DNA of 64,000 bases, taken from Pseudooceanicola nanhaiensis (GTDB lineage Bacteria; Pseudomonadota; Alphaproteobacteria; Rhodobacterales; Rhodobacteraceae). Each line of letters starts with the position of its first letter. Position 1 is the first letter of the stretch. Below the pieces are notes generated by a model. That model saw only the letters and a program-made list of their open reading frames with translations. It searched no databases and was not told where the DNA came from. A program made the position numbers and the translations under genes. Location of the stretch: the NCBI RefSeq assembly GCF_020171315.1, contig NZ_JAIUZP010000001.1:868001-932000 (forward strand). Direction: 5' to 3'. Positions 1 through 64,000 of this stretch are shown here, piece after piece.

Positions 1-2
1 AC

Positions 3-47
3 TTCGGTTCGGTCGGGCCGCAGATAAAAGGGCGCCTGACCGCCTGA
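3..47 (+). CDS. Possible C-terminal end of a gene truncated by the left edge
   Basis: Reading frame 3 is open from the window edge to a TGA at 45-47 and would encode only FGSVGPQIKGRLTA. A rho-independent terminator follows 35 bases later, which fits a gene ending here on the plus strand. Too little is visible to name a family, and frame 2 is also open at the edge, so the frame choice is tentative. Confidence 0.2.
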   Translation, partial: FGSVGPQIKGRLTA

Positions 48-82
48 GACCTGCGGGAGCACAGCCTCAAAGGTATGACAAG

Positions 83-105
83 GGACGCCTTCGGGCGTCC
101 TTTTT
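83..105 (+). terminator. Rho-independent terminator
   Basis: GGACGCC - TTCG - GGCGTCC is a perfect 7-bp stem with a stable UUCG tetraloop, followed by five T. It would end the gene entering from the left and separates it from the convergent GFA gene. Confidence 0.85.
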
Positions 106-134
106 CCGTTTCTGGGGGCGGTTTTAGGTTCGGA

Positions 135-536
135 TCAGTCGGAGACCACGGGCCCGCTGCGGCCCTGCCGATGCGCCTCTTCGGTCACCGACATCTCGGG
201 CCCGGCGGTACCATGGCTGATCTCCAGCGTGGAGATGTCGAAATCTTCCAGACAGGTGGCATTCACGCCGTACTGCGTGGGATCCGACCGGCGCTGATGG
301 AACGTATAGATGCCGCAGGTGGGGCAGAAGAAATGCCGCGCCACGCCGGTGTTCCAGCGGTACTCGCTCAATGCCTCCCACGGGGTGTCGAGCGTCAGCT
401 CCTCCAGCGGGACCGTGGCCATGATCGCGTTGCGCCTGCTGCAGAGCGAACAATTGCAGGTGCGGGCCTCGCGGGGCGCGCGGGCGAGGCGGAAGCGGAC
501 CTGTCCGCAATGGCAGCTGCCGTGGATTTCGGTCAT
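135..536 (-). CDS. GFA (glutathione-dependent formaldehyde-activating)/CENP-V family protein
   Basis: This 133-residue protein has the zinc-ligand pattern of the GFA fold: CHCG near residue 8, CNCSLC near residue 27, and CPTCG in the second half. The family includes Gfa, proposed to help formation of S-hydroxymethylglutathione, but most members, including this one, have no proven substrate. The ATG start gives the usual length for the family. It is transcribed towards the left edge, and its upstream side faces the AraC-family gene with about 300 bases between the two starts. Family assignment is firm; the biochemical role is not. Confidence 0.88.
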   Translation of the reverse strand: MTEIHGSCHCGQVRFRLARAPREARTCNCSLCSRRNAIMATVPLEELTLDTPWEALSEYRWNTGVARHFFCPTCGIYTFHQRRSDPTQYGVNATCLEDFDISTLEISHGTAGPEMSVTEEAHRQGRSGPVVSD

Positions 537-667
537 CGGGGTCTCCTGTCCGGGCCGAGGATAGCGGGACCGTCACGGGGGGCAAGGGCGGCGCGGGGCG
601 GGCGCGAACCACAGGTCAAATTTTCAGCGTGACGCGGCGGCGGGATCGAAACCACGGGGCGGCTTTC

Positions 668-697
668 TTGACACCCGCAAAGCCGGGTTCCTACGCT
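668..697 (+). promoter_or_regulatory. Candidate sigma-70 promoter for the AraC-family gene
   Basis: TTGACA at 668-673 is followed, after an 18-base spacer, by TACGCT at 692-697. The -35 is a perfect consensus and the -10 is weak. It lies about 150 bases upstream of the AraC-family start on the same strand. Confidence 0.5.
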
Positions 698-844
698 GAG
701 GGGGCAAGAGCGGCTGCAAGGGACGAAAACGTCTGGCGCCGGATCGCATCGCGGCACCCCCGCATTACGGGGGCATTCGCGGTCTGCACCACTCACGACT
801 GACACCAGTGCCGGCCCTTCTCCCGGGCCGGACAGGAGATTTGC

Positions 845-1834
845 ATGACCGAGGCCCTGATCGCCGCCGGGGACATCCCGGCCCGTGGCTGGAACCTGCT
901 GCGCACCGATGGCATCGCGCCCGGTGAGCGGCTGGAGTTCTGGCGCCACGCCACCAGCACGCTGTTCCCGCCCACGCAGGTCCGGCGCGCCAGTGGCGAG
1001 GGCTTCTATGGCCGGATCTCGTGGCAGGAGTTCGGGCGTGTCACGCTGGCGGATATCGTCTCCACCGATATCGAGGTCTCCCGCACCGAGGAGCAGATCG
1101 CCAGCGGGGACGACTGGTACGAGGTGAACCTTCAGGTCGAGGGCTCCACCGCCTTCGCGCAGGGCGGGCGGGATGTGGTCGCGCAGCCGCGCACCATGCT
1201 GCTCTACGACAGCCGGCAACCCTACCGGATGCTCTTCGAGGGGCATTACCGGCAGCTCTCGCTCAAGGTGCCGCGGCAGGCCCTGCGCGACCGGGTACCG
1301 GGGATCGACCTGCTGATCGCGCGACCGATCCCGGCAGATACGCTGCCGGGCCGCTTCCTCTATGACTTTGCCACCACGCTCTGCGATCTGGGGCAGGACA
1401 GTCAGGCACAGGCCTTTGCCGGGCGGATCGAGGCCCATGTGATCGACCTGCTGGCCACCGCGCTCTCGGGGCTGGGCGAGGGGGGGCCGCTCTCGGCCGG
1501 GCGGCAGGCGCAGCTGGGGCGGGTGAAATCCCATGTCCTCGCCCGGCTCGACGATCCGGAGCTGACCCCCGCCGCCATCGCGCAGGCGCAGCAGATCTCT
1601 CTCCGCTCGCTCTACGAGCTCTTCGAGGGGGAGCCGCATCAGGTGGCGCAATGGATCAAGCTGCAGCGGCTGGACCGTATCCGCGCCGATCTCTGCGATC
1701 CGTTGCAGCAGGGGCTGCCGATCACCACCATCGCCCTGAAGCGGGGGTTCAAGGATTTCTCGCATTTCAGCCGGGCGTTCCGGGCGCGCTACGGGATTTC
1801 CCCGCGCGACTTCCGGAAGAGCCAGCTGCACTGA
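845..1834 (+). CDS. AraC-family transcriptional regulator
   Basis: The 329-residue protein has an N-terminal AraC-binding-like (cupin-type, AraC_binding_2) domain over roughly residues 20-200. The C-terminal 110 residues hold a double helix-turn-helix, with the typical end FSHFSRAFRARYGISPRDFR. The ATG is preceded by AGGAG at good spacing. It stands about 200 bases upstream of the amidohydrolase gene and points the same way, so it is a reasonable candidate regulator of the catabolic island to its right; this is inference from position. The effector cannot be read from the sequence. N-terminal domains of this type occur in regulators of aromatic and amine catabolism. Confidence 0.92.
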   Translation: MTEALIAAGDIPARGWNLLRTDGIAPGERLEFWRHATSTLFPPTQVRRASGEGFYGRISWQEFGRVTLADIVSTDIEVSRTEEQIASGDDWYEVNLQVEGSTAFAQGGRDVVAQPRTMLLYDSRQPYRMLFEGHYRQLSLKVPRQALRDRVPGIDLLIARPIPADTLPGRFLYDFATTLCDLGQDSQAQAFAGRIEAHVIDLLATALSGLGEGGPLSAGRQAQLGRVKSHVLARLDDPELTPAAIAQAQQISLRSLYELFEGEPHQVAQWIKLQRLDRIRADLCDPLQQGLPITTIALKRGFKDFSHFSRAFRARYGISPRDFRKSQLH

Positions 1835-2034
1835 GGGCCGGCGGGCCGTGGCCTGACGCGGGCGCTGGCCCGCGGGGCGCAGGCATCCGCTGACGGTCAA
1901 CCTTTCCCGCAGGCGCGGCCATGTTCCGGCTCTGGCTGCGGCGCGGGGCGGGCTGTCTAATCCCCTGAAAACGCGGCGGTCCTGGGCTGACCTTGCCCGC
2001 CCGTCACGACACGCCCCACAGAACGGAGTTCCCC

Positions 2035-3375
2035 ATGCGCCTCTGGATCAAGTCGCCGCTGGCCATGATGGCCGATGCCGCCCCGGGCGGGCTGGTGGTC
2101 GAGGACGGGCGGATTGCCGAGCTGGTCGGGGCCGAGGGACCCTCCGCACCCGTGGACGAGGTCTTCGACGCCTCGCGCCACGTAATCCTGCCGGGTCTCG
2201 TGAACACCCATCACCACTTCTTCCAGACCCTGACCCGCGCCCATCCGGAGGCGATCAACAAGGAGCTCTTCCCTTGGCTCAAGGCGCTGTACCCGCTCTG
2301 GGGGCAGCACCTGAACCGGGACCGCTTCCGCCTTGCGGTGCGGCTGGCGCTGACGGAGCTGCTGATGTCGGGCTGTACCACCGCCTCGGATCACCTCTTT
2401 GTCTTTGCCGCCGACATGCCCGATGCCGTGGACATCGAGGCCGAGGAAGCGGCAAGGCTGGGGATGCGCGTGGCGCTGACGCGGGGGGCGATCAACCTTG
2501 GGACCAAGTCGGGCGGCATCGCGGATGAACGCCTGATGCAGGACTATGACACGGTGCTGTCGGACTGCGAGCGGGTGCTGGGGCGCTACCACGACACCTC
2601 TCACGGGGCGATGACCACGGTGGCGCTGGCGCCCTGCGCGCCCTTCAACGTGACCAAACAGCTGATGAAGGACACGGCCCTGCTGGCCGAGAAACACGAT
2701 TGCCGCCTGCACACCCATCTGGGCGAGACCCATGACGAGGATGACTATTGCCTGCACCATTTCGGCTGCCGTCCGCTCGATTACCTTGAAGAGGTCGGCT
2801 GGCTGTCGGACCGGGTCTGGCTGGCCCATGGCATCCACTTCGACGCGGGCGAGATCGGGCGGATCGGGCGGCATCGCATGGGGGTCTGCCATTGTCCGAC
2901 CTCCAACATGCTGCTGGCCTCGGGGCAGTGCCGGACGAAGGATCTGGAGGCGGCGGGCGCCGTGGTGGGTCTGGGCGTGGATGGCTCTGCCTCCAACGAC
3001 AATTCCAACATGATGGAAGGGGTGCGGCAGGCGCTGCTGCTGGGGCGGCTGACCTATGGCGCGGCGGCGGTGACACATCACGACGTGCTGCGCTGGGCGA
3101 GCGAGGGCTCGGCACACTGCCTTGGCCGCGGGGATATCGGCAAGATCGCGGTGGGCTATCAGGCGGATCTGGCGCTTTTCACGCTGGACGAGTTGCGCTT
3201 CTCCGGGGCGGGCGATCCGCTGGCGGCGCTGGTGCTCTGCGGGGCGCATACGGCGGACCGGGTCATGGTCGGCGGCGACTGGCGGGTCGTGGACGGCCAG
3301 CCGGTGGGCGTGGACCTGATGCGGCTGCGCGAAGAGCATGGCGCGGCGGCGCGGGCGTTTCTGGAGGCGGTGTGA
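2035..3375 (+). CDS. Amidohydrolase, 8-oxoguanine deaminase / AtzB-TrzN-like
   Basis: This is a 446-residue metal-dependent hydrolase of the cytosine-deaminase/chlorohydrolase superfamily. The HxH metal motif is at residues 59-61 (NTHHHFF), HTHLGE lies mid-protein, then LAHGIHF and GLGVDGSASND, which together supply the usual metal and catalytic residues. Closest family memory is 8-oxoguanine deaminase and hydroxydechloroatrazine ethylaminohydrolase, which remove amino groups from N-heterocycles. The start was set at the ATG at 2035 because CGGAG lies just upstream and MRLWIKSPLA is the family-typical N terminus; an in-frame start at 1993 is less likely. It begins the catabolic island. Exact substrate is uncertain. 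Confidence 0.85.
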   Translation: MRLWIKSPLAMMADAAPGGLVVEDGRIAELVGAEGPSAPVDEVFDASRHVILPGLVNTHHHFFQTLTRAHPEAINKELFPWLKALYPLWGQHLNRDRFRLAVRLALTELLMSGCTTASDHLFVFAADMPDAVDIEAEEAARLGMRVALTRGAINLGTKSGGIADERLMQDYDTVLSDCERVLGRYHDTSHGAMTTVALAPCAPFNVTKQLMKDTALLAEKHDCRLHTHLGETHDEDDYCLHHFGCRPLDYLEEVGWLSDRVWLAHGIHFDAGEIGRIGRHRMGVCHCPTSNMLLASGQCRTKDLEAAGAVVGLGVDGSASNDNSNMMEGVRQALLLGRLTYGAAAVTHHDVLRWASEGSAHCLGRGDIGKIAVGYQADLALFTLDELRFSGAGDPLAALVLCGAHTADRVMVGGDWRVVDGQPVGVDLMRLREEHGAAARAFLEAV

Positions 3376-3867
3376 GGGCGCGGGAACGGAGCGCCGCGTG
3401 AGTTGACCTGCCTGCGCCAACGCCTGTGAGACACGCGAAGGGCAGCGCCATCCCGCGGGGTGGCGCGAAAGCGCCGGTCGCCATTGGCGCGCCATTGGTC
3501 CGAGCGCCAATGGCGACGGGGGGCGGGTCGGCGCTGCCCGGCCCGAGGCCGGGCGGGACGTCTCTGAGATGTGGGCACTCTGGTGCGGTGATGTTGGAGG
3601 GCAGCGACTGCCGGTGGCGATGCAGGGTGTCCTTTTGATGGGCTCTCTGGTGCAGTGCGGACGGGCGCGTGGCCGCTCCCGGGACTGCAGGATATCCCTG
3701 TTGCTCAGAGCCCGGACCACCCCGCCACGCATCCCCCGCACGGGCGGACAAGTTTTGGCGCGGTCCCGTCCCAGCCCGCCATCTGGCCCCCCGCAGGTGC
3801 CGATGGGACACTGCCGCATCCGTCCGAAGCACCGGCGCTTACCGGGCGGTGCAACCCGGATGACCCC
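3376..3867. other. Gene-free spacer between amidohydrolase and aminotransferase
   Basis: About 490 bases with no convincing gene. The aminotransferase frame stays open upstream to 3655, but that extension is proline-rich low-complexity sequence. The spacer contains the strong inverted repeat listed separately. No clear promoter could be assigned. Confidence 0.6.
3477..3517. repeat. Perfect 14-bp inverted repeat
   Basis: GTCGCCATTGGCGC at 3477-3490 is the exact reverse complement of 3504-3517, with a 13-base loop that itself repeats GCCATTGG. It begins about 100 bases after the amidohydrolase stop. There is no T-run, so it is not a standard intrinsic terminator. It could be an mRNA-stabilising hairpin or a protein site. 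Confidence 0.7.
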
Positions 3868-5244
3868 ATGAACAGCCCGCAGCGCAACACGCAGGAATGG
3901 CAGGTTCTCGACCGCGCCCATTACCTGCATCCCTCCACCGACCATGCCGCCCTGCGCCAGACCGGCGCCCGCGTGGCGATGCACGCCGAGGGCATCCATG
4001 TCTGGGACAGCGACGGCAACCGGATGATCGACGGGCTCTCCGGCCTCGGCAACGTGAACCTCGGCTATGGCCGGACCGAGATCGTGCAGGCCGTCGCGGC
4101 CGAGATGCAGGATCTCTCCTACTGCCAGTCCTTCTTCAACACGACCCACACCGCGGCGGTGCTCTTGGCGCAGAAACTCTCGCAGATGCTGCCGGGCGAT
4201 CTGAACCACGTCTTCTTCCAGTGCTCCGGCTCCGAGGCGAACGAGACCGCCGTGCGCGCCGTGCGCCGCTACTGGGACCTGAAGGGCCAGCCGGACAAGC
4301 GCCTGCTGATCGCCCGCGAACTGGCCTACCACGGCTCGACCCACATGGCGGCCTCGCTGACGGGCATCCTGCCGATGCACGGGGCCGGGGGGGATATCCC
4401 GCTGCCCTCGGTGCACCGCATCAGGACGGCCTACCAGTATCGCAACGGCCCGGACATGACGGAGGAGGACTTCGGCCTCCTTGCTGCCAGCTGGCTGGAG
4501 GAGAAGATCCTCGAACTCGGCCCCGAGAACGTCGCGGCCTTCGTGGCGGAACCGGCCCAATCCGCAGGCGGGGCGATCTGCCCGCCGATGACCTATTGGC
4601 CCGAGATCCAGCGCATCTGCCGCAAGTATGACGTGCTCCTCGTCCTCGACGAGGTGGTGATGGGCTTTGGCCGTACCGGCCAGTGGTTCGGCGCTGACTA
4701 CTACGGCATCCAGCCCGACCTGATGCAGCTCGGCAAGGCGATCACCTCGGGCTACATGCCGCTCTCGGCCTGCGTCCTGTCGGACCGGGTCGCGGATGTG
4801 CTGATCGACCGGGGCGGCGAATGGGCGCATGGCTACACCTACTCGGGCCACCCGGCCTCCTGCGCCGCCGCGCTGGAAAACATCCGCATCCTCGAGGCGG
4901 AGGGCATCGTCACCCGCGCGGGTCAGACGCTGGCGCCCTATTTCGCCGCGAAAATGGAGAGTTTCGCCGATCACCCGCTGATCGGGGACGTGCGCCACGT
5001 GGGCCTGATGGGCGGGTTGGAGATCGTCCGCGACAAGACCACCCGCGAGGCCTACCCCTACGAGGCCAAGATCGGGGCCTTCTGCTCAGAGGAGGCGGGC
5101 AAACGCGGTCTGGCCTTCCGGGCCAATGGCGATACGATGAGCCTCATGCCGCCCCTGATCATCACCGAGTCCCAGCTGGACGAGGTGTTCGATATCGCAC
5201 GGGAGGCGCTGGATGCCACGGCCAAGGCCTTCGGCGTGATCTGA
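3868..5244 (+). CDS. Class III (omega-amino acid:pyruvate type) aminotransferase
   Basis: This 458-residue PLP enzyme of fold type I, class III, carries the DEVVMGFGRTG motif and the lysine of QLGKAITSGY, which should form the Schiff base with PLP. Overall sequence resembles bacterial omega-aminotransferases that use pyruvate as acceptor (beta-alanine, putrescine and related amines). The ATG at 3868 was chosen because the longer frame begins with unlike, proline-rich sequence; its ribosome-binding site is weak. An aldehyde dehydrogenase follows after 20 bases, so the pair probably turns an amine into an aldehyde and then an acid. Which amine is unknown. Confidence 0.88.
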   Translation: MNSPQRNTQEWQVLDRAHYLHPSTDHAALRQTGARVAMHAEGIHVWDSDGNRMIDGLSGLGNVNLGYGRTEIVQAVAAEMQDLSYCQSFFNTTHTAAVLLAQKLSQMLPGDLNHVFFQCSGSEANETAVRAVRRYWDLKGQPDKRLLIARELAYHGSTHMAASLTGILPMHGAGGDIPLPSVHRIRTAYQYRNGPDMTEEDFGLLAASWLEEKILELGPENVAAFVAEPAQSAGGAICPPMTYWPEIQRICRKYDVLLVLDEVVMGFGRTGQWFGADYYGIQPDLMQLGKAITSGYMPLSACVLSDRVADVLIDRGGEWAHGYTYSGHPASCAAALENIRILEAEGIVTRAGQTLAPYFAAKMESFADHPLIGDVRHVGLMGGLEIVRDKTTREAYPYEAKIGAFCSEEAGKRGLAFRANGDTMSLMPPLIITESQLDEVFDIAREALDATAKAFGVI

Positions 5245-5264
5245 ACTTCCGAGACCGGACCCGA

Positions 5265-6713
5265 ATGCCCGACAAAGCTCTCTTCTATATCGACGGTCAG
5301 TGGGTCGCCCCCACCGGCCCGCAGTCCATCCCCGTCGTGAACCCCGCCACCGAGGAGGTCGTCGCCCGCATCGGCGCCGGCACGCCGCAGGACGTGGATC
5401 GCGCCGTCGCCGCCGCGCGGCGGGCCTTCCCGGCCTTCGCGGCCACCTGCAAGCGGGGCCGCGCCATGCTGCTGCGCCGGATCGCCGATGTCTTCGAGGC
5501 CCGGCAGGAGGAATTGGCCGCCCGCGTCACGATGGAGATGGGCTCGCCCCGCGATCTCTCCATGTGGATGCAGACCGGCTCCTCGATCGTCTATTTCCGC
5601 GAGGCGGCGAATATCCTCGACGGGTTCGACTTTGCCCCCGAAGGGCAGGGCATGGCCGAGACCTCGCGCCTGCGGCTGGAGCCGATCGGCGTCGTCGGGC
5701 TGATCACGCCGTGGAACTGGCCGCTGAACCAGATCGTGACGAAGCTCGCCCCGGCACTGGCGGCGGGCTGCACCGTGGTGCTGAAGCCTTCCGAGATCTC
5801 GCCCCTCTCGGCGTTGCTGCTGGCCGAGGTGCTGGAGGAGGCGGGCGTGCCGCCGGGGGTCTTCAACCTTGTGAACGGCACCGGGCCGGACGTGGGCTCT
5901 GCGATCTCGAAACATCCGGGCATCGACATGGTCTCCTTCACCGGCTCGACCCGGGCGGGCGTGCAGGTGGCCATCGACGCGGCGCCCACGGTCAAGCGGG
6001 TGCATCAGGAGCTGGGCGGCAAATCCGCCAATATCGTGCTGGCGGATGCGGACCTCGATCTGGCCGTGAAGGATGGGCTGGCGCGGATCTTCATCAACTC
6101 GGGGCAAAGCTGCATCGCCCCCAGCCGGATGCTGGTGCCCGAGACGATGAAGGCCGAGATGCTGGAGCGGCTGGTGGCCGGGGCCGCCAATGTTGTCGTC
6201 GGCGATCCGACCGAGGACACGACCACCATGGGGCCGGTCAGCAATGTCGCGCAATTCGACCGGGTGCAGGCGATGATCGGCAAGGGGATCGACGCGGGTG
6301 CGACGCTGGTGCTGGGGGGCCTCGGTAAGCCCGAGGGGCTGAACCGCGGCTTCTATGTCCGGCCCACGATCTTTGCGGATGTGACCAACGACATGGAGAT
6401 CGCCCGGCAGGAGATTTTCGGCCCCGTGCTCTCGGTCCTGACCTATGCGGATGAGGACGAGGCCGTCGAGATCGCCAACGACAGCGACTATGGCCTTGCG
6501 GGCTATATCTATTCCCGCGACATCGGCCGGGCCAATGCGCTTGCTGACCGGCTGCGGGCGGGGCGGATCTTCATCAACAATCCGCCCTTCGATTTCAACG
6601 CGCCCTTCGGCGGGTACAAGCAATCCGGCAACGGGCGGGAACTGGGCGAATTCGGGATGCGCGATTTCCTCGAAGTGAAGGCCGTGCTGGGTGCGCGCCC
6701 GGCGGAGGGCTGA
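5265..6713 (+). CDS. Aldehyde dehydrogenase family protein
   Basis: This 482-residue NAD(P)-dependent aldehyde dehydrogenase has the general-base glutamate in HQELGGKSAN and the nucleophilic cysteine in NSGQSCIAP. The Rossmann motif is FTGSTRAG and the C-terminal signature is PFGGYKQSGNGRE. Length matches the family (about 480-500). The start ATG follows the aminotransferase stop by 20 bases, and the ABC ATPase gene begins 2 bases after its own stop, so all three should be co-transcribed. It likely oxidises the aldehyde made by the upstream aminotransferase. The sequence does not tell which aldehyde. Confidence 0.92.
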   Translation: MPDKALFYIDGQWVAPTGPQSIPVVNPATEEVVARIGAGTPQDVDRAVAAARRAFPAFAATCKRGRAMLLRRIADVFEARQEELAARVTMEMGSPRDLSMWMQTGSSIVYFREAANILDGFDFAPEGQGMAETSRLRLEPIGVVGLITPWNWPLNQIVTKLAPALAAGCTVVLKPSEISPLSALLLAEVLEEAGVPPGVFNLVNGTGPDVGSAISKHPGIDMVSFTGSTRAGVQVAIDAAPTVKRVHQELGGKSANIVLADADLDLAVKDGLARIFINSGQSCIAPSRMLVPETMKAEMLERLVAGAANVVVGDPTEDTTTMGPVSNVAQFDRVQAMIGKGIDAGATLVLGGLGKPEGLNRGFYVRPTIFADVTNDMEIARQEIFGPVLSVLTYADEDEAVEIANDSDYGLAGYIYSRDIGRANALADRLRAGRIFINNPPFDFNAPFGGYKQSGNGRELGEFGMRDFLEVKAVLGARPAEG

Positions 6714-6715
6714 GC

Positions 6716-7504
6716 ATGTCCGAGGCGCCGATCGACCTTGTGATCGAGAACGCGGGCAAGACCTTTGCCACGCCGAAGGGTCCGTTGCAGGCGGTGGCGC
6801 CGGTGAACCTGAAGGTCGCGCGCGGCTCCTTCGTGGCGCTGATCGGGCCCTCGGGCTGCGGCAAGTCCACCCTGCTGCGGATGATCGCGGGGCTGGAGGC
6901 GCCCGACGCGGGCGGCGGTCTGCGCATCCGGGGCAAACAGCCCGAGGCCTTCCGTGCCGAGGGCGGGCTTGGCATCGCGTTTCAGGATGCGGCCCTGCTG
7001 CCGTGGCGCTCGGTCTATGCCAACGTGGCCTTTCCGCTGCAGGTGCTGGGCCGTAAGGTGAAGCCCGAGGACGCCCGCATCCGCGAGATGATCGCCCTTG
7101 TCGGCCTCGAAGGCTACGAGGAGGCGCTGCCGTCGCAGCTTTCGGGCGGGATGCGGCAGCGGGTGGCGATTGCGCGGGCGCTGGTGACGCAACCCTCGGT
7201 CCTGCTGCTGGACGAGCCCTTCGGCGCGCTCGACCAGATCCTGCGGCGGACGATGAACATCGAGCTTCAGCGGATCTGGGCGGCACAGCAGACCACGACG
7301 CTGCTGGTGACCCACGGGATCGACGAGGCGGTGTTCCTCGCGGACGAGATCGTCGTGATGGCCGCCAAGCCCGGCCGGATCGCGGAGGTGGTGAAGGTGC
7401 CCTTCGCGCGGCCCCGCGGGCCGGAGCTTTTCGCCGCGCCGGAGTTTCATGCGCTCTGCGAGGCGCTGATGCACAAGCTGCATCCGGAGGTTGCGGGGGG
7501 CTGA
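6716..7504 (+). CDS. ABC transporter ATP-binding protein (SsuB/TauB/ThiZ type)
   Basis: A 262-residue ABC ATPase with Walker [10 protein letters not shown], signature LSGGMRQR and Walker B LLLDEPFGALD. The sub-type is that of sulfonate, nitrate and pyrimidine-precursor importers, in keeping with the NMT1-type binding protein and TauC-like permease nearby. It starts 2 bases after the aldehyde dehydrogenase. The permease gene lies on the opposite strand and the binding protein in a third unit, so the importer is spread over three transcripts. Confidence 0.93.
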   Translation: MSEAPIDLVIENAGKTFATPKGPLQAVAPVNLKVARGSFVALIGPSGCGKSTLLRMIAGLEAPDAGGGLRIRGKQPEAFRAEGGLGIAFQDAALLPWRSVYANVAFPLQVLGRKVKPEDARIREMIALVGLEGYEEALPSQLSGGMRQRVAIARALVTQPSVLLLDEPFGALDQILRRTMNIELQRIWAAQQTTTLLVTHGIDEAVFLADEIVVMAAKPGRIAEVVKVPFARPRGPELFAAPEFHALCEALMHKLHPEVAGG

Positions 7505-7746
7505 GGCCGCGCGCCGCACGAAATGGATGGTGCCCCGGCGCACCTCTGGGGTGCCCGACGCCAATAGGACGAGCCACGACATGTGATCTTGCGCGCCTGC
7601 GAAACCGAAGGGGCGCGCCCGCCCTCCGGGCAGGCCGGGCGCGGCCCGGACGCGGGGCGTCCGGTCGGTGATGGGCTGAGAGCGTGGGTCTCTTGGCCCA
7701 AAGGCCAAAGCGGTGCTCGGTGAAAGAAAGCGCGGGCTCCCCCGCG

Positions 7747-8184
7747 TCAGGCCTGGCCCTTCAACCACTCAATCTCGATGAAGGCCCCGCCGGGCACCTT
7801 CAAATAGGCCGCGCGGCCGCCGGGCCAGTCGATCGGTGCGCCGATGACCTCGGCCCCGGCCTCCGCGCACTCCGTCAACGCCGCGTCGAAATCCGCAACG
7901 TGGAAGGCCACATGCCCCGCACCGGGCCGCCATGGCGCCGCATCGGCGGCCATCGCCCCGCCCGCGCGGTGAAAGCAGATCAGCTCCAGCACCACGCCGC
8001 CCGCAGGCCCGCGCATCTGGACGAAATCGCAGCTCAGACCGGCCTCGCCCGCCATCACGGCGATGTCGGTCATGCCGTCCTCGCGGACCTCGACGGCGTA
8101 GCCAAAGACCGTCTCGAAGAACGCCACCGCAGGGTCCAGCGCAGCGACGCTGAGCGAGGCGTGATGCAGCCGGGCGCCGATCAC
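7747..8184 (-). CDS. VOC (glyoxalase/bleomycin resistance/dioxygenase) family protein
   Basis: A 145-residue single-domain vicinal-oxygen-chelate protein starting VIGARLHHASLSV, with a first-half beta-alpha-beta unit and a second unit beginning HVAFHVADFD. The start is set at the GTG at 8182-8184, which overlaps the permease stop in the sequence GTGA, a sign of translational coupling; the longer open frame upstream lies inside the permease gene. Metal-ligand candidates are the histidine near the start (LHHA) and the glutamate near the C terminus (FIEIEW). It may act on the imported compound or its metabolite; substrate unknown. Confidence 0.82.
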   Translation of the reverse strand: MIGARLHHASLSVAALDPAVAFFETVFGYAVEVREDGMTDIAVMAGEAGLSCDFVQMRGPAGGVVLELICFHRAGGAMAADAAPWRPGAGHVAFHVADFDAALTECAEAGAEVIGAPIDWPGGRAAYLKVPGGAFIEIEWLKGQA

Positions 8185-9716
8185 ACCCGCACCTTGCGTT
8201 CCAGCGCGCCCACGATCTCGTAGACCGCGACCGAGATGACGATGGAAACGACCGCTCCGGCCCAGACCATCTCGTAGTCGAGCCGCGCGCGCGCCATGTT
8301 CAGAAGGTTCCCCAAGCCGATCCCCGACAACAGCCATTCCGCCACCATGACCCCCAGCAGCGCCTGTGGCGCCACCAGCCGGGCAGCGGCAAAGAGATAG
8401 CTGATCGAATAGGGAATGGCGATATACACCAGTTGCTTGACCCGCCCGCCGCCATAGACCTGCACGAGGTCATTGGCCGCCCGCGGGATGGTCGAGAAGC
8501 CCTGGTTCAGCAGCACGTAGGCCGGGAAGAAGACGACCAGCACCGCCATGAAGACCGAGGCGGTGACCCCGCGCCCGAACATCAGCACCACGAAGGGCAC
8601 GAGCGCCACGAGCGGCATGTTCTGCAACACCATCGCCACCGGCAGCAGCGCCCGCGCCAGCGTCGGCGCAAGGATCGAAAGCGCCGCGAGGAGGAAGGCG
8701 AACGCCAGCCCCGCCAGCAACCCCAGCCCCGCCATGGGCAGGGTCTGGCCGAGGGCGGCAAAGAGATCGCGCCAGCCGCCGTCGAGCACGAAGGCGAGCG
8801 TGCGAAGTGGTCCGGGCGCGACGATCGGGTTGATCCCCGTGAGCCACAGCCCGAGGGACCAGAGCGCGAAGGGCAGCACCGCGGCCACCATTGCCAGAGC
8901 CCAGACCCGCCAGCGGGCCCCGGGGGCGGGCGCGGCAGGGCGGGCAGCCGCCATGGTGACGGCGGAGGTCGAGGTGGCCAGCCGCCGTGCGGGCAGCAGG
9001 AAGGCCACGAAGCCTGCAAGCGCGATCAGCGAGGTGGCGATGCCGATGCCCCAGAGCCGGGCGGGAATGCCCTGCGGCAGGGCGGCAAGGAGGAAGGTGC
9101 CAAAGCCCCAGCGGGCGCCGGAGCCAAACTCCCCCAGCACGGCCCCCAGCACGGCGAGGGGCGCGGCCACCCGCAGCCCCGCCAGCAGCGAGGGCAGGGC
9201 GCCGCGCAGCCGCACGTAGCGCATCAGCTTGCCCGGCCCCCCGCCATAGACGGCGACAAGATCGGCCAGCCGCGGGTCCACCTCCTTCAGCCCCAGCAGG
9301 CAGGTGGACATGGCGGGGAAATAGACCATCAGCGCGGCAAGGATGATCTGTGGCCAGTTGCCCTGAAAGAAGATCACCAGTAGCGGGCCGATGACGATGG
9401 CCGGCATGGCGAAGATCGCGATGTTGAGGCCCCGGCAGGCCAGCTCCAGCGCGGGCGAGAGGCAGAAGACGAAGGCTGCCAGCAGGGCCGCGGCGGTGCC
9501 GATCAGGAACCCCAGCCCGGCCGAGCGCAGGGTGCTGAGGCCGTGGAGCCAGTAGAGCTCCCGGTCGGTCCAGAACTGGCCGAGGATGCGGTCGGGCGGG
9601 GGCAGGATGAAGCGGCCCCAGTCGGTCGTATGGCCGACGTATTCCCAGAGCGCGAAGAGCACGAGCGTCCCGATCAGGATGCGGAGCGGGGCCTGCCGGT
9701 CACTGCTGGGGGTCAT
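8181..9716 (-). CDS. ABC transporter permease, duplicated TauC/SsuC-like domains
   Basis: At 511 residues this permease is twice the usual length and contains two BPD_transp_1 units. The first carries its coupling region around DLVAVYGGGPGKLMRYVRL, the second around NDLVQVYGGGRVKQLVYIAIP. About twelve transmembrane segments are expected. Such fused permeases form a pseudo-dimer with one polypeptide. The start at 9716 (MTPSSDRQ) follows AAAGGA; the longer frame is not preferred. It should work with the ATPase at 6716 and the binding protein at 10293. A long inverted repeat sits just upstream of its start. Confidence 0.9.
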   Translation of the reverse strand: MTPSSDRQAPLRILIGTLVLFALWEYVGHTTDWGRFILPPPDRILGQFWTDRELYWLHGLSTLRSAGLGFLIGTAAALLAAFVFCLSPALELACRGLNIAIFAMPAIVIGPLLVIFFQGNWPQIILAALMVYFPAMSTCLLGLKEVDPRLADLVAVYGGGPGKLMRYVRLRGALPSLLAGLRVAAPLAVLGAVLGEFGSGARWGFGTFLLAALPQGIPARLWGIGIATSLIALAGFVAFLLPARRLATSTSAVTMAAARPAAPAPGARWRVWALAMVAAVLPFALWSLGLWLTGINPIVAPGPLRTLAFVLDGGWRDLFAALGQTLPMAGLGLLAGLAFAFLLAALSILAPTLARALLPVAMVLQNMPLVALVPFVVLMFGRGVTASVFMAVLVVFFPAYVLLNQGFSTIPRAANDLVQVYGGGRVKQLVYIAIPYSISYLFAAARLVAPQALLGVMVAEWLLSGIGLGNLLNMARARLDYEMVWAGAVVSIVISVAVYEIVGALERKVRV

Positions 9717-9737
9717 GGGTCGTCCTTTGCCTGAGAC

Positions 9738-9803
9738 GCGCCGCCAGCCTGCCATCCCCCGGATGGCCGGGCAATGGGCCCGGGAATGGCAGGCTGGCGG
9801 CGC
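9738..9803. repeat. Perfect 18-bp inverted repeat upstream of the permease gene
   Basis: GCGCCGCCAGCCTGCCAT at 9738-9755 is the exact reverse complement of 9786-9803, with a 30-base loop. It lies 22-87 bases upstream of the permease start, within the probable leader or promoter on the minus strand. No T-run follows in either direction. It could be a leader-RNA hairpin, a regulator site, or a dispersed repeat. Confidence 0.75.
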
Positions 9804-10190
9804 ATGGGAAAAGTGAAGCCTGTTGCTTGATCAGACGCCAGTTGGGGCACTGGTCCGGCGTGGCGCAAAAATATGCCTGTCCGTGCGTGGGTTTGGCGGG
9901 TTTGTGGCCGAGACATGCGCGGTACGGGCGGCGGCATCTGCCTGCCGTGCGGGGGGCGAAGCGCAGGCCTCAAGGCACGGGGCGAGGACTGGGGGCAGGG
10001 GGTGTGATGCTGTTAGATATTACGTGTCAGTGGCTTACGAGGTTTTTGCGCGTCATGCCCGCGCCGCGAGGATGGTCTCGCCCGGCAGGCATTCCGGCCT
10101 GCCGATGTTGTGCTGCGGGGCGGGCGGGACTGTCCTTGCAGGGCCTCTGGGGCGGCGCATCGGGCCCGGTTTTGCCTGCATCCGGTTTTG

Positions 10191-10219
10191 TTGACTTGGC
10201 CCCCGGCGGCTTTCCTAAT
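10191..10219 (+). promoter_or_regulatory. Candidate sigma-70 promoter for the NMT1-type binding-protein gene
   Basis: TTGACT at 10191-10196 and CCTAAT at 10214-10219 are separated by 17 bases, an ideal spacing. The start codon of the binding-protein gene is about 75 bases further on. Confidence 0.5.
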
Positions 10220-10292
10220 CAGCCCAGAGACTGCGCAGGCCCCCGGTCAGAGCCGGGAGAGCAAGGCGCCATCCGTCACAGGGAGAGACCCG

Positions 10293-11282
10293 ATGAAATC
10301 CATGATGTCCCGCCGCGCTTTCACGCGCACTGCGCTCGCCGGCCTTGCGGCCGCCCCCTATGGAGGGCTGATCCGCCCGGCCCGCGCCGCCGACCTGACC
10401 GAGGTCTCCTTCCAGTCGATCTGGATCAACGACCCGGAGTTCAGCGGCTACTACATCGCCATGCAGGAGGGCTACTACGCGGAGGAAGGGCTTGAGATCA
10501 ATTACCTGCCCGGCGGGCCCGACGTGATCCCGCAGGCCTCGCTGCTGACCGGCAAGGCGGATATCGCCCTGACCTCGACCATCGAATGCGCCGAGGCGAT
10601 CGTGAGCAAGGGCGCCAAGTTCAAGGTCGTGGGCGCGCAGTTCCAGAAGAGCCCGGACAGTATCATCAGCCTCGAGGAGACCGGCATCAAGACGGTGCAG
10701 GACCTCGTCGGCAAGACCGTCGCCTGTCCGCCGCTGAACGCGGGCCCCTTCGAGGTGCTGCTGGAGCTGAACGGCGTGGCCAAGAGCGACGTCACCATCG
10801 TGCCCTACACCTTCGATCCCACGCCGCTGGCCGCGGGTCAGGTGGATGCGGTCATCGACTTCATGACCTCGCTACCCTTCATCGTCGAGCAGACCTCGGG
10901 CAAGAAGACCTCCTTCATCCTCTTCTCCGACGCGGGCATGGCCTTCGGGCAGGACCTCGTCACCGTGAACGAGGATTACCTCGCCGAAAACCGCGAGAAG
11001 GTGGTGGGCTTCCTCCGCGCCAGCCGCAAGGGCTGGCAGGACGAATTCGCCGACCCCGAGAAATACGGCAAGATGTTCGAGGAGACCTGGTACAAGGGCA
11101 ACGGCTATACCCCCGAGGCGACCAAGTTCCACGCCAACATCCAGATCCCGCTGATGGATCACCCCAGCGGCGTCTTCTCCATGGATGATGCCTGGATCGA
11201 CGCCTCCATCGCCTCGCTGGCGAAGATCGGCATCGAGGCGCCCCGGGACATGTTCGATCCTTCCCTGCTGGACGAGATCTGA
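10293..11282 (+). CDS. NMT1/ThiY-type ABC transporter substrate-binding protein
   Basis: A 329-residue periplasmic binding protein of the NMT1/THI5-like and SsuA group. The N terminus has a twin-arginine-like signal, MSRRAFTRTALAGLAA, ending ARAAD, suggesting Tat export and cleavage near residue 34. Family members bind pyrimidine or pyridoxine-like thiamine precursors, riboflavin, sulfonates or nitrate. ATG at 10293 follows GGGAGAG. The OYE reductase begins 12 bases after its stop. Ligand unknown; the surrounding deaminase and ring-reductase genes hint at an N-heterocycle. Confidence 0.9.
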   Translation: MKSMMSRRAFTRTALAGLAAAPYGGLIRPARAADLTEVSFQSIWINDPEFSGYYIAMQEGYYAEEGLEINYLPGGPDVIPQASLLTGKADIALTSTIECAEAIVSKGAKFKVVGAQFQKSPDSIISLEETGIKTVQDLVGKTVACPPLNAGPFEVLLELNGVAKSDVTIVPYTFDPTPLAAGQVDAVIDFMTSLPFIVEQTSGKKTSFILFSDAGMAFGQDLVTVNEDYLAENREKVVGFLRASRKGWQDEFADPEKYGKMFEETWYKGNGYTPEATKFHANIQIPLMDHPSGVFSMDDAWIDASIASLAKIGIEAPRDMFDPSLLDEI

Positions 11283-11294
11283 TAACAGATCTGC

Positions 11295-12410
11295 ATGACT
11301 GATACATCCTCTGCCCTCTTCACGCCCTTCACCACGCGGGGCGTGACCTTCAAGAACCGCATCGTCGTCTCGCCCATGTGCCAATACGCGGCCGTGGACG
11401 GCCATGCGACGGACTGGCATTTCGAGCATTACGCGCGCCTCGCCCTTGGCGGGGTGGGCGGCTGCGTGGTGGAAAGCACCGGGGTGCTGCCGCAGGGGCG
11501 GATCACGCCCGGCTGTCTGGGCATCTGGTCCGATGACCATGTGAGCGGCCTGTCGAAGATCGTGGAGATCTTCAAGCGGCAGGGCGCGGCCATCGGGCTG
11601 CAACTGGGCCACGCCGGGCGCAAGGGATCGTCCGCGACGCCGTGGGACGGCGGGCGCGGCCTGCCGGAGGGCGACCCGCAGGGCTGGGTCTGCGAGGCGC
11701 CGTCGGCCATTTCCTACGACGGCGAACGCCCCGCGCCCCTTGCGCTGACGGTCGAGGAGATCGCCGGCATCGTCACCGCCTTTGCCGAGGCCGCGAAACG
11801 CGCCGTGGCGGCGGGCTTCGACTTTGTCGAACTGCACGGCGCCCACGGCTACCTGATCCATTCCTTCGTCTCGCCCGTGTCGAACACCCGCGAGGACGCC
11901 TATGGCGGCAGTGCCGAGAACCGGATGCGTCTGCCGCTGGAGATCGCCGCCGCCGTGCGCGCGGTGCTGCCGGAAGAGATGCCGCTCTTCTACCGCGCCT
12001 CCTGCATCGACCGGCTGGGGGACGAGGGCATCCAGCTGGAAGATACCGTCGAACTGGCCAAGCGGCTGAAGGCCGTGGGCGTCGACGTGATGGATTGTTC
12101 CGGCGGGGGCGTGCTGCTGCGCACCAATCCCGGCCAGATCAAGGAAGGCCCCGGCTTCCAGGTGGGCTTTGCCGAACGCATCCGCGCCGAGGCGGGCATC
12201 GCGACCATGGCCGTGGGCGGGATCACCGATCCCGCGCAGGCCGAGGAGATCGTGGCGCAGGGCCGGGCGGACCTCTGTGCGCTGGGCAAGGAGATGCTGG
12301 CGGACAGCAACTTCGCCCACCGTGCGGCGCTGGCGCTGGACATCGAGAAACCCGATTTCGTCCTGCCGCAGCGCTACGCCTTCTACCTGCAGTTCCGGCC
12401 CCGGGCATGA
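11295..12410 (+). CDS. NADH:flavin oxidoreductase, Old Yellow Enzyme family (YqjM-like)
   Basis: This 371-residue FMN TIM-barrel enzyme has the YqjM-class N-terminal motif VSPMCQYAA, whose cysteine tunes the flavin. LQLGHAGRKGS and ELHGAHGYLIHSF follow, and the C-terminal GGITDPAQAEE with DLCALGKEML. It would reduce activated C=C bonds or N-heterocycle ring bonds with NAD(P)H. It is encoded 12 bases after the binding protein and so is probably co-expressed with uptake. Substrate cannot be inferred. Confidence 0.92.
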   Translation: MTDTSSALFTPFTTRGVTFKNRIVVSPMCQYAAVDGHATDWHFEHYARLALGGVGGCVVESTGVLPQGRITPGCLGIWSDDHVSGLSKIVEIFKRQGAAIGLQLGHAGRKGSSATPWDGGRGLPEGDPQGWVCEAPSAISYDGERPAPLALTVEEIAGIVTAFAEAAKRAVAAGFDFVELHGAHGYLIHSFVSPVSNTREDAYGGSAENRMRLPLEIAAAVRAVLPEEMPLFYRASCIDRLGDEGIQLEDTVELAKRLKAVGVDVMDCSGGGVLLRTNPGQIKEGPGFQVGFAERIRAEAGIATMAVGGITDPAQAEEIVAQGRADLCALGKEMLADSNFAHRAALALDIEKPDFVLPQRYAFYLQFRPRA

Positions 12411-12489
12411 ACCCGCGGCCCCGCGGGGGGAGGGGGCTTGCACCGCCCTTGCGGGCGCTGGTCACCAGCGTCTCGATCGGGGGCAGGGG

Positions 12490-13527
12490 ATGAGCGCGCC
12501 TGTCCCGGGGCTGCCCTCGGCACCGCTGGGCCGGACGGGGCTGACGGTCTCGCGCATCGGCTTTGGCTGCGCGCCGCTGGGGGATTTCTTCGACCGGCTG
12601 GACGAGCGCCAGTGCCTCGACACGGTGGCGGCCGCCCATGCGGCGGGCGTCACGCTCTTCGACGTGGCGCCGCATTATGGCAACGGGCTGGCGGAGCACC
12701 GGCTGGGCACCGCGCTGCGCGGCATGGACCGGGGGCGGGTCGTGCTCTCCTCCAAGGTCGGGCGCTACATGGTGCCGGAGCGCGGGGCAGGGCCCGCACG
12801 GGGCTTCGCCGGCGGGTTGCCGCACCGGGCGGTCTTTGACTATAGCCACGACGGCACCCTGCGCGCGGTGGAGCAATCGCTGCTGCGGCTGGGGACGGAT
12901 CGGCTGGACATTGCGCTGATCCATGACGTCGATGACTGGACCCACGGGGCCGAGGGCGCCGAGGCGCGCTTCGCGGAGGCCATGGCCGGTGCTCTGCCCG
13001 CGCTGGAGCGGCTGAAGGCCGAGGGCGTGGTGGGCGCGATCGGGCTGGGCCTGGACGATCACGTCTTTGCCGAGCGGTTCCTGCGGGCCGGAGATTTCGA
13101 CGTGCTGCTGCTGGCCGGGCGCTATTCCCTGCTGGAGCAGCCCGCCGCCGCGACGCTGCTGCCGCTGGCGGCGGCGCAGGGGGTGGGCGTGATCCTCGGC
13201 GGGGTCTTCAACTCGGGCATCCTCGCCACCGGGGCGGTGGCGGGCGCGCGCTACAACTACGACCCTGCGCCGGAGGAGATCATGGCGCAGGTGGCGCGGA
13301 TCGAGGCGGTCTGCGAAGCCCACGGCACGCCGCTGGCCGTGGCGGCGCTGCACTTCGCGCTCGGCCATCCGGCGGTTGCAAGCGTGGTGCTGGGGGCCGT
13401 CCATCCGCAGGAGGTGAGCCGCAACATCGCGGCGCTGGAGGCGGTGCCGCCGCCTGCGCTCTGGTCCGATCTGCGGGACGCGGGGCTGATCGCGGAGACG
13501 GCCGTCCTGCCATGCGCGGGGCCTTGA
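12490..13527 (+). CDS. Aldo/keto reductase (D-threo-aldose / pyridoxal 4-dehydrogenase-like)
   Basis: A 345-residue (alpha/beta)8 NAD(P)-dependent oxidoreductase. FDVAPHYGNGLAEHRLG carries the catalytic aspartate and tyrosine; the lysine is in SSKVGR and the histidine in LIHDVDDW. This subgroup includes D-threo-aldose (L-fucose) 1-dehydrogenase and the Microbacterium pyridoxal 4-dehydrogenase. The ATG at 12490 is preceded by GCAGGGG. It lies 79 bases after the OYE gene and ends the island. Whether it oxidises a sugar or a heterocyclic aldehyde is open. Confidence 0.88.
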   Translation: MSAPVPGLPSAPLGRTGLTVSRIGFGCAPLGDFFDRLDERQCLDTVAAAHAAGVTLFDVAPHYGNGLAEHRLGTALRGMDRGRVVLSSKVGRYMVPERGAGPARGFAGGLPHRAVFDYSHDGTLRAVEQSLLRLGTDRLDIALIHDVDDWTHGAEGAEARFAEAMAGALPALERLKAEGVVGAIGLGLDDHVFAERFLRAGDFDVLLLAGRYSLLEQPAAATLLPLAAAQGVGVILGGVFNSGILATGAVAGARYNYDPAPEEIMAQVARIEAVCEAHGTPLAVAALHFALGHPAVASVVLGAVHPQEVSRNIAALEAVPPPALWSDLRDAGLIAETAVLPCAGP

Positions 13528-13578
13528 GCGGGGTCGTGATCGCGGGCTGACGTGGCGCGGCTCTGCGTCAGGCGCCAC

Positions 13579-13607
13579 CTGTCACGGTGCTGTCAGAACG
13601 ATCATCT
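13579..13607 (+). promoter_or_regulatory. Candidate PHO box (PhoB site) before the AI-2E-type gene
   Basis: Three tandem 7-mers with 4-base spacers, giving the 11-base period of PhoB sites: CTGTCAC - GGTG - CTGTCAG - AACG - ATCATCT. The first two match the CTGTCAT half-site at 6 of 7 positions each. It lies 100-128 bases upstream of the next start codon in the correct orientation. Binding is inferred from the motif only. Confidence 0.65.
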
Positions 13608-13706
13608 TTGCGCGAGCGGATCGGCGGATATCTGCTCTTCCCTTCCCTGCGCGCCCGGGATCGGTAATGTGTTTCCCGTCCGACAAGAGGGGGAACCGCG
13701 GTCAGC

Positions 13707-14750
13707 ATGAACGTCGAGCTGAGGAATTTCACGTATATCACGGCGCTCGTGCTCATGCTCGGCTGGCTTCTGCACATCGGCAAGGCGGTGCTTCTGCCGG
13801 TGATGCTGGCCATGATCGCGCTCTACATCGTCACCTCCGCCGCAAGCCGCCTGCAACGGGTGCCGCTGCTGGGGCGGCTGTCGGCGCCGCTGCGCCGGGC
13901 GCTGGTGCTGCTGCTCTTCGCGGCCATCGTGGGGCTGGTGATCACCTACCTCGTCAGCACGCTGAGCCAGGTCGCCTCGGTCCTGCCGCGCTACGAGAGC
14001 AACCTGAACGCGCTCGTCACCCGCACGGCACGGATCCTCGGGGTGGACGACGAACCCACGTGGGAGACGATCCGCGATGCCACACTGGGGCAGATCAGCC
14101 TGCAACAATGGGTCACCCCTGTGATCTACTCGGTGCAGGGCCTCAGCGGGATGCTCTTCCTCGTGGTGCTCTACTCCTTCTTCTTCATGGCCGAGCGGGG
14201 GCGCATGGCCTCCAAGCTGCTGCTGGCGCTGAACGATCAGGAGAAAGGCAAGCGGGCCCTGGCGATCCTCGCGCGGATCAACGCACGGGTGGGGGAATAC
14301 CTGTCGGTCAAGACCGTGGTGAACATCATCCTCGGCGTGCTCTGCTTCGTGATCATGTATCTCTTCGGGCTGGAGTTCGCGCTCTTCTGGGCCATCCTGA
14401 TCGGGCTGCTGAACTACATCCCCTACATCGGCTCTATGATCGGGGTGATCTTCCCGGTGCTGCTCAGCCTCGCGCAGTTCGGCAGCTTCGGCTGGGCGGG
14501 GGCGCTGGCGATCCTGCTGACCACGGCGCAGATCGGCGTGGCCTCCTACCTTGAACCGATGATGATGAGCCGGGCCTTCAACCTCTCGCCCTTCGTGGTG
14601 CTGCTGGCCCTTGCCTTCTGGAGCGCACTCTGGGGCCTGTCAGGGGCGATGCTGGCGGTTCCGCTGACCGCGACGCTGATCATCGTGCTGGCCGAAATCC
14701 CGCCGACGCGGCCCGTGGCGATCATGCTTTCGGCGAACGGCAAGGTGTAG
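13707..14750 (+). CDS. AI-2E family transporter (PF01594-type membrane protein)
   Basis: A 347-residue integral membrane protein with about eight hydrophobic segments: pairs at residues 8-45 and 60-90, and a dense C-terminal group from about 150. It carries the family-typical LIGLLNYIPYIGSMIGVIFPVLL stretch near the centre-right. Members have been linked to AI-2 export, Na+/H+ antiport or organic-anion transport, so the family name does not fix the substrate. A strong PHO-box-like element precedes it and ugpB follows, so a role under phosphate limitation is plausible but inferred. Confidence 0.88.
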   Translation: MNVELRNFTYITALVLMLGWLLHIGKAVLLPVMLAMIALYIVTSAASRLQRVPLLGRLSAPLRRALVLLLFAAIVGLVITYLVSTLSQVASVLPRYESNLNALVTRTARILGVDDEPTWETIRDATLGQISLQQWVTPVIYSVQGLSGMLFLVVLYSFFFMAERGRMASKLLLALNDQEKGKRALAILARINARVGEYLSVKTVVNIILGVLCFVIMYLFGLEFALFWAILIGLLNYIPYIGSMIGVIFPVLLSLAQFGSFGWAGALAILLTTAQIGVASYLEPMMMSRAFNLSPFVVLLALAFWSALWGLSGAMLAVPLTATLIIVLAEIPPTRPVAIMLSANGKV

Positions 14751-14788
14751 CCGCACAAATTTTCCTTACGCGGGGGAGGTTTACAAAA

Positions 14789-14817
14789 CTGTCACCCCAG
14801 CGTCATCCATGCATCAC
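14789..14817 (+). promoter_or_regulatory. Candidate PHO box (PhoB site) before ugpB
   Basis: CTGTCAC - CCCA - GCGTCAT - CCAT - GCATCAC gives three 7-mers at an 11-base period, 43-71 bases upstream of the ugpB start and on its strand. ugp operons are PhoB-regulated in enterobacteria and rhizobia. The second and third repeats are weaker than the first. Confidence 0.6.
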
Positions 14818-14859
14818 CGAACGCGCTGATACCTCCGGCAATCTTTTCAGGAGGCAATC

Positions 14860-16158
14860 ATGCTCAAACTCGCGACGGTTTCCACGATCGCATTTTCGAC
14901 CATCGCCGGCTCGGCCATGGCTCAAACCGACATCAGCTGGTGGCACGGGATGGGTGGCCGCAACGGTGAGGTCATCAACGAGATCTCCCAGCAGTTCAAC
15001 GACGCGCAGGACGCCTGCAAGCTGACCCCGCTGTCGCGCGGCACCTACGAAGAGGCGCTGTCCTCCTCGATCGCGGCCTTCCGCTCGGGCGAGCAGCCCA
15101 ACATCGTGCAGGTCTTCGATGCCGGCGCCGCCACGATCATGAACGCCCCCGGCGCCGTGATCCCCGCCGAGGACCTGATCCTCAACGCGGGCGAAGAGTT
15201 CAGCCGTGACGATTTCATCGCCGGCGTCCGGAACTTCTACGCCGACAGCGAAGGCAAGTTCGTGGGCATGCCCTTCAACTCCTCCGCGCCGATCATGTAC
15301 ATGAACACCGAAGCCTTCGAGAAGGCCGGTGTCGAAGCACCCAAGACCTGGGAAGACTTCGAAGCCATCGCGCCCAAGCTGAAAGAAGCCGGTTACATCC
15401 CGATGACCGCCTCGCAGCTGACCTGGATGATGGTCGAGAACTTCAAGTCGCGGAACAACCAGCAGTTCGCCACGAACAACAACGGCTATGACGGCGTCGA
15501 CGGCACCCAGCTGATCGTCAACGACGAGAACACCGTGATGATGTTCGACAAGCTGAAAGCCTGGGCGGACGAGGGCCTCTACGGCTTCTACGGCGCAGGC
15601 TGGGGTGACAACCTCAAGCCATTCGAAGAAGGCAAGGTTGCCATGTGGATCGGCTCCTCGGGCTCCTTCGGTGGCCTGCAGAAGTCGGCCCAGATGCCCT
15701 TCACCGCCGATTTCATGCCCTACTGGGGTTCGATCGAAGGTGCCGGCACCCAGTCGTTCATCGGCGGCGCGGCCCTCTTCGCGATGGCCGGCAAGTCGGA
15801 TGAAGAGAACGCCTGCACCGCGCAGTTCTTCTCCTTCCTGACCTCGCCGGAAGTGCAGGTCTACTGGCACGAGAACACCGGCTACGTGCCGATCACCGAA
15901 GCCGCCTACGAGCTGGCCAAGGAAGAAGGCTACTACGAAGAGAAGCCGGTCGCCGAAGTTGGCATCAAGCAGCTGATGCTGCCGGGTGGCGAATGGTCCA
16001 AGGGCTACCGCCTGGGCTTCTACCCGCAGATCCGCTCGGTCATGGAACGCGAGTTCAACCGCATCTTCTCGGGTGAAACCACCCCCAAGGCCGCCTTCGA
16101 CACGATCCAGCAAGAGGGCGACGCCCTGCTGGCCCGTTTCGCCAAGACCAGCGGCTGA
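14860..16158 (+). CDS. ugpB: sn-Glycerol-3-phosphate ABC transporter substrate-binding protein
   Basis: The 432-residue periplasmic protein has a Sec signal peptide (MLKLATVSTIAFSTIAGSAMA, cleavage before QTDI). The mature N terminus ISWWHGMGG is typical of UgpB-type binding proteins for glycerol-3-phosphate or glycerophosphodiesters. The start is fixed by AGGAGG just upstream. Codon choice is strongly biased to C- and G-ending preferred codons, consistent with high expression. A stem-loop separates it from ugpA, as is usual where the binding protein is made in excess. Assignment rests on the protein and on the complete ugpAEC order downstream. Confidence 0.93.
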   Translation: MLKLATVSTIAFSTIAGSAMAQTDISWWHGMGGRNGEVINEISQQFNDAQDACKLTPLSRGTYEEALSSSIAAFRSGEQPNIVQVFDAGAATIMNAPGAVIPAEDLILNAGEEFSRDDFIAGVRNFYADSEGKFVGMPFNSSAPIMYMNTEAFEKAGVEAPKTWEDFEAIAPKLKEAGYIPMTASQLTWMMVENFKSRNNQQFATNNNGYDGVDGTQLIVNDENTVMMFDKLKAWADEGLYGFYGAGWGDNLKPFEEGKVAMWIGSSGSFGGLQKSAQMPFTADFMPYWGSIEGAGTQSFIGGAALFAMAGKSDEENACTAQFFSFLTSPEVQVYWHENTGYVPITEAAYELAKEEGYYEEKPVAEVGIKQLMLPGGEWSKGYRLGFYPQIRSVMEREFNRIFSGETTPKAAFDTIQQEGDALLARFAKTSG

Positions 16159-16180
16159 TCTGACGATCTCACACGAGGGA

Positions 16181-16206
16181 GGGCTCCGGTGACCGCACCG
16201 GGGCCC
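16181..16206 (+). other. Intercistronic stem-loop after ugpB
   Basis: GGGCTCCGGTG / CACCGGGGCCC form an 11-bp stem (one G-U pair) with loop ACCG. No clean T-run follows. Such hairpins behind binding-protein genes commonly protect the upstream mRNA or reduce read-through into permease genes. Confidence 0.7.
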
Positions 16207-16262
16207 TTCCGGCATTCCGAAAGGGCCGCGCGCGACGCGGCCAGACGCAAAGGCGCTGCCCC

Positions 16263-17231
16263 GTGACCGATACACCGATGACATTGCCGCAAAGCCCGGG
16301 CCTGATGGCGCGGTTGCGCGGCTTCTGGGAGGGCTCCTCCCGCAATCCCGCCAAGCGGGTCCAGTTCGACCGCCCGTTGACGCCGTGGCTCTTCGTGCTG
16401 CCGCAGCTGCTGATCGTGGCGATTTTCTTCTACTGGCCCTCCGTGCAGGCGGTGACCTCCTCCTTCTACCTCGAGGACCCCTTCGGTTTCGGCTCCACCT
16501 TCGTCGGCATGGACAACTACACCGATGCGATCTCTTCGCGGGAATACCGCCGGATCGCGGGCTTCACGGCCTTCTTCGCGGTCATGGTGACGGGGCTGTC
16601 GCTTTCCATCGGGCTGCTGCTGGCGGTGAAGGCGGACAAGGTCATCCGGGGCGCTTCGGCCTACAAGACGGCGCTGATCGCGGTCTATGCCATCGCGCCG
16701 CCGGTGTCGGGGCTGATCGGGATGATGTTCTTCGACATGCACATGGGCCCCTTCACCGAGATGGCCGCATGGTTCGGCTACGAGATGAAGGTGGGCATCA
16801 ACTACAACGACACCGCCTTTGCCCTGATCCTCGTCGCGGTGTGGAAGCAGATCCCCTACAACTTCATCTTCTTCCTGTCGGGCCTGCAATCGGTCCCCGT
16901 CTCGGTCCGCGAGGCGGCCCTGATCGACGCGCGCTCCGGCTGGCGGCGGTTCAAGGACATCGTGCTGCCGCTGCTGGCGCCGACGGCCTTCTTCCTGCTG
17001 ATCATCAACATCACCTATTCGCTCTTCGACACCTTCGCGATCATCGACGTGATGGTGAAGGACAAGCCGGCGAACAACCCGATGACGCTGGTCTACAAGG
17101 TCTACCTCGACGGGTTCAAAGGCAACGACATCGGCGGCTCTTCTGCCCAGTCGGTGATCCTGATGGTCGTGGTGGCCGCGCTGACCGTGGCGCAGTTCCG
17201 CTTCCTTGAACGCCGCGTGCACTACGGGTGA
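16263..17231 (+). CDS. ugpA: Glycerol-3-phosphate ABC transporter permease UgpA
   Basis: A 322-residue MalF-type permease with about six transmembrane segments. The EAA coupling loop is present as VREAALIDARSGWRRFKDIVLP. Start taken as GTG at 16263; an ATG 15 bases later (MTLPQ) is an alternative. The stop is 1 base before the ugpE start. It forms the channel with UgpE, powered by UgpC. Confidence 0.93.
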   Translation: MTDTPMTLPQSPGLMARLRGFWEGSSRNPAKRVQFDRPLTPWLFVLPQLLIVAIFFYWPSVQAVTSSFYLEDPFGFGSTFVGMDNYTDAISSREYRRIAGFTAFFAVMVTGLSLSIGLLLAVKADKVIRGASAYKTALIAVYAIAPPVSGLIGMMFFDMHMGPFTEMAAWFGYEMKVGINYNDTAFALILVAVWKQIPYNFIFFLSGLQSVPVSVREAALIDARSGWRRFKDIVLPLLAPTAFFLLIINITYSLFDTFAIIDVMVKDKPANNPMTLVYKVYLDGFKGNDIGGSSAQSVILMVVVAALTVAQFRFLERRVHYG

Positions 17232-17232
17232 C

Positions 17233-18078
17233 ATGATGCAGAGAATAAAACCCTTCGACCACCTGATCCTGATCCTCGGCGCGCTCTTCCTGTGCATGCC
17301 GGTGGTGATGGCCTTTGCCTCTTCGACCCACACCGCGATCGACATCCATTCCAACGGGCTCTACGTGATGCCCGGCAGCAACGGGGCCGAGACCTATACC
17401 AAGGTCCTGACAAAGCGCGGCGGCTTCACCGGCGAGGTGACCGGCCTGACCATGCTGATGAACTCCATGATCCTCGGGGTCGGCTTTGCCGTGGGCAAGA
17501 TCGTCCTGTCGATGATGGCGGCCTATGCGCTGGTCTACTTCCGCTTCCGCTTTGCCACGCCGATCTTCTGGGTGATCTTCACCACGCTGCTGCTGCCGCT
17601 GGAGGTGCGCATCATGCCCTCCTATCAGGTGATGTCCGAGCTGAAGCTGCTGAACACCTACCAGGGCCTGATCGTGCCGCTGCTGGCCTCGGCCACGGGC
17701 ACCTTCTTCTTCCGCCAGTTCTTCAAGTCCGTGCCGGACGAACTGCTGGAGGCCGCGCGGATCGACGGGGCAGGGCCGGTGAAATTCTTCATCGACATCC
17801 TCGTGCCGCTGTCGCGCACCATGATGGCGGCCATCTTCATCATCATGTTCATCTATGGCTGGAACCAGTACCTCTGGCCGATGCTCATGACCACGGACGA
17901 GAGCTTCTTCACCCTGATGCGCGGGATCAAGACGATCCTTCAGGTCTGGGTCGGCAGCCAGATCCCCGACTACAACGAAGCCTTTGCCCTTGCCGTGCTG
18001 GCCATGGTGCCGCCCCTCGTGGTGGTGCTGGTGTTCCAGCGCATGTTCATCAAGGGCCTGACGGAAAGCGACAAGTGA
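17233..18078 (+). CDS. ugpE: Glycerol-3-phosphate ABC transporter permease UgpE
   Basis: A 281-residue MalG-type permease. The EAA loop is [21 protein letters not shown], and the C terminus ends in a basic tail with [12 protein letters not shown]. The start is placed at the ATG at 17233, directly behind the ugpA stop; an in-frame ATG at 17206 would overlap ugpA. The stop shares one base with the ugpC start (TGATG), indicating coupled translation. Confidence 0.93.
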
Positions 18079-19151
18079 TGGGCCAGATTTCCTTCAAATC
18101 CGTGGGCAAGACCTACGCCGGTGGCGTGACCGCCGTCTCTGACGTGACCCTCGACGTGGCCGAGGGCGAGTTCATCGTCCTCGTCGGCCCCTCGGGCTGC
18201 GGCAAGTCCACCCTGCTGCGCATGGTGGCCGGTCTCGAAGAGATCACCGACGGCGAGATCGACATCGCCGGCCGCGTGGTGAACCGGCTCGACCCGGCGG
18301 ACCGCGACATCGCCATGGTGTTCCAGAACTATGCGCTCTACCCGCATATGACGGTGAAAGAGAACATGGCCTATGGCCTGAAGAACCGCCGCACCCCCAA
18401 GGCCGAGATCGAGGCCCGCGTGGCCGAAGCGGCCCGGATGCTGGAGCTTCAGCCCTATCTCGACCGCAAGCCGCGCGCGCTTTCGGGTGGTCAGCGTCAG
18501 CGGGTCGCCATGGGACGCGCCATCGTGCGCCAGCCTGCCGCCTTCCTCTTCGACGAGCCGCTTTCTAACCTCGATGCCAAGCTGCGCGTCTCGATGCGGA
18601 TGGAGATCCGCAAGCTGCAGCGCCGGATCGGGACCACCTCCCTCTACGTGACCCACGACCAGCTGGAGGCCATGACCCTGGCCGACCGCCTCGTCGTGCT
18701 GAACGGCGGCAAGGTGGAGCAGATCGGCAAGCCGCTGGAGGTCTACCACCGCCCGGCCTCGACCTTCGTGGCCAGCTTCATCGGCTCGCCTGCCATGAAC
18801 CTGCTCGACGCCCGCGTCGAGGGCGGTCAGGTCTGGCTTGGCGGTGCCGCCATGGGCCCCGCGGGCCGCGCCGAGGGGCCGGTCACGCTGGGCATCCGGG
18901 CCGAGGACCTGCGCCCCGCGCCGGCCTCGCAGGGCGTCGCCCTGAAGGTGGAGCACGTGGAGGAACTCGGCTCGGGCCGGGTGGTGCATGGCCACGTGGA
19001 CGGCCAGACGCTGGCCGTGTCCATGGCCCCGGGCCTGTCCATCGGCGACGTGCTGCATGTGGCCGCCGCACCCGAGGCGCTGCATCTCTTCGACACGACC
19101 ACCGGGCGGCGGATCGAGACCCGCACCCGCACGGCGGAGCTTGTCCAGTGA
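18078..19151 (+). CDS. ugpC: Glycerol-3-phosphate ABC transporter ATP-binding protein UgpC
   Basis: A 357-residue MalK-type ATPase with Walker [10 protein letters not shown], signature LSGGQRQR and Walker [15 protein letters not shown]-terminal TOBE/OB regulatory region covers roughly residues 240-357. The start ATG at 18078 overlaps the ugpE stop by one base; the open frame extending leftwards to 17292 lies inside ugpE. Its own stop overlaps the next gene in ATGA. Confidence 0.94.
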
Positions 19152-20119
19152 TCACCAAGACCGTGGCGGAGCTGCTGGCTCCGCCCCTGCCGGACCTCTC
19201 GGGCGTGACTCGCGATGTGCCGACCCATGACGCGCTGATCGCCGATCTGCCCTGTTTCCAGACGCTTGAGATCGGCGGCAGCGCGCCGGCCGCGCCGCTG
19301 GCGCTGCCGATCACCGTGGGGGCGTGGAACCTTGAACGCTGCCTCTTCCCCGAGGCCTCGGCGCTGAAGGTGATGGACTGCGACCTGCTGCTGCTCTCCG
19401 AGATGGACAGCGGCATGGCGCGGACCAAGCAGCGCAACACCACCGCCGCCATGGCCGAGGCCAATGGCTATGCCTATGCCTACGCGCTGGAGTTCCTCGA
19501 AATGGGGCTCGGCTCGCCCATCGAGCACGAGTTCTGCGACGACGACCACAACCTGTCGGGCTTCCACGGCAATGCGGTGGCGGCGCGGACCACGCTGGGG
19601 CAGCCCTTCGCGGTGCGGCTCTTCGGCCATCGCCAGTGGTTCACCGACGCCGAACAGCCCCGGCTGGGCGAACGGGTGGCCGTGGGCGCGGTGGTGGAAA
19701 CCTCCGCCGGGCCGCTGGTCGCCGTTTCGACCCATCTGGAAAGCGCGACGGGGCAGGGGCACCGGCAGGAGCAGGTCGCGGGCCTGATCGCCGCGCTGGA
19801 TGCGGCCTTCCCGGGGCTGCCCGTGCTGATCGGGGGCGACCTGAACACCGGCAACCACAGCGACGGCACATGGCGCGACGAGGAACTCTTCGACGTGGCC
19901 CGCGCCGCGGGGTTCACCGCCCATGGCGGCCCCGAGGATCAGATGACCACGCGGCCGTCGCTGATCACCCGCTGGCCCGAGCGGGCGATGAAGCTGGACT
20001 GGTTCCTCGCACGCGGTGTCACGCTGGAGGCAGTGGAGATCCGCTCCTCGCTCGATCAGAACGGCACGCCTCTGTCGGATCACGATGCGATCGTGGCGCG
20101 GATCACGGCGCTCGGATGA
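19148..20119 (+). CDS. Endonuclease/exonuclease/phosphatase (EEP) superfamily protein
   Basis: This 323-residue protein carries EEP-fold motifs: GAWNLERC near residue 58, [11 protein letters not shown] (metal-binding glutamate), [15 protein letters not shown] (catalytic Asp/Asn) and SDHDAIVAR at the C terminus. No signal peptide is seen, so it is probably cytoplasmic. It starts inside the ugpC stop (ATGA overlap), so it is translationally coupled to the transporter. In Escherichia coli the matching slot holds the GDPD-type phosphodiesterase UgpQ. The likely inference is that this enzyme cleaves imported glycerophosphodiesters, but other phosphoesters are possible. Confidence 0.82.
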
Positions 20120-20273
20120 TCGCTCTCAGCCGGGGGCAGATTGTCTCCGGCTGTCTTTGCGCGTTCCGAAAAACTCTTATTGTACAATGGACAAGGTGCG
20201 GGAATTGCTGTAGAATTCCGCCTACGGATTGTGCAAATCCCCTGCCGGGCCGGCCCGGAACTGGGGTGCGCGG
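20120..20273. other. Short convergent spacer with palindrome
   Basis: It lies downstream of both the EEP gene and the GntR gene. It holds the perfect palindrome ATTGTACAAT at 20179-20188 and an imperfect GGAATT...AATTCC repeat near 20200-20219. No gene or obvious terminator was seen. Confidence 0.4.
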
Positions 20274-20927
20274 TCAGGTTCTCGCCCTGCGGAACGCTTC
20301 GTAGAACTGGCTCTGAACCTGGATGTGGCGACGGACGAGTTTGCTGGCGCGATCCGGATCATGGTCGATCAGCGCGTCGATAATCGCGCGGTGTTCTGCC
20401 ATGGATTTGACCATCCGGTCGGAATGTCCCAGCTGAATGCGTCTGTAGGAGGCAAGTCGCGCCTGCAGTTTGCGCGTTTCTTGTGCAAGGAACGCGTTGC
20501 CGGATGCCTCGTAGATGAGCGCATGAAACGCCGCGTTTTCCGTGTAGTAGGTCGCGACATCGGCGGCGCGGAGGGCGGTTTCGCAGCGCTCGAGGTGATC
20601 CTCCATCAGGATCAGTTGGGCGGGGGTGACGCGCAGCGCGGCAAGGCGGGCGCACCAGGCTTCCATTTCCGACATTACCTCAAACATTTCAACGACTTCG
20701 CTGAAGTTTGGCAGGCGGACAAACGCCCCTCGGTTGCGCCGGATTTCCACATGCCCGCGGGCTGAGAGGAGGCGGAAGGCTTCACGTACCGGTGTGCGGG
20801 AGGTGTTGAACCTCTGGGCGAGCCGATTCTCGTCCAGCCGTTCGCCGTCTTCGAAGCTGCCGGCAGCGATCAGTTGCTCCAACTGGTCGCAGACTTGCTC
20901 TGATGTGCTTAATTTTTCATCAATCAC
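20274..20927 (-). CDS. GntR-family transcriptional regulator, FadR/FCD subfamily
   Basis: The winged helix lies over the first 70 residues (DENRLAQRFNTSRTPVREAFRLL), and an all-helical FCD ligand domain follows with metal-site-like histidines (NAAFHALIYEASGN and AEHRAIIDALI). I place the start at GTG 20927 (217 residues) because GGAGGG lies 9 bases upstream; an ATG at 20951 would make this Shine-Dalgarno-like stretch coding (MRGGGS). It is divergent from the peptide-type ABC operon, which it probably represses until an inducer such as an amino or carboxylic acid binds. Confidence 0.9.
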   Translation of the reverse strand: MIDEKLSTSEQVCDQLEQLIAAGSFEDGERLDENRLAQRFNTSRTPVREAFRLLSARGHVEIRRNRGAFVRLPNFSEVVEMFEVMSEMEAWCARLAALRVTPAQLILMEDHLERCETALRAADVATYYTENAAFHALIYEASGNAFLAQETRKLQARLASYRRIQLGHSDRMVKSMAEHRAIIDALIDHDPDRASKLVRRHIQVQSQFYEAFRRART

Positions 20928-21065
20928 GGGCGCGGACCCTCCCCCTCGCATACTTATGGGCCGGATTGTATGTAATCACCCGTTCGTATGGAAGAACCAT
21001 TGATCCCGAGCGGACCGGTAAGGTTCACTCGACCGCATCAAAAACAAACCGACAGGGATGACATT
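20928..21065. promoter_or_regulatory. Divergent promoter region of gntR and the peptide-type ABC operon
   Basis: On the minus strand TACAAT, within ATTACATACAAT near 20965-20976, could be the gntR -10 element. The segment GTATGTAATCACCCGTTCGTATGG contains the partly symmetric pair GTATG ... CGTATG, a possible operator. The binding-protein start at 21066 has AGGGA upstream. Site assignments are tentative. Confidence 0.4.
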
Positions 21066-22580
21066 ATGAGCCTGAAGCGTTTCCTCTCAGCAGGGGCCAT
21101 CGCACTTGCACTGCCCGCGACCGCCTCCTACGCGGACAAGGCGAACGACACGGCTGAGATCGTGTTTGTGCGCGACCTCGACAATCCGGATCTTTACTAC
21201 TCCACCGCACGCTCGGCCGTTATCGCCGGCTTCCAGGTCTTCGACACGCTGTTCTACCGCGACACCGAGACCGGCGAATACGTCGGCAACCTCGCCACCG
21301 AGTGGGAATGGACGGACGACGTGACCCTGAAGGTCGTGCTGCGTGAAGGCGTGACCTTCCACAATGGCGAAGCCTTCAACGCCGATGACGTCGTTTACAC
21401 CTTCGAACACTTCGGTGGTCCCGATGGCGTCGCCAAGGGCCGTCCGGGCTTCAACTGGATCGAGTCCGTTGAGAAGGTGGATGACTACACCGTCATCTTC
21501 CACGCCAAGGCACCGTTCCCGGCCGCCATGGCCTACCTCGCCATGTCGAACTACATCTACCCGAACGAGTACTACGCCGAAGTCGGCTCGTCGAAGTTCG
21601 CCGAGAAGCCCGTTGGCACCGGCCCCTACATGTTCGACAGCATCGACCCGGGTAAGGGCTATGTGCTGAAGGCCAACCCCAACTACTTCGAGGGTCCGAA
21701 GCACAAGGCGCAGATCGGCACGATCAACGTCCGCACCATCCCCGACGTGAACACCCAGCTGGCCGAGATGATCGGTGGCAACGCCGACTTCCTGTGGAAC
21801 ATCCCGGAAGACCAGGCGCAGAAGCTGCAATCCTCGGGCCGTGGCAACATCATCAACGCCGGCGCCGTGCGCGTGGGCTACATCACCATGGACGCCGCTG
21901 GCCGCACCGATCCCGAAGGCCCCTTCACCAAGAAGGAAGTCCGTCAGGCGGTGTCCTATGCCATCGATCGTCAGGCCATCAAGCAGGCGCTTCTGTCGGA
22001 GGCCAACACGGTCATCGACTCGGCCTGTAACCCGGTTCAGTTCGGCTGCGAAACCGACGTGACGAAGTACGAGTACAACCCCGAGAAGGCCAAGGAACTG
22101 CTGGCTGCAGCGGGCTACCCGGATGGCTTCTCCACCAAGTTCTACGCCTACCGTGACCGTCCGATCACCGAGGCGATGCTGAACATGCTGGCCGAAGTGG
22201 GCATCAAGACCGAGCTGACCTACATGCAGTACGCCGCGACCGCGGAAGCGCATGGCAAAGGCGAAATCCCGATCACCTTCCTGACCTGGGGTTCGGGCTC
22301 GATCACCGACGTTTCGGCCATCACCTCGCGCTTCTTCAAGTTCGAGAGCCGCGATGACGCCCGTGACGAGGAAGTGAAGCAGTGGCTGGACGAAGGCGAC
22401 ACCTCGGTCGACCCGGCAGCCCGCGAGGCAGCTTACTCCAAGGCGCTGAAGAAGATCGCAGACGAAGCCTACTGGCTGCCGCTCTGGACCTACTCGATCA
22501 ACTACGCGCTGTCGGATGAGCTGGACTTCGCGCCGACCGATGACGAAGTCGTCCGCTTCTACGACATGAGCTGGAAGTAA
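21066..22580 (+). CDS. Peptide/nickel-type ABC transporter substrate-binding protein
   Basis: A 504-residue SBP_bac_5 protein with signal peptide MSLKRFLSAGAIALALPATASYA. The family signature region includes VTLKVVLREGVTFHNGEAFNADDVVYTFE and later VRQAVSYAIDRQAI. It has two cysteines in NPVQFGCET and DSACN. Codon use is strongly biased, suggesting abundant expression. The family binds peptides, amino-acid derivatives, opines, sugars or glutathione; the downstream oxidase, RidA and amidase suggest a nitrogenous ligand. A hairpin separates it from the permease genes. Confidence 0.92.
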   Translation: MSLKRFLSAGAIALALPATASYADKANDTAEIVFVRDLDNPDLYYSTARSAVIAGFQVFDTLFYRDTETGEYVGNLATEWEWTDDVTLKVVLREGVTFHNGEAFNADDVVYTFEHFGGPDGVAKGRPGFNWIESVEKVDDYTVIFHAKAPFPAAMAYLAMSNYIYPNEYYAEVGSSKFAEKPVGTGPYMFDSIDPGKGYVLKANPNYFEGPKHKAQIGTINVRTIPDVNTQLAEMIGGNADFLWNIPEDQAQKLQSSGRGNIINAGAVRVGYITMDAAGRTDPEGPFTKKEVRQAVSYAIDRQAIKQALLSEANTVIDSACNPVQFGCETDVTKYEYNPEKAKELLAAAGYPDGFSTKFYAYRDRPITEAMLNMLAEVGIKTELTYMQYAATAEAHGKGEIPITFLTWGSGSITDVSAITSRFFKFESRDDARDEEVKQWLDEGDTSVDPAAREAAYSKALKKIADEAYWLPLWTYSINYALSDELDFAPTDDEVVRFYDMSWK

Positions 22581-22593
22581 TCGCACCACCGAT

Positions 22594-22619
22594 GCCGGGC
22601 CGCGTCAGCGCGGCCCGGC
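22594..22619 (+). other. Intercistronic stem-loop after the binding-protein gene
   Basis: GCCGGGCCGCG - TCAG - CGCGGCCCGGC is a perfect 11-bp stem starting 14 bases after the stop. No T-run follows directly, so partial termination or mRNA protection is more likely than full termination. Confidence 0.75.
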
Positions 22620-22663
22620 GTTGCACATAATAAGACCCTAGAAAAGGGAAGGCAGAGGGACAG

Positions 22664-23581
22664 ATGGTCCGGTTTATCCTGACAAAACTCGTTATGGCCG
22701 CCATGGTGGCGCTGACGGTTTCCATTATCAGCTTCGGGCTGGTCTACATGGCCGGCGACCCTGCGATCGCCCTGGCGGGCGAGACCGCAACCGACGAGGA
22801 AATCGCCGTCATCCGGGAACAATACGGCTTCGACCGTCCGATCCCCGTGCAGTACCTCGACTGGCTGGGCAGCGCCGTGCGCGGCGACTTCGGCATCAGC
22901 TACTATTACAACATGCCCGTGTCGGACATGATCTTCAGCCGGCTTGGCACCACGGTGACCCTTGGCCTCTGCGCGATCAGTTTCGCGCTGTTGATATCGC
23001 TTCCGATGGGGGTGCTTTCGGCGATCAAGCCGAACTCCCTGCTCGACCGGGTGGCCGTGTTCATCGCGGTGGTGGGGGAGGCGATCCCCAGCTTCTGGTT
23101 CGGCCTGCTGCTGATCGTGCTCTTCTCGATCAACCTCGGATGGCTTCCGGCCTCCGGCTCCGACAGTTGGCAGAGCTTCATCATGCCGACGATCGTGCTG
23201 GGCTACTACGCCACGCCCGCCCTTATGCGCCTGACGCGCGCGGGCATGATCGACGTGCTGTCCTCCGACTATATCCGGACCGCCAAGGCCAAGGGCCTGC
23301 GCCCGCGCAAGGTGCTGTTCAAGCACGCGCTGCGCAACGCGGTGATCCCCGTGGTCTCGCTGGCAGCGGTGCAGATGGGCTTCATGCTCGGCGGCTCGAT
23401 CGTGACCGAGACGGTCTTCGCGCTGCATGGCGCAGGCTTCCTCGCCTGGCAGTCGATCTCGCGCAACGACCTGTCGACGATGCAGGCGCTGATCCTGATC
23501 TTCTCGATGTTCTACATCGTCTTCACCTTCCTGGCCGACGTGCTGAACGCCTGGCTCGACCCCCGTCTGCGGAGCGGCTGA
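22664..23581 (+). CDS. Peptide-type ABC transporter permease (DppB-like)
   Basis: A 305-residue permease with six predicted membrane segments. The family N-terminal region is followed by the DEEIAVIREQYGFDRPIPVQYL periplasmic segment, and the coupling loop is YIRTAKAKGLRPRKVLFKHALRNA. The start has AAGGGAAGG upstream. It pairs with the next permease, 3 bases away. Confidence 0.93.
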   Translation: MVRFILTKLVMAAMVALTVSIISFGLVYMAGDPAIALAGETATDEEIAVIREQYGFDRPIPVQYLDWLGSAVRGDFGISYYYNMPVSDMIFSRLGTTVTLGLCAISFALLISLPMGVLSAIKPNSLLDRVAVFIAVVGEAIPSFWFGLLLIVLFSINLGWLPASGSDSWQSFIMPTIVLGYYATPALMRLTRAGMIDVLSSDYIRTAKAKGLRPRKVLFKHALRNAVIPVVSLAAVQMGFMLGGSIVTETVFALHGAGFLAWQSISRNDLSTMQALILIFSMFYIVFTFLADVLNAWLDPRLRSG

Positions 23582-23584
23582 TCC

Positions 23585-24496
23585 ATGTCCACCACTGATA
23601 CTTCTGCCCCTGAAGGCAAGACCGTGACCCAGAAGAAAGAAATCACCCCGCGGCAGGCGCTGATCAAGCGCGCGCTGAAGAACCGCAACCTCATGGTGTC
23701 GGGTGGCATCCTGCTGCTGATCGTGCTGATCGCGATCTTTGCGCCGCTGCTGGCCCCCCATGACCCCTACAAGCAGAACCTGCTGGCGCGCATGGTCCGC
23801 CCCGCCTTCATGGGCGGTGACAGCAAGCACCTGCTGGGCACCGATGCGCTTGGCCGCGACATGCTTTCGCGTCTGCTCTACGGGGCGCGCGTCTCGCTCG
23901 GGGTTGGCCTGCTGGCCACGCTGATGTCGGGGATCATCGGCACCACCATGGGCCTGCTGGCCGGCTACTTCGGTGGCCGCATCGACCAGGTCGTCCAGTT
24001 CCTGATCAACGTCCGCCTCGCGCTGCCCGCGATCCTCGTGGCACTGGCCTGCGTGTCGCTCTTCGGTGGCTCGATCACCGTGGTGACCATCACGCTGGGC
24101 CTGCTGCTCTGGGACCGGTTCGCCGTTGTGATCCGCGCCGCCACCATGCAGCTGCGCAACATGGAATACGTGGCCGCCGCCGAAGTGCTGGGCGCCCGGA
24201 TGCCGCGCATCCTGCGCAAGGACATCCTGCCCAACGTCACCAGCCAACTGGTCGTCATCGCCTCGCTCGAGATGGCCTCGGCGATCATGCTGGAGGCGGG
24301 CCTGTCCTTCCTCGGCCTCGGGGTTCAGCCGCCCACGCCGTCCTGGGGTCTGATGATCTCGGAAGGCAAGGAGATGCTGCTCTTCGAAAGCTGGCTGATC
24401 ACGATCCCGGGGATTTGCCTCTTCGTGCTCGTCTTCGCCATCAACGTCTTCGGCGACGGTATCCGCGATATCTCGTCCCCCGAGGGAAGGAACTGA
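23585..24496 (+). CDS. Peptide-type ABC transporter permease (DppC-like)
   Basis: A 303-residue permease with an N-terminal cytoplasmic extension of about 35 residues before the first membrane helix. HLLGTDALGRDMLSRLLYGARVSL is the DppC signature. The coupling loop is EYVAAAEVLGARMPRILRKDILPN. It is tightly packed between the DppB-like gene and the ATPase gene (3-base gaps). Confidence 0.93.
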   Translation: MSTTDTSAPEGKTVTQKKEITPRQALIKRALKNRNLMVSGGILLLIVLIAIFAPLLAPHDPYKQNLLARMVRPAFMGGDSKHLLGTDALGRDMLSRLLYGARVSLGVGLLATLMSGIIGTTMGLLAGYFGGRIDQVVQFLINVRLALPAILVALACVSLFGGSITVVTITLGLLLWDRFAVVIRAATMQLRNMEYVAAAEVLGARMPRILRKDILPNVTSQLVVIASLEMASAIMLEAGLSFLGLGVQPPTPSWGLMISEGKEMLLFESWLITIPGICLFVLVFAINVFGDGIRDISSPEGRN

Positions 24497-24499
24497 TCC

Positions 24500-26149
24500 A
24501 TGAGCGACACCCAAGACACCGTCCTCTCGATCCGCAATCTGACCATCGACCTGCCCGAAGGCGGCGACCGGCCCCATGCGGTGGAAAACCTGAACCTCGA
24601 CGTGAAGCGCAACGAGATCGTCTGCATCGTGGGCGAATCCGGTTCCGGCAAGTCGATCACCTCCTTCACCACCATGGGGCTGCTGCCCCGGGTGCTGAAA
24701 CCCTCGCAGGGGGAGGTGCTCTTCGAGGGCACTGATGTCCTCAAGCTGTCGGACAAGCAGCATTCCAAGCTGCGCGGCAACCGCATGGCGATGATCTTCC
24801 AGGAGCCGATGTCGGCCCTGAACCCCTGCTATACCGTGGGGGACCAGATCGAGGAGGTCTTTGCCACCCACTCCAGCATGACGAAGTCGGAGCGCCGTGC
24901 GCGCACGATCAAGCTGCTGGACGAGGTGCACCTGCCCGAGCCGGAGCGGATCTACCATTCTTTCCCGCACCAGCTTTCGGGTGGTCAGCGTCAGCGGATC
25001 GTCATCGCCATCGCCCTTGCGATGGACCCGGCGCTGCTGATCGCGGACGAGCCGACGACCGCGCTCGACGTGACGACGCAGGCGCAGATCCTCAGCCTCT
25101 TCAAGCAGCTGAAAGAGACGCATTCGGCGGGCATCATGTTCGTGACCCACGACTTCGACGTGGTGGCCGAGATCGCCGACCGCGTCGTCGTGATGCAGAA
25201 GGGCCTCGTGGTGGAGCAGGGGACGGCGGACGAGGTCCTGAACCGGCCCAAGCACCCCTACACCCGTCAGTTGATCGACGCCGTGCCGCGCCGCACCCGC
25301 GAAGCGCCGCCCTCGATCGAGGGCAACGAGGTGGTGATGAAGGTCGTCGCGCTGGAAAAGACGTTCCACACGTCGCGGACGCTCTTTGCGCCGGCCCGCA
25401 CCGTGAAGGCGGTGCAGGACGTGAACCTCACCATCCGCAAGGGTGAGACGCTGGGCATCGTGGGCGAATCCGGGTCGGGCAAGTCCACGCTGGTGCGCTG
25501 CCTTATCCGCCTGACCGACATCGACGATGGCGCGGTCTGGATCGGCGGCAAGGAATTCTCGCGCGTCCCGCGCGGGCAGCTCCATGACTGGCGCAAGAAG
25601 ATCCAGATCATCTTCCAGGACCCCTACGGCTCGCTCAACCCGCGCCGCACCATCGGCGACCAGCTGGTCGAAGGGCCGGTGAACTTCGGCGTGCCCCGCA
25701 AGGTGGCCATGCAGAAGGCCCGCGAACTGCTGCGCATCGTGCGGATGGAGCAGGACGCGCTGCACCGCTATCCGAACCAATTCTCGGGCGGTCAGCGGCA
25801 GCGGATCTGCATTGCCCGCGCCCTGATGGTGGAGCCGGAAATCCTGATCGCGGATGAAAGCGTTTCGGCGCTCGATGTGTCCGTGCAGAAAGAGGTTCTG
25901 AACCTGCTGGCCGAGATCAAGGAAGAGATGGGCCTGACCATGCTCTTCATCACCCACGACCTCCGCGTCGCGGCCCAGGTCAGCGACAACATCGTGGTGA
26001 TGAACAAGGGCCAGATCGTCGAGCGCGGCAACGCGGATCAGGTCTTCTCGAACCCGCAGAACGACTACACCAAGAAACTGCTCGCCGCGATGCCGGGCCA
26101 GGGATGGGAAGTCCCCGATATCGCAGCACTGGAGCGGGCCGGGGCCTGA
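24500..26149 (+). CDS. Fused dual ABC ATPase (DppD-DppF type)
   Basis: At 549 residues this contains two complete nucleotide-binding domains. The first has Walker [10 protein letters not shown], signature LSGGQRQR and [11 protein letters not shown]. The second has [19 protein letters not shown] and [11 protein letters not shown]. Each is followed by the oligopeptide-transporter C-terminal region, with the [13 protein letters not shown] motif in the first. The second Walker B reads DES instead of DEP, common in this family. One polypeptide thus supplies both ATPases for the two permeases. Confidence 0.94.
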
Positions 26150-26155
26150 CACGGC

Positions 26156-26173
26156 GCCCCCCGGTCGGGGGGC
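26156..26173 (+). other. Intercistronic hairpin after the ABC ATPase
   Basis: GCCCCCC - GGTC - GGGGGGC forms a perfect 7-bp GC stem 7 bases after the stop. A second GC hairpin (GGGGCGC...GCGCCCC, about 26219-26242) follows before ridA. There is no T-run. The spacer probably tunes expression between transporter and enzyme genes. Confidence 0.6.
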
Positions 26174-26269
26174 AGCGCCACGCGCGTGCCGGTTCCCGCC
26201 CGTCCAACGCAATCCCCTCGGGGCGCGGCCTTGGCTGCGCCCCAACTTACGACAGTGAAAGGAAAATCA

Positions 26270-26611
26270 ATGTCTGTCCCTCTCTCCAAGGTCCGCAAGC
26301 TCGGCAACACCTACTACCTCTCCGGTGAGCTCGGCTTCTCCGCGCCCGGCGTTCTGGCCGAAGGCGGCGTCGCCGGCCAGACCAAGCAGGCCCTGGAAAA
26401 CATCAAGGCCACGCTGGCCGGTGAAGGCCTGACCCTCGACGACGTGGTCACCGCCACCTGCTACCTCGTGAACCCCTCCGACTTCGGCGCGTTCAACGAG
26501 GTCTATGCCTCCTACTTCGGCGATCCCAAGCCCTCGCGCACGACCGTCGGCATCGAGCTGATGCTGCCCGAGGCGCTGGTGGAAATCACCGTCATCGCCG
26601 AGGGGAAGTGA
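26270..26611 (+). CDS. RidA (YjgF/YER057c/UK114) family protein
   Basis: A 113-residue RidA-superfamily protein. The C terminus SRTTVGIELMLPEALVEITVIA carries the conserved arginine (in SRTTV) that binds the imine/enamine carboxylate in active RidA, and a glutamate near the end. The start at 26270 follows AAAGGAAAA; the longer upstream frame lacks a ribosome-binding site. RidA proteins hydrolyse reactive imines to keto acids and ammonia, which fits the FAD amine/amino-acid oxidoreductase encoded 9 bases later. Confidence 0.92.
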   Translation: MSVPLSKVRKLGNTYYLSGELGFSAPGVLAEGGVAGQTKQALENIKATLAGEGLTLDDVVTATCYLVNPSDFGAFNEVYASYFGDPKPSRTTVGIELMLPEALVEITVIAEGK

Positions 26612-26620
26612 TCCCCGCCC

Positions 26621-27853
26621 ATGGCTGACGTCATCGTCCTCGGCGCCGGCATGATCGGCGTGTCGACCGCACTGGCCCTGCAGGCCCGCGGTCGCGATGT
26701 GCTCCTGATCGACCGCAAGGCGCCCGGGCGCGAGACCAGCTATGGCAACGGCGGCCTCATCCACGGTGAGGCCGCCGAACCCCATCCGATGCCGCGGGAC
26801 CTTTCCGCGCTCTGGAATATCGCGTTGCGGCGCGACAACAACATTCACTGGACCTTCGACGCGCTGCCGTCGCAGGCCCGCGCGCTTTTCGATTACTGGT
26901 GGCACTCGCAGCCTGCGCGCCACATGGAACTGTCGAAGACCTACCACGCGATCACTGCGCGCTCGCCCGCAGATCACCGCGGCCTGATCGAGGCGGCAGG
27001 CGCCTCCGACATCATCCGCGACAAGGGCTACCGCAACGGCTTTGGCAGCAAGGACGGGTTCGACCGGGGCCGCGCGGCGGCGCAGGCGGTGGCCGATCGC
27101 TGGGGCCTGAAACTGCGGGTGCTGAGCGGCGACGAACTGGCCGCCGCAGAGCCCGCGCTGACCCGCCGCTACGCCGGTGCGATCGAATGGCAGGATGCGA
27201 TTTCCTGCACCGATCCCGGGGCGCTCGTGCAGGCCTATGCCGATCTCTTCGCCCGTCGCGGCGGCACCGTCGAGAAATCCGAGATCTCTGCCATCGCCCC
27301 GATCGGGAAGGGCTGGCGCGTCCATGGCTCTGCCGGGGCCCATGAGGCCGCCGACCTGGTGCTGGCCGCCGGGCCCTGGACGCCGCGTCTGATCGCGCCG
27401 TTGGGGTATCGGCTGCGCATGGTGCGCAAGCGGGGCTATCACCTGCATTTCAAGGGCGGCACGTCGCTTGACATGATCTTTGCCGATGCGGATCGCACCG
27501 GCGTTCTGATCCCCACGCGCTTGGGCACCCGTCTGCTGACCGGGGCGCAGGTGGTGCGGGAAGGCGCCGCGCCGAACCCGGTGCAACTGGCCAAGGTCGA
27601 GGCCCAGACCCGCGAATTCATCGACCTTGGCCGTAGGGTCGAGGCGCAGCCCTGGCACGGCGACCGGCCCTGTATGCCGGACATGCTGCCGGTCGTGGGC
27701 GCGCTTTCGAAACACAGGGGCCTGTGGCTGAACACCGGCCACGGGCATCAGGGCTTCACGCTGGGGCCCACCACCGCCGAACTGCTGGCGGATGACATGC
27801 TGACGGGACAGACCGCCCATCCGGTTCTGCGCCCGGCACGATTGGGGCTCTGA
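26621..27853 (+). CDS. FAD-dependent oxidoreductase, DadA/DAO family
   Basis: A 410-residue DAO-fold protein with an N-terminal dinucleotide motif VIVLGAGMIGVSTAL and ETSYGNGGLIHGEAAEP, as in D-amino-acid dehydrogenases. The C-terminal FAD-contact motif is LWLNTGHGHQGFTLGPTTAELLAD. It is most like D-amino-acid dehydrogenase small subunits; sarcosine- or glycine-oxidase-like alternatives cannot be excluded. Its imine product would be hydrolysed by the neighbouring RidA protein. The open frame ends 35 bases before the amidase start. Confidence 0.88.
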   Translation: MADVIVLGAGMIGVSTALALQARGRDVLLIDRKAPGRETSYGNGGLIHGEAAEPHPMPRDLSALWNIALRRDNNIHWTFDALPSQARALFDYWWHSQPARHMELSKTYHAITARSPADHRGLIEAAGASDIIRDKGYRNGFGSKDGFDRGRAAAQAVADRWGLKLRVLSGDELAAAEPALTRRYAGAIEWQDAISCTDPGALVQAYADLFARRGGTVEKSEISAIAPIGKGWRVHGSAGAHEAADLVLAAGPWTPRLIAPLGYRLRMVRKRGYHLHFKGGTSLDMIFADADRTGVLIPTRLGTRLLTGAQVVREGAAPNPVQLAKVEAQTREFIDLGRRVEAQPWHGDRPCMPDMLPVVGALSKHRGLWLNTGHGHQGFTLGPTTAELLADDMLTGQTAHPVLRPARLGL

Positions 27854-27888
27854 CCTGCGGGTCGGGCCGGATGACAGGAGAAGACGAG

Positions 27889-29403
27889 ATGACCGATACG
27901 CCGAAACTGGCCACCGATCCCGCGGATCTGAGCGCGATCGAGGCCCGCAGCCTGATTGCGCGCCGCAAGCTTTCGCCGGTGGAACTGGCCGAGGCCTGCA
28001 TCGCGCGGACCGAGGCGGTGAACCCCGCCGTCAACGCGCTTGTGGACTTCGACTTCGAGCGCACGCTGGCCGAGGCCAAGGCCTCCGAGGCGCGTGTCGC
28101 CAAGGGCGAGACGCTGGGCCTCGTCGAAGGGCTGCCCTTCGGCGTGAAGGACATGATCGACGTGACGGGCCTCAAGACGACCCTCGGCTCGACGATCTAC
28201 AAGGACAATGTCGCCACCAAGGACGACGTCATGGTCGCGGCCATGCGCGCTGCCGGGGCCGGGGTGCTGGGCAAGACCAACAACCCCGAGTTCTCGGCCG
28301 GGGCCAACACCCGCAACGCGGTCTACGGCGTCACCGCCAACCCGCATGACCTGACGAAAAGCTGCGCGGGCTCCTCGGGCGGCTCCGCCGTGGCGCTGGC
28401 CACCGGGATGGCACCGCTCTGCACCGGCTCGGATACCGGCGGGTCGCTTCGCAACCCGGCAGCCTTCTGCGGTGTCGTGGGCTACCGTCCGACCCCCGGC
28501 GTGGTGCCCGGCAACAATCGGGGCCCGGCGCTGATCCCGCTGCCCACCTCTGGCCCGATGGCCCGTACCGTGGCCGATGCGGCGCTGATGCTGGCGGTGC
28601 TGGCGCGTCCCGATCGCGACGATCCCTACACCTATGTCTCCGGCGGCAAGACGCCGTGGGACCCGATGGCCTTCACCAACCTGCCGCGCGTCGATCTGAC
28701 GACGCTGAAGTTCGCCATGACCGAGGACTACGGCTTCACCCTGACCGAGAACATCGTGCGCCGGGCCTTCCAGAAGACCTGCAAGGGCCTTGCGCCCTAT
28801 GTCGGGCAGCTGGACGAGGGCACGCCGGACTGCACCGACTGCGACCGGATCTTCGCCGTGCTGCGGGCGGTGATGATGATGGCCGGCCACGAGGACCGGA
28901 TGAAGCATCACGCCGACCAGATGGGCCCGAACGTCACCGCGAACTGGGAAGAGGGGCTGACCTACTCCGGCCTCGACGTGGCGCAGGCGCTGGTCAAGCA
29001 GGGCGCCTACTATCGCCGCTGGCAGGCCTTCTTCGAGACCACCGACTACGTGCTCTCGCCCGCCGTGACCATCTCGCCGCGCAACTGGCGTGAGCTTTAC
29101 CCCGAAGAGGTCGACGGCCAGAAGACCGAGAGCTACTACCACTGGCTGTCGCTGGCCTATGCCTCGACCGTGGCAGGCCACCCGGCGATCACCATCCCCG
29201 TGGGCCGCGACGAGACGGGCATGCCCTTCGGCCTGCAGATCGTCGGCAAGCGCGGCGATGACCTTGGCGTGCTGGCCGTGGCCGCCGAGATCGAGGCGCT
29301 CTTCAAGGACGACGCTGAGTTCGGGATGCCCAAGGTGGACATCGCCGCCCTCAAGGCCGCACCGAAACTGTCGGACGCCGAAGGGTTCTTCGGCTTCGCC
29401 TGA
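27889..29403 (+). CDS. Amidase signature (AS) family amidohydrolase
   Basis: A 504-residue amidase with the Ser-cisSer-Lys triad: lysine in FGVKDMIDV, the glycine/serine stretch SCAGSSGGSAVALATG, and the nucleophile serine in GSDTGGSLRNPA. The start at 27889 is favoured because AGGAG precedes it; an ATG at 27871 has none. As last gene of the operon it may open amide or ureido bonds in the imported compound before or after oxidation. A bidirectional terminator follows 57 bases downstream. Confidence 0.92.
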   Translation: MTDTPKLATDPADLSAIEARSLIARRKLSPVELAEACIARTEAVNPAVNALVDFDFERTLAEAKASEARVAKGETLGLVEGLPFGVKDMIDVTGLKTTLGSTIYKDNVATKDDVMVAAMRAAGAGVLGKTNNPEFSAGANTRNAVYGVTANPHDLTKSCAGSSGGSAVALATGMAPLCTGSDTGGSLRNPAAFCGVVGYRPTPGVVPGNNRGPALIPLPTSGPMARTVADAALMLAVLARPDRDDPYTYVSGGKTPWDPMAFTNLPRVDLTTLKFAMTEDYGFTLTENIVRRAFQKTCKGLAPYVGQLDEGTPDCTDCDRIFAVLRAVMMMAGHEDRMKHHADQMGPNVTANWEEGLTYSGLDVAQALVKQGAYYRRWQAFFETTDYVLSPAVTISPRNWRELYPEEVDGQKTESYYHWLSLAYASTVAGHPAITIPVGRDETGMPFGLQIVGKRGDDLGVLAVAAEIEALFKDDAEFGMPKVDIAALKAAPKLSDAEGFFGFA

Positions 29404-29459
29404 CCCACTGGGGCCGCGCCCATGGCGGGCGTGGTGCAGTGAGTATTTCTGGAAAGATG

Positions 29460-29487
29460 AAAACCCCGGGGGAGACCTCGGGGTTTT
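29460..29487. terminator. Bidirectional rho-independent terminator
   Basis: AAAACCCCG ... CGGGGTTTT form a 9-bp stem around a 10-base loop, with A-run on one side and T-run on the other. It can end both the amidase operon (plus) and the DUF2161 gene (minus). Confidence 0.85.
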
Positions 29488-29493
29488 ACACGT

Positions 29494-30150
29494 CTAGCCG
29501 CCGTGTTCGTCGGCGCCGCGCGGGGTGAGGGCATAGACGCCGCGTTCGACACGCTCGAACCAGCCGTAGTGGTCATCGCGCAGCATGGTGGTGGCCTTGG
29601 TGACGCCGGTGGCCTTTGCGATCTCGGCCCCGCGGCAGGGGCCATGGGCCGCCAGATGGGCGGCGATACGGATCGCATCCTGCCGGTAGGCCGTGACCAG
29701 CCGCGTGCGGGTGGAGCCGCCGGTGTTGGGATCGCCCTCGCGGCGGGCAAATTCGCGCAGCAGGCGGGTCTGGCGCGGCTTGACCTTGCGGGGGCTGAAG
29801 GGGCCGGGATCGCAATGCGGCGTGACGTGGCCATCCTTCAGCCGCACCGTCAGCAGCCCCAGCCCGAGGCGGCGGCAGAGGCCAACCTGCCGTGACAACG
29901 CCTTGCGCCCCGAGGTGGTGGGCACGGCGAGGTAGACCCAGTCGCTGAGCCTCTGGCGGTCGATGCCCTGATGCAGCAGGGCAAGGGTGAAACCGGTCTT
30001 CAGCTCCACGATCACCGGATCGGGGTCCCCGTCGCGCAGCGCCATGATGTCGACGCCCTCGACCTCGGCCTTCACCTCGTAGCCCTGACCTTCGAGGAAG
30101 GCCTTCACGGGGGCATAGAGATCGGTTTCACGGGGACGGGGGGCGCTCAT
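29494..30150 (-). CDS. DUF2161 family protein (putative PD-(D/E)XK nuclease-like)
   Basis: A 218-residue protein conserved in Rhodobacteraceae. The N-terminal half resembles a restriction-like fold: ETDLYAPVKAFLEGQGYEV, then VDIMAL with the aspartate, and VIVELKTGF giving the E-x-K motif. The C-terminal third (about 150-218) looks like a winged helix. The pattern suggests nucleic-acid binding or cleavage, but no function is proven. It stands alone between two terminators. Confidence 0.8.
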   Translation of the reverse strand: MSAPRPRETDLYAPVKAFLEGQGYEVKAEVEGVDIMALRDGDPDPVIVELKTGFTLALLHQGIDRQRLSDWVYLAVPTTSGRKALSRQVGLCRRLGLGLLTVRLKDGHVTPHCDPGPFSPRKVKPRQTRLLREFARREGDPNTGGSTRTRLVTAYRQDAIRIAAHLAAHGPCRGAEIAKATGVTKATTMLRDDHYGWFERVERGVYALTPRGADEHGG

Positions 30151-30257
30151 GCCTCAGGTGTAGCGGAGCCGTGAGGAGGGGAGAAGAGGGTTTGGGGGGC
30201 TAGGGGGGCAGGGGACTGGGGGCGGATGGGGCGGCGTGCCGCCTGCGCGGGGGAGGA

Positions 30258-30293
30258 CAAAAGAAGAGCCCCCGCAATTGCTCGCAGGGGCTC
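30258..30293 (-). terminator. Rho-independent terminator of argF
   Basis: On the minus strand GAGCCCC - 14-base loop - GGGGCTC is followed by TTCTTTTG, starting about 25 bases after the argF stop. Confidence 0.75.
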
Positions 30294-30317
30294 GTCATCA
30301 GGCGGGCCGGGCGCGGC

Positions 30318-31244
30318 TTACTTGCCGAGGCACCAGCGCATCACGGCCTTCTGGGCGTGCAGCCGGTTCTCGGCCTCGTCGAAGATCACCGACTGCGGGC
30401 CATCCATGACCGAGGAGGTGACCTCCTCGTTCCGGTGCGCGGGCAGGCAGTGCATGAAGAGCGCATCGGGCTTGGCCGCCTGCATCAGCGCATCGTTCAC
30501 CTGATAGGCGCGCAGCAGGTTGTGGCGCCGCTCGCGGGTGGACTGGGCGTCATGCATCGAGACCCAGGTGTCGGCCACGATCAGGTCGGCGCCGTCCACG
30601 GCCTTCCACGGGTCGCGCTGGATGGTGAAGTCGACACCGGCCTCGCGCGCCATCGAGACATATTCGCGATCCGGGTCCAGCTGCTGCGGGCCGGAGAAGA
30701 CCAGTTCGAATTCGAACTGCTGCGCCGCGTGGAGGAAAGAGGCGAAGACGTTGTTGCCGTCGCCGGTCCAGACCACCTTCTTGCCCTTGATCGGGCCGCG
30801 GTGCTCTTCGTAGGTCATGACGTCGGCCATGATCTGGCAGGGGTGCGACCGGTCGGTCAGGCCGTTGATCACGGGGACGGAGGCGTATTCCGCCATCTCC
30901 TGCACGACGCTTTCGTCGAAGGTCCGGATCATGATCAGGTCGACGTAGCGCGACAGCACCCGGGCGGTGTCGGCGATGGTCTCGCCGTGGCCCAGTTGCA
31001 TGTCCTGCCCCGACAGCACCATGGTCTGCCCGCCCATCTGGCGCGTGCCCACGTCGAAGGAGACGCGGGTCCGGGTCGAGGGCTTCTCGAAGATCAGCGC
31101 GACCATGTGGCCTGCGAGCGGCTGCTCGTCATCGGGGGCGCCGCGCGGGCGGCCCTGACGGGCGTCCTTCATGGCGCGGCCCTGGTCGATCATGGTCCGC
31201 AGGTCTTCGGCAGAGGTGGTGTGGATGTCGAGGAAATGGTTCAT
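30318..31244 (-). CDS. argF: Ornithine carbamoyltransferase
   Basis: The 308-residue enzyme carries the carbamoyl-phosphate motif [17 protein letters not shown], and the ornithine-side motif FMHCLPAHR. It makes citrulline from ornithine and carbamoyl phosphate in arginine biosynthesis. The ATG follows AAAAGGACA. argD lies 62 bases upstream on the same strand, so argD-argF form an operon, a common arrangement in this group. Length agrees with the family. Confidence 0.96.
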
Positions 31245-31306
31245 TTTTCTGTCCTTTTGGTGGGGCGGGGCCGGTCGCGTGCCGGCCGCCTGCCCGGGGG
31301 CCGGGG

Positions 31307-32494
31307 TTACCCGGCCGTGATCTGGCTTGCGACCTCGGTGGCGGCGGCGTCGAGACGCTTGATCGCCTCGGCGGCCTCTTCCTCGCTCAGGTTCAGCGGC
31401 GGCAGCAGGCGCAGCACGTTGTCGCCCGCGGGCACGGTGATCACGAGGTTGTCGTACCCGGCCTTCACCACTTCACCCACGGCGGGCTTGCACTTGAGGC
31501 CCAGCATGAGGCCGCTGCCGCGGACCTCCTCGAAGACGTCCGGATGCGCGGCAACCAGCCCTTCGAGCCCCTGCCGCAGCTGGCCGCCGATGCGGTTCAC
31601 ATTGGCGAGGAAAGCCTCGTCCGAGACATGTTTCATCACTTCGAGGCCCACGGCGCAGCCCAGCGGGTTGCCGCCATAGGTCGAGCCATGGGTGCCTGCG
31701 ACCATGCCCTGTGCGGCCTCTTCGGTGGCCAGCACGGCGCCGAGGGGGAAGCCGCCGCCGATGCCCTTGGCGACCATCATGATGTCGGGGGTCACGCCCG
31801 CCCATTCATGGGCGAAGAGCTTGCCGGTCCGGCCCATGCCGCATTGCACCTCGTCCAGCACCAGCAGCAGCTCCTTGTCGTCGCAGAGCTTCCGCAGCAT
31901 CTTGAGGTCCGCGTCGGGCAGGGGACGGATGCCGCCTTCGCCCTGGATCGGCTCGATCATGATCGCGCCGGTGGTCTCGTCGATGGCCGCCTCGAGCGCG
32001 TCCCAGTCGCCCCAGGGGATCTGCTTGAAACCGGGCAGGAGCGGGCCGAAGCCCTTGACCATCTTCTCGGTCCCCACGGCGGCGATCGCGGCGGAGGAAC
32101 GGCCGTGGAAGGCGCCGGTGAAGGTCAGGATCGTGGTCTTCAGGGGCTGGCCCTTCTCGTACCAGTATTTCCGCGCCATCTTGACCGCCAGTTCCGCCGC
32201 CTCGGTGCCCGAGTTGGTGAAGAAGACGGTATCGGCGAAGGTCGCATCCACGAGGGCGGCGGCGAGCGCCTCCTGCTGGGGGATCTCGTAGAGGTTCGAA
32301 AGGTGCCAGACCTTCTGGGCCTGCTCGGTCAGCGCGGTCACAAGCGCCGGGTGGGCATGGCCGAGGGCGTTCACGGCGATGCCGGAGCCAAGGTCGAGGA
32401 AACGGCGGCCGTCCTCCTCGATCAGCCATGCGCCTTCACCCTTCACGAAGTGGAGGGGCGCGCGGATGTAAGTCGGCAGAACGGAGGGGATCAT
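31307..32494 (-). CDS. argD: Acetylornithine aminotransferase
   Basis: A 395-residue class III PLP aminotransferase with [41 protein letters not shown] and the PLP lysine in [15 protein letters not shown]. It is assigned to acetylornithine (or succinyldiaminopimelate) transamination by sequence and by argF downstream. The start ATG follows GAGGATAGTGAC. Its upstream spacer holds the unusual palindrome array. Confidence 0.95.
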
Positions 32495-32949
32495 GTCACT
32501 ATCCTCGTAGGGGGCCCGGAATTCATGCGCCTTGAGAGCATGAGCCTTCGGGGCAAGTCAATGTTTCGGGGGAGCTTTGAAGCAGGCGCGCCGAAAGCGG
32601 CGCAGGGATCGGGCGGGCACGAGGCGACGCACCGCTGAAATTCAGCGGCGTCGGCGTCGGGAGATGTGGCGTGCCAGTGCGATCATGGGGCGCGTATAGA
32701 CCGAAACGCGACGCCGGGGAAGAGGGATCGCGCCATGGTGCGACGGGGCGCCCGGTCATGGCATCGCGGCCACAGGTGCCAACGGTCGGGTGCCAACGGT
32801 CTGGGGGAGGCTGCCGGGGCCGGCAGCGGCCAAGAATTTTCGAAAATTCTTGGGAAAATTCTTCGAAGAATTTTCCGGGCTCCGCGGCGGGCGCTGTGCC
32901 CGGCAGGGAGGGGGGCCGCACCGCGCGTGGCGCGCGATGCGGAGGAAGG
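32495..32949. other. Spacer between purK and argD
   Basis: About 455 bases downstream of purK and upstream of argD, both on the minus strand. No convincing gene. It contains a strikingly AT-rich palindrome cluster (listed separately) in otherwise GC-rich DNA and must also hold the argD promoter. Confidence 0.6.
32831..32876. repeat. Adjacent perfect palindromes built from one 10-mer (A-A'-A'-A)
   Basis: A = AAGAATTTTC at 32832-32841; A' = GAAAATTCTT at 32842-32851; A' again at 32854-32863; A again at 32866-32875. The first pair makes a 22-bp perfect palindrome (32831-32852) and the second a 24-bp perfect palindrome (32853-32876). Alternative pairings between the two are also possible. It lies 74 bases downstream of purK and may act as a terminator or protein-binding site. 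Confidence 0.85.
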
Positions 32950-34026
32950 TCAACTCTTGGGGCGGATGTGGTTCACATGGCCCATCTTGCGGCCCGCGCG
33001 GGTTTCGGCCTTGCCATAGAGGTGCAGGGCGGAATTCGTTTCGCGCAGGAGGTCGGGCACGCGGTCCATGTCGTCGCCGATCAGGTTTTCCATCTCGACG
33101 TCCGCATGGCGCGTCCCGTCGCCGAGCGGCCAGCCCGCCACGGCGCGGATGTGCTGCTCGAACTGGTCCACGGCACAGCCGTTCTGGGTCCAGTGGCCGG
33201 AGTTGTGGACGCGCGGGGCGATCTCGTTCACCACCAGCCCCTCGGGCGTGACGAAAAGCTCGACCCCCATGACGCCGACGTAGTCGAGCGCGTTGAGGAT
33301 CTTGCCCGCCATCAGCACCGCATCGGTGCGCTGCGCGGCCGAGAGCATGGCCGGCACGTTGGTGGTGCGCAGGATGCCCTCGCGGTGCACGTTCTCACCG
33401 GGATCGAAACAGGCGACGGAGCCGTCGGCGCTGCGCGCCCCGATGACCGAGACCTCGCGGCTGAAATTGACGAAGCCTTCCAGCACCGCGGGGGCGCTGT
33501 TCATCTCTTCCAGCGCCGCCGCGCCGTCCTCGGGCACCTGCAGCCGGGCCTGGCCCTTGCCGTCATAGCCGAAGCGCCGGGTCTTGAGGATCGCGGGCGC
33601 GCCGATCTGCTCCAGCGCGGTGGCGAGGCTCTCGGCATCGTCGACGGCGGCATAGGGGGCGGTCTTGAGGCCGAGGGAGGTGAGGAAATCCTTCTCCGTC
33701 ATCCGGTCTTGGCTGACGCGCAGCGCCTCGCGGCCCGGGCGGATCGGTACCAGCGCCTCCAGCAGGTCGAGGGCGGAGGTCGGGATGTTCTCGAACTCGT
33801 AGGTCACCACGTCGACCGACTCGGCAAAGGCGGTCAGCGCGTTGATGTCCTCGTAGGCCGCGCGGGTCACCGCATGGGCCACGTCGGCCGCGGGCGGGTT
33901 GGCGCCGGGTTCGTAGATATGGGTCCTGAGGCCCAGACGGCTGGCCGCGACCGAGAGCATCCGGCCCAGCTGGCCGCCGCCGAGAATGCCGATGGTGGAC
34001 CCTGCGGTGAGCGGGAAATCAGTCAT
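32950..34026 (-). CDS. purK: 5-(Carboxyamino)imidazole ribonucleotide synthase
   Basis: A 358-residue ATP-grasp enzyme starting [23 protein letters not shown]. Glycine-rich ATP-binding residues appear in [16 protein letters not shown], and [14 protein letters not shown] is the metal-site motif. It makes N5-CAIR from AIR in purine synthesis. The start overlaps the purE stop by 8 bases, so the longer frame inside purE is rejected. It acts directly before PurE in the pathway. Confidence 0.95.
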
Positions 34027-34507
34027 CTGCGGGCTCCTCGGGGATCGAGGCGGAGAGTGCCTCGCGCCAGGCGTCGAGACGCTCGGCCAGGGCGGGATCG
34101 CTGATGGCGAGGATGCCCGCGGCCATGAGGCCCGCGTTGGCTGCCCCCGCCGCGCCGATCGCCATGGTGGCGACGGGGAAGCCCTTGGGCATCTGGACGA
34201 TGGAATAGAGGCTGTCGACGCCCGAAAGCGCCCGGGTCTGCACCGGCACGCCAATGACCGGCACGCGGGTCTTGGAGGCCATCATGCCCGGCAGATGCGC
34301 AGCACCACCGGCGCCCGCGATGATCACGTGCAGGCCACGGCCCGCCGCTTCCTTGCCATAGGTCCAGAGCCGGTCCGGCGTGCGATGCGCCGAGACGATC
34401 TTGGCTTCGTAGGCGATCCCGAGCTCGTCGAGAATGGTTGCGGCTTCCTTCATCGTGGGCCAGTCGGACTGGCTGCCCATGATGATGCCTACCTTGATGT
34501 CGGTCAT
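34019..34507 (-). CDS. purE: N5-carboxyaminoimidazole ribonucleotide mutase
   Basis: A 162-residue class I PurE with GSQSDWPTM near the N terminus, [10 protein letters not shown] and [12 protein letters not shown], the known nucleotide-binding motifs. It converts N5-CAIR to CAIR. The purE-purK order with overlap is standard. The start is preceded by GGGAGACAGCT. It is divergent from the acyl-CoA synthetase gene with 286 bases between the starts. Confidence 0.96.
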
Positions 34508-34793
34508 AGCTGTCTCCCGCCGGTCCTGCCGATTTCGGCGTTATAGTGAACGGGGCGGCGCATGCAATTGCCAAGGGGCGGATGGGTGCCTGCGGGGGGC
34601 GGAGTTGCCCCGAAAACTCGGTCTCGGGACGGGGGTGGACAGGGTATCGCGCCTTGCGGGGCGGTCCGGGTGGCCTTGTAGGGGCAGCGGCGGTCGGCGC
34701 GGGATTGACGGGCCGGGGCGGCGGGCCTAGCTTGGCGGCGAGGATGCGAAAATATGTTCCGCTTGGCGGGATTTCGCAAGGGAGGACAGCACG

Positions 34794-36530
34794 ATGAAGA
34801 GCCCTGACGGGGGTGCGGCAGCCATGGCGGCCCGCGCCGCGCATGATGGAGACCGAAGCGGCAGCGCAGAGCGGATCATACCGGAGGCCAAGCCGCGGCC
34901 ATGGTGGCGGCATTATCCCGAGGGCGTGGACCCGCTCTATCGCCCGCGGGCCGTCTGCATCAACCGGCTGCTCGCAGAGGCCTTCGAGACCCATGCAGGC
35001 GCGCTCTACCTCGATTACCACGGCGACCGGCTGACCTATGGCGAGACCCGCGAGAGGGTCGGCCGCGCGGCAGCGGTGCTGGCCGGGCTGGGCATCGGGG
35101 CGGGGGACCGCGTGGCGCTGCACCTGCCGAACTGCCTGTGGCATCCGATCTTCTTCTTCGGCACGCTCTCGCTGGGGGCGGTGGTGGTGCATCTGTCGCC
35201 ACTGGATGCCCCCGCCGAGATTGCCAAGAAGCTGGAGGACAGCGGCGCGCGGCTGGTGATCTCGCTGACGACGCCGGAGTTCACGGGCGCTCTGGCGGGG
35301 GCTGTGCCCGAGGGCGTGCAGGTGGCGCTGCTGCCCGATGCGGTCTCTGCCGCCGGGCGGGATTGCCCGTGGCCCGAGGGCGCGCTGGACCTTGCCGCGC
35401 GGCTGGAGGCCGAGACCGAAACCCGCGCGCCGCGTCCGATGGCGCCCTCCGATATCGCGCTGCTGCAATACACCGGCGGCACCACCGGCGTGCCCAAGGC
35501 GGCGGTGCTGACCCATGGCAACCTCGCCGCCGCGGCGCAGATGTACCGTCACGGATCGCAGGCGGAGCCCTCGTCCCGGGCGGGATCGGCGGCGCTGGTC
35601 TATGCGCCGCTCTTCCACATCATGGGGCTCGTCTCCTCGATGATGAAGCGCACGCTGGAGGGGGGCACGCTCTACCTGCGGCAGCGGTTCGACCCGGCGG
35701 CCTGTCTGGAGGAGATCGAGCGCAACCGGATCAACGTCATGAGCGGCGTGCCGACCGCCTGGATCGCGCTGTTGCGTCAGCCGGACCTTGGCAGCCGGGA
35801 CCTCAGCTCGCTGGAATACGCGGCCTCGGGCGGGGCCCCGCTGGCGCCGGAGGTCTATGAACGGGTGCGTCAGGCGACCGGCCTGCGGCTGCGCGGCGGC
35901 TGGGGCATGACCGAGACCTGTGCGGCGGGAACGCAGGTGCCCGCCTCGCAGCCGGGCGAGAAATGCGCCTCCATCGGCATTCCGGTGCCGGGGCTGGACC
36001 TCTGCATCTTCGATCCCGATGACCCAGGGCGGGAGTTGCCGCAGGGCGAAACCGGGGAGATCGCGGTGCGCGGGCCCAATGTCACCGCCGGCTACTGGAA
36101 CCGCAGCGATCTGGCGGGCACGACCCATGTGGGCGATTGGTTCCTGACCGGGGACATCGGCTATATCGACGAGGCGGGCTTTGTCTTCCTCGTGGACCGC
36201 AAGAAGGACCTGATCCTGTCGGGCGGTTTCAACGTCTATCCGCTGATGATCGAGAAGGCGATCCACGAGCACCCCGACGTGGCCGAGGCCATGGTGATCG
36301 GCATTCCCGATGCCTACCGGGGCGAAAGCGCCAAGGCCTTCGTCGTGCTGCGTCCGGGGGCCGAGAGCTTCACGCTGGAGGCGTTGCAGGCCTTCCTCGC
36401 CTCGCGGCTGGGACGGCACGAGATCCCGCGCGCACTCGCCTTCCGCAGCGATCTGCCGCGCACCAAGGTGGGCAAGGGCGATCGCCGCGCGCTCAGGGCG
36501 GAAGAGGAGGCGGCGCGGGCCGCCTCCTGA
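34794..36530 (+). CDS. AMP-dependent acyl-CoA synthetase/ligase
   Basis: This 578-residue adenylating enzyme has the P-loop LLQYTGGTTGVPKAA, the A5-like motif RGGWGMTETCA and the core motif DWFLTGDIGYIDE. The C-terminal region has RKKDLILSGGFNVYP and a catalytic lysine in RTKVGKGDRR. It is of the long-chain fatty acid/aryl-CoA ligase type; chain length or aromatic acid specificity cannot be read. The start ATG follows GGGAGGACAG. It ends 4 bases before the convergent nitronate monooxygenase gene. Confidence 0.92.
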   Translation: MKSPDGGAAAMAARAAHDGDRSGSAERIIPEAKPRPWWRHYPEGVDPLYRPRAVCINRLLAEAFETHAGALYLDYHGDRLTYGETRERVGRAAAVLAGLGIGAGDRVALHLPNCLWHPIFFFGTLSLGAVVVHLSPLDAPAEIAKKLEDSGARLVISLTTPEFTGALAGAVPEGVQVALLPDAVSAAGRDCPWPEGALDLAARLEAETETRAPRPMAPSDIALLQYTGGTTGVPKAAVLTHGNLAAAAQMYRHGSQAEPSSRAGSAALVYAPLFHIMGLVSSMMKRTLEGGTLYLRQRFDPAACLEEIERNRINVMSGVPTAWIALLRQPDLGSRDLSSLEYAASGGAPLAPEVYERVRQATGLRLRGGWGMTETCAAGTQVPASQPGEKCASIGIPVPGLDLCIFDPDDPGRELPQGETGEIAVRGPNVTAGYWNRSDLAGTTHVGDWFLTGDIGYIDEAGFVFLVDRKKDLILSGGFNVYPLMIEKAIHEHPDVAEAMVIGIPDAYRGESAKAFVVLRPGAESFTLEALQAFLASRLGRHEIPRALAFRSDLPRTKVGKGDRRALRAEEEAARAAS

Positions 36531-36534
36531 GGGC

Positions 36535-37515
36535 TCACCAGCCGGGCAGCGCCTTGAGGCGCGCCTTGGCAGCCTCGTATTCGCGGGCGAACTGGGCGAC
36601 ACGGTCTGCCGCGGGCACCACGTCGTGGATCGCGCCGATCCCCTGACCCGAGCCCCAGATCTCCTTCCAGCTCTTCGGCTTGGATGAGCCGGAACCGAAG
36701 TTCATCGCCGAGGGATCGGAGCGCTCCAGCGCCGCCGGGTCGAGGCCCGCCTTGGCGATGGAAGGCGCGAGGTAGTTCCCCAGCACCCCGGTGAAGAGGT
36801 CGGAATAGACGATGTCGTCCGCGCCGCAGTCCACGATCATCTGCTTGTAGGCGGCCTCGGCATTGGCCTCCTCGGTGGCGATGAAGGCCGAACCCGCATA
36901 GGCCCCATCGGCCCCCATGGCCTGCGCCGCGAGGATCGCGTCGCCGCGCGCCACGGCACCGGAGAGGAAGAGCGGCCCCTCGAACCAGTCGCGGATTTCC
37001 TGCACGAGGGCGAAGGGCGAGAGCGCCCCGGCATGGCCGCCGGCACCCGCCGCCACGGCGATCAGACCGTCCGCGCCCTTTTCGATCGCCTTCTTGGCAA
37101 AGCGGTTGTTGATCACGTCATGCAGCACCAGACCGCCGCAGGAATGGGCAGCCGCGTTCACTTCCTCGCGCGCGCCCAGTGAGGTGATCCAGACGGGCAC
37201 CTTGTATTTCGCGCAAATCTCCACGTCGCGCTCCAGCCTTGCGTTGGAGCGGTGGACGATCTGGTTCACGGCGTAGGGCGCGGCGGGGCTGTCCGGGTTC
37301 GCCTGATTGTGGCGGTCCAGCTCTTCGGTGATGCGTTGCAGCCAGAGCTCCAGCTGGATCGGCTCGCCTGCCGCCTCGCGCGCGTTCAGCGCCGGGAAGG
37401 CCCCGACGATGCCGGCCTTGCACTGAGCGATGACGAGATCGGGGTTCGAGATGATGAACAGCGGGCTGCCGATCAGCGGCAGGCGCAGGTGTCGGAAAAT
37501 CTCCGGCATGGACAA
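36535..37515 (-). CDS. Nitronate monooxygenase (2-nitropropane dioxygenase family)
   Basis: A 324-326 residue FMN TIM-barrel protein starting (VL)SMPEIFRHLRLPLIGSPLF. The flavin-phosphate loop is LIAVAAGAGGHAGALSPF and GAVARGDAILAAQAMGADGAYAGSAF follows. Members oxidise alkyl nitronates; some are enoyl-ACP reductases or quinone reductases. A perfect AAGGAGG lies 8 bases before a TTG (37513-37515) but 14 before the ATG at 37509, so the TTG start is preferred. Neighbouring acyl-CoA ligase points towards lipid or nitro-compound metabolism, unproven. Confidence 0.88.
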   Translation of the reverse strand: MSMPEIFRHLRLPLIGSPLFIISNPDLVIAQCKAGIVGAFPALNAREAAGEPIQLELWLQRITEELDRHNQANPDSPAAPYAVNQIVHRSNARLERDVEICAKYKVPVWITSLGAREEVNAAAHSCGGLVLHDVINNRFAKKAIEKGADGLIAVAAGAGGHAGALSPFALVQEIRDWFEGPLFLSGAVARGDAILAAQAMGADGAYAGSAFIATEEANAEAAYKQMIVDCGADDIVYSDLFTGVLGNYLAPSIAKAGLDPAALERSDPSAMNFGSGSSKPKSWKEIWGSGQGIGAIHDVVPAADRVAQFAREYEAAKARLKALPGW

Positions 37516-37679
37516 GACGATATCCTCCTTATCGATCTGACATCTTCCTGCCAAATGGGCGCGGATCTGTCATGTCCGCCGCTGCGTCACAGCGCGGGCA
37601 GGGCCAGCTTTTCGCAGCCCGGAAGGGCGCGCAAGGGCCCTGCATTTCAAGAGGTGGAACGCCGCTCCCCGGCCGCCGG

Positions 37680-37904
37680 TCAGGCGATGATGTCGGGGGT
37701 CAGCCGGTCTTCGATCAGGGCGATCATGTCCTTGAGTTGAAGCTTCTGCTTCTTCAGCCGCTGCAAGGTCAGCTGGTCCGCCGTGGGCCGTTGCTGAAGT
37801 GCTGCAATCGCATCGTCGAGGTCCCTGTGACGCTGTCGGAACACCTCCAGTTCGACGCGCAGGACTTCCTCGGTCTTCATGGAAATGTCGTTCTGCGCGT
37901 TCAT
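37680..37904 (-). CDS. YdcH/DUF465 family small protein
   Basis: A 74-residue, highly charged, almost wholly helical protein (HRDLDDAIAALQQ, LQRLKKQKLQLKDMIALIEDRL) typical of DUF465/YdcH. Function unknown; a short coiled-coil is likely. It is divergent from hsp20. Confidence 0.85.
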   Translation of the reverse strand: MNAQNDISMKTEEVLRVELEVFRQRHRDLDDAIAALQQRPTADQLTLQRLKKQKLQLKDMIALIEDRLTPDIIA

Positions 37905-37976
37905 GCGGTGATTCCCGTCCGGCCCCGTGAGAGGTCACGATAGCGGTTTCCCCGACGCAGGCAAACCTGACAGGGA

Positions 37977-38005
37977 CTTGCACGACCGCACACATCGCCC
38001 CATAT
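37977..38005 (+). promoter_or_regulatory. Candidate sigma-32 (RpoH) heat-shock promoter of hsp20
   Basis: CTTGCAC at 37977-37983 and CCCCATAT at 37998-38005 with a 14-base spacer fit the RpoH consensus CTTGAAA-N11-16-CCCCATNT closely. The Hsp20 start is 67 bases downstream. Confidence 0.75.
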
Positions 38006-38071
38006 TTTCCCTAACGGGTCGCCGCAACGGGGCCCGCAACTGACTGTCGCTTATCAGGCAAGGACGTGTCG

Positions 38072-38485
38072 ATGTCGAAGATGACCTTGGGATCCCATCC
38101 CTATCTTCTGGGGTTCGAACAGCTCGAACGCCTGCTGGAACGCAATGCGAAATCCGGCAACGAGGGCTATCCGCCCTTCAATATCGAGCAGACCTCGGAA
38201 ACCTCCTACCGGATCACGCTGGCCGTTGCCGGCTTTTCCGAAGACGATCTGGCGATCACGCTGGAAGACCGGCAACTGGTCATCCGCGGGCGCCAGTCGG
38301 ACGAAACGGACGGCCGTATCTACCTGCACCGCGGGATCGCGGCGCGACAGTTCCAACGCTCCTTCGTCCTGGCCGAAGGGGTCGAAGTGGGGGAGGCCGT
38401 GATGGAAAACGGCCTGCTGCACATCGACCTGAGCCGGATGGAACCGGAGAAAGTGGTGCAACGGATCGGGATCAGAAAGGGGTAA
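38072..38485 (+). CDS. Small heat shock protein, Hsp20/IbpA family
   Basis: A 137-residue alpha-crystallin-domain protein. The core YRITLAVAGFSEDDLAITLEDRQLVIRG and the C-terminal ENGLLHIDLSR are typical of class A bacterial sHsps; a classical I-x-I tail is seen only as RIGIRKG. It acts as an ATP-independent holdase for unfolding proteins. The start at 38072 has AAGGA 7 bases upstream; an in-frame GTG at 38066 is less likely. It is preceded by a sigma-32-like promoter and followed after 3 bases by DUF1150, its usual partner in this family. Confidence 0.93.
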   Translation: MSKMTLGSHPYLLGFEQLERLLERNAKSGNEGYPPFNIEQTSETSYRITLAVAGFSEDDLAITLEDRQLVIRGRQSDETDGRIYLHRGIAARQFQRSFVLAEGVEVGEAVMENGLLHIDLSRMEPEKVVQRIGIRKG

Positions 38486-38488
38486 GCC

Positions 38489-38713
38489 ATGAATGACCAA
38501 GTGACGCTGGAAAACGAGGGCGAGCGGATCGTCTACATCCGTTCCGTAGACGTGTCGGACCTGCCCAAGGAAGTGCGCGAGCAGGCCGTGGGGCTGGAGC
38601 GGCTCTATGCCGTCCACTCCGAGGACGGCGAGCGGCTGGCGCTGGTGAAGGACCGCGAGCTGGCCTTCATCCTCGCCCGGCAAAACGACATGGAGCCGGT
38701 GACGGTTCACTGA
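38489..38713 (+). CDS. DUF1150 family protein
   Basis: A 74-residue alphaproteobacterial protein (YAVHSEDGERLALVKDRELAFILARQND). It almost always follows hsp20, as here, and is probably co-induced by heat. Function unknown. Confidence 0.88.
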   Translation: MNDQVTLENEGERIVYIRSVDVSDLPKEVREQAVGLERLYAVHSEDGERLALVKDRELAFILARQNDMEPVTVH

Positions 38714-38795
38714 GATCGGGGCGCAAGCGCCTCCTGCGTCCGTGGGGCGGGGGAGGTACCGCCTGCGCCGGGCGCCTTTGACCCGGCCACGAAAA

Positions 38796-38822
38796 AGGGC
38801 CGCAGCGTGATGCTGCGGCCCT
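38796..38822. terminator. Bidirectional rho-independent terminator
   Basis: AGGGCCGCAGC - GTGAT - GCTGCGGCCCT is a perfect 11-bp stem, followed by TCTTTTT on plus and preceded by AAAAA (T-run on minus). It separates the convergent DUF1150 and ATP sulfurylase genes. Confidence 0.9.
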
Positions 38823-38845
38823 CTTCTTTTTACGGGTGTCGCGGA

Positions 38846-40561
38846 TCAGTTGCCCGCGATCAGGCCCATGCTTTCCAGCTTCAGCACGACCTGGTGGGCG
38901 CAGTGGTCCACCTCGGTGCCTTCGGTGTCGAGACGCAGTTCGGGGTTCTCGGGAACGTCGTAGGGGTCGGAGATCCCGGTGAACTCCTTGATCTTGCCTT
39001 CGCGTGCCAGCTTGTAGAGGCCTTTACGGTCGCGCTTCTCGCACTCGTCGATCGTGGTCGCAACGTGGACCTCGATGAAGGCGCCGTACTGCTCGATGTC
39101 CTCACGCACGGCGCGACGGGTGGTCGCGTAGGGCGCGATGGGCGCGCAGATCGCGATACCACCGTTCTTGGTGATCTCGGACGCGACGTAGCCGATGCGA
39201 CGGATGTTCAGGTCACGGTGCTCTTTCGAGAAGCCGAGTTCCGAGGAGAGGTTCTTGCGGACGATGTCGCCGTCGAGCAGCGTCACCGGGCGGCCGCCCA
39301 TCTCCATCAGCTTGACCATCAGAGCGTTCGCGATCGTCGACTTGCCCGAGCCGGAGAAGCCGGTGAAGAAGACGGTGAAGCCCTGCTTCGAGCGCGGCGG
39401 CTTGGTGCGGCGCAGTTCGGAGACCACTTCCGGGAAGGAGAACCATTCCGGGATTTCGAGGCCTTCCGCCAGACGGCGGCGCAGTTCGGTGCCCGAGATG
39501 TTGAGGATGGTGATCTTGTCCTTGTCCTCGATCTCGTCGATGGCTTCGTACTGAGCGCGTTCCTGGACCCAAACCATGTGTTTGAAGTCCACCATCTCGA
39601 TGCCCATTTCTTCCTGGTGCTGGCGGAAGAGGTCCTGTGCATCGTAGGCGCCGTAGAAGTCTTCGCCCTTCGAGTTCGAGCCGGGGCCCGCGTGGTCGCG
39701 GCCGACGATGAAGTGGGTGCAGCCGTAGTTCTTACGGATCAGACCGTGCCACACGGCTTCGCGGGGGCCGGCCATGCGCATGGCGAGCGGCAGCAGCGAC
39801 ATGGTGGTGGTCGACGCCGGGTACTTGTCGAGGACGGCCTCGTAGCAGCGCACGCGGGTGAAGTGGTCCACGTCGCCGGGCTTGGTCATGCCGACAACCG
39901 GGTGGATCAGCAGGTTGGCCTGGGCTTCTTTCGCGGCGCGGAAGGTCAGTTCCTGGTGCGCGCGGTGCAGCGGGTTCCGGGTCTGGAACGCCACGACGCG
40001 GCGCCAGCCGAGCTTGCGGAAGTAGGCGCGCAGTTCGTTCGGCGTGTCGCGACGGGCGCGGAAGTCGTAGTGAACGGGCTGCTGGATGCCGGTGATCGGG
40101 CCGCCGAGGTAGATCTTGCCTGCCTGGTTGTGCAGGTAGTTCACCGCCGGGTGCTTGTCGTCGTCGGCGCCGAAGACTTTCTCGGCTTCCTTGGACTTGT
40201 TCGGTTCCCACTTGTCGGTGACGGTCATCGTGGCGAGGATGACGCCCTCTTGGTCACGCAGCGCGATGTCCTGACCGATCTCGATGGTGTCCGAGAATTT
40301 CTCGTTCACGTCGAGGGTGATCGGCATCGGCCAGAGCGAACCGTCGGCAAGGCGCATGTTGTCGACAACGCCGTTGTAGTCCTCTTCCGACAGGAAGCCC
40401 TTGAGCGGGTTGAAGCCACCATTCATGAGCAGTTCAAGGTCGCAGATCTGACGGGGGGTCAGGTCCCAGCTGGTCAGATCAGCTGCTTCGACTTTGAGTT
40501 TCTGTGCGGATTCGTAGGATACATAAAGCTCTGGAATGGGTGCCAAGTTCGAAGCGGGCAT
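38846..40561 (-). CDS. Bifunctional sulfate adenylyltransferase / adenylylsulfate kinase
   Basis: At 571 residues it joins an ATP sulfurylase (about 1-390; motifs FQTRNPLHRAH and IVGRDHAGPG) to an APS kinase (about 395-571; P-loop FTGFSGSGKSTIAN, then LDGDIVRKNL). It would turn sulfate into APS and PAPS in one polypeptide. The start ATG at 40561 follows GAGAG; TTG two codons earlier is less likely. The fused form, rather than CysDN, is usual in Rhodobacteraceae. Strong codon bias suggests good expression. No other sulfate-assimilation gene is next to it. Confidence 0.94.
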   Translation of the reverse strand: MPASNLAPIPELYVSYESAQKLKVEAADLTSWDLTPRQICDLELLMNGGFNPLKGFLSEEDYNGVVDNMRLADGSLWPMPITLDVNEKFSDTIEIGQDIALRDQEGVILATMTVTDKWEPNKSKEAEKVFGADDDKHPAVNYLHNQAGKIYLGGPITGIQQPVHYDFRARRDTPNELRAYFRKLGWRRVVAFQTRNPLHRAHQELTFRAAKEAQANLLIHPVVGMTKPGDVDHFTRVRCYEAVLDKYPASTTTMSLLPLAMRMAGPREAVWHGLIRKNYGCTHFIVGRDHAGPGSNSKGEDFYGAYDAQDLFRQHQEEMGIEMVDFKHMVWVQERAQYEAIDEIEDKDKITILNISGTELRRRLAEGLEIPEWFSFPEVVSELRRTKPPRSKQGFTVFFTGFSGSGKSTIANALMVKLMEMGGRPVTLLDGDIVRKNLSSELGFSKEHRDLNIRRIGYVASEITKNGGIAICAPIAPYATTRRAVREDIEQYGAFIEVHVATTIDECEKRDRKGLYKLAREGKIKEFTGISDPYDVPENPELRLDTEGTEVDHCAHQVVLKLESMGLIAGN

Positions 40562-40732
40562 TAGCAAACTCTCGTTTTTTCAATTGCTGAGGCCGACCGG
40601 CCGGTGCACAGGCACCTAGGCCAGCTTTCAGGGGGATTTCAAGCATTCAATGGGAACATGTGGCCATAAGGAGCCGAATGCTGCCTATCTGCGCCGTGGG
40701 TGGGACAATTTCCCGCGCCGGTTGCGGCCGTC

Positions 40733-40755
40733 GCGGGCCCCGTTCAGGGGCCCGC
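40733..40755 (-). other. GC hairpin downstream of trxB
   Basis: GCGGGCCCC - GTTCA - GGGGCCCGC is a perfect 9-bp stem 35 bases beyond the trxB stop. It lacks a T-run, so it is a weak or rho-assisted terminator candidate. Confidence 0.55.
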
Positions 40756-40790
40756 AGGCCAATGTGAAAGTGATGTGACCGGGGGAGGGG

Positions 40791-41831
<1,041 letters not shown>

Positions 41832-42079
41832 CTAGGCGCCGCGTCTGGACGGTGCAACCGCCGAGCGCAGCCCCCGTATCGTCAGCGATCCCTTTTCGGC
41901 CCCGTCCCGCGGGCCCGGGCCGCGGGGCTGTTGCCCGGGGGGATCGCTGAAATTTGCATCACATGTAACCGAAACTTCGCAAAAACGGCAGTCAGCCTGT
42001 CTTGAAATTGCCGAACCTTGAAATAATATTGCGTCCGCGTGGCGGAATGATAAAAGAACCGCAAACTGGAGGGTGAATG

Positions 42080-42580
42080 ATGCCTGGCGCACGCCTAGAT
42101 CCGATCGACCGCAAGATCCTTGACGAACTGCAGGCCGACGGGCGCATGACCAACGTCGAACTGGCCAAACGTGTCGGCATTTCCGCGCCGCCCTGCCTGC
42201 GCCGGGTCCGGACGCTGGAAGAGGCCGGTTTCATCAAGGGCTACCACGCCAATGTCGACGCCCGCGAACTGGGCTTCGAGGTGCAGGTCTTTGCCAGTGT
42301 CGGGCTTCAGAGCCAGGCCGAGGCCGACCTGAACGCCTTCGAGGAACGCTGCCGCGGCTGGTCGCTGGTGCGGGAGTGCCACATGCTGAACGGCGAGGTG
42401 GATTTCATCCTGAAATGCGTCGCGCCCGACCTCAGCACCTTCCAGAGCTTCCTGACGGAACAGCTGACTTCGGCGCCGAACGTGGCCAGCGTGAAGACCT
42501 CGCTGGTGATCCGCTGTGCCAAGGACGAACCGGGCGTGCCCTTCGACGTTCTCGAGGAACGCCTCAGCCGCAGCGCCTGA
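42080..42580 (+). CDS. Lrp/AsnC family transcriptional regulator
   Basis: A 166-residue regulator with N-terminal helix-turn-helix LDPIDRKILDELQADGRMTNVELAKRVGIS and a C-terminal RAM ligand domain (about 70-155). Two adjacent ATGs exist; GGAGGG is 6 bases before the second (42080), which is preferred. Target genes unknown. It is divergent from trxB and convergent with the Hint gene. Confidence 0.93.
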   Translation: MPGARLDPIDRKILDELQADGRMTNVELAKRVGISAPPCLRRVRTLEEAGFIKGYHANVDARELGFEVQVFASVGLQSQAEADLNAFEERCRGWSLVRECHMLNGEVDFILKCVAPDLSTFQSFLTEQLTSAPNVASVKTSLVIRCAKDEPGVPFDVLEERLSRSA

Positions 42581-42604
42581 CGGCGCCGCCGCGACAGGAG
42601 GACG

Positions 42605-43366
42605 TCAGGCCGCGTCCTCCAGCGCCTCCAGCTGGGCGCGGCTCATCCGGGGATGGGCCAGCAGGCCGAAGTCCGACGGATGATCGATATGCGGGAAGAG
42701 GGCGAGGAACAGCGCAAGCGCGTTGGGCCCCATCGTGCTTTCCAGCGCATAGCCGGGGTGGAAGCTCTCGAAGGGCAGGCCGCCGGCGCGGATCGTGGCG
42801 TGTTTCGGCAGGCAGAGGTGGTACATGTCCACCGGGTGCAGCGGCGCGATTTCCACGACGGTTTCGCCATCGGTGAACTGCGACACGGGCGTATAGACCT
42901 GCGCGGCCTCGCCATCGGTGTTCAGAACCGCCGGGCGATGCAGCAGCCGCGCACCGGGGCCCACCAGCAGATCGGCCGAGGGACGTCCCACGCCGTGGCT
43001 GTCGAGCGGCAGCCGGGACAGGCGGGCCTGTGCGGGATCGGGCAGGGGCTGGCCGGGTTCGAGGGTCATGTGGCCGATCCACTGCACGGGCTGAGGCCCG
43101 AATTCCTCGGTCTCGACCAGATCGCCGGGGCGCAGGTCCTCGATCGCGCGGCGCCCGGTGGGCGTGGCGATCAGCGTGCCGCGGGCAAAGCCGTTGAAGG
43201 CGGATTCAAAGCGGGCATTCGCCGGGGCGATCAATTCCCTGAAGACCGCATCGCCGGAGCCATCGAGCGCGTCGATCTCGTAGCGGCGGGTGATCAGCCG
43301 GGGCCGGCTGGGCATGGGCACGACAGGGGCGGTCGCGCCAAAGGGCGCGGCAAAGGGAATCGACAT
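42605..43366 (-). CDS. Hint (Hedgehog/intein) domain-containing protein
   Basis: A 253-residue protein with the Hint_2 pattern: GTLIATPTGRRAIEDLRPGDLVET, VQWIGH, LLVGPGARLLHR and VDMYHLCLPKHATIRAGGLPFES. Rhodobacteraceae hold many such proteins, some linked to self-processing of secreted proteins. Where active Hint domains have the nucleophilic cysteine before the first strand, this one reads NGFARGT, with glycine, so self-cleavage by the usual N-S shift is doubtful. No signal peptide is visible. Function unknown. Confidence 0.82.
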   Translation of the reverse strand: MSIPFAAPFGATAPVVPMPSRPRLITRRYEIDALDGSGDAVFRELIAPANARFESAFNGFARGTLIATPTGRRAIEDLRPGDLVETEEFGPQPVQWIGHMTLEPGQPLPDPAQARLSRLPLDSHGVGRPSADLLVGPGARLLHRPAVLNTDGEAAQVYTPVSQFTDGETVVEIAPLHPVDMYHLCLPKHATIRAGGLPFESFHPGYALESTMGPNALALFLALFPHIDHPSDFGLLAHPRMSRAQLEALEDAA

Positions 43367-43548
43367 GACAGCACCATTTCTCGGCAGTCACGAATGTGCT
43401 GGCCCCCACCAGCAGCAACAGACGGACATCTGTTTCGCTTTCGTCGAGAAATAGCCGCAATTTCGACACGTTGTCAAAAAGTCGTGGCAATTGTGCGGGT
43501 TACGGAAAACGCCCCGCGGGGGCGCCGTGGATTGTTCCGGGATGCGGT

Positions 43549-43575
43549 CACAATGCGCCACAATTCGGCCACAGT
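43549..43575. repeat. Helically phased short direct repeats CACAAT/CACAGT
   Basis: CACAAT at 43549-43554 and 43559-43564 and CACAGT at 43570-43575 are spaced by 10 and 11 bases. They lie about 190 bases upstream of the Hint gene start, in a 350-base spacer without genes (43367-43717). They could be a regulator array, but chance is possible. Confidence 0.35.
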
Positions 43576-43668
43576 TGGGGCGAATCAAAGTCGCCTTGCC
43601 GTCATCGCGCCGACACAGAGGGCCCCGGGGGCCGTGGTGTCGCGCGGATCGTGCGACAGGCGGTTCGG

Positions 43669-43702
43669 GCGCGGCCACAATTGCGTCGCAATGTGGCCGC
43701 GC
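43669..43702. repeat. Long near-perfect hairpin
   Basis: GCGCGGCCACA (43669-43679) pairs with TGTGGCCGCGC (43692-43702); inside, TTGC pairs with GCAA. It begins 15 bases after the stop of the 45-residue gene on the minus strand and may stop or protect that transcript. No T-run. Confidence 0.6.
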
Positions 43703-43717
43703 ACCGCTGGTCAGCTG

Positions 43718-43855
43718 TCAGGCGGCGGCCTTCTTCAGCGCGGTCTTGCGGCGCAGGGCCACGGTCTTGCGGTTCTCGCGGCTGAAAGGCAGCGCGGGGG
43801 CGTCCTTCTTCGCTTCTGCAATCACCGACTTCATCCAACGCTTCTGGCTCTTCAT
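43718..43855 (-). CDS. Small basic hypothetical protein (45 aa)
   Basis: The protein starts MKSQKRWMKSVIAEAKKDAP and ends KTALKKAAA; it has about 13 lysine or arginine residues and few acidic ones. The start at 43855 is supported by GGAGG 7 bases upstream; a longer frame to 43933 lacks one. I recognise no domain. The basic composition would suit nucleic-acid or ribosome binding, but this is a guess. It is flanked by a hairpin downstream. Confidence 0.6.
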   Translation of the reverse strand: MKSQKRWMKSVIAEAKKDAPALPFSRENRKTVALRRKTALKKAAA

Positions 43856-44033
43856 GATCCAGCCTCCAAAATATCTACCCTGCGGCGCGTCTGTCGGCGC
43901 CGGTAGGTCCTGAATGACGGCCAAAGACGGCACCCGTTGGGCCGAAAAGGAGGATTAACGGGGATTTAATTCGACCCACTGGGGGCGGGAATGGGGCAGG
44001 GCCTGCCGGAATGGGGCAGGCCCCTGCGCGCGG

Positions 44034-44789
44034 TCAGAGACGGATGGCCGAGATCAGGCGGCCATAATCGGCCTCTTTCCGGTGCGTTGTGCGCCGGTAG
44101 GAGAAGAAGCGATCCGGGTCCGAATAGGTGCAGTGGCGGATCCATTCGGCATCGCCCACGCCCGCCGCCCGCAGGCAGTGCAGGCCGAAGGCGGGCAGGT
44201 CGAAGAGGTAGCGGTCGCCCTCTCCGTTGATGAAGAACCGCATGTACTCCGGGTCTTCGGCGAGGAACTCCTCAAGGAATTCCGGCCCGACCTCATAGGC
44301 CTTCTGGCTGATCGAGGGGCCGATGGCGGCGGAGATGCGTCCCCGCTCGGCGCCAAGCGCAACCATGGCGTCCACGACCGAGCTCAGCACACCGCCGAGC
44401 GCCCCGCGCCAGCCTGCATGGGCCGCACCGATCACGCCGGCCTCTGCATCGGCCAGCAGCACCGGCTGGCAATCGGCGGTCAGGATCGTCAGCACCACGC
44501 CGGGCGTCGCAGTGACGAGTGCGTCGGCCTTGGGTTTCTCGGAGGAGGGGCCGTCGAAGGTGACCGTCGTGGCGGAATGCACCTGATGCACCCCGGCGAG
44601 CGCCTCGACAGGGGCATCCATGGCGGCGGCAACCCGGGCGCGATTAATCGCGACGATTTCCGACTGGTCCGAAGAGCCCGTGCCGCAGTTCAGCCCCGAG
44701 AAAATGCCCGAGGAGGCCCCGCCCTTGCGGGTGAAGAAGCCATGCTGCACCGGCTGCAGAATCGGAGAGGTCAGGATTTCGAGGGTCAT
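44034..44789 (-). CDS. pgeF: PgeF/YfiH (LACC1-type) purine nucleoside phosphorylase/laccase-domain protein
   Basis: A 251-residue member of the former DUF152 family. The zinc-site residues are in LAGVHQVHSATTV, LTADCQPVLLAD and GAAHAGWRGALGG. Members have been called polyphenol oxidases; in Escherichia coli YfiH affects peptidoglycan precursor fidelity, and LACC1 has purine nucleoside phosphorylase activity. The start overlaps the stop of the methyltransferase gene (ATGA), as part of the lgt-midA-pgeF operon. Confidence 0.9.
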   Translation of the reverse strand: MTLEILTSPILQPVQHGFFTRKGGASSGIFSGLNCGTGSSDQSEIVAINRARVAAAMDAPVEALAGVHQVHSATTVTFDGPSSEKPKADALVTATPGVVLTILTADCQPVLLADAEAGVIGAAHAGWRGALGGVLSSVVDAMVALGAERGRISAAIGPSISQKAYEVGPEFLEEFLAEDPEYMRFFINGEGDRYLFDLPAFGLHCLRAAGVGDAEWIRHCTYSDPDRFFSYRRTTHRKEADYGRLISAIRL

Positions 44790-45859
44790 GCCTGTGCTCC
44801 TGCTGGCTCCAGCCCCGGGGGTGGGTGTGCCCCTTGCGGGTAGAGAGCCATCACTTTGAACAAACTTCCCATTTCGTCCGGGTGGGTCAAGCGGCGATGT
44901 GCGGCAATGTGGCTGACGCGTTGAACTCCGCTCAACCGCTCGGCAAGTGCCTGCGCGCGGGCGGTGATCCCCAGCCGTTCGAGGAAGACGCCCTGCGTGG
45001 TCAGCAGGGTGTGGGCGGCAGGGGCGGCGGACCGGGCGAGGGGTTCGAAATCCACATGGGCCGTCAGGTCGGCCTCGCCGGGGGCCTCGAAGGGATCGGT
45101 GCTTGCGTGCTTGCGCAGGGCCTGAAGCGTGTCGCCGAGGGAACGCCAGTCGCCATAATCCACGATCAGCGCCGACCCGCCACGGGCTGCGATCCGCGCA
45201 CCGATCTGGCCCGCGATGAGGGCGCCCGCCGGGCAGGTTTCGACCAGATCGCCGTCGCCTGTGTCCTCGTCACGGCCCTCGGGGCCGGGGCCTGCGGGGG
45301 CAAGGCCCGGCACCAGCCGGTCGCCTTCGGCGCCCACATGCACCTCGCGCCAGCCTGCGCCTGCGCGGCGGTACTGGCGGATCGGCAGCGCGTCGAAGAA
45401 CTCGTTCGCGATCAGGAAAAGCGGCAGGTCGGGCAGGTCCTCGACCCGGTCGACCCATGTCGCCTGCGTGCCCTTCAGGCGGCTGGCCTGCTGGTCGCGC
45501 AGGGCGGGGGAGGCCTCGACGAGATGGAGGCGCAGCGCGTCGTGGAAGCCCGGCACCGCGCGGGTGGCGCGCAGCAGGTCGGCCATCAGCGTGCCGCGTC
45601 CGGGGCCAAGCTCGGCCAGGCAGAAGGGTGCGGGCATGCCCTGATCGACCCAACTTTGCGCCAGGGCGAGGCCCAGCAACTCGCCGAACATCTGGCTGAT
45701 CTCGGGGGCGGTGGTGAAATCGCCCGCCGTCCCCAGCGGATCGCGGGTGGTGTAATAGCCGTGCTGCGGGTTGAGCAGGCATTCGGCCATGTAGTCGGAC
45801 AGCCGCATCGGACCCTCTGTCGCGATCCGGGCGAGGATATGCGCCTTCAGCGCGGTCAT
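44786..45859 (-). CDS. SAM-dependent methyltransferase, MidA/NDUFAF7 family
   Basis: A 357-residue COG1565 protein. The SAM-binding motif [18 protein letters not shown] is clear, as are [37 protein letters not shown] at the N terminus. Mitochondrial NDUFAF7 methylates an arginine of complex I subunit NDUFS2, so a role in NADH dehydrogenase assembly is possible. Both ends overlap neighbouring genes by 4 bases. Confidence 0.9.
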
Positions 45860-46779
45860 TTCGCAGGCCGGGTCGCGGCGTAGAGGACGAAGCCCGCCCC
45901 GATCAGCACCATCGGCAGCGAGAGCAGCTGCCCCATGGTCAGGCCGATCGTCTCGGTGATCCTGAGGACATGGCCATAAGGGTTGTCGGGGGTGATGAAC
46001 TGCTGGTCCGCGAGGCGGAAGAATTCGACGATGAAGCGCGCCACGCCGTAGCCGCCCACGAAGAGGCCGAGGAGGAGACCGGGCCGTTTCAGCGCGCCCA
46101 TGCGATAGGCGGCGAGGATCAGGATCAGCCCCAGCACCAGCCCCTCGAGCGCGGCCTCATAGAGTTGCGAGGGGTGACGGGCGCAGAGCCCGTTGACGAT
46201 GCCCACGGGGCCTGCGCAGTCCTGCGCCGCGGCGCCGGGGAAGATCACGCCCCAGGGCGCATCGGTCGGGCGGCCCCAGAGCTCGCCGTTGATGAAATTC
46301 GCGATCCGGCCCAGCATCAGCCCCGGCGGTGTTGCAAGCGCCAGCCCGTCCGCCATGGACAGCATGGGAATGCGGTGCCGGCGGCAGAAGATCGCCGTGG
46401 CGATCACCACGCCGAGGAACCCGCCGTGGAAGGCCATGCCGCCCTGCCAGATGCGCAGGATCTCCAGCGGGTGCGTCAGGTAGTAGGCCGGCTGGTAGAA
46501 GAGCACGAAGCCGAGACGCCCGCCCACCACGATGCCGAGGATCAGCCAGGTCAGCAGCTCCTCCAGCTGGGCGCGGGTCAGGGGGGCCGTCTGGGCAGGC
46601 CAGAGCCGAGCGCGGCTGATGGCATCGCGCAGCAGCGCCCACCCCAGCAGGATGCCCACGAGGTAGGCGAGCGCATACCACCGCAGGGCAAATTCGAACC
46701 CACCAAGGGAGATCGAGAAGATCTCGGGCGAAATATCGGGGAAGGGCAGGGCGAACGCCTGAAGGGAGGGCAGCATCAT
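45856..46779 (-). CDS. lgt: Prolipoprotein diacylglyceryl transferase
   Basis: A 307-residue inner-membrane enzyme with seven predicted helices. The Lgt signature is [17 protein letters not shown], with HPSQLYEA and [14 protein letters not shown]. It attaches diacylglycerol to lipobox cysteines. The start is set at the first of two ATGs (46779), after AAAGAAGA; the longer frame upstream is not hydrophobic. First gene of the lgt-midA-pgeF operon. Confidence 0.95.
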
Positions 46780-46886
46780 GCGGTCTTCTTTCACTCGGCC
46801 CCGCGTGAAGTCAACGGGGGCTTTCATCCTTGTGAGCGGGGCGTGCCCGGCCCATATAGGGGGCAAAGGTAACGCCGGAGAGACCC

Positions 46887-47129
46887 ATGCAGACCCGCTC
46901 GAAATTCTTTGACGACATGTCGCAGCTGATGACCAACGCCATGGGCGTGGCTCAGGGGGCCAAGGACGAGGCCGAGACTGCGTTCAACTCGATGATCGAC
47001 CGCTGGCTGGCGGATCGCGACCTCGTCACGCGCGAGGAGTTTGACGCCGTGAAGGCCATGGCGCTGAAGGCCCGCGAGGAAAACGCTGCGCTGAAGGCCC
47101 GGCTCGACGCGCTGGAGACCAAGGGCTGA
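46887..47129 (+). CDS. ubiK: Ubiquinone biosynthesis accessory factor UbiK
   Basis: An 80-residue BMFP/YqiC protein: an N-terminal amphipathic part ([20 protein letters not shown]) and a C-terminal coiled coil ([23 protein letters not shown]). It supports assembly of the ubiquinone-making complex. The gene stands alone, with a terminator 27 bases after the stop and lgt divergent upstream. Confidence 0.9.
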
Positions 47130-47156
47130 GCTATCGGCTTTTCGCTGTGCGTAAGG

Positions 47157-47180
47157 AAGGCCCCCGTTCGGGGGCCTTTT
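47157..47180 (+). terminator. Rho-independent terminator of ubiK
   Basis: AAGGCCCCC - GTTC - GGGGGCCTT with following TT is a 9-bp stem, directly behind ubiK. Confidence 0.88.
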
Positions 47181-47185
47181 GCTTT

Positions 47186-47699
47186 TCTGGGGGCGGTTGC
47201 CGGTTGCGGCCTGTCTATTGCGCGTTGAGCTTTGCACATGCCCGCTCCCGCCGGTGGCCTGCCTGATCCGCTGGCGAGACGACGGATGCCGCCGGTTTTC
47301 GCAGGCCCTCCACAGGGCCGACGACCGCCGCCCGCGCGGGACAAGGCCGCAGGCCGCCGCGCATCGCCGCCGCGCCCCCACGCGGCGGCGATTTGGTGAG
47401 GCTGGGCGGTCCCTCGATGGGACACGATATGTGTGGCTGAGATAAACTGCCCGCCATATGGGTTCGGATCGCCCCCGCGCGCGCCGTCGATGCGCGGCTT
47501 CGTGGCGGGCGGTGAGGGCGAAGCGGTGGCTTTTTGATGGGGGCGAGAGTGTGTTTTGATGCGTGCCGGATGGCATACCGGTGCCGGAAGCGGTGGCGCG
47601 CTGCGTGAGCCGGGGCTGCGTGCCGCTTGGTCTGATGGCTGACCGTCCCGGCCATCTCCCCTCCCCTGCGCCCATGGGCAACGCCCACAAGCGAGACCA
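47186..47699. other. Convergent spacer between ubiK and minE
   Basis: About 515 bases lying between two terminators. Open frames across it lack ribosome-binding sites and family features. No gene, tRNA or recognisable RNA was seen. Confidence 0.5.
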
Positions 47700-47702
47700 A
47701 TG

Positions 47703-47724
47703 AAAAAGGCCCCGTCAGGGGCCT
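47703..47724 (-). terminator. Rho-independent terminator of minCDE
   Basis: On the minus strand AGGCCCC - TGAC - GGGGCCT is followed by TTTT. It lies about 30 bases after the minE stop. Confidence 0.88.
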
Positions 47725-47751
47725 CTTCCTTACCTTGCGACGACCGCAGCC

Positions 47752-48033
47752 TTACGACTTGGCGGCCTTCTTGGGAGCGGGCTTGGCGGGCACCTCGATG
47801 TTGATTTCGAGGCTCGAGACTTCGTCGCCCTTTTCCATCCGGATCTCGACCGCGTCGCTGTCGATTTCCATGTGGCGGCGGATCACCTCGAGGATGTCGC
47901 GCTGCAGGGCCGGCAGGTAGTCGGGCGAGCTGCCGCCCGAACGCTCGTGGGCCAGCAGGATCTGCAGCCGTTCCTTCGCGGCGCGGGCGGAGTTGGCCTT
48001 GCGCGGCCAGGGGATCAGGCCGAACGTCTTCAT
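47752..48033 (-). CDS. minE: Cell division topological specificity factor MinE
   Basis: A 93-residue protein. The N-terminal part ARAAKERLQILLAHERSG interacts with MinD and the membrane; the C-terminal domain VIRRHMEIDSDAVEIRMEKGDEVSSLEINIEV gives dimerisation. A lysine/alanine/proline tail (AKPAPKKAAKS) is added. The start overlaps the minD stop by 4 bases. It drives MinCD oscillation that places the septum. Confidence 0.95.
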   Translation of the reverse strand: MKTFGLIPWPRKANSARAAKERLQILLAHERSGGSSPDYLPALQRDILEVIRRHMEIDSDAVEIRMEKGDEVSSLEINIEVPAKPAPKKAAKS

Positions 48034-48860
48034 GTCGCCCGCCCGAACAGACGCCCGATGAGGCCCGGCTTGCGCTCGCTCTCGATCTTCATCTCGAGGT
48101 CCTCGCCATCGAGACGCGCCACGGCGGCCTCGTAGGCGCGGCTGGCGGCGGACGGATCGTCCAGCACGACCGGCACGCCGAGGTTCGAAGCCCGCAGCAC
48201 CGCCTGGCTTTCCGGCACGATGCCGAGCAGCGGCACCGCGAGAATGTCGAGCACGTCATCCACGGTCATCATCTCGCCGTTCTCGACCCGGGTGGTGTCG
48301 TAGCGGGTCAGCAGGACCTGTGCCTTGATGCTCTCGCCGTTCTCGGCCTTGGCGGTCTTGCTGTTGAGCAGCCCCAGCACCCGGTCGCTGTCGCGGACCG
48401 AGGAGACCTCGGGGTTGGTCACGATCACGGCCTCGTCGGCATAGTACATCGCCAGATGCGCGCCGCGCTCGATGCCCGCCGGGCTGTCGCAGATGATGTA
48501 GTCGAAGTCTTCGCGCAGCTCGTCGAGGACCTTCTTCACGCCTTCCTGTGTCAGCGCATCCTTGTCGCGGGTCTGCGAGGTCGGCAGGATCGAGAGGTTG
48601 TCGAGCCGCTTGTCCCGGATCAGCGCCTGCTTCAGCTTGGCGTCGCCCTGGATCACGTTGATGAAGTCGAAGACCACACGGCGTTCGCAGCCCATGATCA
48701 TGTCGAGGTTCCGCAGGCCGACGTCGAAGTCGATGACCACGGTCTTGTGGCCCCGCTTCGCGAGCGCTGCACTGATCGCCCCGGCCGAGGTGGTCTTGCC
48801 GACCCCGCCCTTGCCCGAGGTGATGACGATCACCTTGCTGTTTCCGCGTTCCTCTTTCAC
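48030..48860 (-). CDS. minD: Septum site-determining ATPase MinD
   Basis: A 276-residue deviant-Walker ATPase with SGKGGVGKTTSAGA, DFDVGLRNLD and CDSPAGIERGA. The C-terminal amphipathic membrane-targeting helix is KPGLIGRLFGRAT. It recruits MinC to the membrane and is released by MinE. Overlaps minC and minE by 4 bases at both ends. Confidence 0.96.
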   Translation of the reverse strand: MKEERGNSKVIVITSGKGGVGKTTSAGAISAALAKRGHKTVVIDFDVGLRNLDMIMGCERRVVFDFINVIQGDAKLKQALIRDKRLDNLSILPTSQTRDKDALTQEGVKKVLDELREDFDYIICDSPAGIERGAHLAMYYADEAVIVTNPEVSSVRDSDRVLGLLNSKTAKAENGESIKAQVLLTRYDTTRVENGEMMTVDDVLDILAVPLLGIVPESQAVLRASNLGVPVVLDDPSAASRAYEAAVARLDGEDLEMKIESERKPGLIGRLFGRAT

Positions 48861-49603
48861 CGTTTGCTCCTAGCTGTATCCGCGTCCGTTCCGCCCACCG
48901 GCTCGACGTGGAGGCTTTCGCCCTCCAGCCGGACCATCACGCTGCGGTGGCGCAGCGCATCCCCGATGTTGTCGCTGGTGCGGTAGAGCCCGGCGATCGC
49001 CAGCAGTTCCGCATCGAGGTCGTGACAGAAGATTCGCGCGTTCTGGTCCCCGTGGACCCCGGCCATGGCGCGCCCGCGCAGGCGGCCATAGACATGGATG
49101 TTGCCCGCCGCGATCAGCTCGGCACCCGAGCTGACGGGCCCGATCACGATCAGGTCGCCGCGATCCGCCATCACCGTCTGCCCCGACCGCACCGGGCGCT
49201 CGATCACGAGGTTGTCGGGCGGCAGTAGCCGCTTGGGATCGCGTCCGCCCGGGCTGCGCCGGTCGCGCGAGGGCAGGGGGGCGTCACGCCCCAGCGAAAT
49301 GCGGATCAGCCCCGCCGCCTCGGCCGCGGCGAATTGCGCGTCGGTGGCGTTGAACACCCCGAAGGCCGACAGGCGGCGCGTGCGCAACTCGCGCAGGATG
49401 GCGCGGAAATCGGCGTTGCTGGCGATCTCGGGCGCCTTGCCCATGTCGAGCACCAGCGGGGCGTTCTCGAAGAAATGGGGGGTCTGGCGCAGCTTCTCGT
49501 CGAGCGCGTCCCAGAAGGCCGCGTCGGGCAGCCCGCCTGCGGGCTGTAGCGAGACGGCGGTCAGGAACCGCCCCCGGATCTGGAAAGGTCTGACGTCGGT
49601 CAC
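48857..49603 (-). CDS. minC: Septum inhibitor MinC
   Basis: About 248 residues. The N-terminal FtsZ-inhibiting domain begins FQIRGRFLTAVSLQPAGG, and the C-terminal beta-helix has VIGPVSSGAELIAAGNIHVYGRLRGRAMAG. The start is uncertain: GTG at 49603 with AGGG upstream gives an N terminus of family-like length, while GTG at 49636 or ATG at 49771 are possible. It blocks FtsZ rings away from mid-cell. Confidence 0.9.
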   Translation of the reverse strand: MTDVRPFQIRGRFLTAVSLQPAGGLPDAAFWDALDEKLRQTPHFFENAPLVLDMGKAPEIASNADFRAILRELRTRRLSAFGVFNATDAQFAAAEAAGLIRISLGRDAPLPSRDRRSPGGRDPKRLLPPDNLVIERPVRSGQTVMADRGDLIVIGPVSSGAELIAAGNIHVYGRLRGRAMAGVHGDQNARIFCHDLDAELLAIAGLYRTSDNIGDALRHRSVMVRLEGESLHVEPVGGTDADTARSKR

Positions 49604-49949
49604 GACGCCGCCCTGACGGGCGTCGGTCTGAAACACCTGCTCACTGTTGCTCCTGCTCGGTCGTATCCGGCGGATTTGCTCCGCCCGTTGCTCTCGGCCT
49701 TTTGGCCTTGTCCCGGGGAGTCGCTCCCCCCGGTCGTGCGCCATTACGCGCCCGCGCGGGTCTCCGTCCAACAGATGTGATCGTCAAGCCATCCGCTCGG
49801 CAGAAAGGCGCTGCTTCACGTGTGGTCATGCGCGGCGCGCCGCCGGAAAGGGGCGCGCAACCGTGCGGACTGCCTGCGTTTTGGGACGCGGCCACGGGGC
49901 GGCAAGGCGGTCGAACCGCTGATGTCTGGCGATGTCTGGGGAAAACCAA
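49604..49949. other. Upstream region of minCDE
   Basis: About 345 bases between the minC start and tRNA-Glu, both on the minus strand. It should hold the min promoter and the tRNA 3' processing region. No additional gene was recognised. Confidence 0.5.
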
Positions 49950-50024
49950 TGGCAGCCCGTAGGGGAATCGAACCCCTCTTTCCAGGTTGAAAACCTGGCG
50001 TCCTAACCGATAGACGAACGGGCC
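49950..50024 (-). tRNA. tRNA-Glu (anticodon TTC)
   Basis: On the minus strand the cloverleaf closes: acceptor GGCCCGT with ACGGGCT, D arm with GGTTAGGA, anticodon stem CCAGG/CCTGG around the loop TTTTCAA (anticodon TTC), T arm AGGGG-TTCGATT-CCCCT. The discriminator G is followed by genomically encoded CCA. Confidence 0.95.
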
Positions 50025-51172
50025 GCTCTTGGCGTGAGCGGTCTTCTATGAGAGGTCGCTGACCGGCGCAAGAGGGAAGATGCGGGGGGATCGATAATTT
50101 GCGGGCAGCTGACGCAAGGACAGGGCGCAGGGGCTGCGGAGGCACGCGCGGGCAAGGCAGCGCACCGGCGATCAGACTGGATTTCGTCGGACTGGGGTTA
50201 GGACTTTCGTGCGGGCAGGGGGCCAGACTCGGGTTCAGACACTGGTTCGGTCACCGCGACCTCTCGGACCGCATCGGCGGCCCGTGTCATGCGACTGACT
50301 GTCGAGGCGCATGTGCGTGCCATCCGGCCGCCGGACTGCGCCAGCGGGCGGTGGCTGCTCCGCCCGGTCATGACGGCGTCGGGGGCGTGTCAGGGCGCCG
50401 TAGCCGGGGGAGGGCACGGCGAGGGAAGGCCGTCCGCAGTGCGCCCGGCGTGACCGGTTCAGTGGTCCCCACGTGAAAAGAACGCGTGAGCGGGGCCGGA
50501 AGTTTCGGTGAAATTGCTCCGCTACAGAGTGTTTCCTATACCGAAAATCGGGCCATTCAGCGGACTTTAACCGTTCTGCTCATTCCGGGGCTTTGGCGTC
50601 GGGCTGCATGAGGCGCGGCGGTGACGCAGGCGAAGCGGCCGAATGCTCCATGGCCCCGGCGCGGCGTCACTCTGCGTAGCGGTTTCGGAAAGCAAATGAA
50701 TTCTTTATTCGCAAAGCGCTAGGCGGTGTGCCGGTGTACAGGTGGCGCCGAACAGCAGGAACAGACCCGAGTTGATTCGGGTGGAGCGCCGTTTCGGTTC
50801 GCCGGAAGACGGCAGCAATCAGGCAGGAAATCGGCAGATTTTGGCCGCCGCCGCTCACTGCGCATGCACCTTGTCGGAGGTGGAATTTTGCTCAATCCTC
50901 AAGGCGTTTTCCGGGCGGGGGCCAGGAGGGGCGCAGGATGGTTTCAAATTGCTGCACTGTAACGCACGATCGTTTCTCGATCTTGTTAACGTTGCGTCAA
51001 TGTCTGGCTAGCGTGCGAGGTCAAGGGATAGACAGATTTTTTATCCCTAGAGCTAACGGGCCGCGCGTTTTCAACGGTTCCACATCGGGCATTCGCTTTT
51101 AGGCATCGCTGAGCCAGTGGCACGGCCACCGGCCGATCCGGTCGACCGCCCGAAATTACTGAAGTCGGTGAC
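50025..51172. other. Long gene-free region upstream of the secretion operon
   Basis: About 1150 bases. The left third is very GC-rich; from about 50480 to the operon the base content is markedly lower in GC than elsewhere in the window. Short open frames (63-125 codons) lack ribosome-binding sites and recognisable features. It probably holds the promoter and regulator sites of the operon starting at 51173, or a decayed gene; no specific site could be assigned. Confidence 0.5.
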
Positions 51173-53026
51173 ATGACCCACGCATCCGAGCCAACATCGG
51201 CGACTCCGCCGGTCTCTTATGCGATTCTCGATCAGTCTCTTTGGACGAGATTTCAGCAGGCAGAGACGCTTCCGCAGTACCTCGAAACATGGCTGGGTCT
51301 CGTGACCCGGCAGGTGGACGGTCTTGCCACGGGTCTGCTGCTCTCCGGAGAGGCGCCCGACGTCGGTCCCTTCGGGGAAACCGCGCGCTGGCCTGCCGGC
51401 AGCGCCGCAGAGGCCGACTTGCACGAGGTCGCGCAGCGCGCGCTCGAGGCCCGGCAGCCGGTGGTCATCGGCGAGGGCACGGCGCGGCGCGTTCTGGCGC
51501 AGCCTCTCATCGTGATGGAGGGGCTGTTCGGCGTTGTGGCGATCTCGGCCCCTGCGACGGCGGCCCCGACCACGGCGCTCTTCCGCAGGCTGCAATGGGG
51601 CGCCGGCTGGATCGAGCTGCTGCTGCGCCGCGAACAGGAGGCCCGTGACGGCGAACTCCGCGAGCGGATAACCGTCGCCTTCGACAGTCTGGCCACCCTA
51701 CTCGAACATCCCCGCCTCGACGAAGCCTCCGCCGCGCTGGTGACCGAACTCGCGCGCCGGATGGACTGCGAAACCGTGAGCCTCGGCCTCAGGCACGGGC
51801 GCCGGATGCGGGTGCAGGCGGTCTCCAGCGCGTCCAGCTTCGGTCGCCGGTCCAACCTGATCCGGGAGGTCGGTTTCGCCATGGACGAGGCCGTCGACCA
51901 GGAGGCGGTGATCCTCTGGCCCGAACCGGAGGGCTGGGAGTTCCGCGTTGCCCGCGCCCATGAGGACCTCGCGCGTTCGCACGGGGTCGGCAGCGCGCTG
52001 ACCATTCCGCTGACCGCCGGAAACGATATCATCGGGGCGCTGACCTTCGAGCGCCGGGCTGACGCCCCCTTCACCGCGGCCGAGGTCGAGGTCTGCGATG
52101 CCGTGGCCAGCGTGGCCGGGCCGATCATTCACGACCGTCAGCTTGCAAGCCGCTGGCTGCCCCGCCGGGCGCTGGCCTCGGTGGCGGCAGGGCTCATGGC
52201 GCTGCTTGGGCCGTCGCATTTCGGTGCCAAGCTGGCGACGCTCGTGCTGGCGGGGCTGGGGGCCTTCCTGTGGTTCAGCCAGACCGAATACGACGTGACC
52301 TCGCCCGCACGGATCGAGGGCACGGTGCAGCGCAGCATCGTGGCGCCGTTCAACGGTTACCTTGCCGGCCAGTCGGCGCGGGCCGGGGACGTGGTCGAGG
52401 CGGACCAGATCATCGCGGTGCTGGATGAGAAGGACCTGTCCCTCGAACAACTGCGCCTTGCCACGGCGCTGCAACAGCGCACCCGCGAGCTGGAGCGCGC
52501 GATTGCCGAGCGCGAGATCGCGGAGGCCAATATCATCCGGTCGCAGATCGCCCAGGCAGAGGCCCAGCTGGGCCTCGTCGAGGAGCAGCTGGCCCGCACG
52601 CGCATCCGCGCCCCCTTTGCCGGCTATGTGGTCGAGGGCGACCTGAGCCAGAACGTCGGCGGGTCGATCGAACGCGGCCAGACCCTGTTCCGGATCGCGC
52701 CGCTCGACAGTTTCCGCGTGGTCCTCGAGGTGGACGAGCGCGACATCGACGCCATCGCCAGCGATCAGGCCGGCAGCCTGCGTCTGGCGGCCTTCCCCGA
52801 GCGTCCGCTGGACTACCGGGTGACATCGATCACCCCGCTGGCACGGCAGGGCGAGGGGCGCAATTTCTTCCGGGTCGAGGCCGAGCCTCTGGGCGAGAGC
52901 GCCGCGCTGCGGCCCGGCATGGAGGGCATCGCCCGCACCGCCATTTCGCAGGAGCCGCTGATCTGGGTGCTGGGGCACACGCTGGCCGACTGGGTCCGCC
53001 TGGCCTGGTGGAGGTGGCAGCCATGA
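51173..53026 (+). CDS. GAF-domain/HlyD membrane-fusion protein
   Basis: This 617-residue protein joins cytoplasmic sensing to a periplasmic adaptor. Residues about 25-150 look like a degenerate GAF unit, and 165-320 a GAF domain (MDCETVSLGLRHGRR, GSALTIPLTAGNDIIGALTFERR). A membrane helix lies at about 352-370 (LATLVLAGLGAFLWFS). Then come a barrel-sandwich half (IVAPFNGYLAG), a coiled coil at about 420-478, the second half (IRAPFAGYVVEGDLSQNVGGSI) and a beta-barrel region to the end. The stop overlaps the next start (ATGA). It is probably the inner-membrane adaptor of an export machine whose state depends on a cytoplasmic ligand or partner. Confidence 0.85.
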   Translation: MTHASEPTSATPPVSYAILDQSLWTRFQQAETLPQYLETWLGLVTRQVDGLATGLLLSGEAPDVGPFGETARWPAGSAAEADLHEVAQRALEARQPVVIGEGTARRVLAQPLIVMEGLFGVVAISAPATAAPTTALFRRLQWGAGWIELLLRREQEARDGELRERITVAFDSLATLLEHPRLDEASAALVTELARRMDCETVSLGLRHGRRMRVQAVSSASSFGRRSNLIREVGFAMDEAVDQEAVILWPEPEGWEFRVARAHEDLARSHGVGSALTIPLTAGNDIIGALTFERRADAPFTAAEVEVCDAVASVAGPIIHDRQLASRWLPRRALASVAAGLMALLGPSHFGAKLATLVLAGLGAFLWFSQTEYDVTSPARIEGTVQRSIVAPFNGYLAGQSARAGDVVEADQIIAVLDEKDLSLEQLRLATALQQRTRELERAIAEREIAEANIIRSQIAQAEAQLGLVEEQLARTRIRAPFAGYVVEGDLSQNVGGSIERGQTLFRIAPLDSFRVVLEVDERDIDAIASDQAGSLRLAAFPERPLDYRVTSITPLARQGEGRNFFRVEAEPLGESAALRPGMEGIARTAISQEPLIWVLGHTLADWVRLAWWRWQP

Positions 53027-55221
53027 CGCAGCGCAGCTGGTCCAGCACCTCCTGGTACAGGGTGGCCGGCTTCCGGCCACGGCTGCGGGCCCATGCGCGC
53101 TTCCACCGTCACATCTACCGCGGCACGCTCTGGTTCGTGCTGCAGGACCGGGTCTCGGGCCGGTTCCACCGCTTCACCCCCGAAGCCTATCGCCTGATCT
53201 GCATGATGGATGGCAACCGCACCCTGGCGCAGATCTGGGACCTCGCGCTCAGCCAGCTGGCGCTGGATGCGGTGACGCAGGACGAACTCGTCCGGCTGGT
53301 GGGGCAGCTCTACTCGGCAGACGTGCTCGCAGGGGACGTCCCGCCGGACATTGTCGAGCTTTCGGACCGGGGGCGGCGGGCCGCGCGCCAGAAGATCCTG
53401 CGCTCCGTCATGAATCCCCTGGCGCTGCGCCTGCCGGTCTTCGATCCGGACGGGTTCCTCTCGGCCACCATGCCGCTGGTGCGCCCGCTCTACTCGATCT
53501 TCGGGCTGCTGCTGTTCCTTGCGGTGGTGGGCTATGGCCTCGTGCTGGCGGCGCTGAACTGGGGCCCGCTCACCGAGAACGTCTTCGACCGGGTCAGCAC
53601 GGCCGAGAACATGCTGCTGCTGATGGTGGCCTACCCGGCGGTCAAGGCCCTGCACGAGCTGGGCCACGCCTATACGATCAAGCGCTGGGGCGGGTCGGTC
53701 CATGAGATCGGGGTGATGTTCCTCGTCTTCGTGCCGGTGCCCTATGTGGACGCCTCCGACAGTATCGCCTTCCCGGCCAAGAGCCGCCGGATGCTGGTCG
53801 GCGCGGCGGGCATCCTCGTCGAGGTGTTCCTTGCGGCCATCGCCATGATCATCTGGGCCGGGGCCGAGGAGGGGCTGCTGCGCGCCTTCGCCTTCAACGT
53901 GATGCTGGTGGGCGGGGTCTCGACACTGCTCTTCAACGGCAACCCGCTTCTGCGCTTCGACGGCTACTACGTCTTCAGCGACTGGATCGAGATCCCGAAC
54001 CTCGGCCAGAGGGCCAATGCCTATGTGGGCTACCTCGTGCAGCGCTATGCCTTCGGGCTGCGGTGGGCCGAAAGCCCGGTGACGGCCCCGCGTGAGGGAC
54101 GCTGGCTCTTCAGCTATGCCATCGCGGCCTTCCTCTACCGGCTCACGATCACCATGGGGATCGTCGGCCTCGTGGCGACGCGCTTCTTCGTCGTGGGGGT
54201 GATCCTTGCGGTCTGGGCCCTGTTCCTGATGCTGATCCTGCCGCTGCTCAAGGGGCTCTGGTACGTGGTCGCGGACCCGGCGCTCCGGCGCAACCGGGGG
54301 CGCGCGCTGGCGCTGACGGGCGTCGTCCTCGCGGCGATCGTGACCGCCGTCCTGACGGTGCCGGTGCCCTACAACACCATGGCCGAGGGCGTCGTCTCGC
54401 CCCGGCCTGCCGCCTTCGCCAATGCGACGGCGGAGGGCGTCGTGACCGAGGTCTACGTGCGCCCGGGCCAGATCGTGTCGGCCGGTGCGCCCCTGATGCG
54501 CATCGAGGACCCGCTGATCGAGGCCCGTCGCGCGGTGCTGGAAGCGCGGCTCGGCGAGATCGCGCGCCGGTTGGAGGCGGAGCGGGTCTCGGAGCGGGTG
54601 ACGCTGAAGATCCTCGAGCAGGAGCTGGAGGCGGCCCGTGCCGACCTCGCCCTAACCGAAACGCGCATCCGCGAGCAGACCGTGCTGGCCGGGGCGGAGG
54701 GGCAGGTGATCCTGCCCGATCCCGAAAGCCTCATCGGGCGCTACGCCCGGCCGGGCGATCTGCTGGCGGTGGTGGCGGCCTTCCGCGACCCGCTGATCCG
54801 CGTCGCCGTGCCCGAGTCCCGGGCCGAGGAGGTCCGCAGCGACACCCGCACCACCGAGGTCCGCTTCTTCGGCGATCACGCGGGCCGGCCTGCGCGGGTG
54901 ATCCGCGCCACGCCGGGCCTGACACGCGCGCTTCCGAGCGCGGCACTTGCCACCAATGGTGGCGGCCAGCTGCTGCTGGACCCGACCGCGCCGGCGGACC
55001 GCATCCAGACGCTGGAGCCGGTGTTCCTGCTCGACCTCGAGGTCGGCGCGCCGACGCAGGTGAACAGCTACGGCGACCGGGTCTTCGTGCGCTTTTCCCA
55101 CGGCGAGACCCCGATCGCGGCCCGGCTCTATCGCGCGGGCACCCGGATATTCCTGAAGTACTTCGCGGCCCCCGACCGGGTCGCGTCCCTGAGCAAGCCA
55201 ACCATAACAAGCCAACTCTGA
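53023..55221 (+). CDS. PqqD-like / M50 site-2 protease / HlyD fusion protein
   Basis: A 732-residue polytopic protein. The first about 110 residues resemble a PqqD-type winged helix. A membrane core at about 150-445 has the zinc-protease motif HELGH at 211-215 and the second metal motif NGNPLLRFDG at 305-314, so the M50 active site is complete. After the last helix (about 428-446) comes a barrel-sandwich hybrid domain split by a coiled coil at about 495-550, as in HlyD-type adaptors. Start at 53023 is preceded by GGAGG. Likely a membrane protease or clamp that acts on, or holds, the exported protein. Confidence 0.88.
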   Translation: MTQRSWSSTSWYRVAGFRPRLRAHARFHRHIYRGTLWFVLQDRVSGRFHRFTPEAYRLICMMDGNRTLAQIWDLALSQLALDAVTQDELVRLVGQLYSADVLAGDVPPDIVELSDRGRRAARQKILRSVMNPLALRLPVFDPDGFLSATMPLVRPLYSIFGLLLFLAVVGYGLVLAALNWGPLTENVFDRVSTAENMLLLMVAYPAVKALHELGHAYTIKRWGGSVHEIGVMFLVFVPVPYVDASDSIAFPAKSRRMLVGAAGILVEVFLAAIAMIIWAGAEEGLLRAFAFNVMLVGGVSTLLFNGNPLLRFDGYYVFSDWIEIPNLGQRANAYVGYLVQRYAFGLRWAESPVTAPREGRWLFSYAIAAFLYRLTITMGIVGLVATRFFVVGVILAVWALFLMLILPLLKGLWYVVADPALRRNRGRALALTGVVLAAIVTAVLTVPVPYNTMAEGVVSPRPAAFANATAEGVVTEVYVRPGQIVSAGAPLMRIEDPLIEARRAVLEARLGEIARRLEAERVSERVTLKILEQELEAARADLALTETRIREQTVLAGAEGQVILPDPESLIGRYARPGDLLAVVAAFRDPLIRVAVPESRAEEVRSDTRTTEVRFFGDHAGRPARVIRATPGLTRALPSAALATNGGGQLLLDPTAPADRIQTLEPVFLLDLEVGAPTQVNSYGDRVFVRFSHGETPIAARLYRAGTRIFLKYFAAPDRVASLSKPTITSQL

Positions 55222-55234
55222 CAGGAAGGACGAT

Positions 55235-56026
55235 ATGACAACCCAACTTCTCTTCTACGAACGTGCCGTTCCCGTAACCGCCAAGGCGCACCGCGACCTG
55301 AGCATTCGCACCGGGCAGACCTACCGGTTTGCCGAGAAGGTGAACTCGGTTCCGCTGACGGCGATCGAATTTTCGGCCGCCGCCGCGCATTACCCCATCG
55401 TCTTCGCGGGGACCGCGGAAAAGGTCATGCCGGTTGTCATCCTCGGCGTGAAGGACGCCGAGAACTTCTATGTCGATGCCGAGGGCAAGTGGACCGGGGG
55501 CTACATTCCCGCCTTCGTGCGCCGCTATCCCTTCGTCTTCGCGACGGATCAGGACAGCAAGAACTTCATCCTCTACGTGGATGAGACCTTCGAGGGCTGC
55601 AACCGGAACGGCAAGGGGGAGCGCCTGTTCGACGCTGACGGCACCCAGACGCAGTACCTGCAGAACATCCTGCGCTTCCTGCAGGAATATCAGGGCCAGT
55701 TCCGCCGGACCGAGGCCTATTGCAAGCGCCTGATGGACCTCGAGCTGCTTCAGCCGATGCAGGCGCAGTTCAATCTGGCCGACGGCGCCCGCCGGTCGCT
55801 CTCGGGCTTCATGGCGATCAACCGCGAGAAGCTGCGCAAGCTGGGGGATGCGGACCTGCGCGCCATGTTCGACACGGACGAACTGGAATGCACCTTCCTG
55901 CACCTCCACTCGATGCGGCATTTCAACGACATGCTGGGCAAGCTCGCCAGCCCGGCGGCCGAGGCGCCGGACACCGCGCCGGAGGTCGCCAGCGACGAAC
56001 CGGTGCCCGAAACCGAGGAGGCCTGA
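55235..56026 (+). CDS. SapC family protein
   Basis: A 263-residue soluble protein of the SapC family (PF07277), with VPLTAIEFSAAAAHYPIVF, YIPAFVRRYPFVF and FNDMLGKLASP. The family is named from the Campylobacter fetus sap locus for S-layer export, where its role is unknown. No signal peptide or membrane helix is visible, so it is probably cytoplasmic; a chaperone-like or cytoplasmic holding role for the giant substrate is a guess. It starts 13 bases after the M50 fusion gene, with AGGAAGG upstream. Confidence 0.88.
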   Translation: MTTQLLFYERAVPVTAKAHRDLSIRTGQTYRFAEKVNSVPLTAIEFSAAAAHYPIVFAGTAEKVMPVVILGVKDAENFYVDAEGKWTGGYIPAFVRRYPFVFATDQDSKNFILYVDETFEGCNRNGKGERLFDADGTQTQYLQNILRFLQEYQGQFRRTEAYCKRLMDLELLQPMQAQFNLADGARRSLSGFMAINREKLRKLGDADLRAMFDTDELECTFLHLHSMRHFNDMLGKLASPAAEAPDTAPEVASDEPVPETEEA

Positions 56027-56033
56027 TCCTTCC

Positions 56034-58028
56034 ATGCCCCGACCATCGGCAGCCAGCACACTCGCCAGCCCCCCGGCCGTCAGGTTCTACCCCGAAAGGG
56101 CAGACCGCGATGACGGCTGGCTGGAGGAGGCTGGGCAGGCGGTGGTCGGATCGGTCGCGCGCGGGGCCTCGCGCGCGACCGCCCCGCTGCGTGACAGGGT
56201 CACGGTGCGCCGCATCCGGCGGGCCGGGCAACGGCTGGCCGGTCTGGACGAGGCCGCCTTCGATGCCGAACTGGGCCGGCTGCGGATGCAGCTGCGCCGT
56301 TGCGGACTGACCGACGCGACCCTGCGCCTCGGATTGGCCTGCGCCCGCGAGGCGACCTTCCGCACCCTCGGCCTGCGCCACCATGACGTCCAGATCCGCG
56401 GCGCGCTCGCCATGCTGCGCGGCCGCCTGATCGAGATGGACACCGGCGAGGGCAAGACGATCACCGCCGGCCTTGCCGCCGCCACTGCCGCGCTCTGTGG
56501 GGTGCCGACCCATGTGATCACCGTGAACAACTATCTCGCCGAACGCGATGCCGAAGGGCTCGCGCCGCTCTATGCCCGCATGGGCCTGCGCGTCGGCGTG
56601 ATCCGCGAGAAGATGCCCCCCGCAGAGCGGCGCGCGGCCTATCACGCGGACATCACCTACGCCTCCAACACCGAGATCGCCTTCGACTACCTGCGCGACC
56701 GGATCGCCTTCGGGCCGGAGGGGCCGCAGGGCCTGCGTCAGCGGCTGCGCCGTCTCAGCGGCGGGGACACCCGGCAGGAGCCGGTGATGCGCGGGCTCGC
56801 CTTCGCCATCGTGGACGAGGCCGACAGCGTGCTGGTAGACGAGGCCCGGACGCCGCTGATCATCTCGCGCCAGACCGATCCCGAGGCAGAGGCGATCTGG
56901 GCCAATCGCGCGCTTGCGCTGGCCCGTCTGCTCACCTCGGGGAGCGATTACAAGCTGAACCCCGAGGAACGCCGCGTCCATCTGACCGAGCGCGGCAAGG
57001 CCCGGCTGGAGGAGCTGACCGAGGGCGAGGGCGGCATCTGGGCCAGCCGCATCAAGCGCGAGGAGGTGGTCTACCAGGCGCTGTCGGCGCTGTTCCTGTT
57101 CCACAGCGGCGACCATTACCTCGTGCGGGAGGGCAAGGTGCAGATCGTCGACGAATACACCGGCCGCCTGCAGCCGGACCGGTCGTGGTCCGACGGGATG
57201 CACCAGCTGGTCGAGGCCAAGGAGGGCGTCGAGGTCACCGCGCAGAACCTGCCGGTCGCCCGCATGACCTATCAGCGCTTCTTCCGCCGCTACGAGAAAC
57301 TGGCCGGGATGACCGGCACCGCCCGCGAGGTGCGCGGCGAGTTGCGCAGCGTCTTCGGTCTCGTCGTGCAGCGCATCCCGCCGAACCGCCGCTCGCGGCT
57401 CCGTATCCATCCGCCCCGGGTCTATCGCACTGCCGAGCGCAAATGGTCCGCCGTGGTGGCCGAGGCGCGCCGCGCCATCGCCGCCGGCCGTCCGGTTCTG
57501 ATCGGCACCCGGTCCGTGGCCACTTCCGAGACCGTGTCGGAGTGGTTGTCGCGGGCGGGGATGGACCACGTGGTCCTCAACGCCGAGAACGACGGCGAGG
57601 AGGCGCAGATCATCGCCCGCGCCGGCGAACCCGGGCGCATCACCGTGGCCACAAACATGGCCGGGCGCGGGGTCGACATCGCGCTGGCCCCGGGGGTGTC
57701 CGAGAAGGGCGGGCTGCATGTGATCCTGACCGAACGCCACGACAGCGCCCGCATCGACCGGCAGTTCGCCGGGCGGACCGGACGGCGCGGGGAACCGGGC
57801 ACCGCCGCCACCTTGCTCTCGCTCGAGGATCCGCTGGCCGCTGTGCTGCGTGCGCCGCTTCTGAAGGGATGGGCCCGGGTGCCGCTCTTCGGGCTGGCCG
57901 CGCGACCCAGGGTCTTCGACCGGGCTCAGCGCCGCGCCGAGAAGAGCCATGCCCGCGCCCGCAAGGACCTCGTCCGGCAGGACCGCCGGCTCGATCGCAT
58001 GTTGTCTTTCACCGGAGGTCTCGAATGA
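56034..58028 (+). CDS. Short SecA-like preprotein translocase ATPase
   Basis: A 664-residue SecA homologue; canonical SecA is about 850-900 residues. The DEAD motor is complete: Walker A MDTGEGKT at 135-142, VITVNNYLAERD, DEADSVLVDEARTPLIIS at 261-278, MTGTA near 426, TNMAGRG at 540-546 and QFAGRTGRRGEPG near 577-589. Only about 75 residues follow, so the helical wing/scaffold and the C-terminal SecB-zinc tail are absent or minimal. The N-terminal 75 residues are divergent. The longer open frame upstream lies in the SapC gene. It should drive an operon-specific export step; the partner channel is not encoded here. Confidence 0.9.
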   Translation: MPRPSAASTLASPPAVRFYPERADRDDGWLEEAGQAVVGSVARGASRATAPLRDRVTVRRIRRAGQRLAGLDEAAFDAELGRLRMQLRRCGLTDATLRLGLACAREATFRTLGLRHHDVQIRGALAMLRGRLIEMDTGEGKTITAGLAAATAALCGVPTHVITVNNYLAERDAEGLAPLYARMGLRVGVIREKMPPAERRAAYHADITYASNTEIAFDYLRDRIAFGPEGPQGLRQRLRRLSGGDTRQEPVMRGLAFAIVDEADSVLVDEARTPLIISRQTDPEAEAIWANRALALARLLTSGSDYKLNPEERRVHLTERGKARLEELTEGEGGIWASRIKREEVVYQALSALFLFHSGDHYLVREGKVQIVDEYTGRLQPDRSWSDGMHQLVEAKEGVEVTAQNLPVARMTYQRFFRRYEKLAGMTGTAREVRGELRSVFGLVVQRIPPNRRSRLRIHPPRVYRTAERKWSAVVAEARRAIAAGRPVLIGTRSVATSETVSEWLSRAGMDHVVLNAENDGEEAQIIARAGEPGRITVATNMAGRGVDIALAPGVSEKGGLHVILTERHDSARIDRQFAGRTGRRGEPGTAATLLSLEDPLAAVLRAPLLKGWARVPLFGLAARPRVFDRAQRRAEKSHARARKDLVRQDRRLDRMLSFTGGLE

Positions 58029-58822
58029 TCCGCCTGCCGCTGCTCACCCTTCTGGTCCTCGCCGCGCCCGTCCTGCGGGCCGAGAGTTTCGACTGTCTCA
58101 TGGACCCGTCGGACCTGATCGAGCTGGGCAGCCCGGCCACCGGCCTGCTGGACGCGGTGACGGTGGATCGCGGCGACACGGTGCAGGCCGGACAGGAGGT
58201 GGCGCGGCTGGTCTCGGAGATCGAGCAGAGCACCGTCGACCTGCTGCGTCTGCGGGCCGAGAACGACACCGTCGTGCGCTCGCAGGCCGAACAGCTCGAG
58301 ATGATCGAGAAGCGCTTCGAGAGGGTTTCGGCCATGCGCGGACGCGGGCTGACCACCGAAGAGGTCTTCAACCAGGTCGAGGGCGAGCTGATCGCCTCGC
58401 GCGGGCTGCTGGCGCAGGCCGAACTGAACCAGGAGATCGCCGTCAAGGAACTGGCCCGGGCCGAGATCGCCCTGGCGCAGCGCCGGATCACCAGCCCCGT
58501 GGACGGGGTCGTGGCCAAGCGCGTGATGGGGCCGGGCGAATACATCAGCAACGACGATCACGTGCTGGAAATCGTCCAGCTCGATCCCTTGAAGATCGAG
58601 GCCTTCCTGCCGGTCTCGCTCTATGCCGAGGTCAGGGTGGGCGACGCCGCCACGATCCGTCCCGTGGCCCCGCTCGACGGGGCCTACGCCGCCACGGTCA
58701 CCGCTGTGGACCGCGTCTTCGACGCGGCCTCGGGGACCTTCGTCATCGAATTGCAACTGCCGAACGCCGATGGCGCGCTGCCCGCAGGGCACCGCTGCCG
58801 GCTGGAATTCGGCGCCGGGTAA
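58025..58822 (+). CDS. Periplasmic HlyD-family adaptor subunit
   Basis: A 265-residue adaptor with an N-terminal signal peptide (MIRLPLLTLLVLAAPVLRA). Barrel-sandwich halves are ELGSPATGLLDAVTVDRGDTVQAG and ITSPVDGVVAKRVMGPGEY, around a coiled-coil hairpin at about 65-145; a beta-barrel follows. A single cysteine near residue 24 (FDCLMD) is not in a clear lipobox. The start overlaps the SecA-like stop (ATGA). It would bridge the inner-membrane parts to an outer-membrane duct that is not visible in this window. Confidence 0.88.
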   Translation: MIRLPLLTLLVLAAPVLRAESFDCLMDPSDLIELGSPATGLLDAVTVDRGDTVQAGQEVARLVSEIEQSTVDLLRLRAENDTVVRSQAEQLEMIEKRFERVSAMRGRGLTTEEVFNQVEGELIASRGLLAQAELNQEIAVKELARAEIALAQRRITSPVDGVVAKRVMGPGEYISNDDHVLEIVQLDPLKIEAFLPVSLYAEVRVGDAATIRPVAPLDGAYAATVTAVDRVFDAASGTFVIELQLPNADGALPAGHRCRLEFGAG

Positions 58823-58888
58823 ACACAGAACACCGGGCCACCTTCGGGGCCCTTCAGTCGCAACGACGAGTTTCAGGGAGATAAAACT

Positions 58889-61800
58889 ATGGCTTTCCCC
58901 TTTGGTATGAAGACCATCTGGAACGGCGCAACTCCGGTCGATCCTGAAACTCGCTCGCGACAACGTCCGCAACCGAAATGGTTCGCAGGCCAGACCCGGC
59001 ACCGGTTCTTCGCCCAGTTGCGTGCCATCCGCGAAGGCCGCGTGCCGGTGCGGGTCTCCGCGATCAAGGTCGAGGCGCTGGAGCCGCGCTACCTGCTGTC
59101 GGCGGACATCATGCCGATGGCCGACGCGGGCGGGGACGGGGTCGCCTGGACGCTGGAGTTCGACAACGTCGCCCATATGTTCCGGATCTACGACGACGAC
59201 ACCGGCGAGCTGGTGGACGAGAAGGCCCTGAGCGACGTCAGCGAGATGATCCTGACCGGCACCGACGGCAACGACCGGCTGACGCTCAGCGTCGCGGGGG
59301 CGTTCCCGCTGGGGGTCTCGCTGTTCTTTGACGGCGGCGATGGCGACGACGTGCTGGCGGGCTCCGAACAGGATACCGAATGGCGCATCGACGGTCACAA
59401 CGCGGGCTCGGTCAGCGGGCTGCGCTTTGCCAATGTCGAAACGCTGCAGGGCGCGGCCGACACCGATGACAGCTTCATCGTCGAGGCGGAGGGCGCGCTC
59501 GACGGAGGGGTCGACGGTGGCGACGGCGGCTATGACGTGGTCGATTTCCAAGGCGGCACCTTCGAGAACGTCGAGTTCACGGCGCTGGACGGCCATTCGG
59601 GCAGCGTCACGCGCGACGGTGCGGTGCTGCAGTACGCCGGGCTCGAGCCGGTCAGCAGCACGATGGCGGCGACCAATGTCACCGTGAATTTCGCGGTTCC
59701 GCTGCTGTTGGACGAGGTCAGCGACAATGCGATCCTGCAGGCCGGCGGCAACGGCCTGACGATCACCAGCGCCTCCGGTGTGCCGACCTTCGAGGTCCAT
59801 GACATCGCGCTGCCGACCGGCACGCTGACGATCAACATGCTGGATGATCAGGGCCTGTTCCCGAACCTCGACGAATTCACCGACGACCTGCCGACGCTGC
59901 TGAACCTGATCGCCGCCGTGGCGGAAGGCGATATCCTCGAGGTGCGCAACCTCGACCTCGGCGCCGCGAACCTCGTGGTCGACGGGGGCGCCGGGTTGGA
60001 CCGGGTGACCTTCACCGGCGATTTCGACACCACCGGCAACGTGACCATCACCGCCGAACAGATCGAGGTCGAGAGTGGCGCCACGGTCGATGCGGGCAAC
60101 ATCACCTTCACCGCCGCCGCGACGGACAGCGGCCTGCTGCCCGAGTTGCTGGAGGACAAGACCGACGGTCTCTATCTGATCATCCCCACCGCCTCGATCG
60201 AGGTGAGGGGCGCGGTCTCGGCCACGGCGGGCGATCTGACGATGACGGCCTCGGCCACGTCGAGCGCCTCCGTCGACCGGCTCAGCTTCGGCAGCGCCGC
60301 CTTCCGGGGCTCGATCATCGCCGGGCTGAACACGGCTCGCATCCTCGTGGGCGAGGAGGGCAACTTCGTCGCGGGCGGAGCCCTTAGCGCCACCGGCAAT
60401 GTGGATCTCGATACCTCGGTGAGCCTGACCGTCACCACCGACGACACTGCCGACAACACCGACAGCCAGGCTGATGTGGACGCGGCCATCGCGGTCGCCA
60501 CCGTCTTCACCGCCTCCGAGATCGGCGTCTATGGCACCTCGTCCGTCGTCTCTGGCGGGACCCTGGCAATGGATGCTGCCTCCACCGTTGACGTGACCAG
60601 CACCGTGGACGGCTCGGGCGGGCAGGCCGGCGCGACCGTCGCCGTCACCGTGGCGGACATCACCACCGATGTCACCGTGACCGACAGCGCCGTTCTGGGC
60701 AGCGGCGACACCGACAGCATCGCGCTGGGCGCAACGGCGCAGAGCACGCTGGCGACCTCCGCCACCTCCACCGCCGGTGGCGCCGAGCAGGGGGGCACCT
60801 CCAACACCTCGGAACAGCAACTGGCCGACAATGACGCCAGCACGCAGGACGGCGGCGGCGACATCGAATTCGCGGGCGCCGTCGTGGTGTCCGTCTTCAC
60901 CTCGAACACCGGAGTCAACCTGCTGACCGATGGCGCCGTGACGACCGCAGGAGCGGGCAGCGTAAGCCTGGCCGCCATCTCGACGGAATCCGTCAGCGGC
61001 GCGGCCAGCGGCATCAACACGGGCACCGGCGGGACCGGTGTCGGTATCGCCGTGGGCATCGGGGTGATCGACACCGACGTGCACGCCTGGTTCGGTGGCA
61101 ACGGCATCTATTCGACCTCGGCGCTCAGCGGCAGTGCAACGCTCGACGCGGGGTCGACCTATGAACTGACGGCGGTGTCGGGCGCAGGCGCAGCCTCGCA
61201 GACCGCCATTGCGGGCAGCCTCGTGCTGCATTTCGTGACCACGGATGTCAGCGCGCTGGTGCTCAGCGGGTCGGACCTCGCCCTCGGCGGGGCGGACCTC
61301 AGCCTGAGCGCGAGTAGCGAAACCAGTACCACCTCCAGCGCGACGCCTGCCGAGGAAGCGGGCGAGGGCGGCGACGCCTCCACCGGCGTGGGCGCCTCCG
61401 TGGCGCTCTATGTCGGGTCGAACACGACCCGGGCGGCGCTGCAGGGCAATGCACTGGCAGACAGTCTGAACACCAACGTCGGGGCTTCGGGCCTGGGCGC
61501 GCTGACGCTGTCCGCCACGGCCGAGCATAGCGATACCACCAATGCCATGGGCGGGGCCTCCAGCACCGGCACGACCATCGGTGGCGCCGTGGCGATCGCC
61601 GTGGTCGACAACGTGACCGAGGCCGACGCCGGCACGTCGGGCACGCTGAGCGCGGACAGCATCATCGGCACGGTGGATCACACCGGCACCAGTCTCATCA
61701 CCGCGGGCGGTGAGGTGCAGGGCGGGTCGACCGCCATCGGGGCCGCGATCGCGCTTGCCTTCGTGGACAATCGCGGTTCGGCCAACCTGCGGCGCAACAT

Positions 61801-64000
61801 CGTCACCACTGGCGAGACCAGCATGACCGCGGATGTCACCGGCACCGTCACCACCCTCGCCAAGGCCACGTCGGCCGGGGCCGAGGAAGAGGCCGATCCC
61901 GAAAGCACGGGCGGTTCGGATGGTCAGGTCGCCGATCAGGTCGATTTCGCGAACAGCAAGGGCGGCAGCGCCTCCACCCCGTCCGAGGCAAGCGCGGATG
62001 GCGAGGCCGGCGCCGGTGGCGGCGTGAGCGTGGGCGCGGCCCTTGCGCTGACGGTCAGCAGCTCCGTTTCGGAGGCCGAACTGCAGGGCGTGAGCCTCAC
62101 CGCCGAGGGGCTGACGCTCGAAGCCTCGAACAACGCGGAGTCCGATGCGGTGGCCGATGCCTCCGCCTCTGCGGGTGACGGCGACTCGGTCGGGATCGCC
62201 GTTGCGATCAACTATGCCGAGATGTCGAACACCGCGGCGATCAACACGGGCTCCGTGCTGACGCTGGGGGCCGCCGGGCTGACGCTGGCCGCGACGATGC
62301 GGGATGTGGACGGCGAGGGCACCCATCGCTTCGGTGCCGCGGCGCAGTCCGGCGCATCCGGAGGCGGGACCGGCGTGGCGGGGGCCTTCGCCCTCGGCAT
62401 CACCAACGCGGACACCCGCGCCGCCATCGAAACCGGTACGACCACCACGATCACCGGGGCGGGCGACGTCTCGATGACGGCCGCCTCCACCACCTCCGCG
62501 CCCACCCGCGACGGAGAGGAGGGTACGGCCGATGCCGCTGCGGACGCGGTCTTCGCCGGCACCTCCAGCACCGATACCGAGACCACCGGCGTGGGCGTTT
62601 CCATCGCCATCGGGGTCGAGGACATCCATACCGAGGCCGAACTGGCCGACGCGGCCATCCTGACCGGCGCGGGCGACCTGACGCTGGACGCCTCGGGCGA
62701 TTACGAAAGCCAGACGGTCGCCAAGTCGGGCACCGACGGCGGTGGATCGGGCGGGGCGGGCTCGCTTGCCGTGACCGTGCACAACCGCGAGACGAAGGCC
62801 CGGATCGGCGAGGGCGACGGCCTGACGCTCGACGGGACCCTGACCGCCTCTGCCGACCATTCCGGCGAGAGCGTGACCAAGGGCGACAGCACGATGAAGG
62901 GTTCGGGCACGGCTGTCGGGGTGACGATTGCCGTGGCCTATGTCGATGACGATGGCGTGGCAGAGCTGAACCAGGACGTGACCGCCGATGGGTCGGTCCT
63001 GCTGGACGCCGATGTGGACAGTTCCTCCGAGGTCGAGGTGATCGCCTCTGCCGAGGGCGCGGATTCCGACGACGAGGACGAGACCACCGCCGATCAGCAG
63101 AACGACAAGGCCACCGCCCTTGGGCAGGAGAAATCGAACGGCAGCACCGACGGCAAGACGCTGGATGGCGCGAAGAGCGCGAACAACGATTCCGGCGGCG
63201 GCGCCTCGGGAGATGTCTCGGTCTCGGCGGCCCTTGGGGTGAACGTGGCCAATGCTTCCGCTCTGGCCACCATCGCCGACGGGCTGACCATCACCGCGGA
63301 TGCGGATGACAACAACAATGGGACCGGCATCGTCTCGGTCACCGCCAGCAACAACCTCGACGCGACGACCAGCGCCGATGCCAGCGCCAAGACCACGGCA
63401 GACGGCACCGGTGTCGGGATCGCCGTGTCGATCAACGTCGGCATCATGTCGAACCGGGCGATCATCGGGGACGGCACGACCATCGTAGCGGACGGGCTGA
63501 CCCTCGCCGCGACCACCCGCGCCCTGACCGGGGATGACGAACACAGCTTCAACGCGACTTCCAAATCGGGGGCCTCGGGCGGCAGCACCGGCGTCGCCGG
63601 CTCCTTCGCCCTCAGCTTCGAGGATGCGGACACCCAGGCGCTCTTCGGTGCCGACCAGGACGGCAATGACGACGGGACGGCCAGCCTGACCCTGCACGGC
63701 GGTGCCGTGAACGTCGACGCGCAGAGCAAGCTCAGCAATGTGACCCTCGCCGAAGGCTCGGCCGAGGCCAGCGGCAGCAGCTCCACCTCGGTCGGGATCT
63801 CGATCGCGCTCGGCATTTCGCTCAACGACACCGTGGCCCGGATCGAGGATGGCGCGGCGCTTGGCGGCTCGGCCTCCAGCTTCACGCTCGACGCGGATCA
63901 GGACAGCACGACCACCACCACCGGCAAGGCCGGTGCGCAGGGCGGCAGCAGCACCAACGTGGGCGGCGCGGTGGCGATCTCCTACGTCGAGAACCGCACC
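58889..64000 (+). CDS. Giant repetitive LEPR-XLL surface protein, truncated by the window
   Basis: Open for 1704 codons to the right edge without a stop. The start ATG has CAGGGAG upstream. The N terminus is basic and not hydrophobic, so no classical signal peptide; LEPRYLL stands at residues 64-70, the LEPR-XLL sorting-type motif of giant extracellular proteins. Two glycine/aspartate RTX-like turns (GTDGNDRL, GGDGDDVLAG) follow at about 125-165. From about residue 575 a repeat recurs some 18 times at 50-100 residue spacing, with core like TGVGIAVAINxxxxxNTA. Threonine, serine, alanine, glycine and aspartate dominate; cysteine is absent, as in surface adhesins. The exported substrate of the operon, by inference. 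Confidence 0.88.
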   Translation, partial: MAFPFGMKTIWNGATPVDPETRSRQRPQPKWFAGQTRHRFFAQLRAIREGRVPVRVSAIKVEALEPRYLLSADIMPMADAGGDGVAWTLEFDNVAHMFRIYDDDTGELVDEKALSDVSEMILTGTDGNDRLTLSVAGAFPLGVSLFFDGGDGDDVLAGSEQDTEWRIDGHNAGSVSGLRFANVETLQGAADTDDSFIVEAEGALDGGVDGGDGGYDVVDFQGGTFENVEFTALDGHSGSVTRDGAVLQYAGLEPVSSTMAATNVTVNFAVPLLLDEVSDNAILQAGGNGLTITSASGVPTFEVHDIALPTGTLTINMLDDQGLFPNLDEFTDDLPTLLNLIAAVAEGDILEVRNLDLGAANLVVDGGAGLDRVTFTGDFDTTGNVTITAEQIEVESGATVDAGNITFTAAATDSGLLPELLEDKTDGLYLIIPTASIEVRGAVSATAGDLTMTASATSSASVDRLSFGSAAFRGSIIAGLNTARILVGEEGNFVAGGALSATGNVDLDTSVSLTVTTDDTADNTDSQADVDAAIAVATVFTASEIGVYGTSSVVSGGTLAMDAASTVDVTSTVDGSGGQAGATVAVTVADITTDVTVTDSAVLGSGDTDSIALGATAQSTLATSATSTAGGAEQGGTSNTSEQQLADNDASTQDGGGDIEFAGAVVVSVFTSNTGVNLLTDGAVTTAGAGSVSLAAISTESVSGAASGINTGTGGTGVGIAVGIGVIDTDVHAWFGGNGIYSTSALSGSATLDAGSTYELTAVSGAGAASQTAIAGSLVLHFVTTDVSALVLSGSDLALGGADLSLSASSETSTTSSATPAEEAGEGGDASTGVGASVALYVGSNTTRAALQGNALADSLNTNVGASGLGALTLSATAEHSDTTNAMGGASSTGTTIGGAVAIAVVDNVTEADAGTSGTLSADSIIGTVDHTGTSLITAGGEVQGGSTAIGAAIALAFVDNRGSANLRRNIVTTGETSMTADVTGTVTTLAKATSAGAEEEADPESTGGSDGQVADQVDFANSKGGSASTPSEASADGEAGAGGGVSVGAALALTVSSSVSEAELQGVSLTAEGLTLEASNNAESDAVADASASAGDGDSVGIAVAINYAEMSNTAAINTGSVLTLGAAGLTLAATMRDVDGEGTHRFGAAAQSGASGGGTGVAGAFALGITNADTRAAIETGTTTTITGAGDVSMTAASTTSAPTRDGEEGTADAAADAVFAGTSSTDTETTGVGVSIAIGVEDIHTEAELADAAILTGAGDLTLDASGDYESQTVAKSGTDGGGSGGAGSLAVTVHNRETKARIGEGDGLTLDGTLTASADHSGESVTKGDSTMKGSGTAVGVTIAVAYVDDDGVAELNQDVTADGSVLLDADVDSSSEVEVIASAEGADSDDEDETTADQQNDKATALGQEKSNGSTDGKTLDGAKSANNDSGGGASGDVSVSAALGVNVANASALATIADGLTITADADDNNNGTGIVSVTASNNLDATTSADASAKTTADGTGVGIAVSINVGIMSNRAIIGDGTTIVADGLTLAATTRALTGDDEHSFNATSKSGASGGSTGVAGSFALSFEDADTQALFGADQDGNDDGTASLTLHGGAVNVDAQSKLSNVTLAEGSAEASGSSSTSVGISIALGISLNDTVARIEDGAALGGSASSFTLDADQDSTTTTTGKAGAQGGSSTNVGGAVAISYVENRT

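Follow-up and report, generated by a model that had tools for sequence, protein, structure and literature searches.

Several described systems resemble parts of the locus reported here. The type I systems (HlyB/HlyD/TolC) that secrete giant RTX adhesins likewise involve HlyD-type adaptors and giant RTX cargo, and TolC-type genes are present in some operons of the kind described below. Unlike a type I system, however, the cluster contains no ABC ATPase and encodes three adaptors, of which one is joined to an M50 protease and another to a GAF domain, and its cargo carries a conserved N-terminal leader with a LEPR-XLL motif. Accessory Sec systems (SecA2/SecY2, SecA2-only) likewise devote a second SecA-like ATPase to a large surface-type protein, but our cluster has no SecY2, its SecA-like protein is without wing, finger and tail, its partners are HlyD-type and M50 proteins, and it belongs to proteobacteria. 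In domain content the SecA-like protein is nearly equal to E. coli SecA-N68 (PDB 5k9t); whereas the latter is a laboratory truncation, the former occurs naturally as a recurring family and has an additional scaffold helix. PqqD-like domains bind the leaders of ribosomal peptides. The PqqD-like/M50 proteases of such systems (daptide, NF041824; YydH/LiaK, NF058609) have an N-terminal and M50 layout similar to that of our M50 fusion, which in contrast stays under the NF041824 cut-off, has an HlyD arm and is tied to giant proteins instead of short peptides. Finally, the planctomycete extracellular signal (PF07595) is an N-terminal LExRxLL-type motif on giant proteins, like the LEPR leader, but LEPR giants occur in another phylum and the leader in our locus has no PF07595 match. 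According to passages of PMC8567305, the planctomycete signal, RRLxxExLExRxLLA, goes back to a report from 2004.

The LEPR-XLL motif itself is mentioned only in passing in the portions of the open-access literature that we found. In the open-access literature we found no account of how LEPR-XLL giants leave the cell, and no combination of SecA, HlyD, M50 and SapC, or of these with a giant protein, treated as one system. The gene set is a real, widespread and apparently undescribed system, for which export is the most likely function.

Six co-directional genes end in a giant LEPR-XLL protein

The genes lie in a stretch of 64,000 nt from Pseudooceanicola nanhaiensis (assembly GCF_020171315.1, contig NZ_JAIUZP010000001.1, positions 868,001-932,000), to which we refer as the window. 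A preliminary description had singled out six genes in one direction, with four junctions overlapping or within 13 bases, as a candidate export system. The genes, all on the + strand, and their predicted products are as follows:

51173..53026, + strand: GAF-HlyD inner-membrane adaptor, 617 aa, with a GAF part, a TM-like stretch at about 350-368 and an HlyD arm (Pfam PF01590 and PF13437; hydropathy)
53008 (GTG)..55221, + strand: fusion of a PqqD-like domain, an M50 intramembrane metalloprotease and HlyD, 737 aa, with HELGH and NPLLRFDG; ATG 53023 is a possible start
55235..56026, + strand: SapC-family protein, 263 aa (PF07277, 242.6 bits)
56034 (ATG)..58028, + strand: SecA-like ATPase, 664 aa, with NBD1, PPXD, NBD2 and the first scaffold helix
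58025 (ATG)..58822, + strand: periplasmic HlyD/RND-type adaptor, 265 aa, with a signal-peptide-like start (hydropathy)
58889..64000, + strand: giant LEPR-XLL protein, first 1704 aa in the window (NF012209, 29.9 bits, cut-off 17)
59003..59182, + strand: LEPR-XLL leader region of the giant, LEPRYLLSAD, a proposed export signal, with LEPR from aa 64 (NF012209, 34.8 bits)

Strand, order and families are as had been claimed, judging by Pfam and curated-model matches. The junctions, in gene order, are an overlap of 4 or 19 bases, a gap of 13, a gap of 7, an overlap of 4 and a gap of 66, and therefore the statement about four junctions holds. The SecA-like ORF was listed at 726 aa, a frame that begins too far upstream (55848); ATG 56034 gives the 664 aa above. 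Neither an ABC ATPase nor a SecY is found among the six genes by Pfam and curated models, in line with the preliminary description.

The reading frame of the giant extends beyond the window to 88330 and encodes 9813 aa. Eight RTX stretches lie near its C-terminus, as does the sequence HEIGHLLGYEH, where Peptidase_M10 matches weakly at 20.3 bits (cut-off 24). The giant is probably surface-exposed.

A second cluster is present in the same genome, on contig C8, where another short SecA has its own GAF-HlyD, M50 fusion and SapC and lies beside a LEPR-XLL giant of 8378 aa. The two clusters are 40-51% identical (aligned positions: GAF-HlyD 237/589, M50 fusion 351/703, SapC 128/249, SecA-like 320/642). 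The C8 giant has PKD, laminin-G and RTX matches, and therefore the cargoes differ though the gene set is common. The genome has three SecA_DEAD places, namely the housekeeping gene on contig C5 and the two short ones. Repeated in its own genome and at 80 loci elsewhere, the gene set is not a chance arrangement. We consider it probable that the set encodes a dedicated trans-envelope machine for the export and processing of giants with a LEPR-XLL leader. The RTX repeats of both giants speak against this reading, since such repeats are those of type I substrates.

The gene set tracks LEPR-XLL giants across genomes

Relatives were collected by searching with both M50 fusions, and the best 80 of 258 were kept; by their record titles these are mostly from alpha-, beta- and gammaproteobacteria. 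A GAF-HlyD gene directly precedes the M50 gene in each of the 73 loci whose upstream stretch is 1.9 kb or longer. Of the 61 loci that extend 3 kb or more downstream, 60 have a SecA-like gene after the M50 gene (degenerate in three of the 60; the exception is L085), 13 have SapC between the two and 50 have an HlyD gene somewhere. SapC lies upstream in 14 of the 80 loci, and 10 of the 80 have, by similarity, a DUF3467-type gene ahead of GAF-HlyD, with one (L022) confirmed. Where no SapC intervenes, the M50 and SecA-like genes overlap by 8 bases in 35 of 47 loci (script-chosen starts). Among the 41 loci with 9 kb on both sides, 34 contain a + strand ORF of 1500 aa or longer, versus 7 with a minus-strand ORF of that size. 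LEPR-XLL scores above the cut-off in 47 of 49 genomes with M50 loci (exceptions L023 and L047), a test that drew on 50 of the 80 loci; among 14 control genomes, one was above the cut-off at the loose setting of this test and none at the settings used for the family and phylum draws below.

The preliminary description had suggested searching genomes for co-occurrence of the SecA-like, M50-HlyD and LEPR-XLL families, with a failure to co-occur counting against it. At class level, an M50 profile match (E ≤ 1e-40) was found in 26 of 387 genomes, of which only the own genome and G341 exceed 600 bits; the remaining matches, at 187-332 bits, look like other M50-HlyD families. With only two genomes above 600 bits, this draw is therefore too sparse for co-occurrence. 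In a draw of 199 genomes of the family, including the own one, 21 have the M50 fusion (at least 500 bits, with the next score at 319), 25 have LEPR and 20 have both, so that LEPR is present in 20 of 21 M50 genomes vs. 5 of 178 others (Fisher 7e-22). The same 20 genomes have more than one SecA match, vs. 2 of 178 genomes without the fusion; for these two, G448 and G456, weak best scores suggest a split housekeeping gene. The SecA-like gene is beside the M50 gene in at least 18 of the 20, while for G509 and G543 the extra match was counted only. The one M50 genome without LEPR (G592) has a 381-aa frame only, and in the five genomes with LEPR but no M50 the open frames span 532-1664 aa; in the family listing, 15 of 30 open LEPR-XLL frames exceed 9000 aa. 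In each of five genomes (G000, G467, G494, G569 and G611) both the M50 fusion and the LEPR protein occur twice, alongside three SecA matches (for G611, at least two places are listed). Of the 26 family clusters, 19 have a LEPR giant on their own strand at a distance of no more than 6 kb; in the other seven the giant is divergent (G480), 10 to 152 kb away (G509, G557, G443, G609), located on a different contig (G442) or was not found (G592).

A draw of 397 genomes from the phylum gave 35 with M50, 39 with LEPR and 32 with both, i.e. LEPR in 32 of 35 M50 genomes vs. 7 of 362 others (Fisher 6e-37). M50 without LEPR occurs in G635, G696 and G770, the last of which by eye has a LEPR-type ORF adjoining the cluster. 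Conversely, at the threshold used, an M50 fusion is absent from 7 of the 39 LEPR genomes, which also have no additional SecA-like and whose frames measure 854-4504 aa. The families thus do co-occur in both the 199- and the 397-genome draws, and through co-occurrence, adjacency and a giant on the same strand the genes are a conserved unit linked to LEPR-XLL giants, as had been proposed. That they are chance neighbours, or share regulation without a common pathway, is something to which we give almost no credence. SapC and the last HlyD are variable and 7 of the 26 family clusters have no same-strand LEPR giant inside 6 kb, which would suit such an arrangement, but the co-occurrence in 199 and 397 genomes and the recurrent 8-base overlaps speak against it. 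At the level of gene association, chance neighbourhood is ruled out by co-occurrence and adjacency.

The SecA-like ATPase is a natural short form

The SecA-like protein of the window matches PF07517 (308.8 bits), PF21090 (164.4 bits) and PF01043 (86.6 bits), with DEAD motor motifs and a PPXD. It stays under the curated SecA cut-offs (TIGR00963, 542.3 of 800 bits; NF009538, 552.8 of 814 bits) as well as under those of the SecA2 models (498.6 of 1085, 436.9 of 725, 434.6 of 930 and 370.7 of 1100 bits). Its predicted structure (pLDDT 87.9, pTM 0.85) retrieves SecA structures in Foldseek, including SecA-N68 (PDB 5k9t) and the isolated DEAD motor. The family profile covers residues 15-608 of the 783-residue B. 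subtilis SecA chain, and the 73 SecA-class ORFs across the 80 loci are all at most 681 aa long with script-chosen starts. In 45 of 45 intact SecA-likes aligned, coverage of housekeeping residues 676-892 is 0.00. This region, which from E. coli SecA we take to be the wing domain, two-helix finger and C-terminal tail, is missing from every one of these members as aligned. For this alignment and the tree below, frames from the genome draws were chosen by GEGKT, which biases the set to intact motors. In a separate alignment of 50 SecA-likes, Walker A (GEGK) and Walker B (DE) are invariant, the known degenerate copies L042, L045 and L076 and ORFs under 640 aa having been removed beforehand. A tree of 45 SecA-likes and 12 housekeeping SecAs, drawn without SecA2 families, has a clear split, with a value of 0.61 at the SecA-like node and of 0.39 once degenerate copies are added, values that may be displaced by re-rooting. 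A full-length SecA2 is ruled out by the uniform truncation (at most 681 aa, 45 of 45) and the low SecA2-model scores.

Published sections on SecA put this truncation in perspective. Cut at residue 610, the E. coli protein does not translocate, while it still binds SecYEG and signal peptides and has constitutive ATPase activity (parts of PMC5603524); E. coli fragments of 643 and 668 residues translocate together with separate C-terminal fragments, whereas the 609 fragment does not (parts of PMC5456053); and the finger enters the SecY funnel, with the clamp formed by PPXD and scaffold (parts of PMC6599042). Given the uniform truncation, the intact SecA-likes therefore have motor and clamp without the part known to act on SecY. 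The translocation-dead 610 truncation (PMC5603524) weighs against an export machine.

The same data bear on a two-step route, in which the SecA-like protein would be a substrate-specific partner of the single SecYEG, alone or with the housekeeping SecA, and HlyD and TolC would serve from the periplasm outward only. Retention of PPXD, NBD1 and NBD2 would fit such a partner, as would the binding of SecYEG and signal peptides by SecA-N68 and the regained translocation of the 643- and 668-residue fragments in the sections cited. We nonetheless consider this route unlikely, given that the finger-bearing region is absent in 45 of 45 members, that the leader is without a hydrophobic core (see below), and that in two clusters (G770, G871) the stretch read contains no SecA-like gene.

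Motor-dead copies point to a protease and adaptor core

Not all clusters have an intact motor. We searched ten genomes whose locus ended early, gave no LEPR match or showed no adjacent SecA-like that was intact. Nine of them have a SecA-like of 744-1039 bits (that of G632 is cut by the contig end), and the L076 genome has a degenerate one only. Five of the ten (L042, L045, L076, L084, L085) have no intact SecA-like at the cluster, and in four of these five an intact copy is present elsewhere. In the phylum draw, 27 of the 34 M50 genomes besides the own one have an intact SecA-like (at least 600 bits), while that of G341 has an internal stop, that of G689 is cut by the contig end and that of G635 is degenerate. 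No second SecA match was found genome-wide at E ≤ 1e-30 in G953, G641, G770 and G871; the cluster DNA has degenerate SecA-likes at G953, G641 and G635, and none was found in the cluster stretch of G770 and G871.

Walker A, Walker B and motifs V and VI are lost in six degenerate copies (L042, L045, L076, G953, G641, G635), whose frames stay open over 557-675 aa. They group together in the tree, a grouping that long branches make unsure. A PPXD match is kept in three of the five motor-dead copies run against Pfam (L042, L076, G635), as an adaptor might keep it, and this would again suit the two-step route. With SecA-likes dead or missing in a minority of clusters and M50 motifs intact there, the M50/HlyD core therefore looks more essential than the ATPase, and the protease and adaptors are more constant members than the SecA-like motor. 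A motor-dead SecA-like may act as a substrate holder, with energy coming from elsewhere. The 'SecA-type motor' of the preliminary description is thus weakened: most members have motor motifs and PPXD, but finger and wing are absent in the 45 of 45 aligned, and in a minority of clusters the SecA-like is full-length yet motor-dead, or missing from the stretch read. These motor-dead and missing copies count against an export machine, as do the LEPR genomes without M50 (7 of 39 in the phylum draw).

The M50 fusion and the leader

For the M50 fusion of the window, PF02163 scores 22.3 bits, under the Pfam cut-off of 27.2, with HELGH and NPLLRFDG both present, and HlyD_3 scores 33.2 bits, above its cut-off of 22.2. 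The match to NF041824 (daptide) reaches 159.5 bits over residues 24-412 (cut-off 300). In the predicted structure (AF2, pLDDT 88.8), the HlyD part leads by Foldseek to MexA/MacA-type adaptors. HELGH is invariant in our alignment of the fusions, which we set aside because KALHELGH was one of two search patterns; HExxH and NxNPLxxxDG are kept in the window copy, the C8 copy and all six relatives found without the HELGH pattern, by profile or tblastn (G953, G871, G770, G641, G635 and a plasmid copy). The window's own PqqD-like domain is weak (PF05402, 14.1 bits, cut-off 23.4), but all 16 M50-fusion N-termini match PF05402 at E ≤ 1, with a best value of 1.7e-7. By eye, the predicted model has a three-strand/three-helix layout, and the PDB entry for PqqD, 3g2b, matches at E 0.013. 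By Pfam, three proteins of the set are of HlyD type, namely GAF-HlyD, the M50 fusion and the periplasmic adaptor, which also matches TIGR01730 (104.3 bits, cut-off 94.9; longer frame scored).

The leader of the window giant is without the hydrophobic core of a signal peptide, the best 11-residue hydropathy in its first 100 residues being 1.12, compared with 2.61 for the start of the HlyD adaptor; around 25 LEPR motifs (-25 to +35) the best value is at most 1.96. We compared 24 LEPR N-termini picked by the pattern LEPRx[LM][LM]. Of 20 fetched N-termini, 11 fit the strict pattern and nine were left out; a match in L049 was judged false and L067 was left out of the leader alignment. The 24 N-termini have little in common outside E-x-LEPRxLLS-x-D, and the flanking S and D are at least 90% conserved in this set selected by the LEPR pattern. 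PF07595 matches 16 of the 24 leaders at E ≤ 1 (best 4.1e-4) and does not match that of the window. By this resemblance, the LEPR-XLL leader is possibly related to the planctomycete surface-protein signal.

Channels and transporters around the clusters

As to the remaining parts of a conduit, the preliminary description had asked whether a TolC-like protein lies to the right of the window. No TolC-type gene was found beside either cluster of the own genome, where PF02321 matches (E ≤ 1e-6) are on contigs C5 and C10. Elsewhere, a PF02321 TolC-type gene lies within the operon at the six tested candidates (L037, L047, L052, L134, L136, L137) and, by similarity, at L048. In a search of 12 family genomes, G611 has an OEP gene some 1 kb ahead of its giant and G618 has one at a distance of 6 kb; for the other ten, no such gene is within 50 kb on the same contig. 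The absence of an adjacent TolC in the own genome's clusters speaks against an export machine, as does the plasmid record CP081100.1, whose incomplete gene table lists no giant in the stretch covered.

Nineteen of the 20 genomes examined that carry the system have one SecY each, and G010 has two side by side; SecY2 was not found in these 19. With no ABC ATPase in the set, no second SecY in 19 of 20 genomes and SecA2 scores far under the cut-offs, the system resembles neither accessory Sec nor standard type I secretion, as the preliminary description held. The sole ABC-type ORF family common to at least four of the 80 loci is present in four and by eye resembles an importer; inspection of ORF families this common, again by eye, revealed no type I ABC exporter. 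This, together with the SecA-like protein, bears on a further explanation, that genes elsewhere encode the type I or Sec route by which the giant exits, and that the cluster cleaves, anchors or releases it afterwards on a signal sensed by GAF. A protease and adaptors more constant than the ATPase, and RTX repeats in both giants, would suit a module of this kind. A SecA-like protein without signal peptide and with ATPase motifs intact in most members would have no obvious task outside the cytosol, however, and with no type I exporter common among the loci we regard this explanation as improbable.

A possible route for LEPR-XLL giants

We return to the reading that we prefer, a dedicated machine for export and processing, and list its steps in descending order of confidence. 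Most confidently, a periplasmic conduit would be built from the three HlyD-type proteins together with a TolC-type channel that is encoded in the operon or borrowed. Next, the PqqD-like domain of the M50 fusion would bind the non-hydrophobic leader at the inner membrane, and, third, the M50 site would trim or release that leader. Fourth, the SecA-like core could hold the unfolded chain and in most members push it by ATP hydrolysis, probably with a partner that replaces the missing C-terminal part. Least confidently, the GAF domain might gate the machine. For crossing the inner membrane there are two candidate routes, via SecYEG or via the M50 fusion.

A more far-reaching version, which we put forward as rather doubtful, is a new type of secretion system. 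Here a finger-less SecA core would dock at the PqqD-M50-HlyD membrane protein instead of SecYEG and thread the giant in one step through the HlyD/TolC conduit. LEPR-XLL would then be a novel export signal that the PqqD-like domain recognises and the M50 site cleaves, and a relative of this machine would serve the planctomycete LExRxLL signal on giant surface proteins.

LEPR-XLL proteins rank among the largest bacterial proteins, and the cluster supplies candidate genes for a machine, present in named isolates and on plasmids; in the culturable marine isolate Pseudosulfitobacter sp. DSM 107133 it is plasmid-borne. A natural SecA without wing and two-helix finger is a test of how much SecA a protein motor needs, and the cluster is a lead in the search for the exporter that serves the planctomycete surface signal.

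Records from other sources and plasmid annotations

A role in defence was considered and rejected, as four proteins of the cluster have no PADLOC match at E ≤ 1e-5. In three plasmid records (NZ_CP085155.1, NZ_CP049813.1 and CP081100.1) the genes are annotated singly, with no system name for the set. CP081100.1 has an adaptor (GAF-HlyD), M50 and SecA, with no giant, SapC or last HlyD among the genes listed. The annotation of NZ_CP049813.1 gives LEPR-XLL, DUF3467, an adaptor, a PqqD-family protein, a 'DEAD/DEAH box helicase' and an adaptor, and the order in NZ_CP085155.1 is LEPR-XLL, HlyD, site-2 protease, SapC, 'prepilin peptidase' and RND adaptor.

Diversity of the SecA-like component

At several loci in other genomes that carry relatives of the M50 fusion, the SecA-like protein is full-length and its ATPase motifs are absent, and its position in the operon is unchanged; these copies possibly represent a pseudo-ATPase branch.

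Full-length SecA-like genes without ATPase motifs
L042, 12052-13845
L045
L076, 3918-5942
L133, 4161-5984
L136, 4667-6694
L137, 3946-5943

Public records give SecA-like genes other names, and the family is therefore hidden in public annotation.

SecA-like genes in public records
L132 (NZ_CP085155.1), 23056-25080, 'prepilin peptidase'
L138 (NZ_CP049813.1), 14133-16118, 'DEAD/DEAH box helicase'

A second SecY was found in only one of the 20 genomes with the system, G010, as two adjoining SecY genes (C1:5624531-5626779; 393.7 and 220.6 bits).

LEPR-XLL proteins

LEPR-XLL frames of 854-4504 aa occur in phylum-survey genomes (G661, G674, G685, G701, G705, G746 and G774) where the search gave neither an M50 fusion, at the threshold applied, nor an additional SecA-like protein. 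Perhaps their LEPR-XLL proteins use a different exporter. A metzincin-type motif, HEIGHLLGYEH, follows the RTX repeats near the C-terminus of the giant encoded from the window (at aa 9655, beyond the window on contig C1); with this motif, the giant could be a protease in its own right.

Related families and neighbouring genes

M50-profile matches at 157-332 bits in the class-level and family surveys look like other M50-HlyD fusion families, and remoter relatives are also carried by Azospirillum and enterobacterial plasmids. On the minus strand of the window (48030-49771), opposite to that of the cluster and upstream of it, are genes for MinC (PF05209/PF03775) and for an ATPase of the MinD/ParA type.
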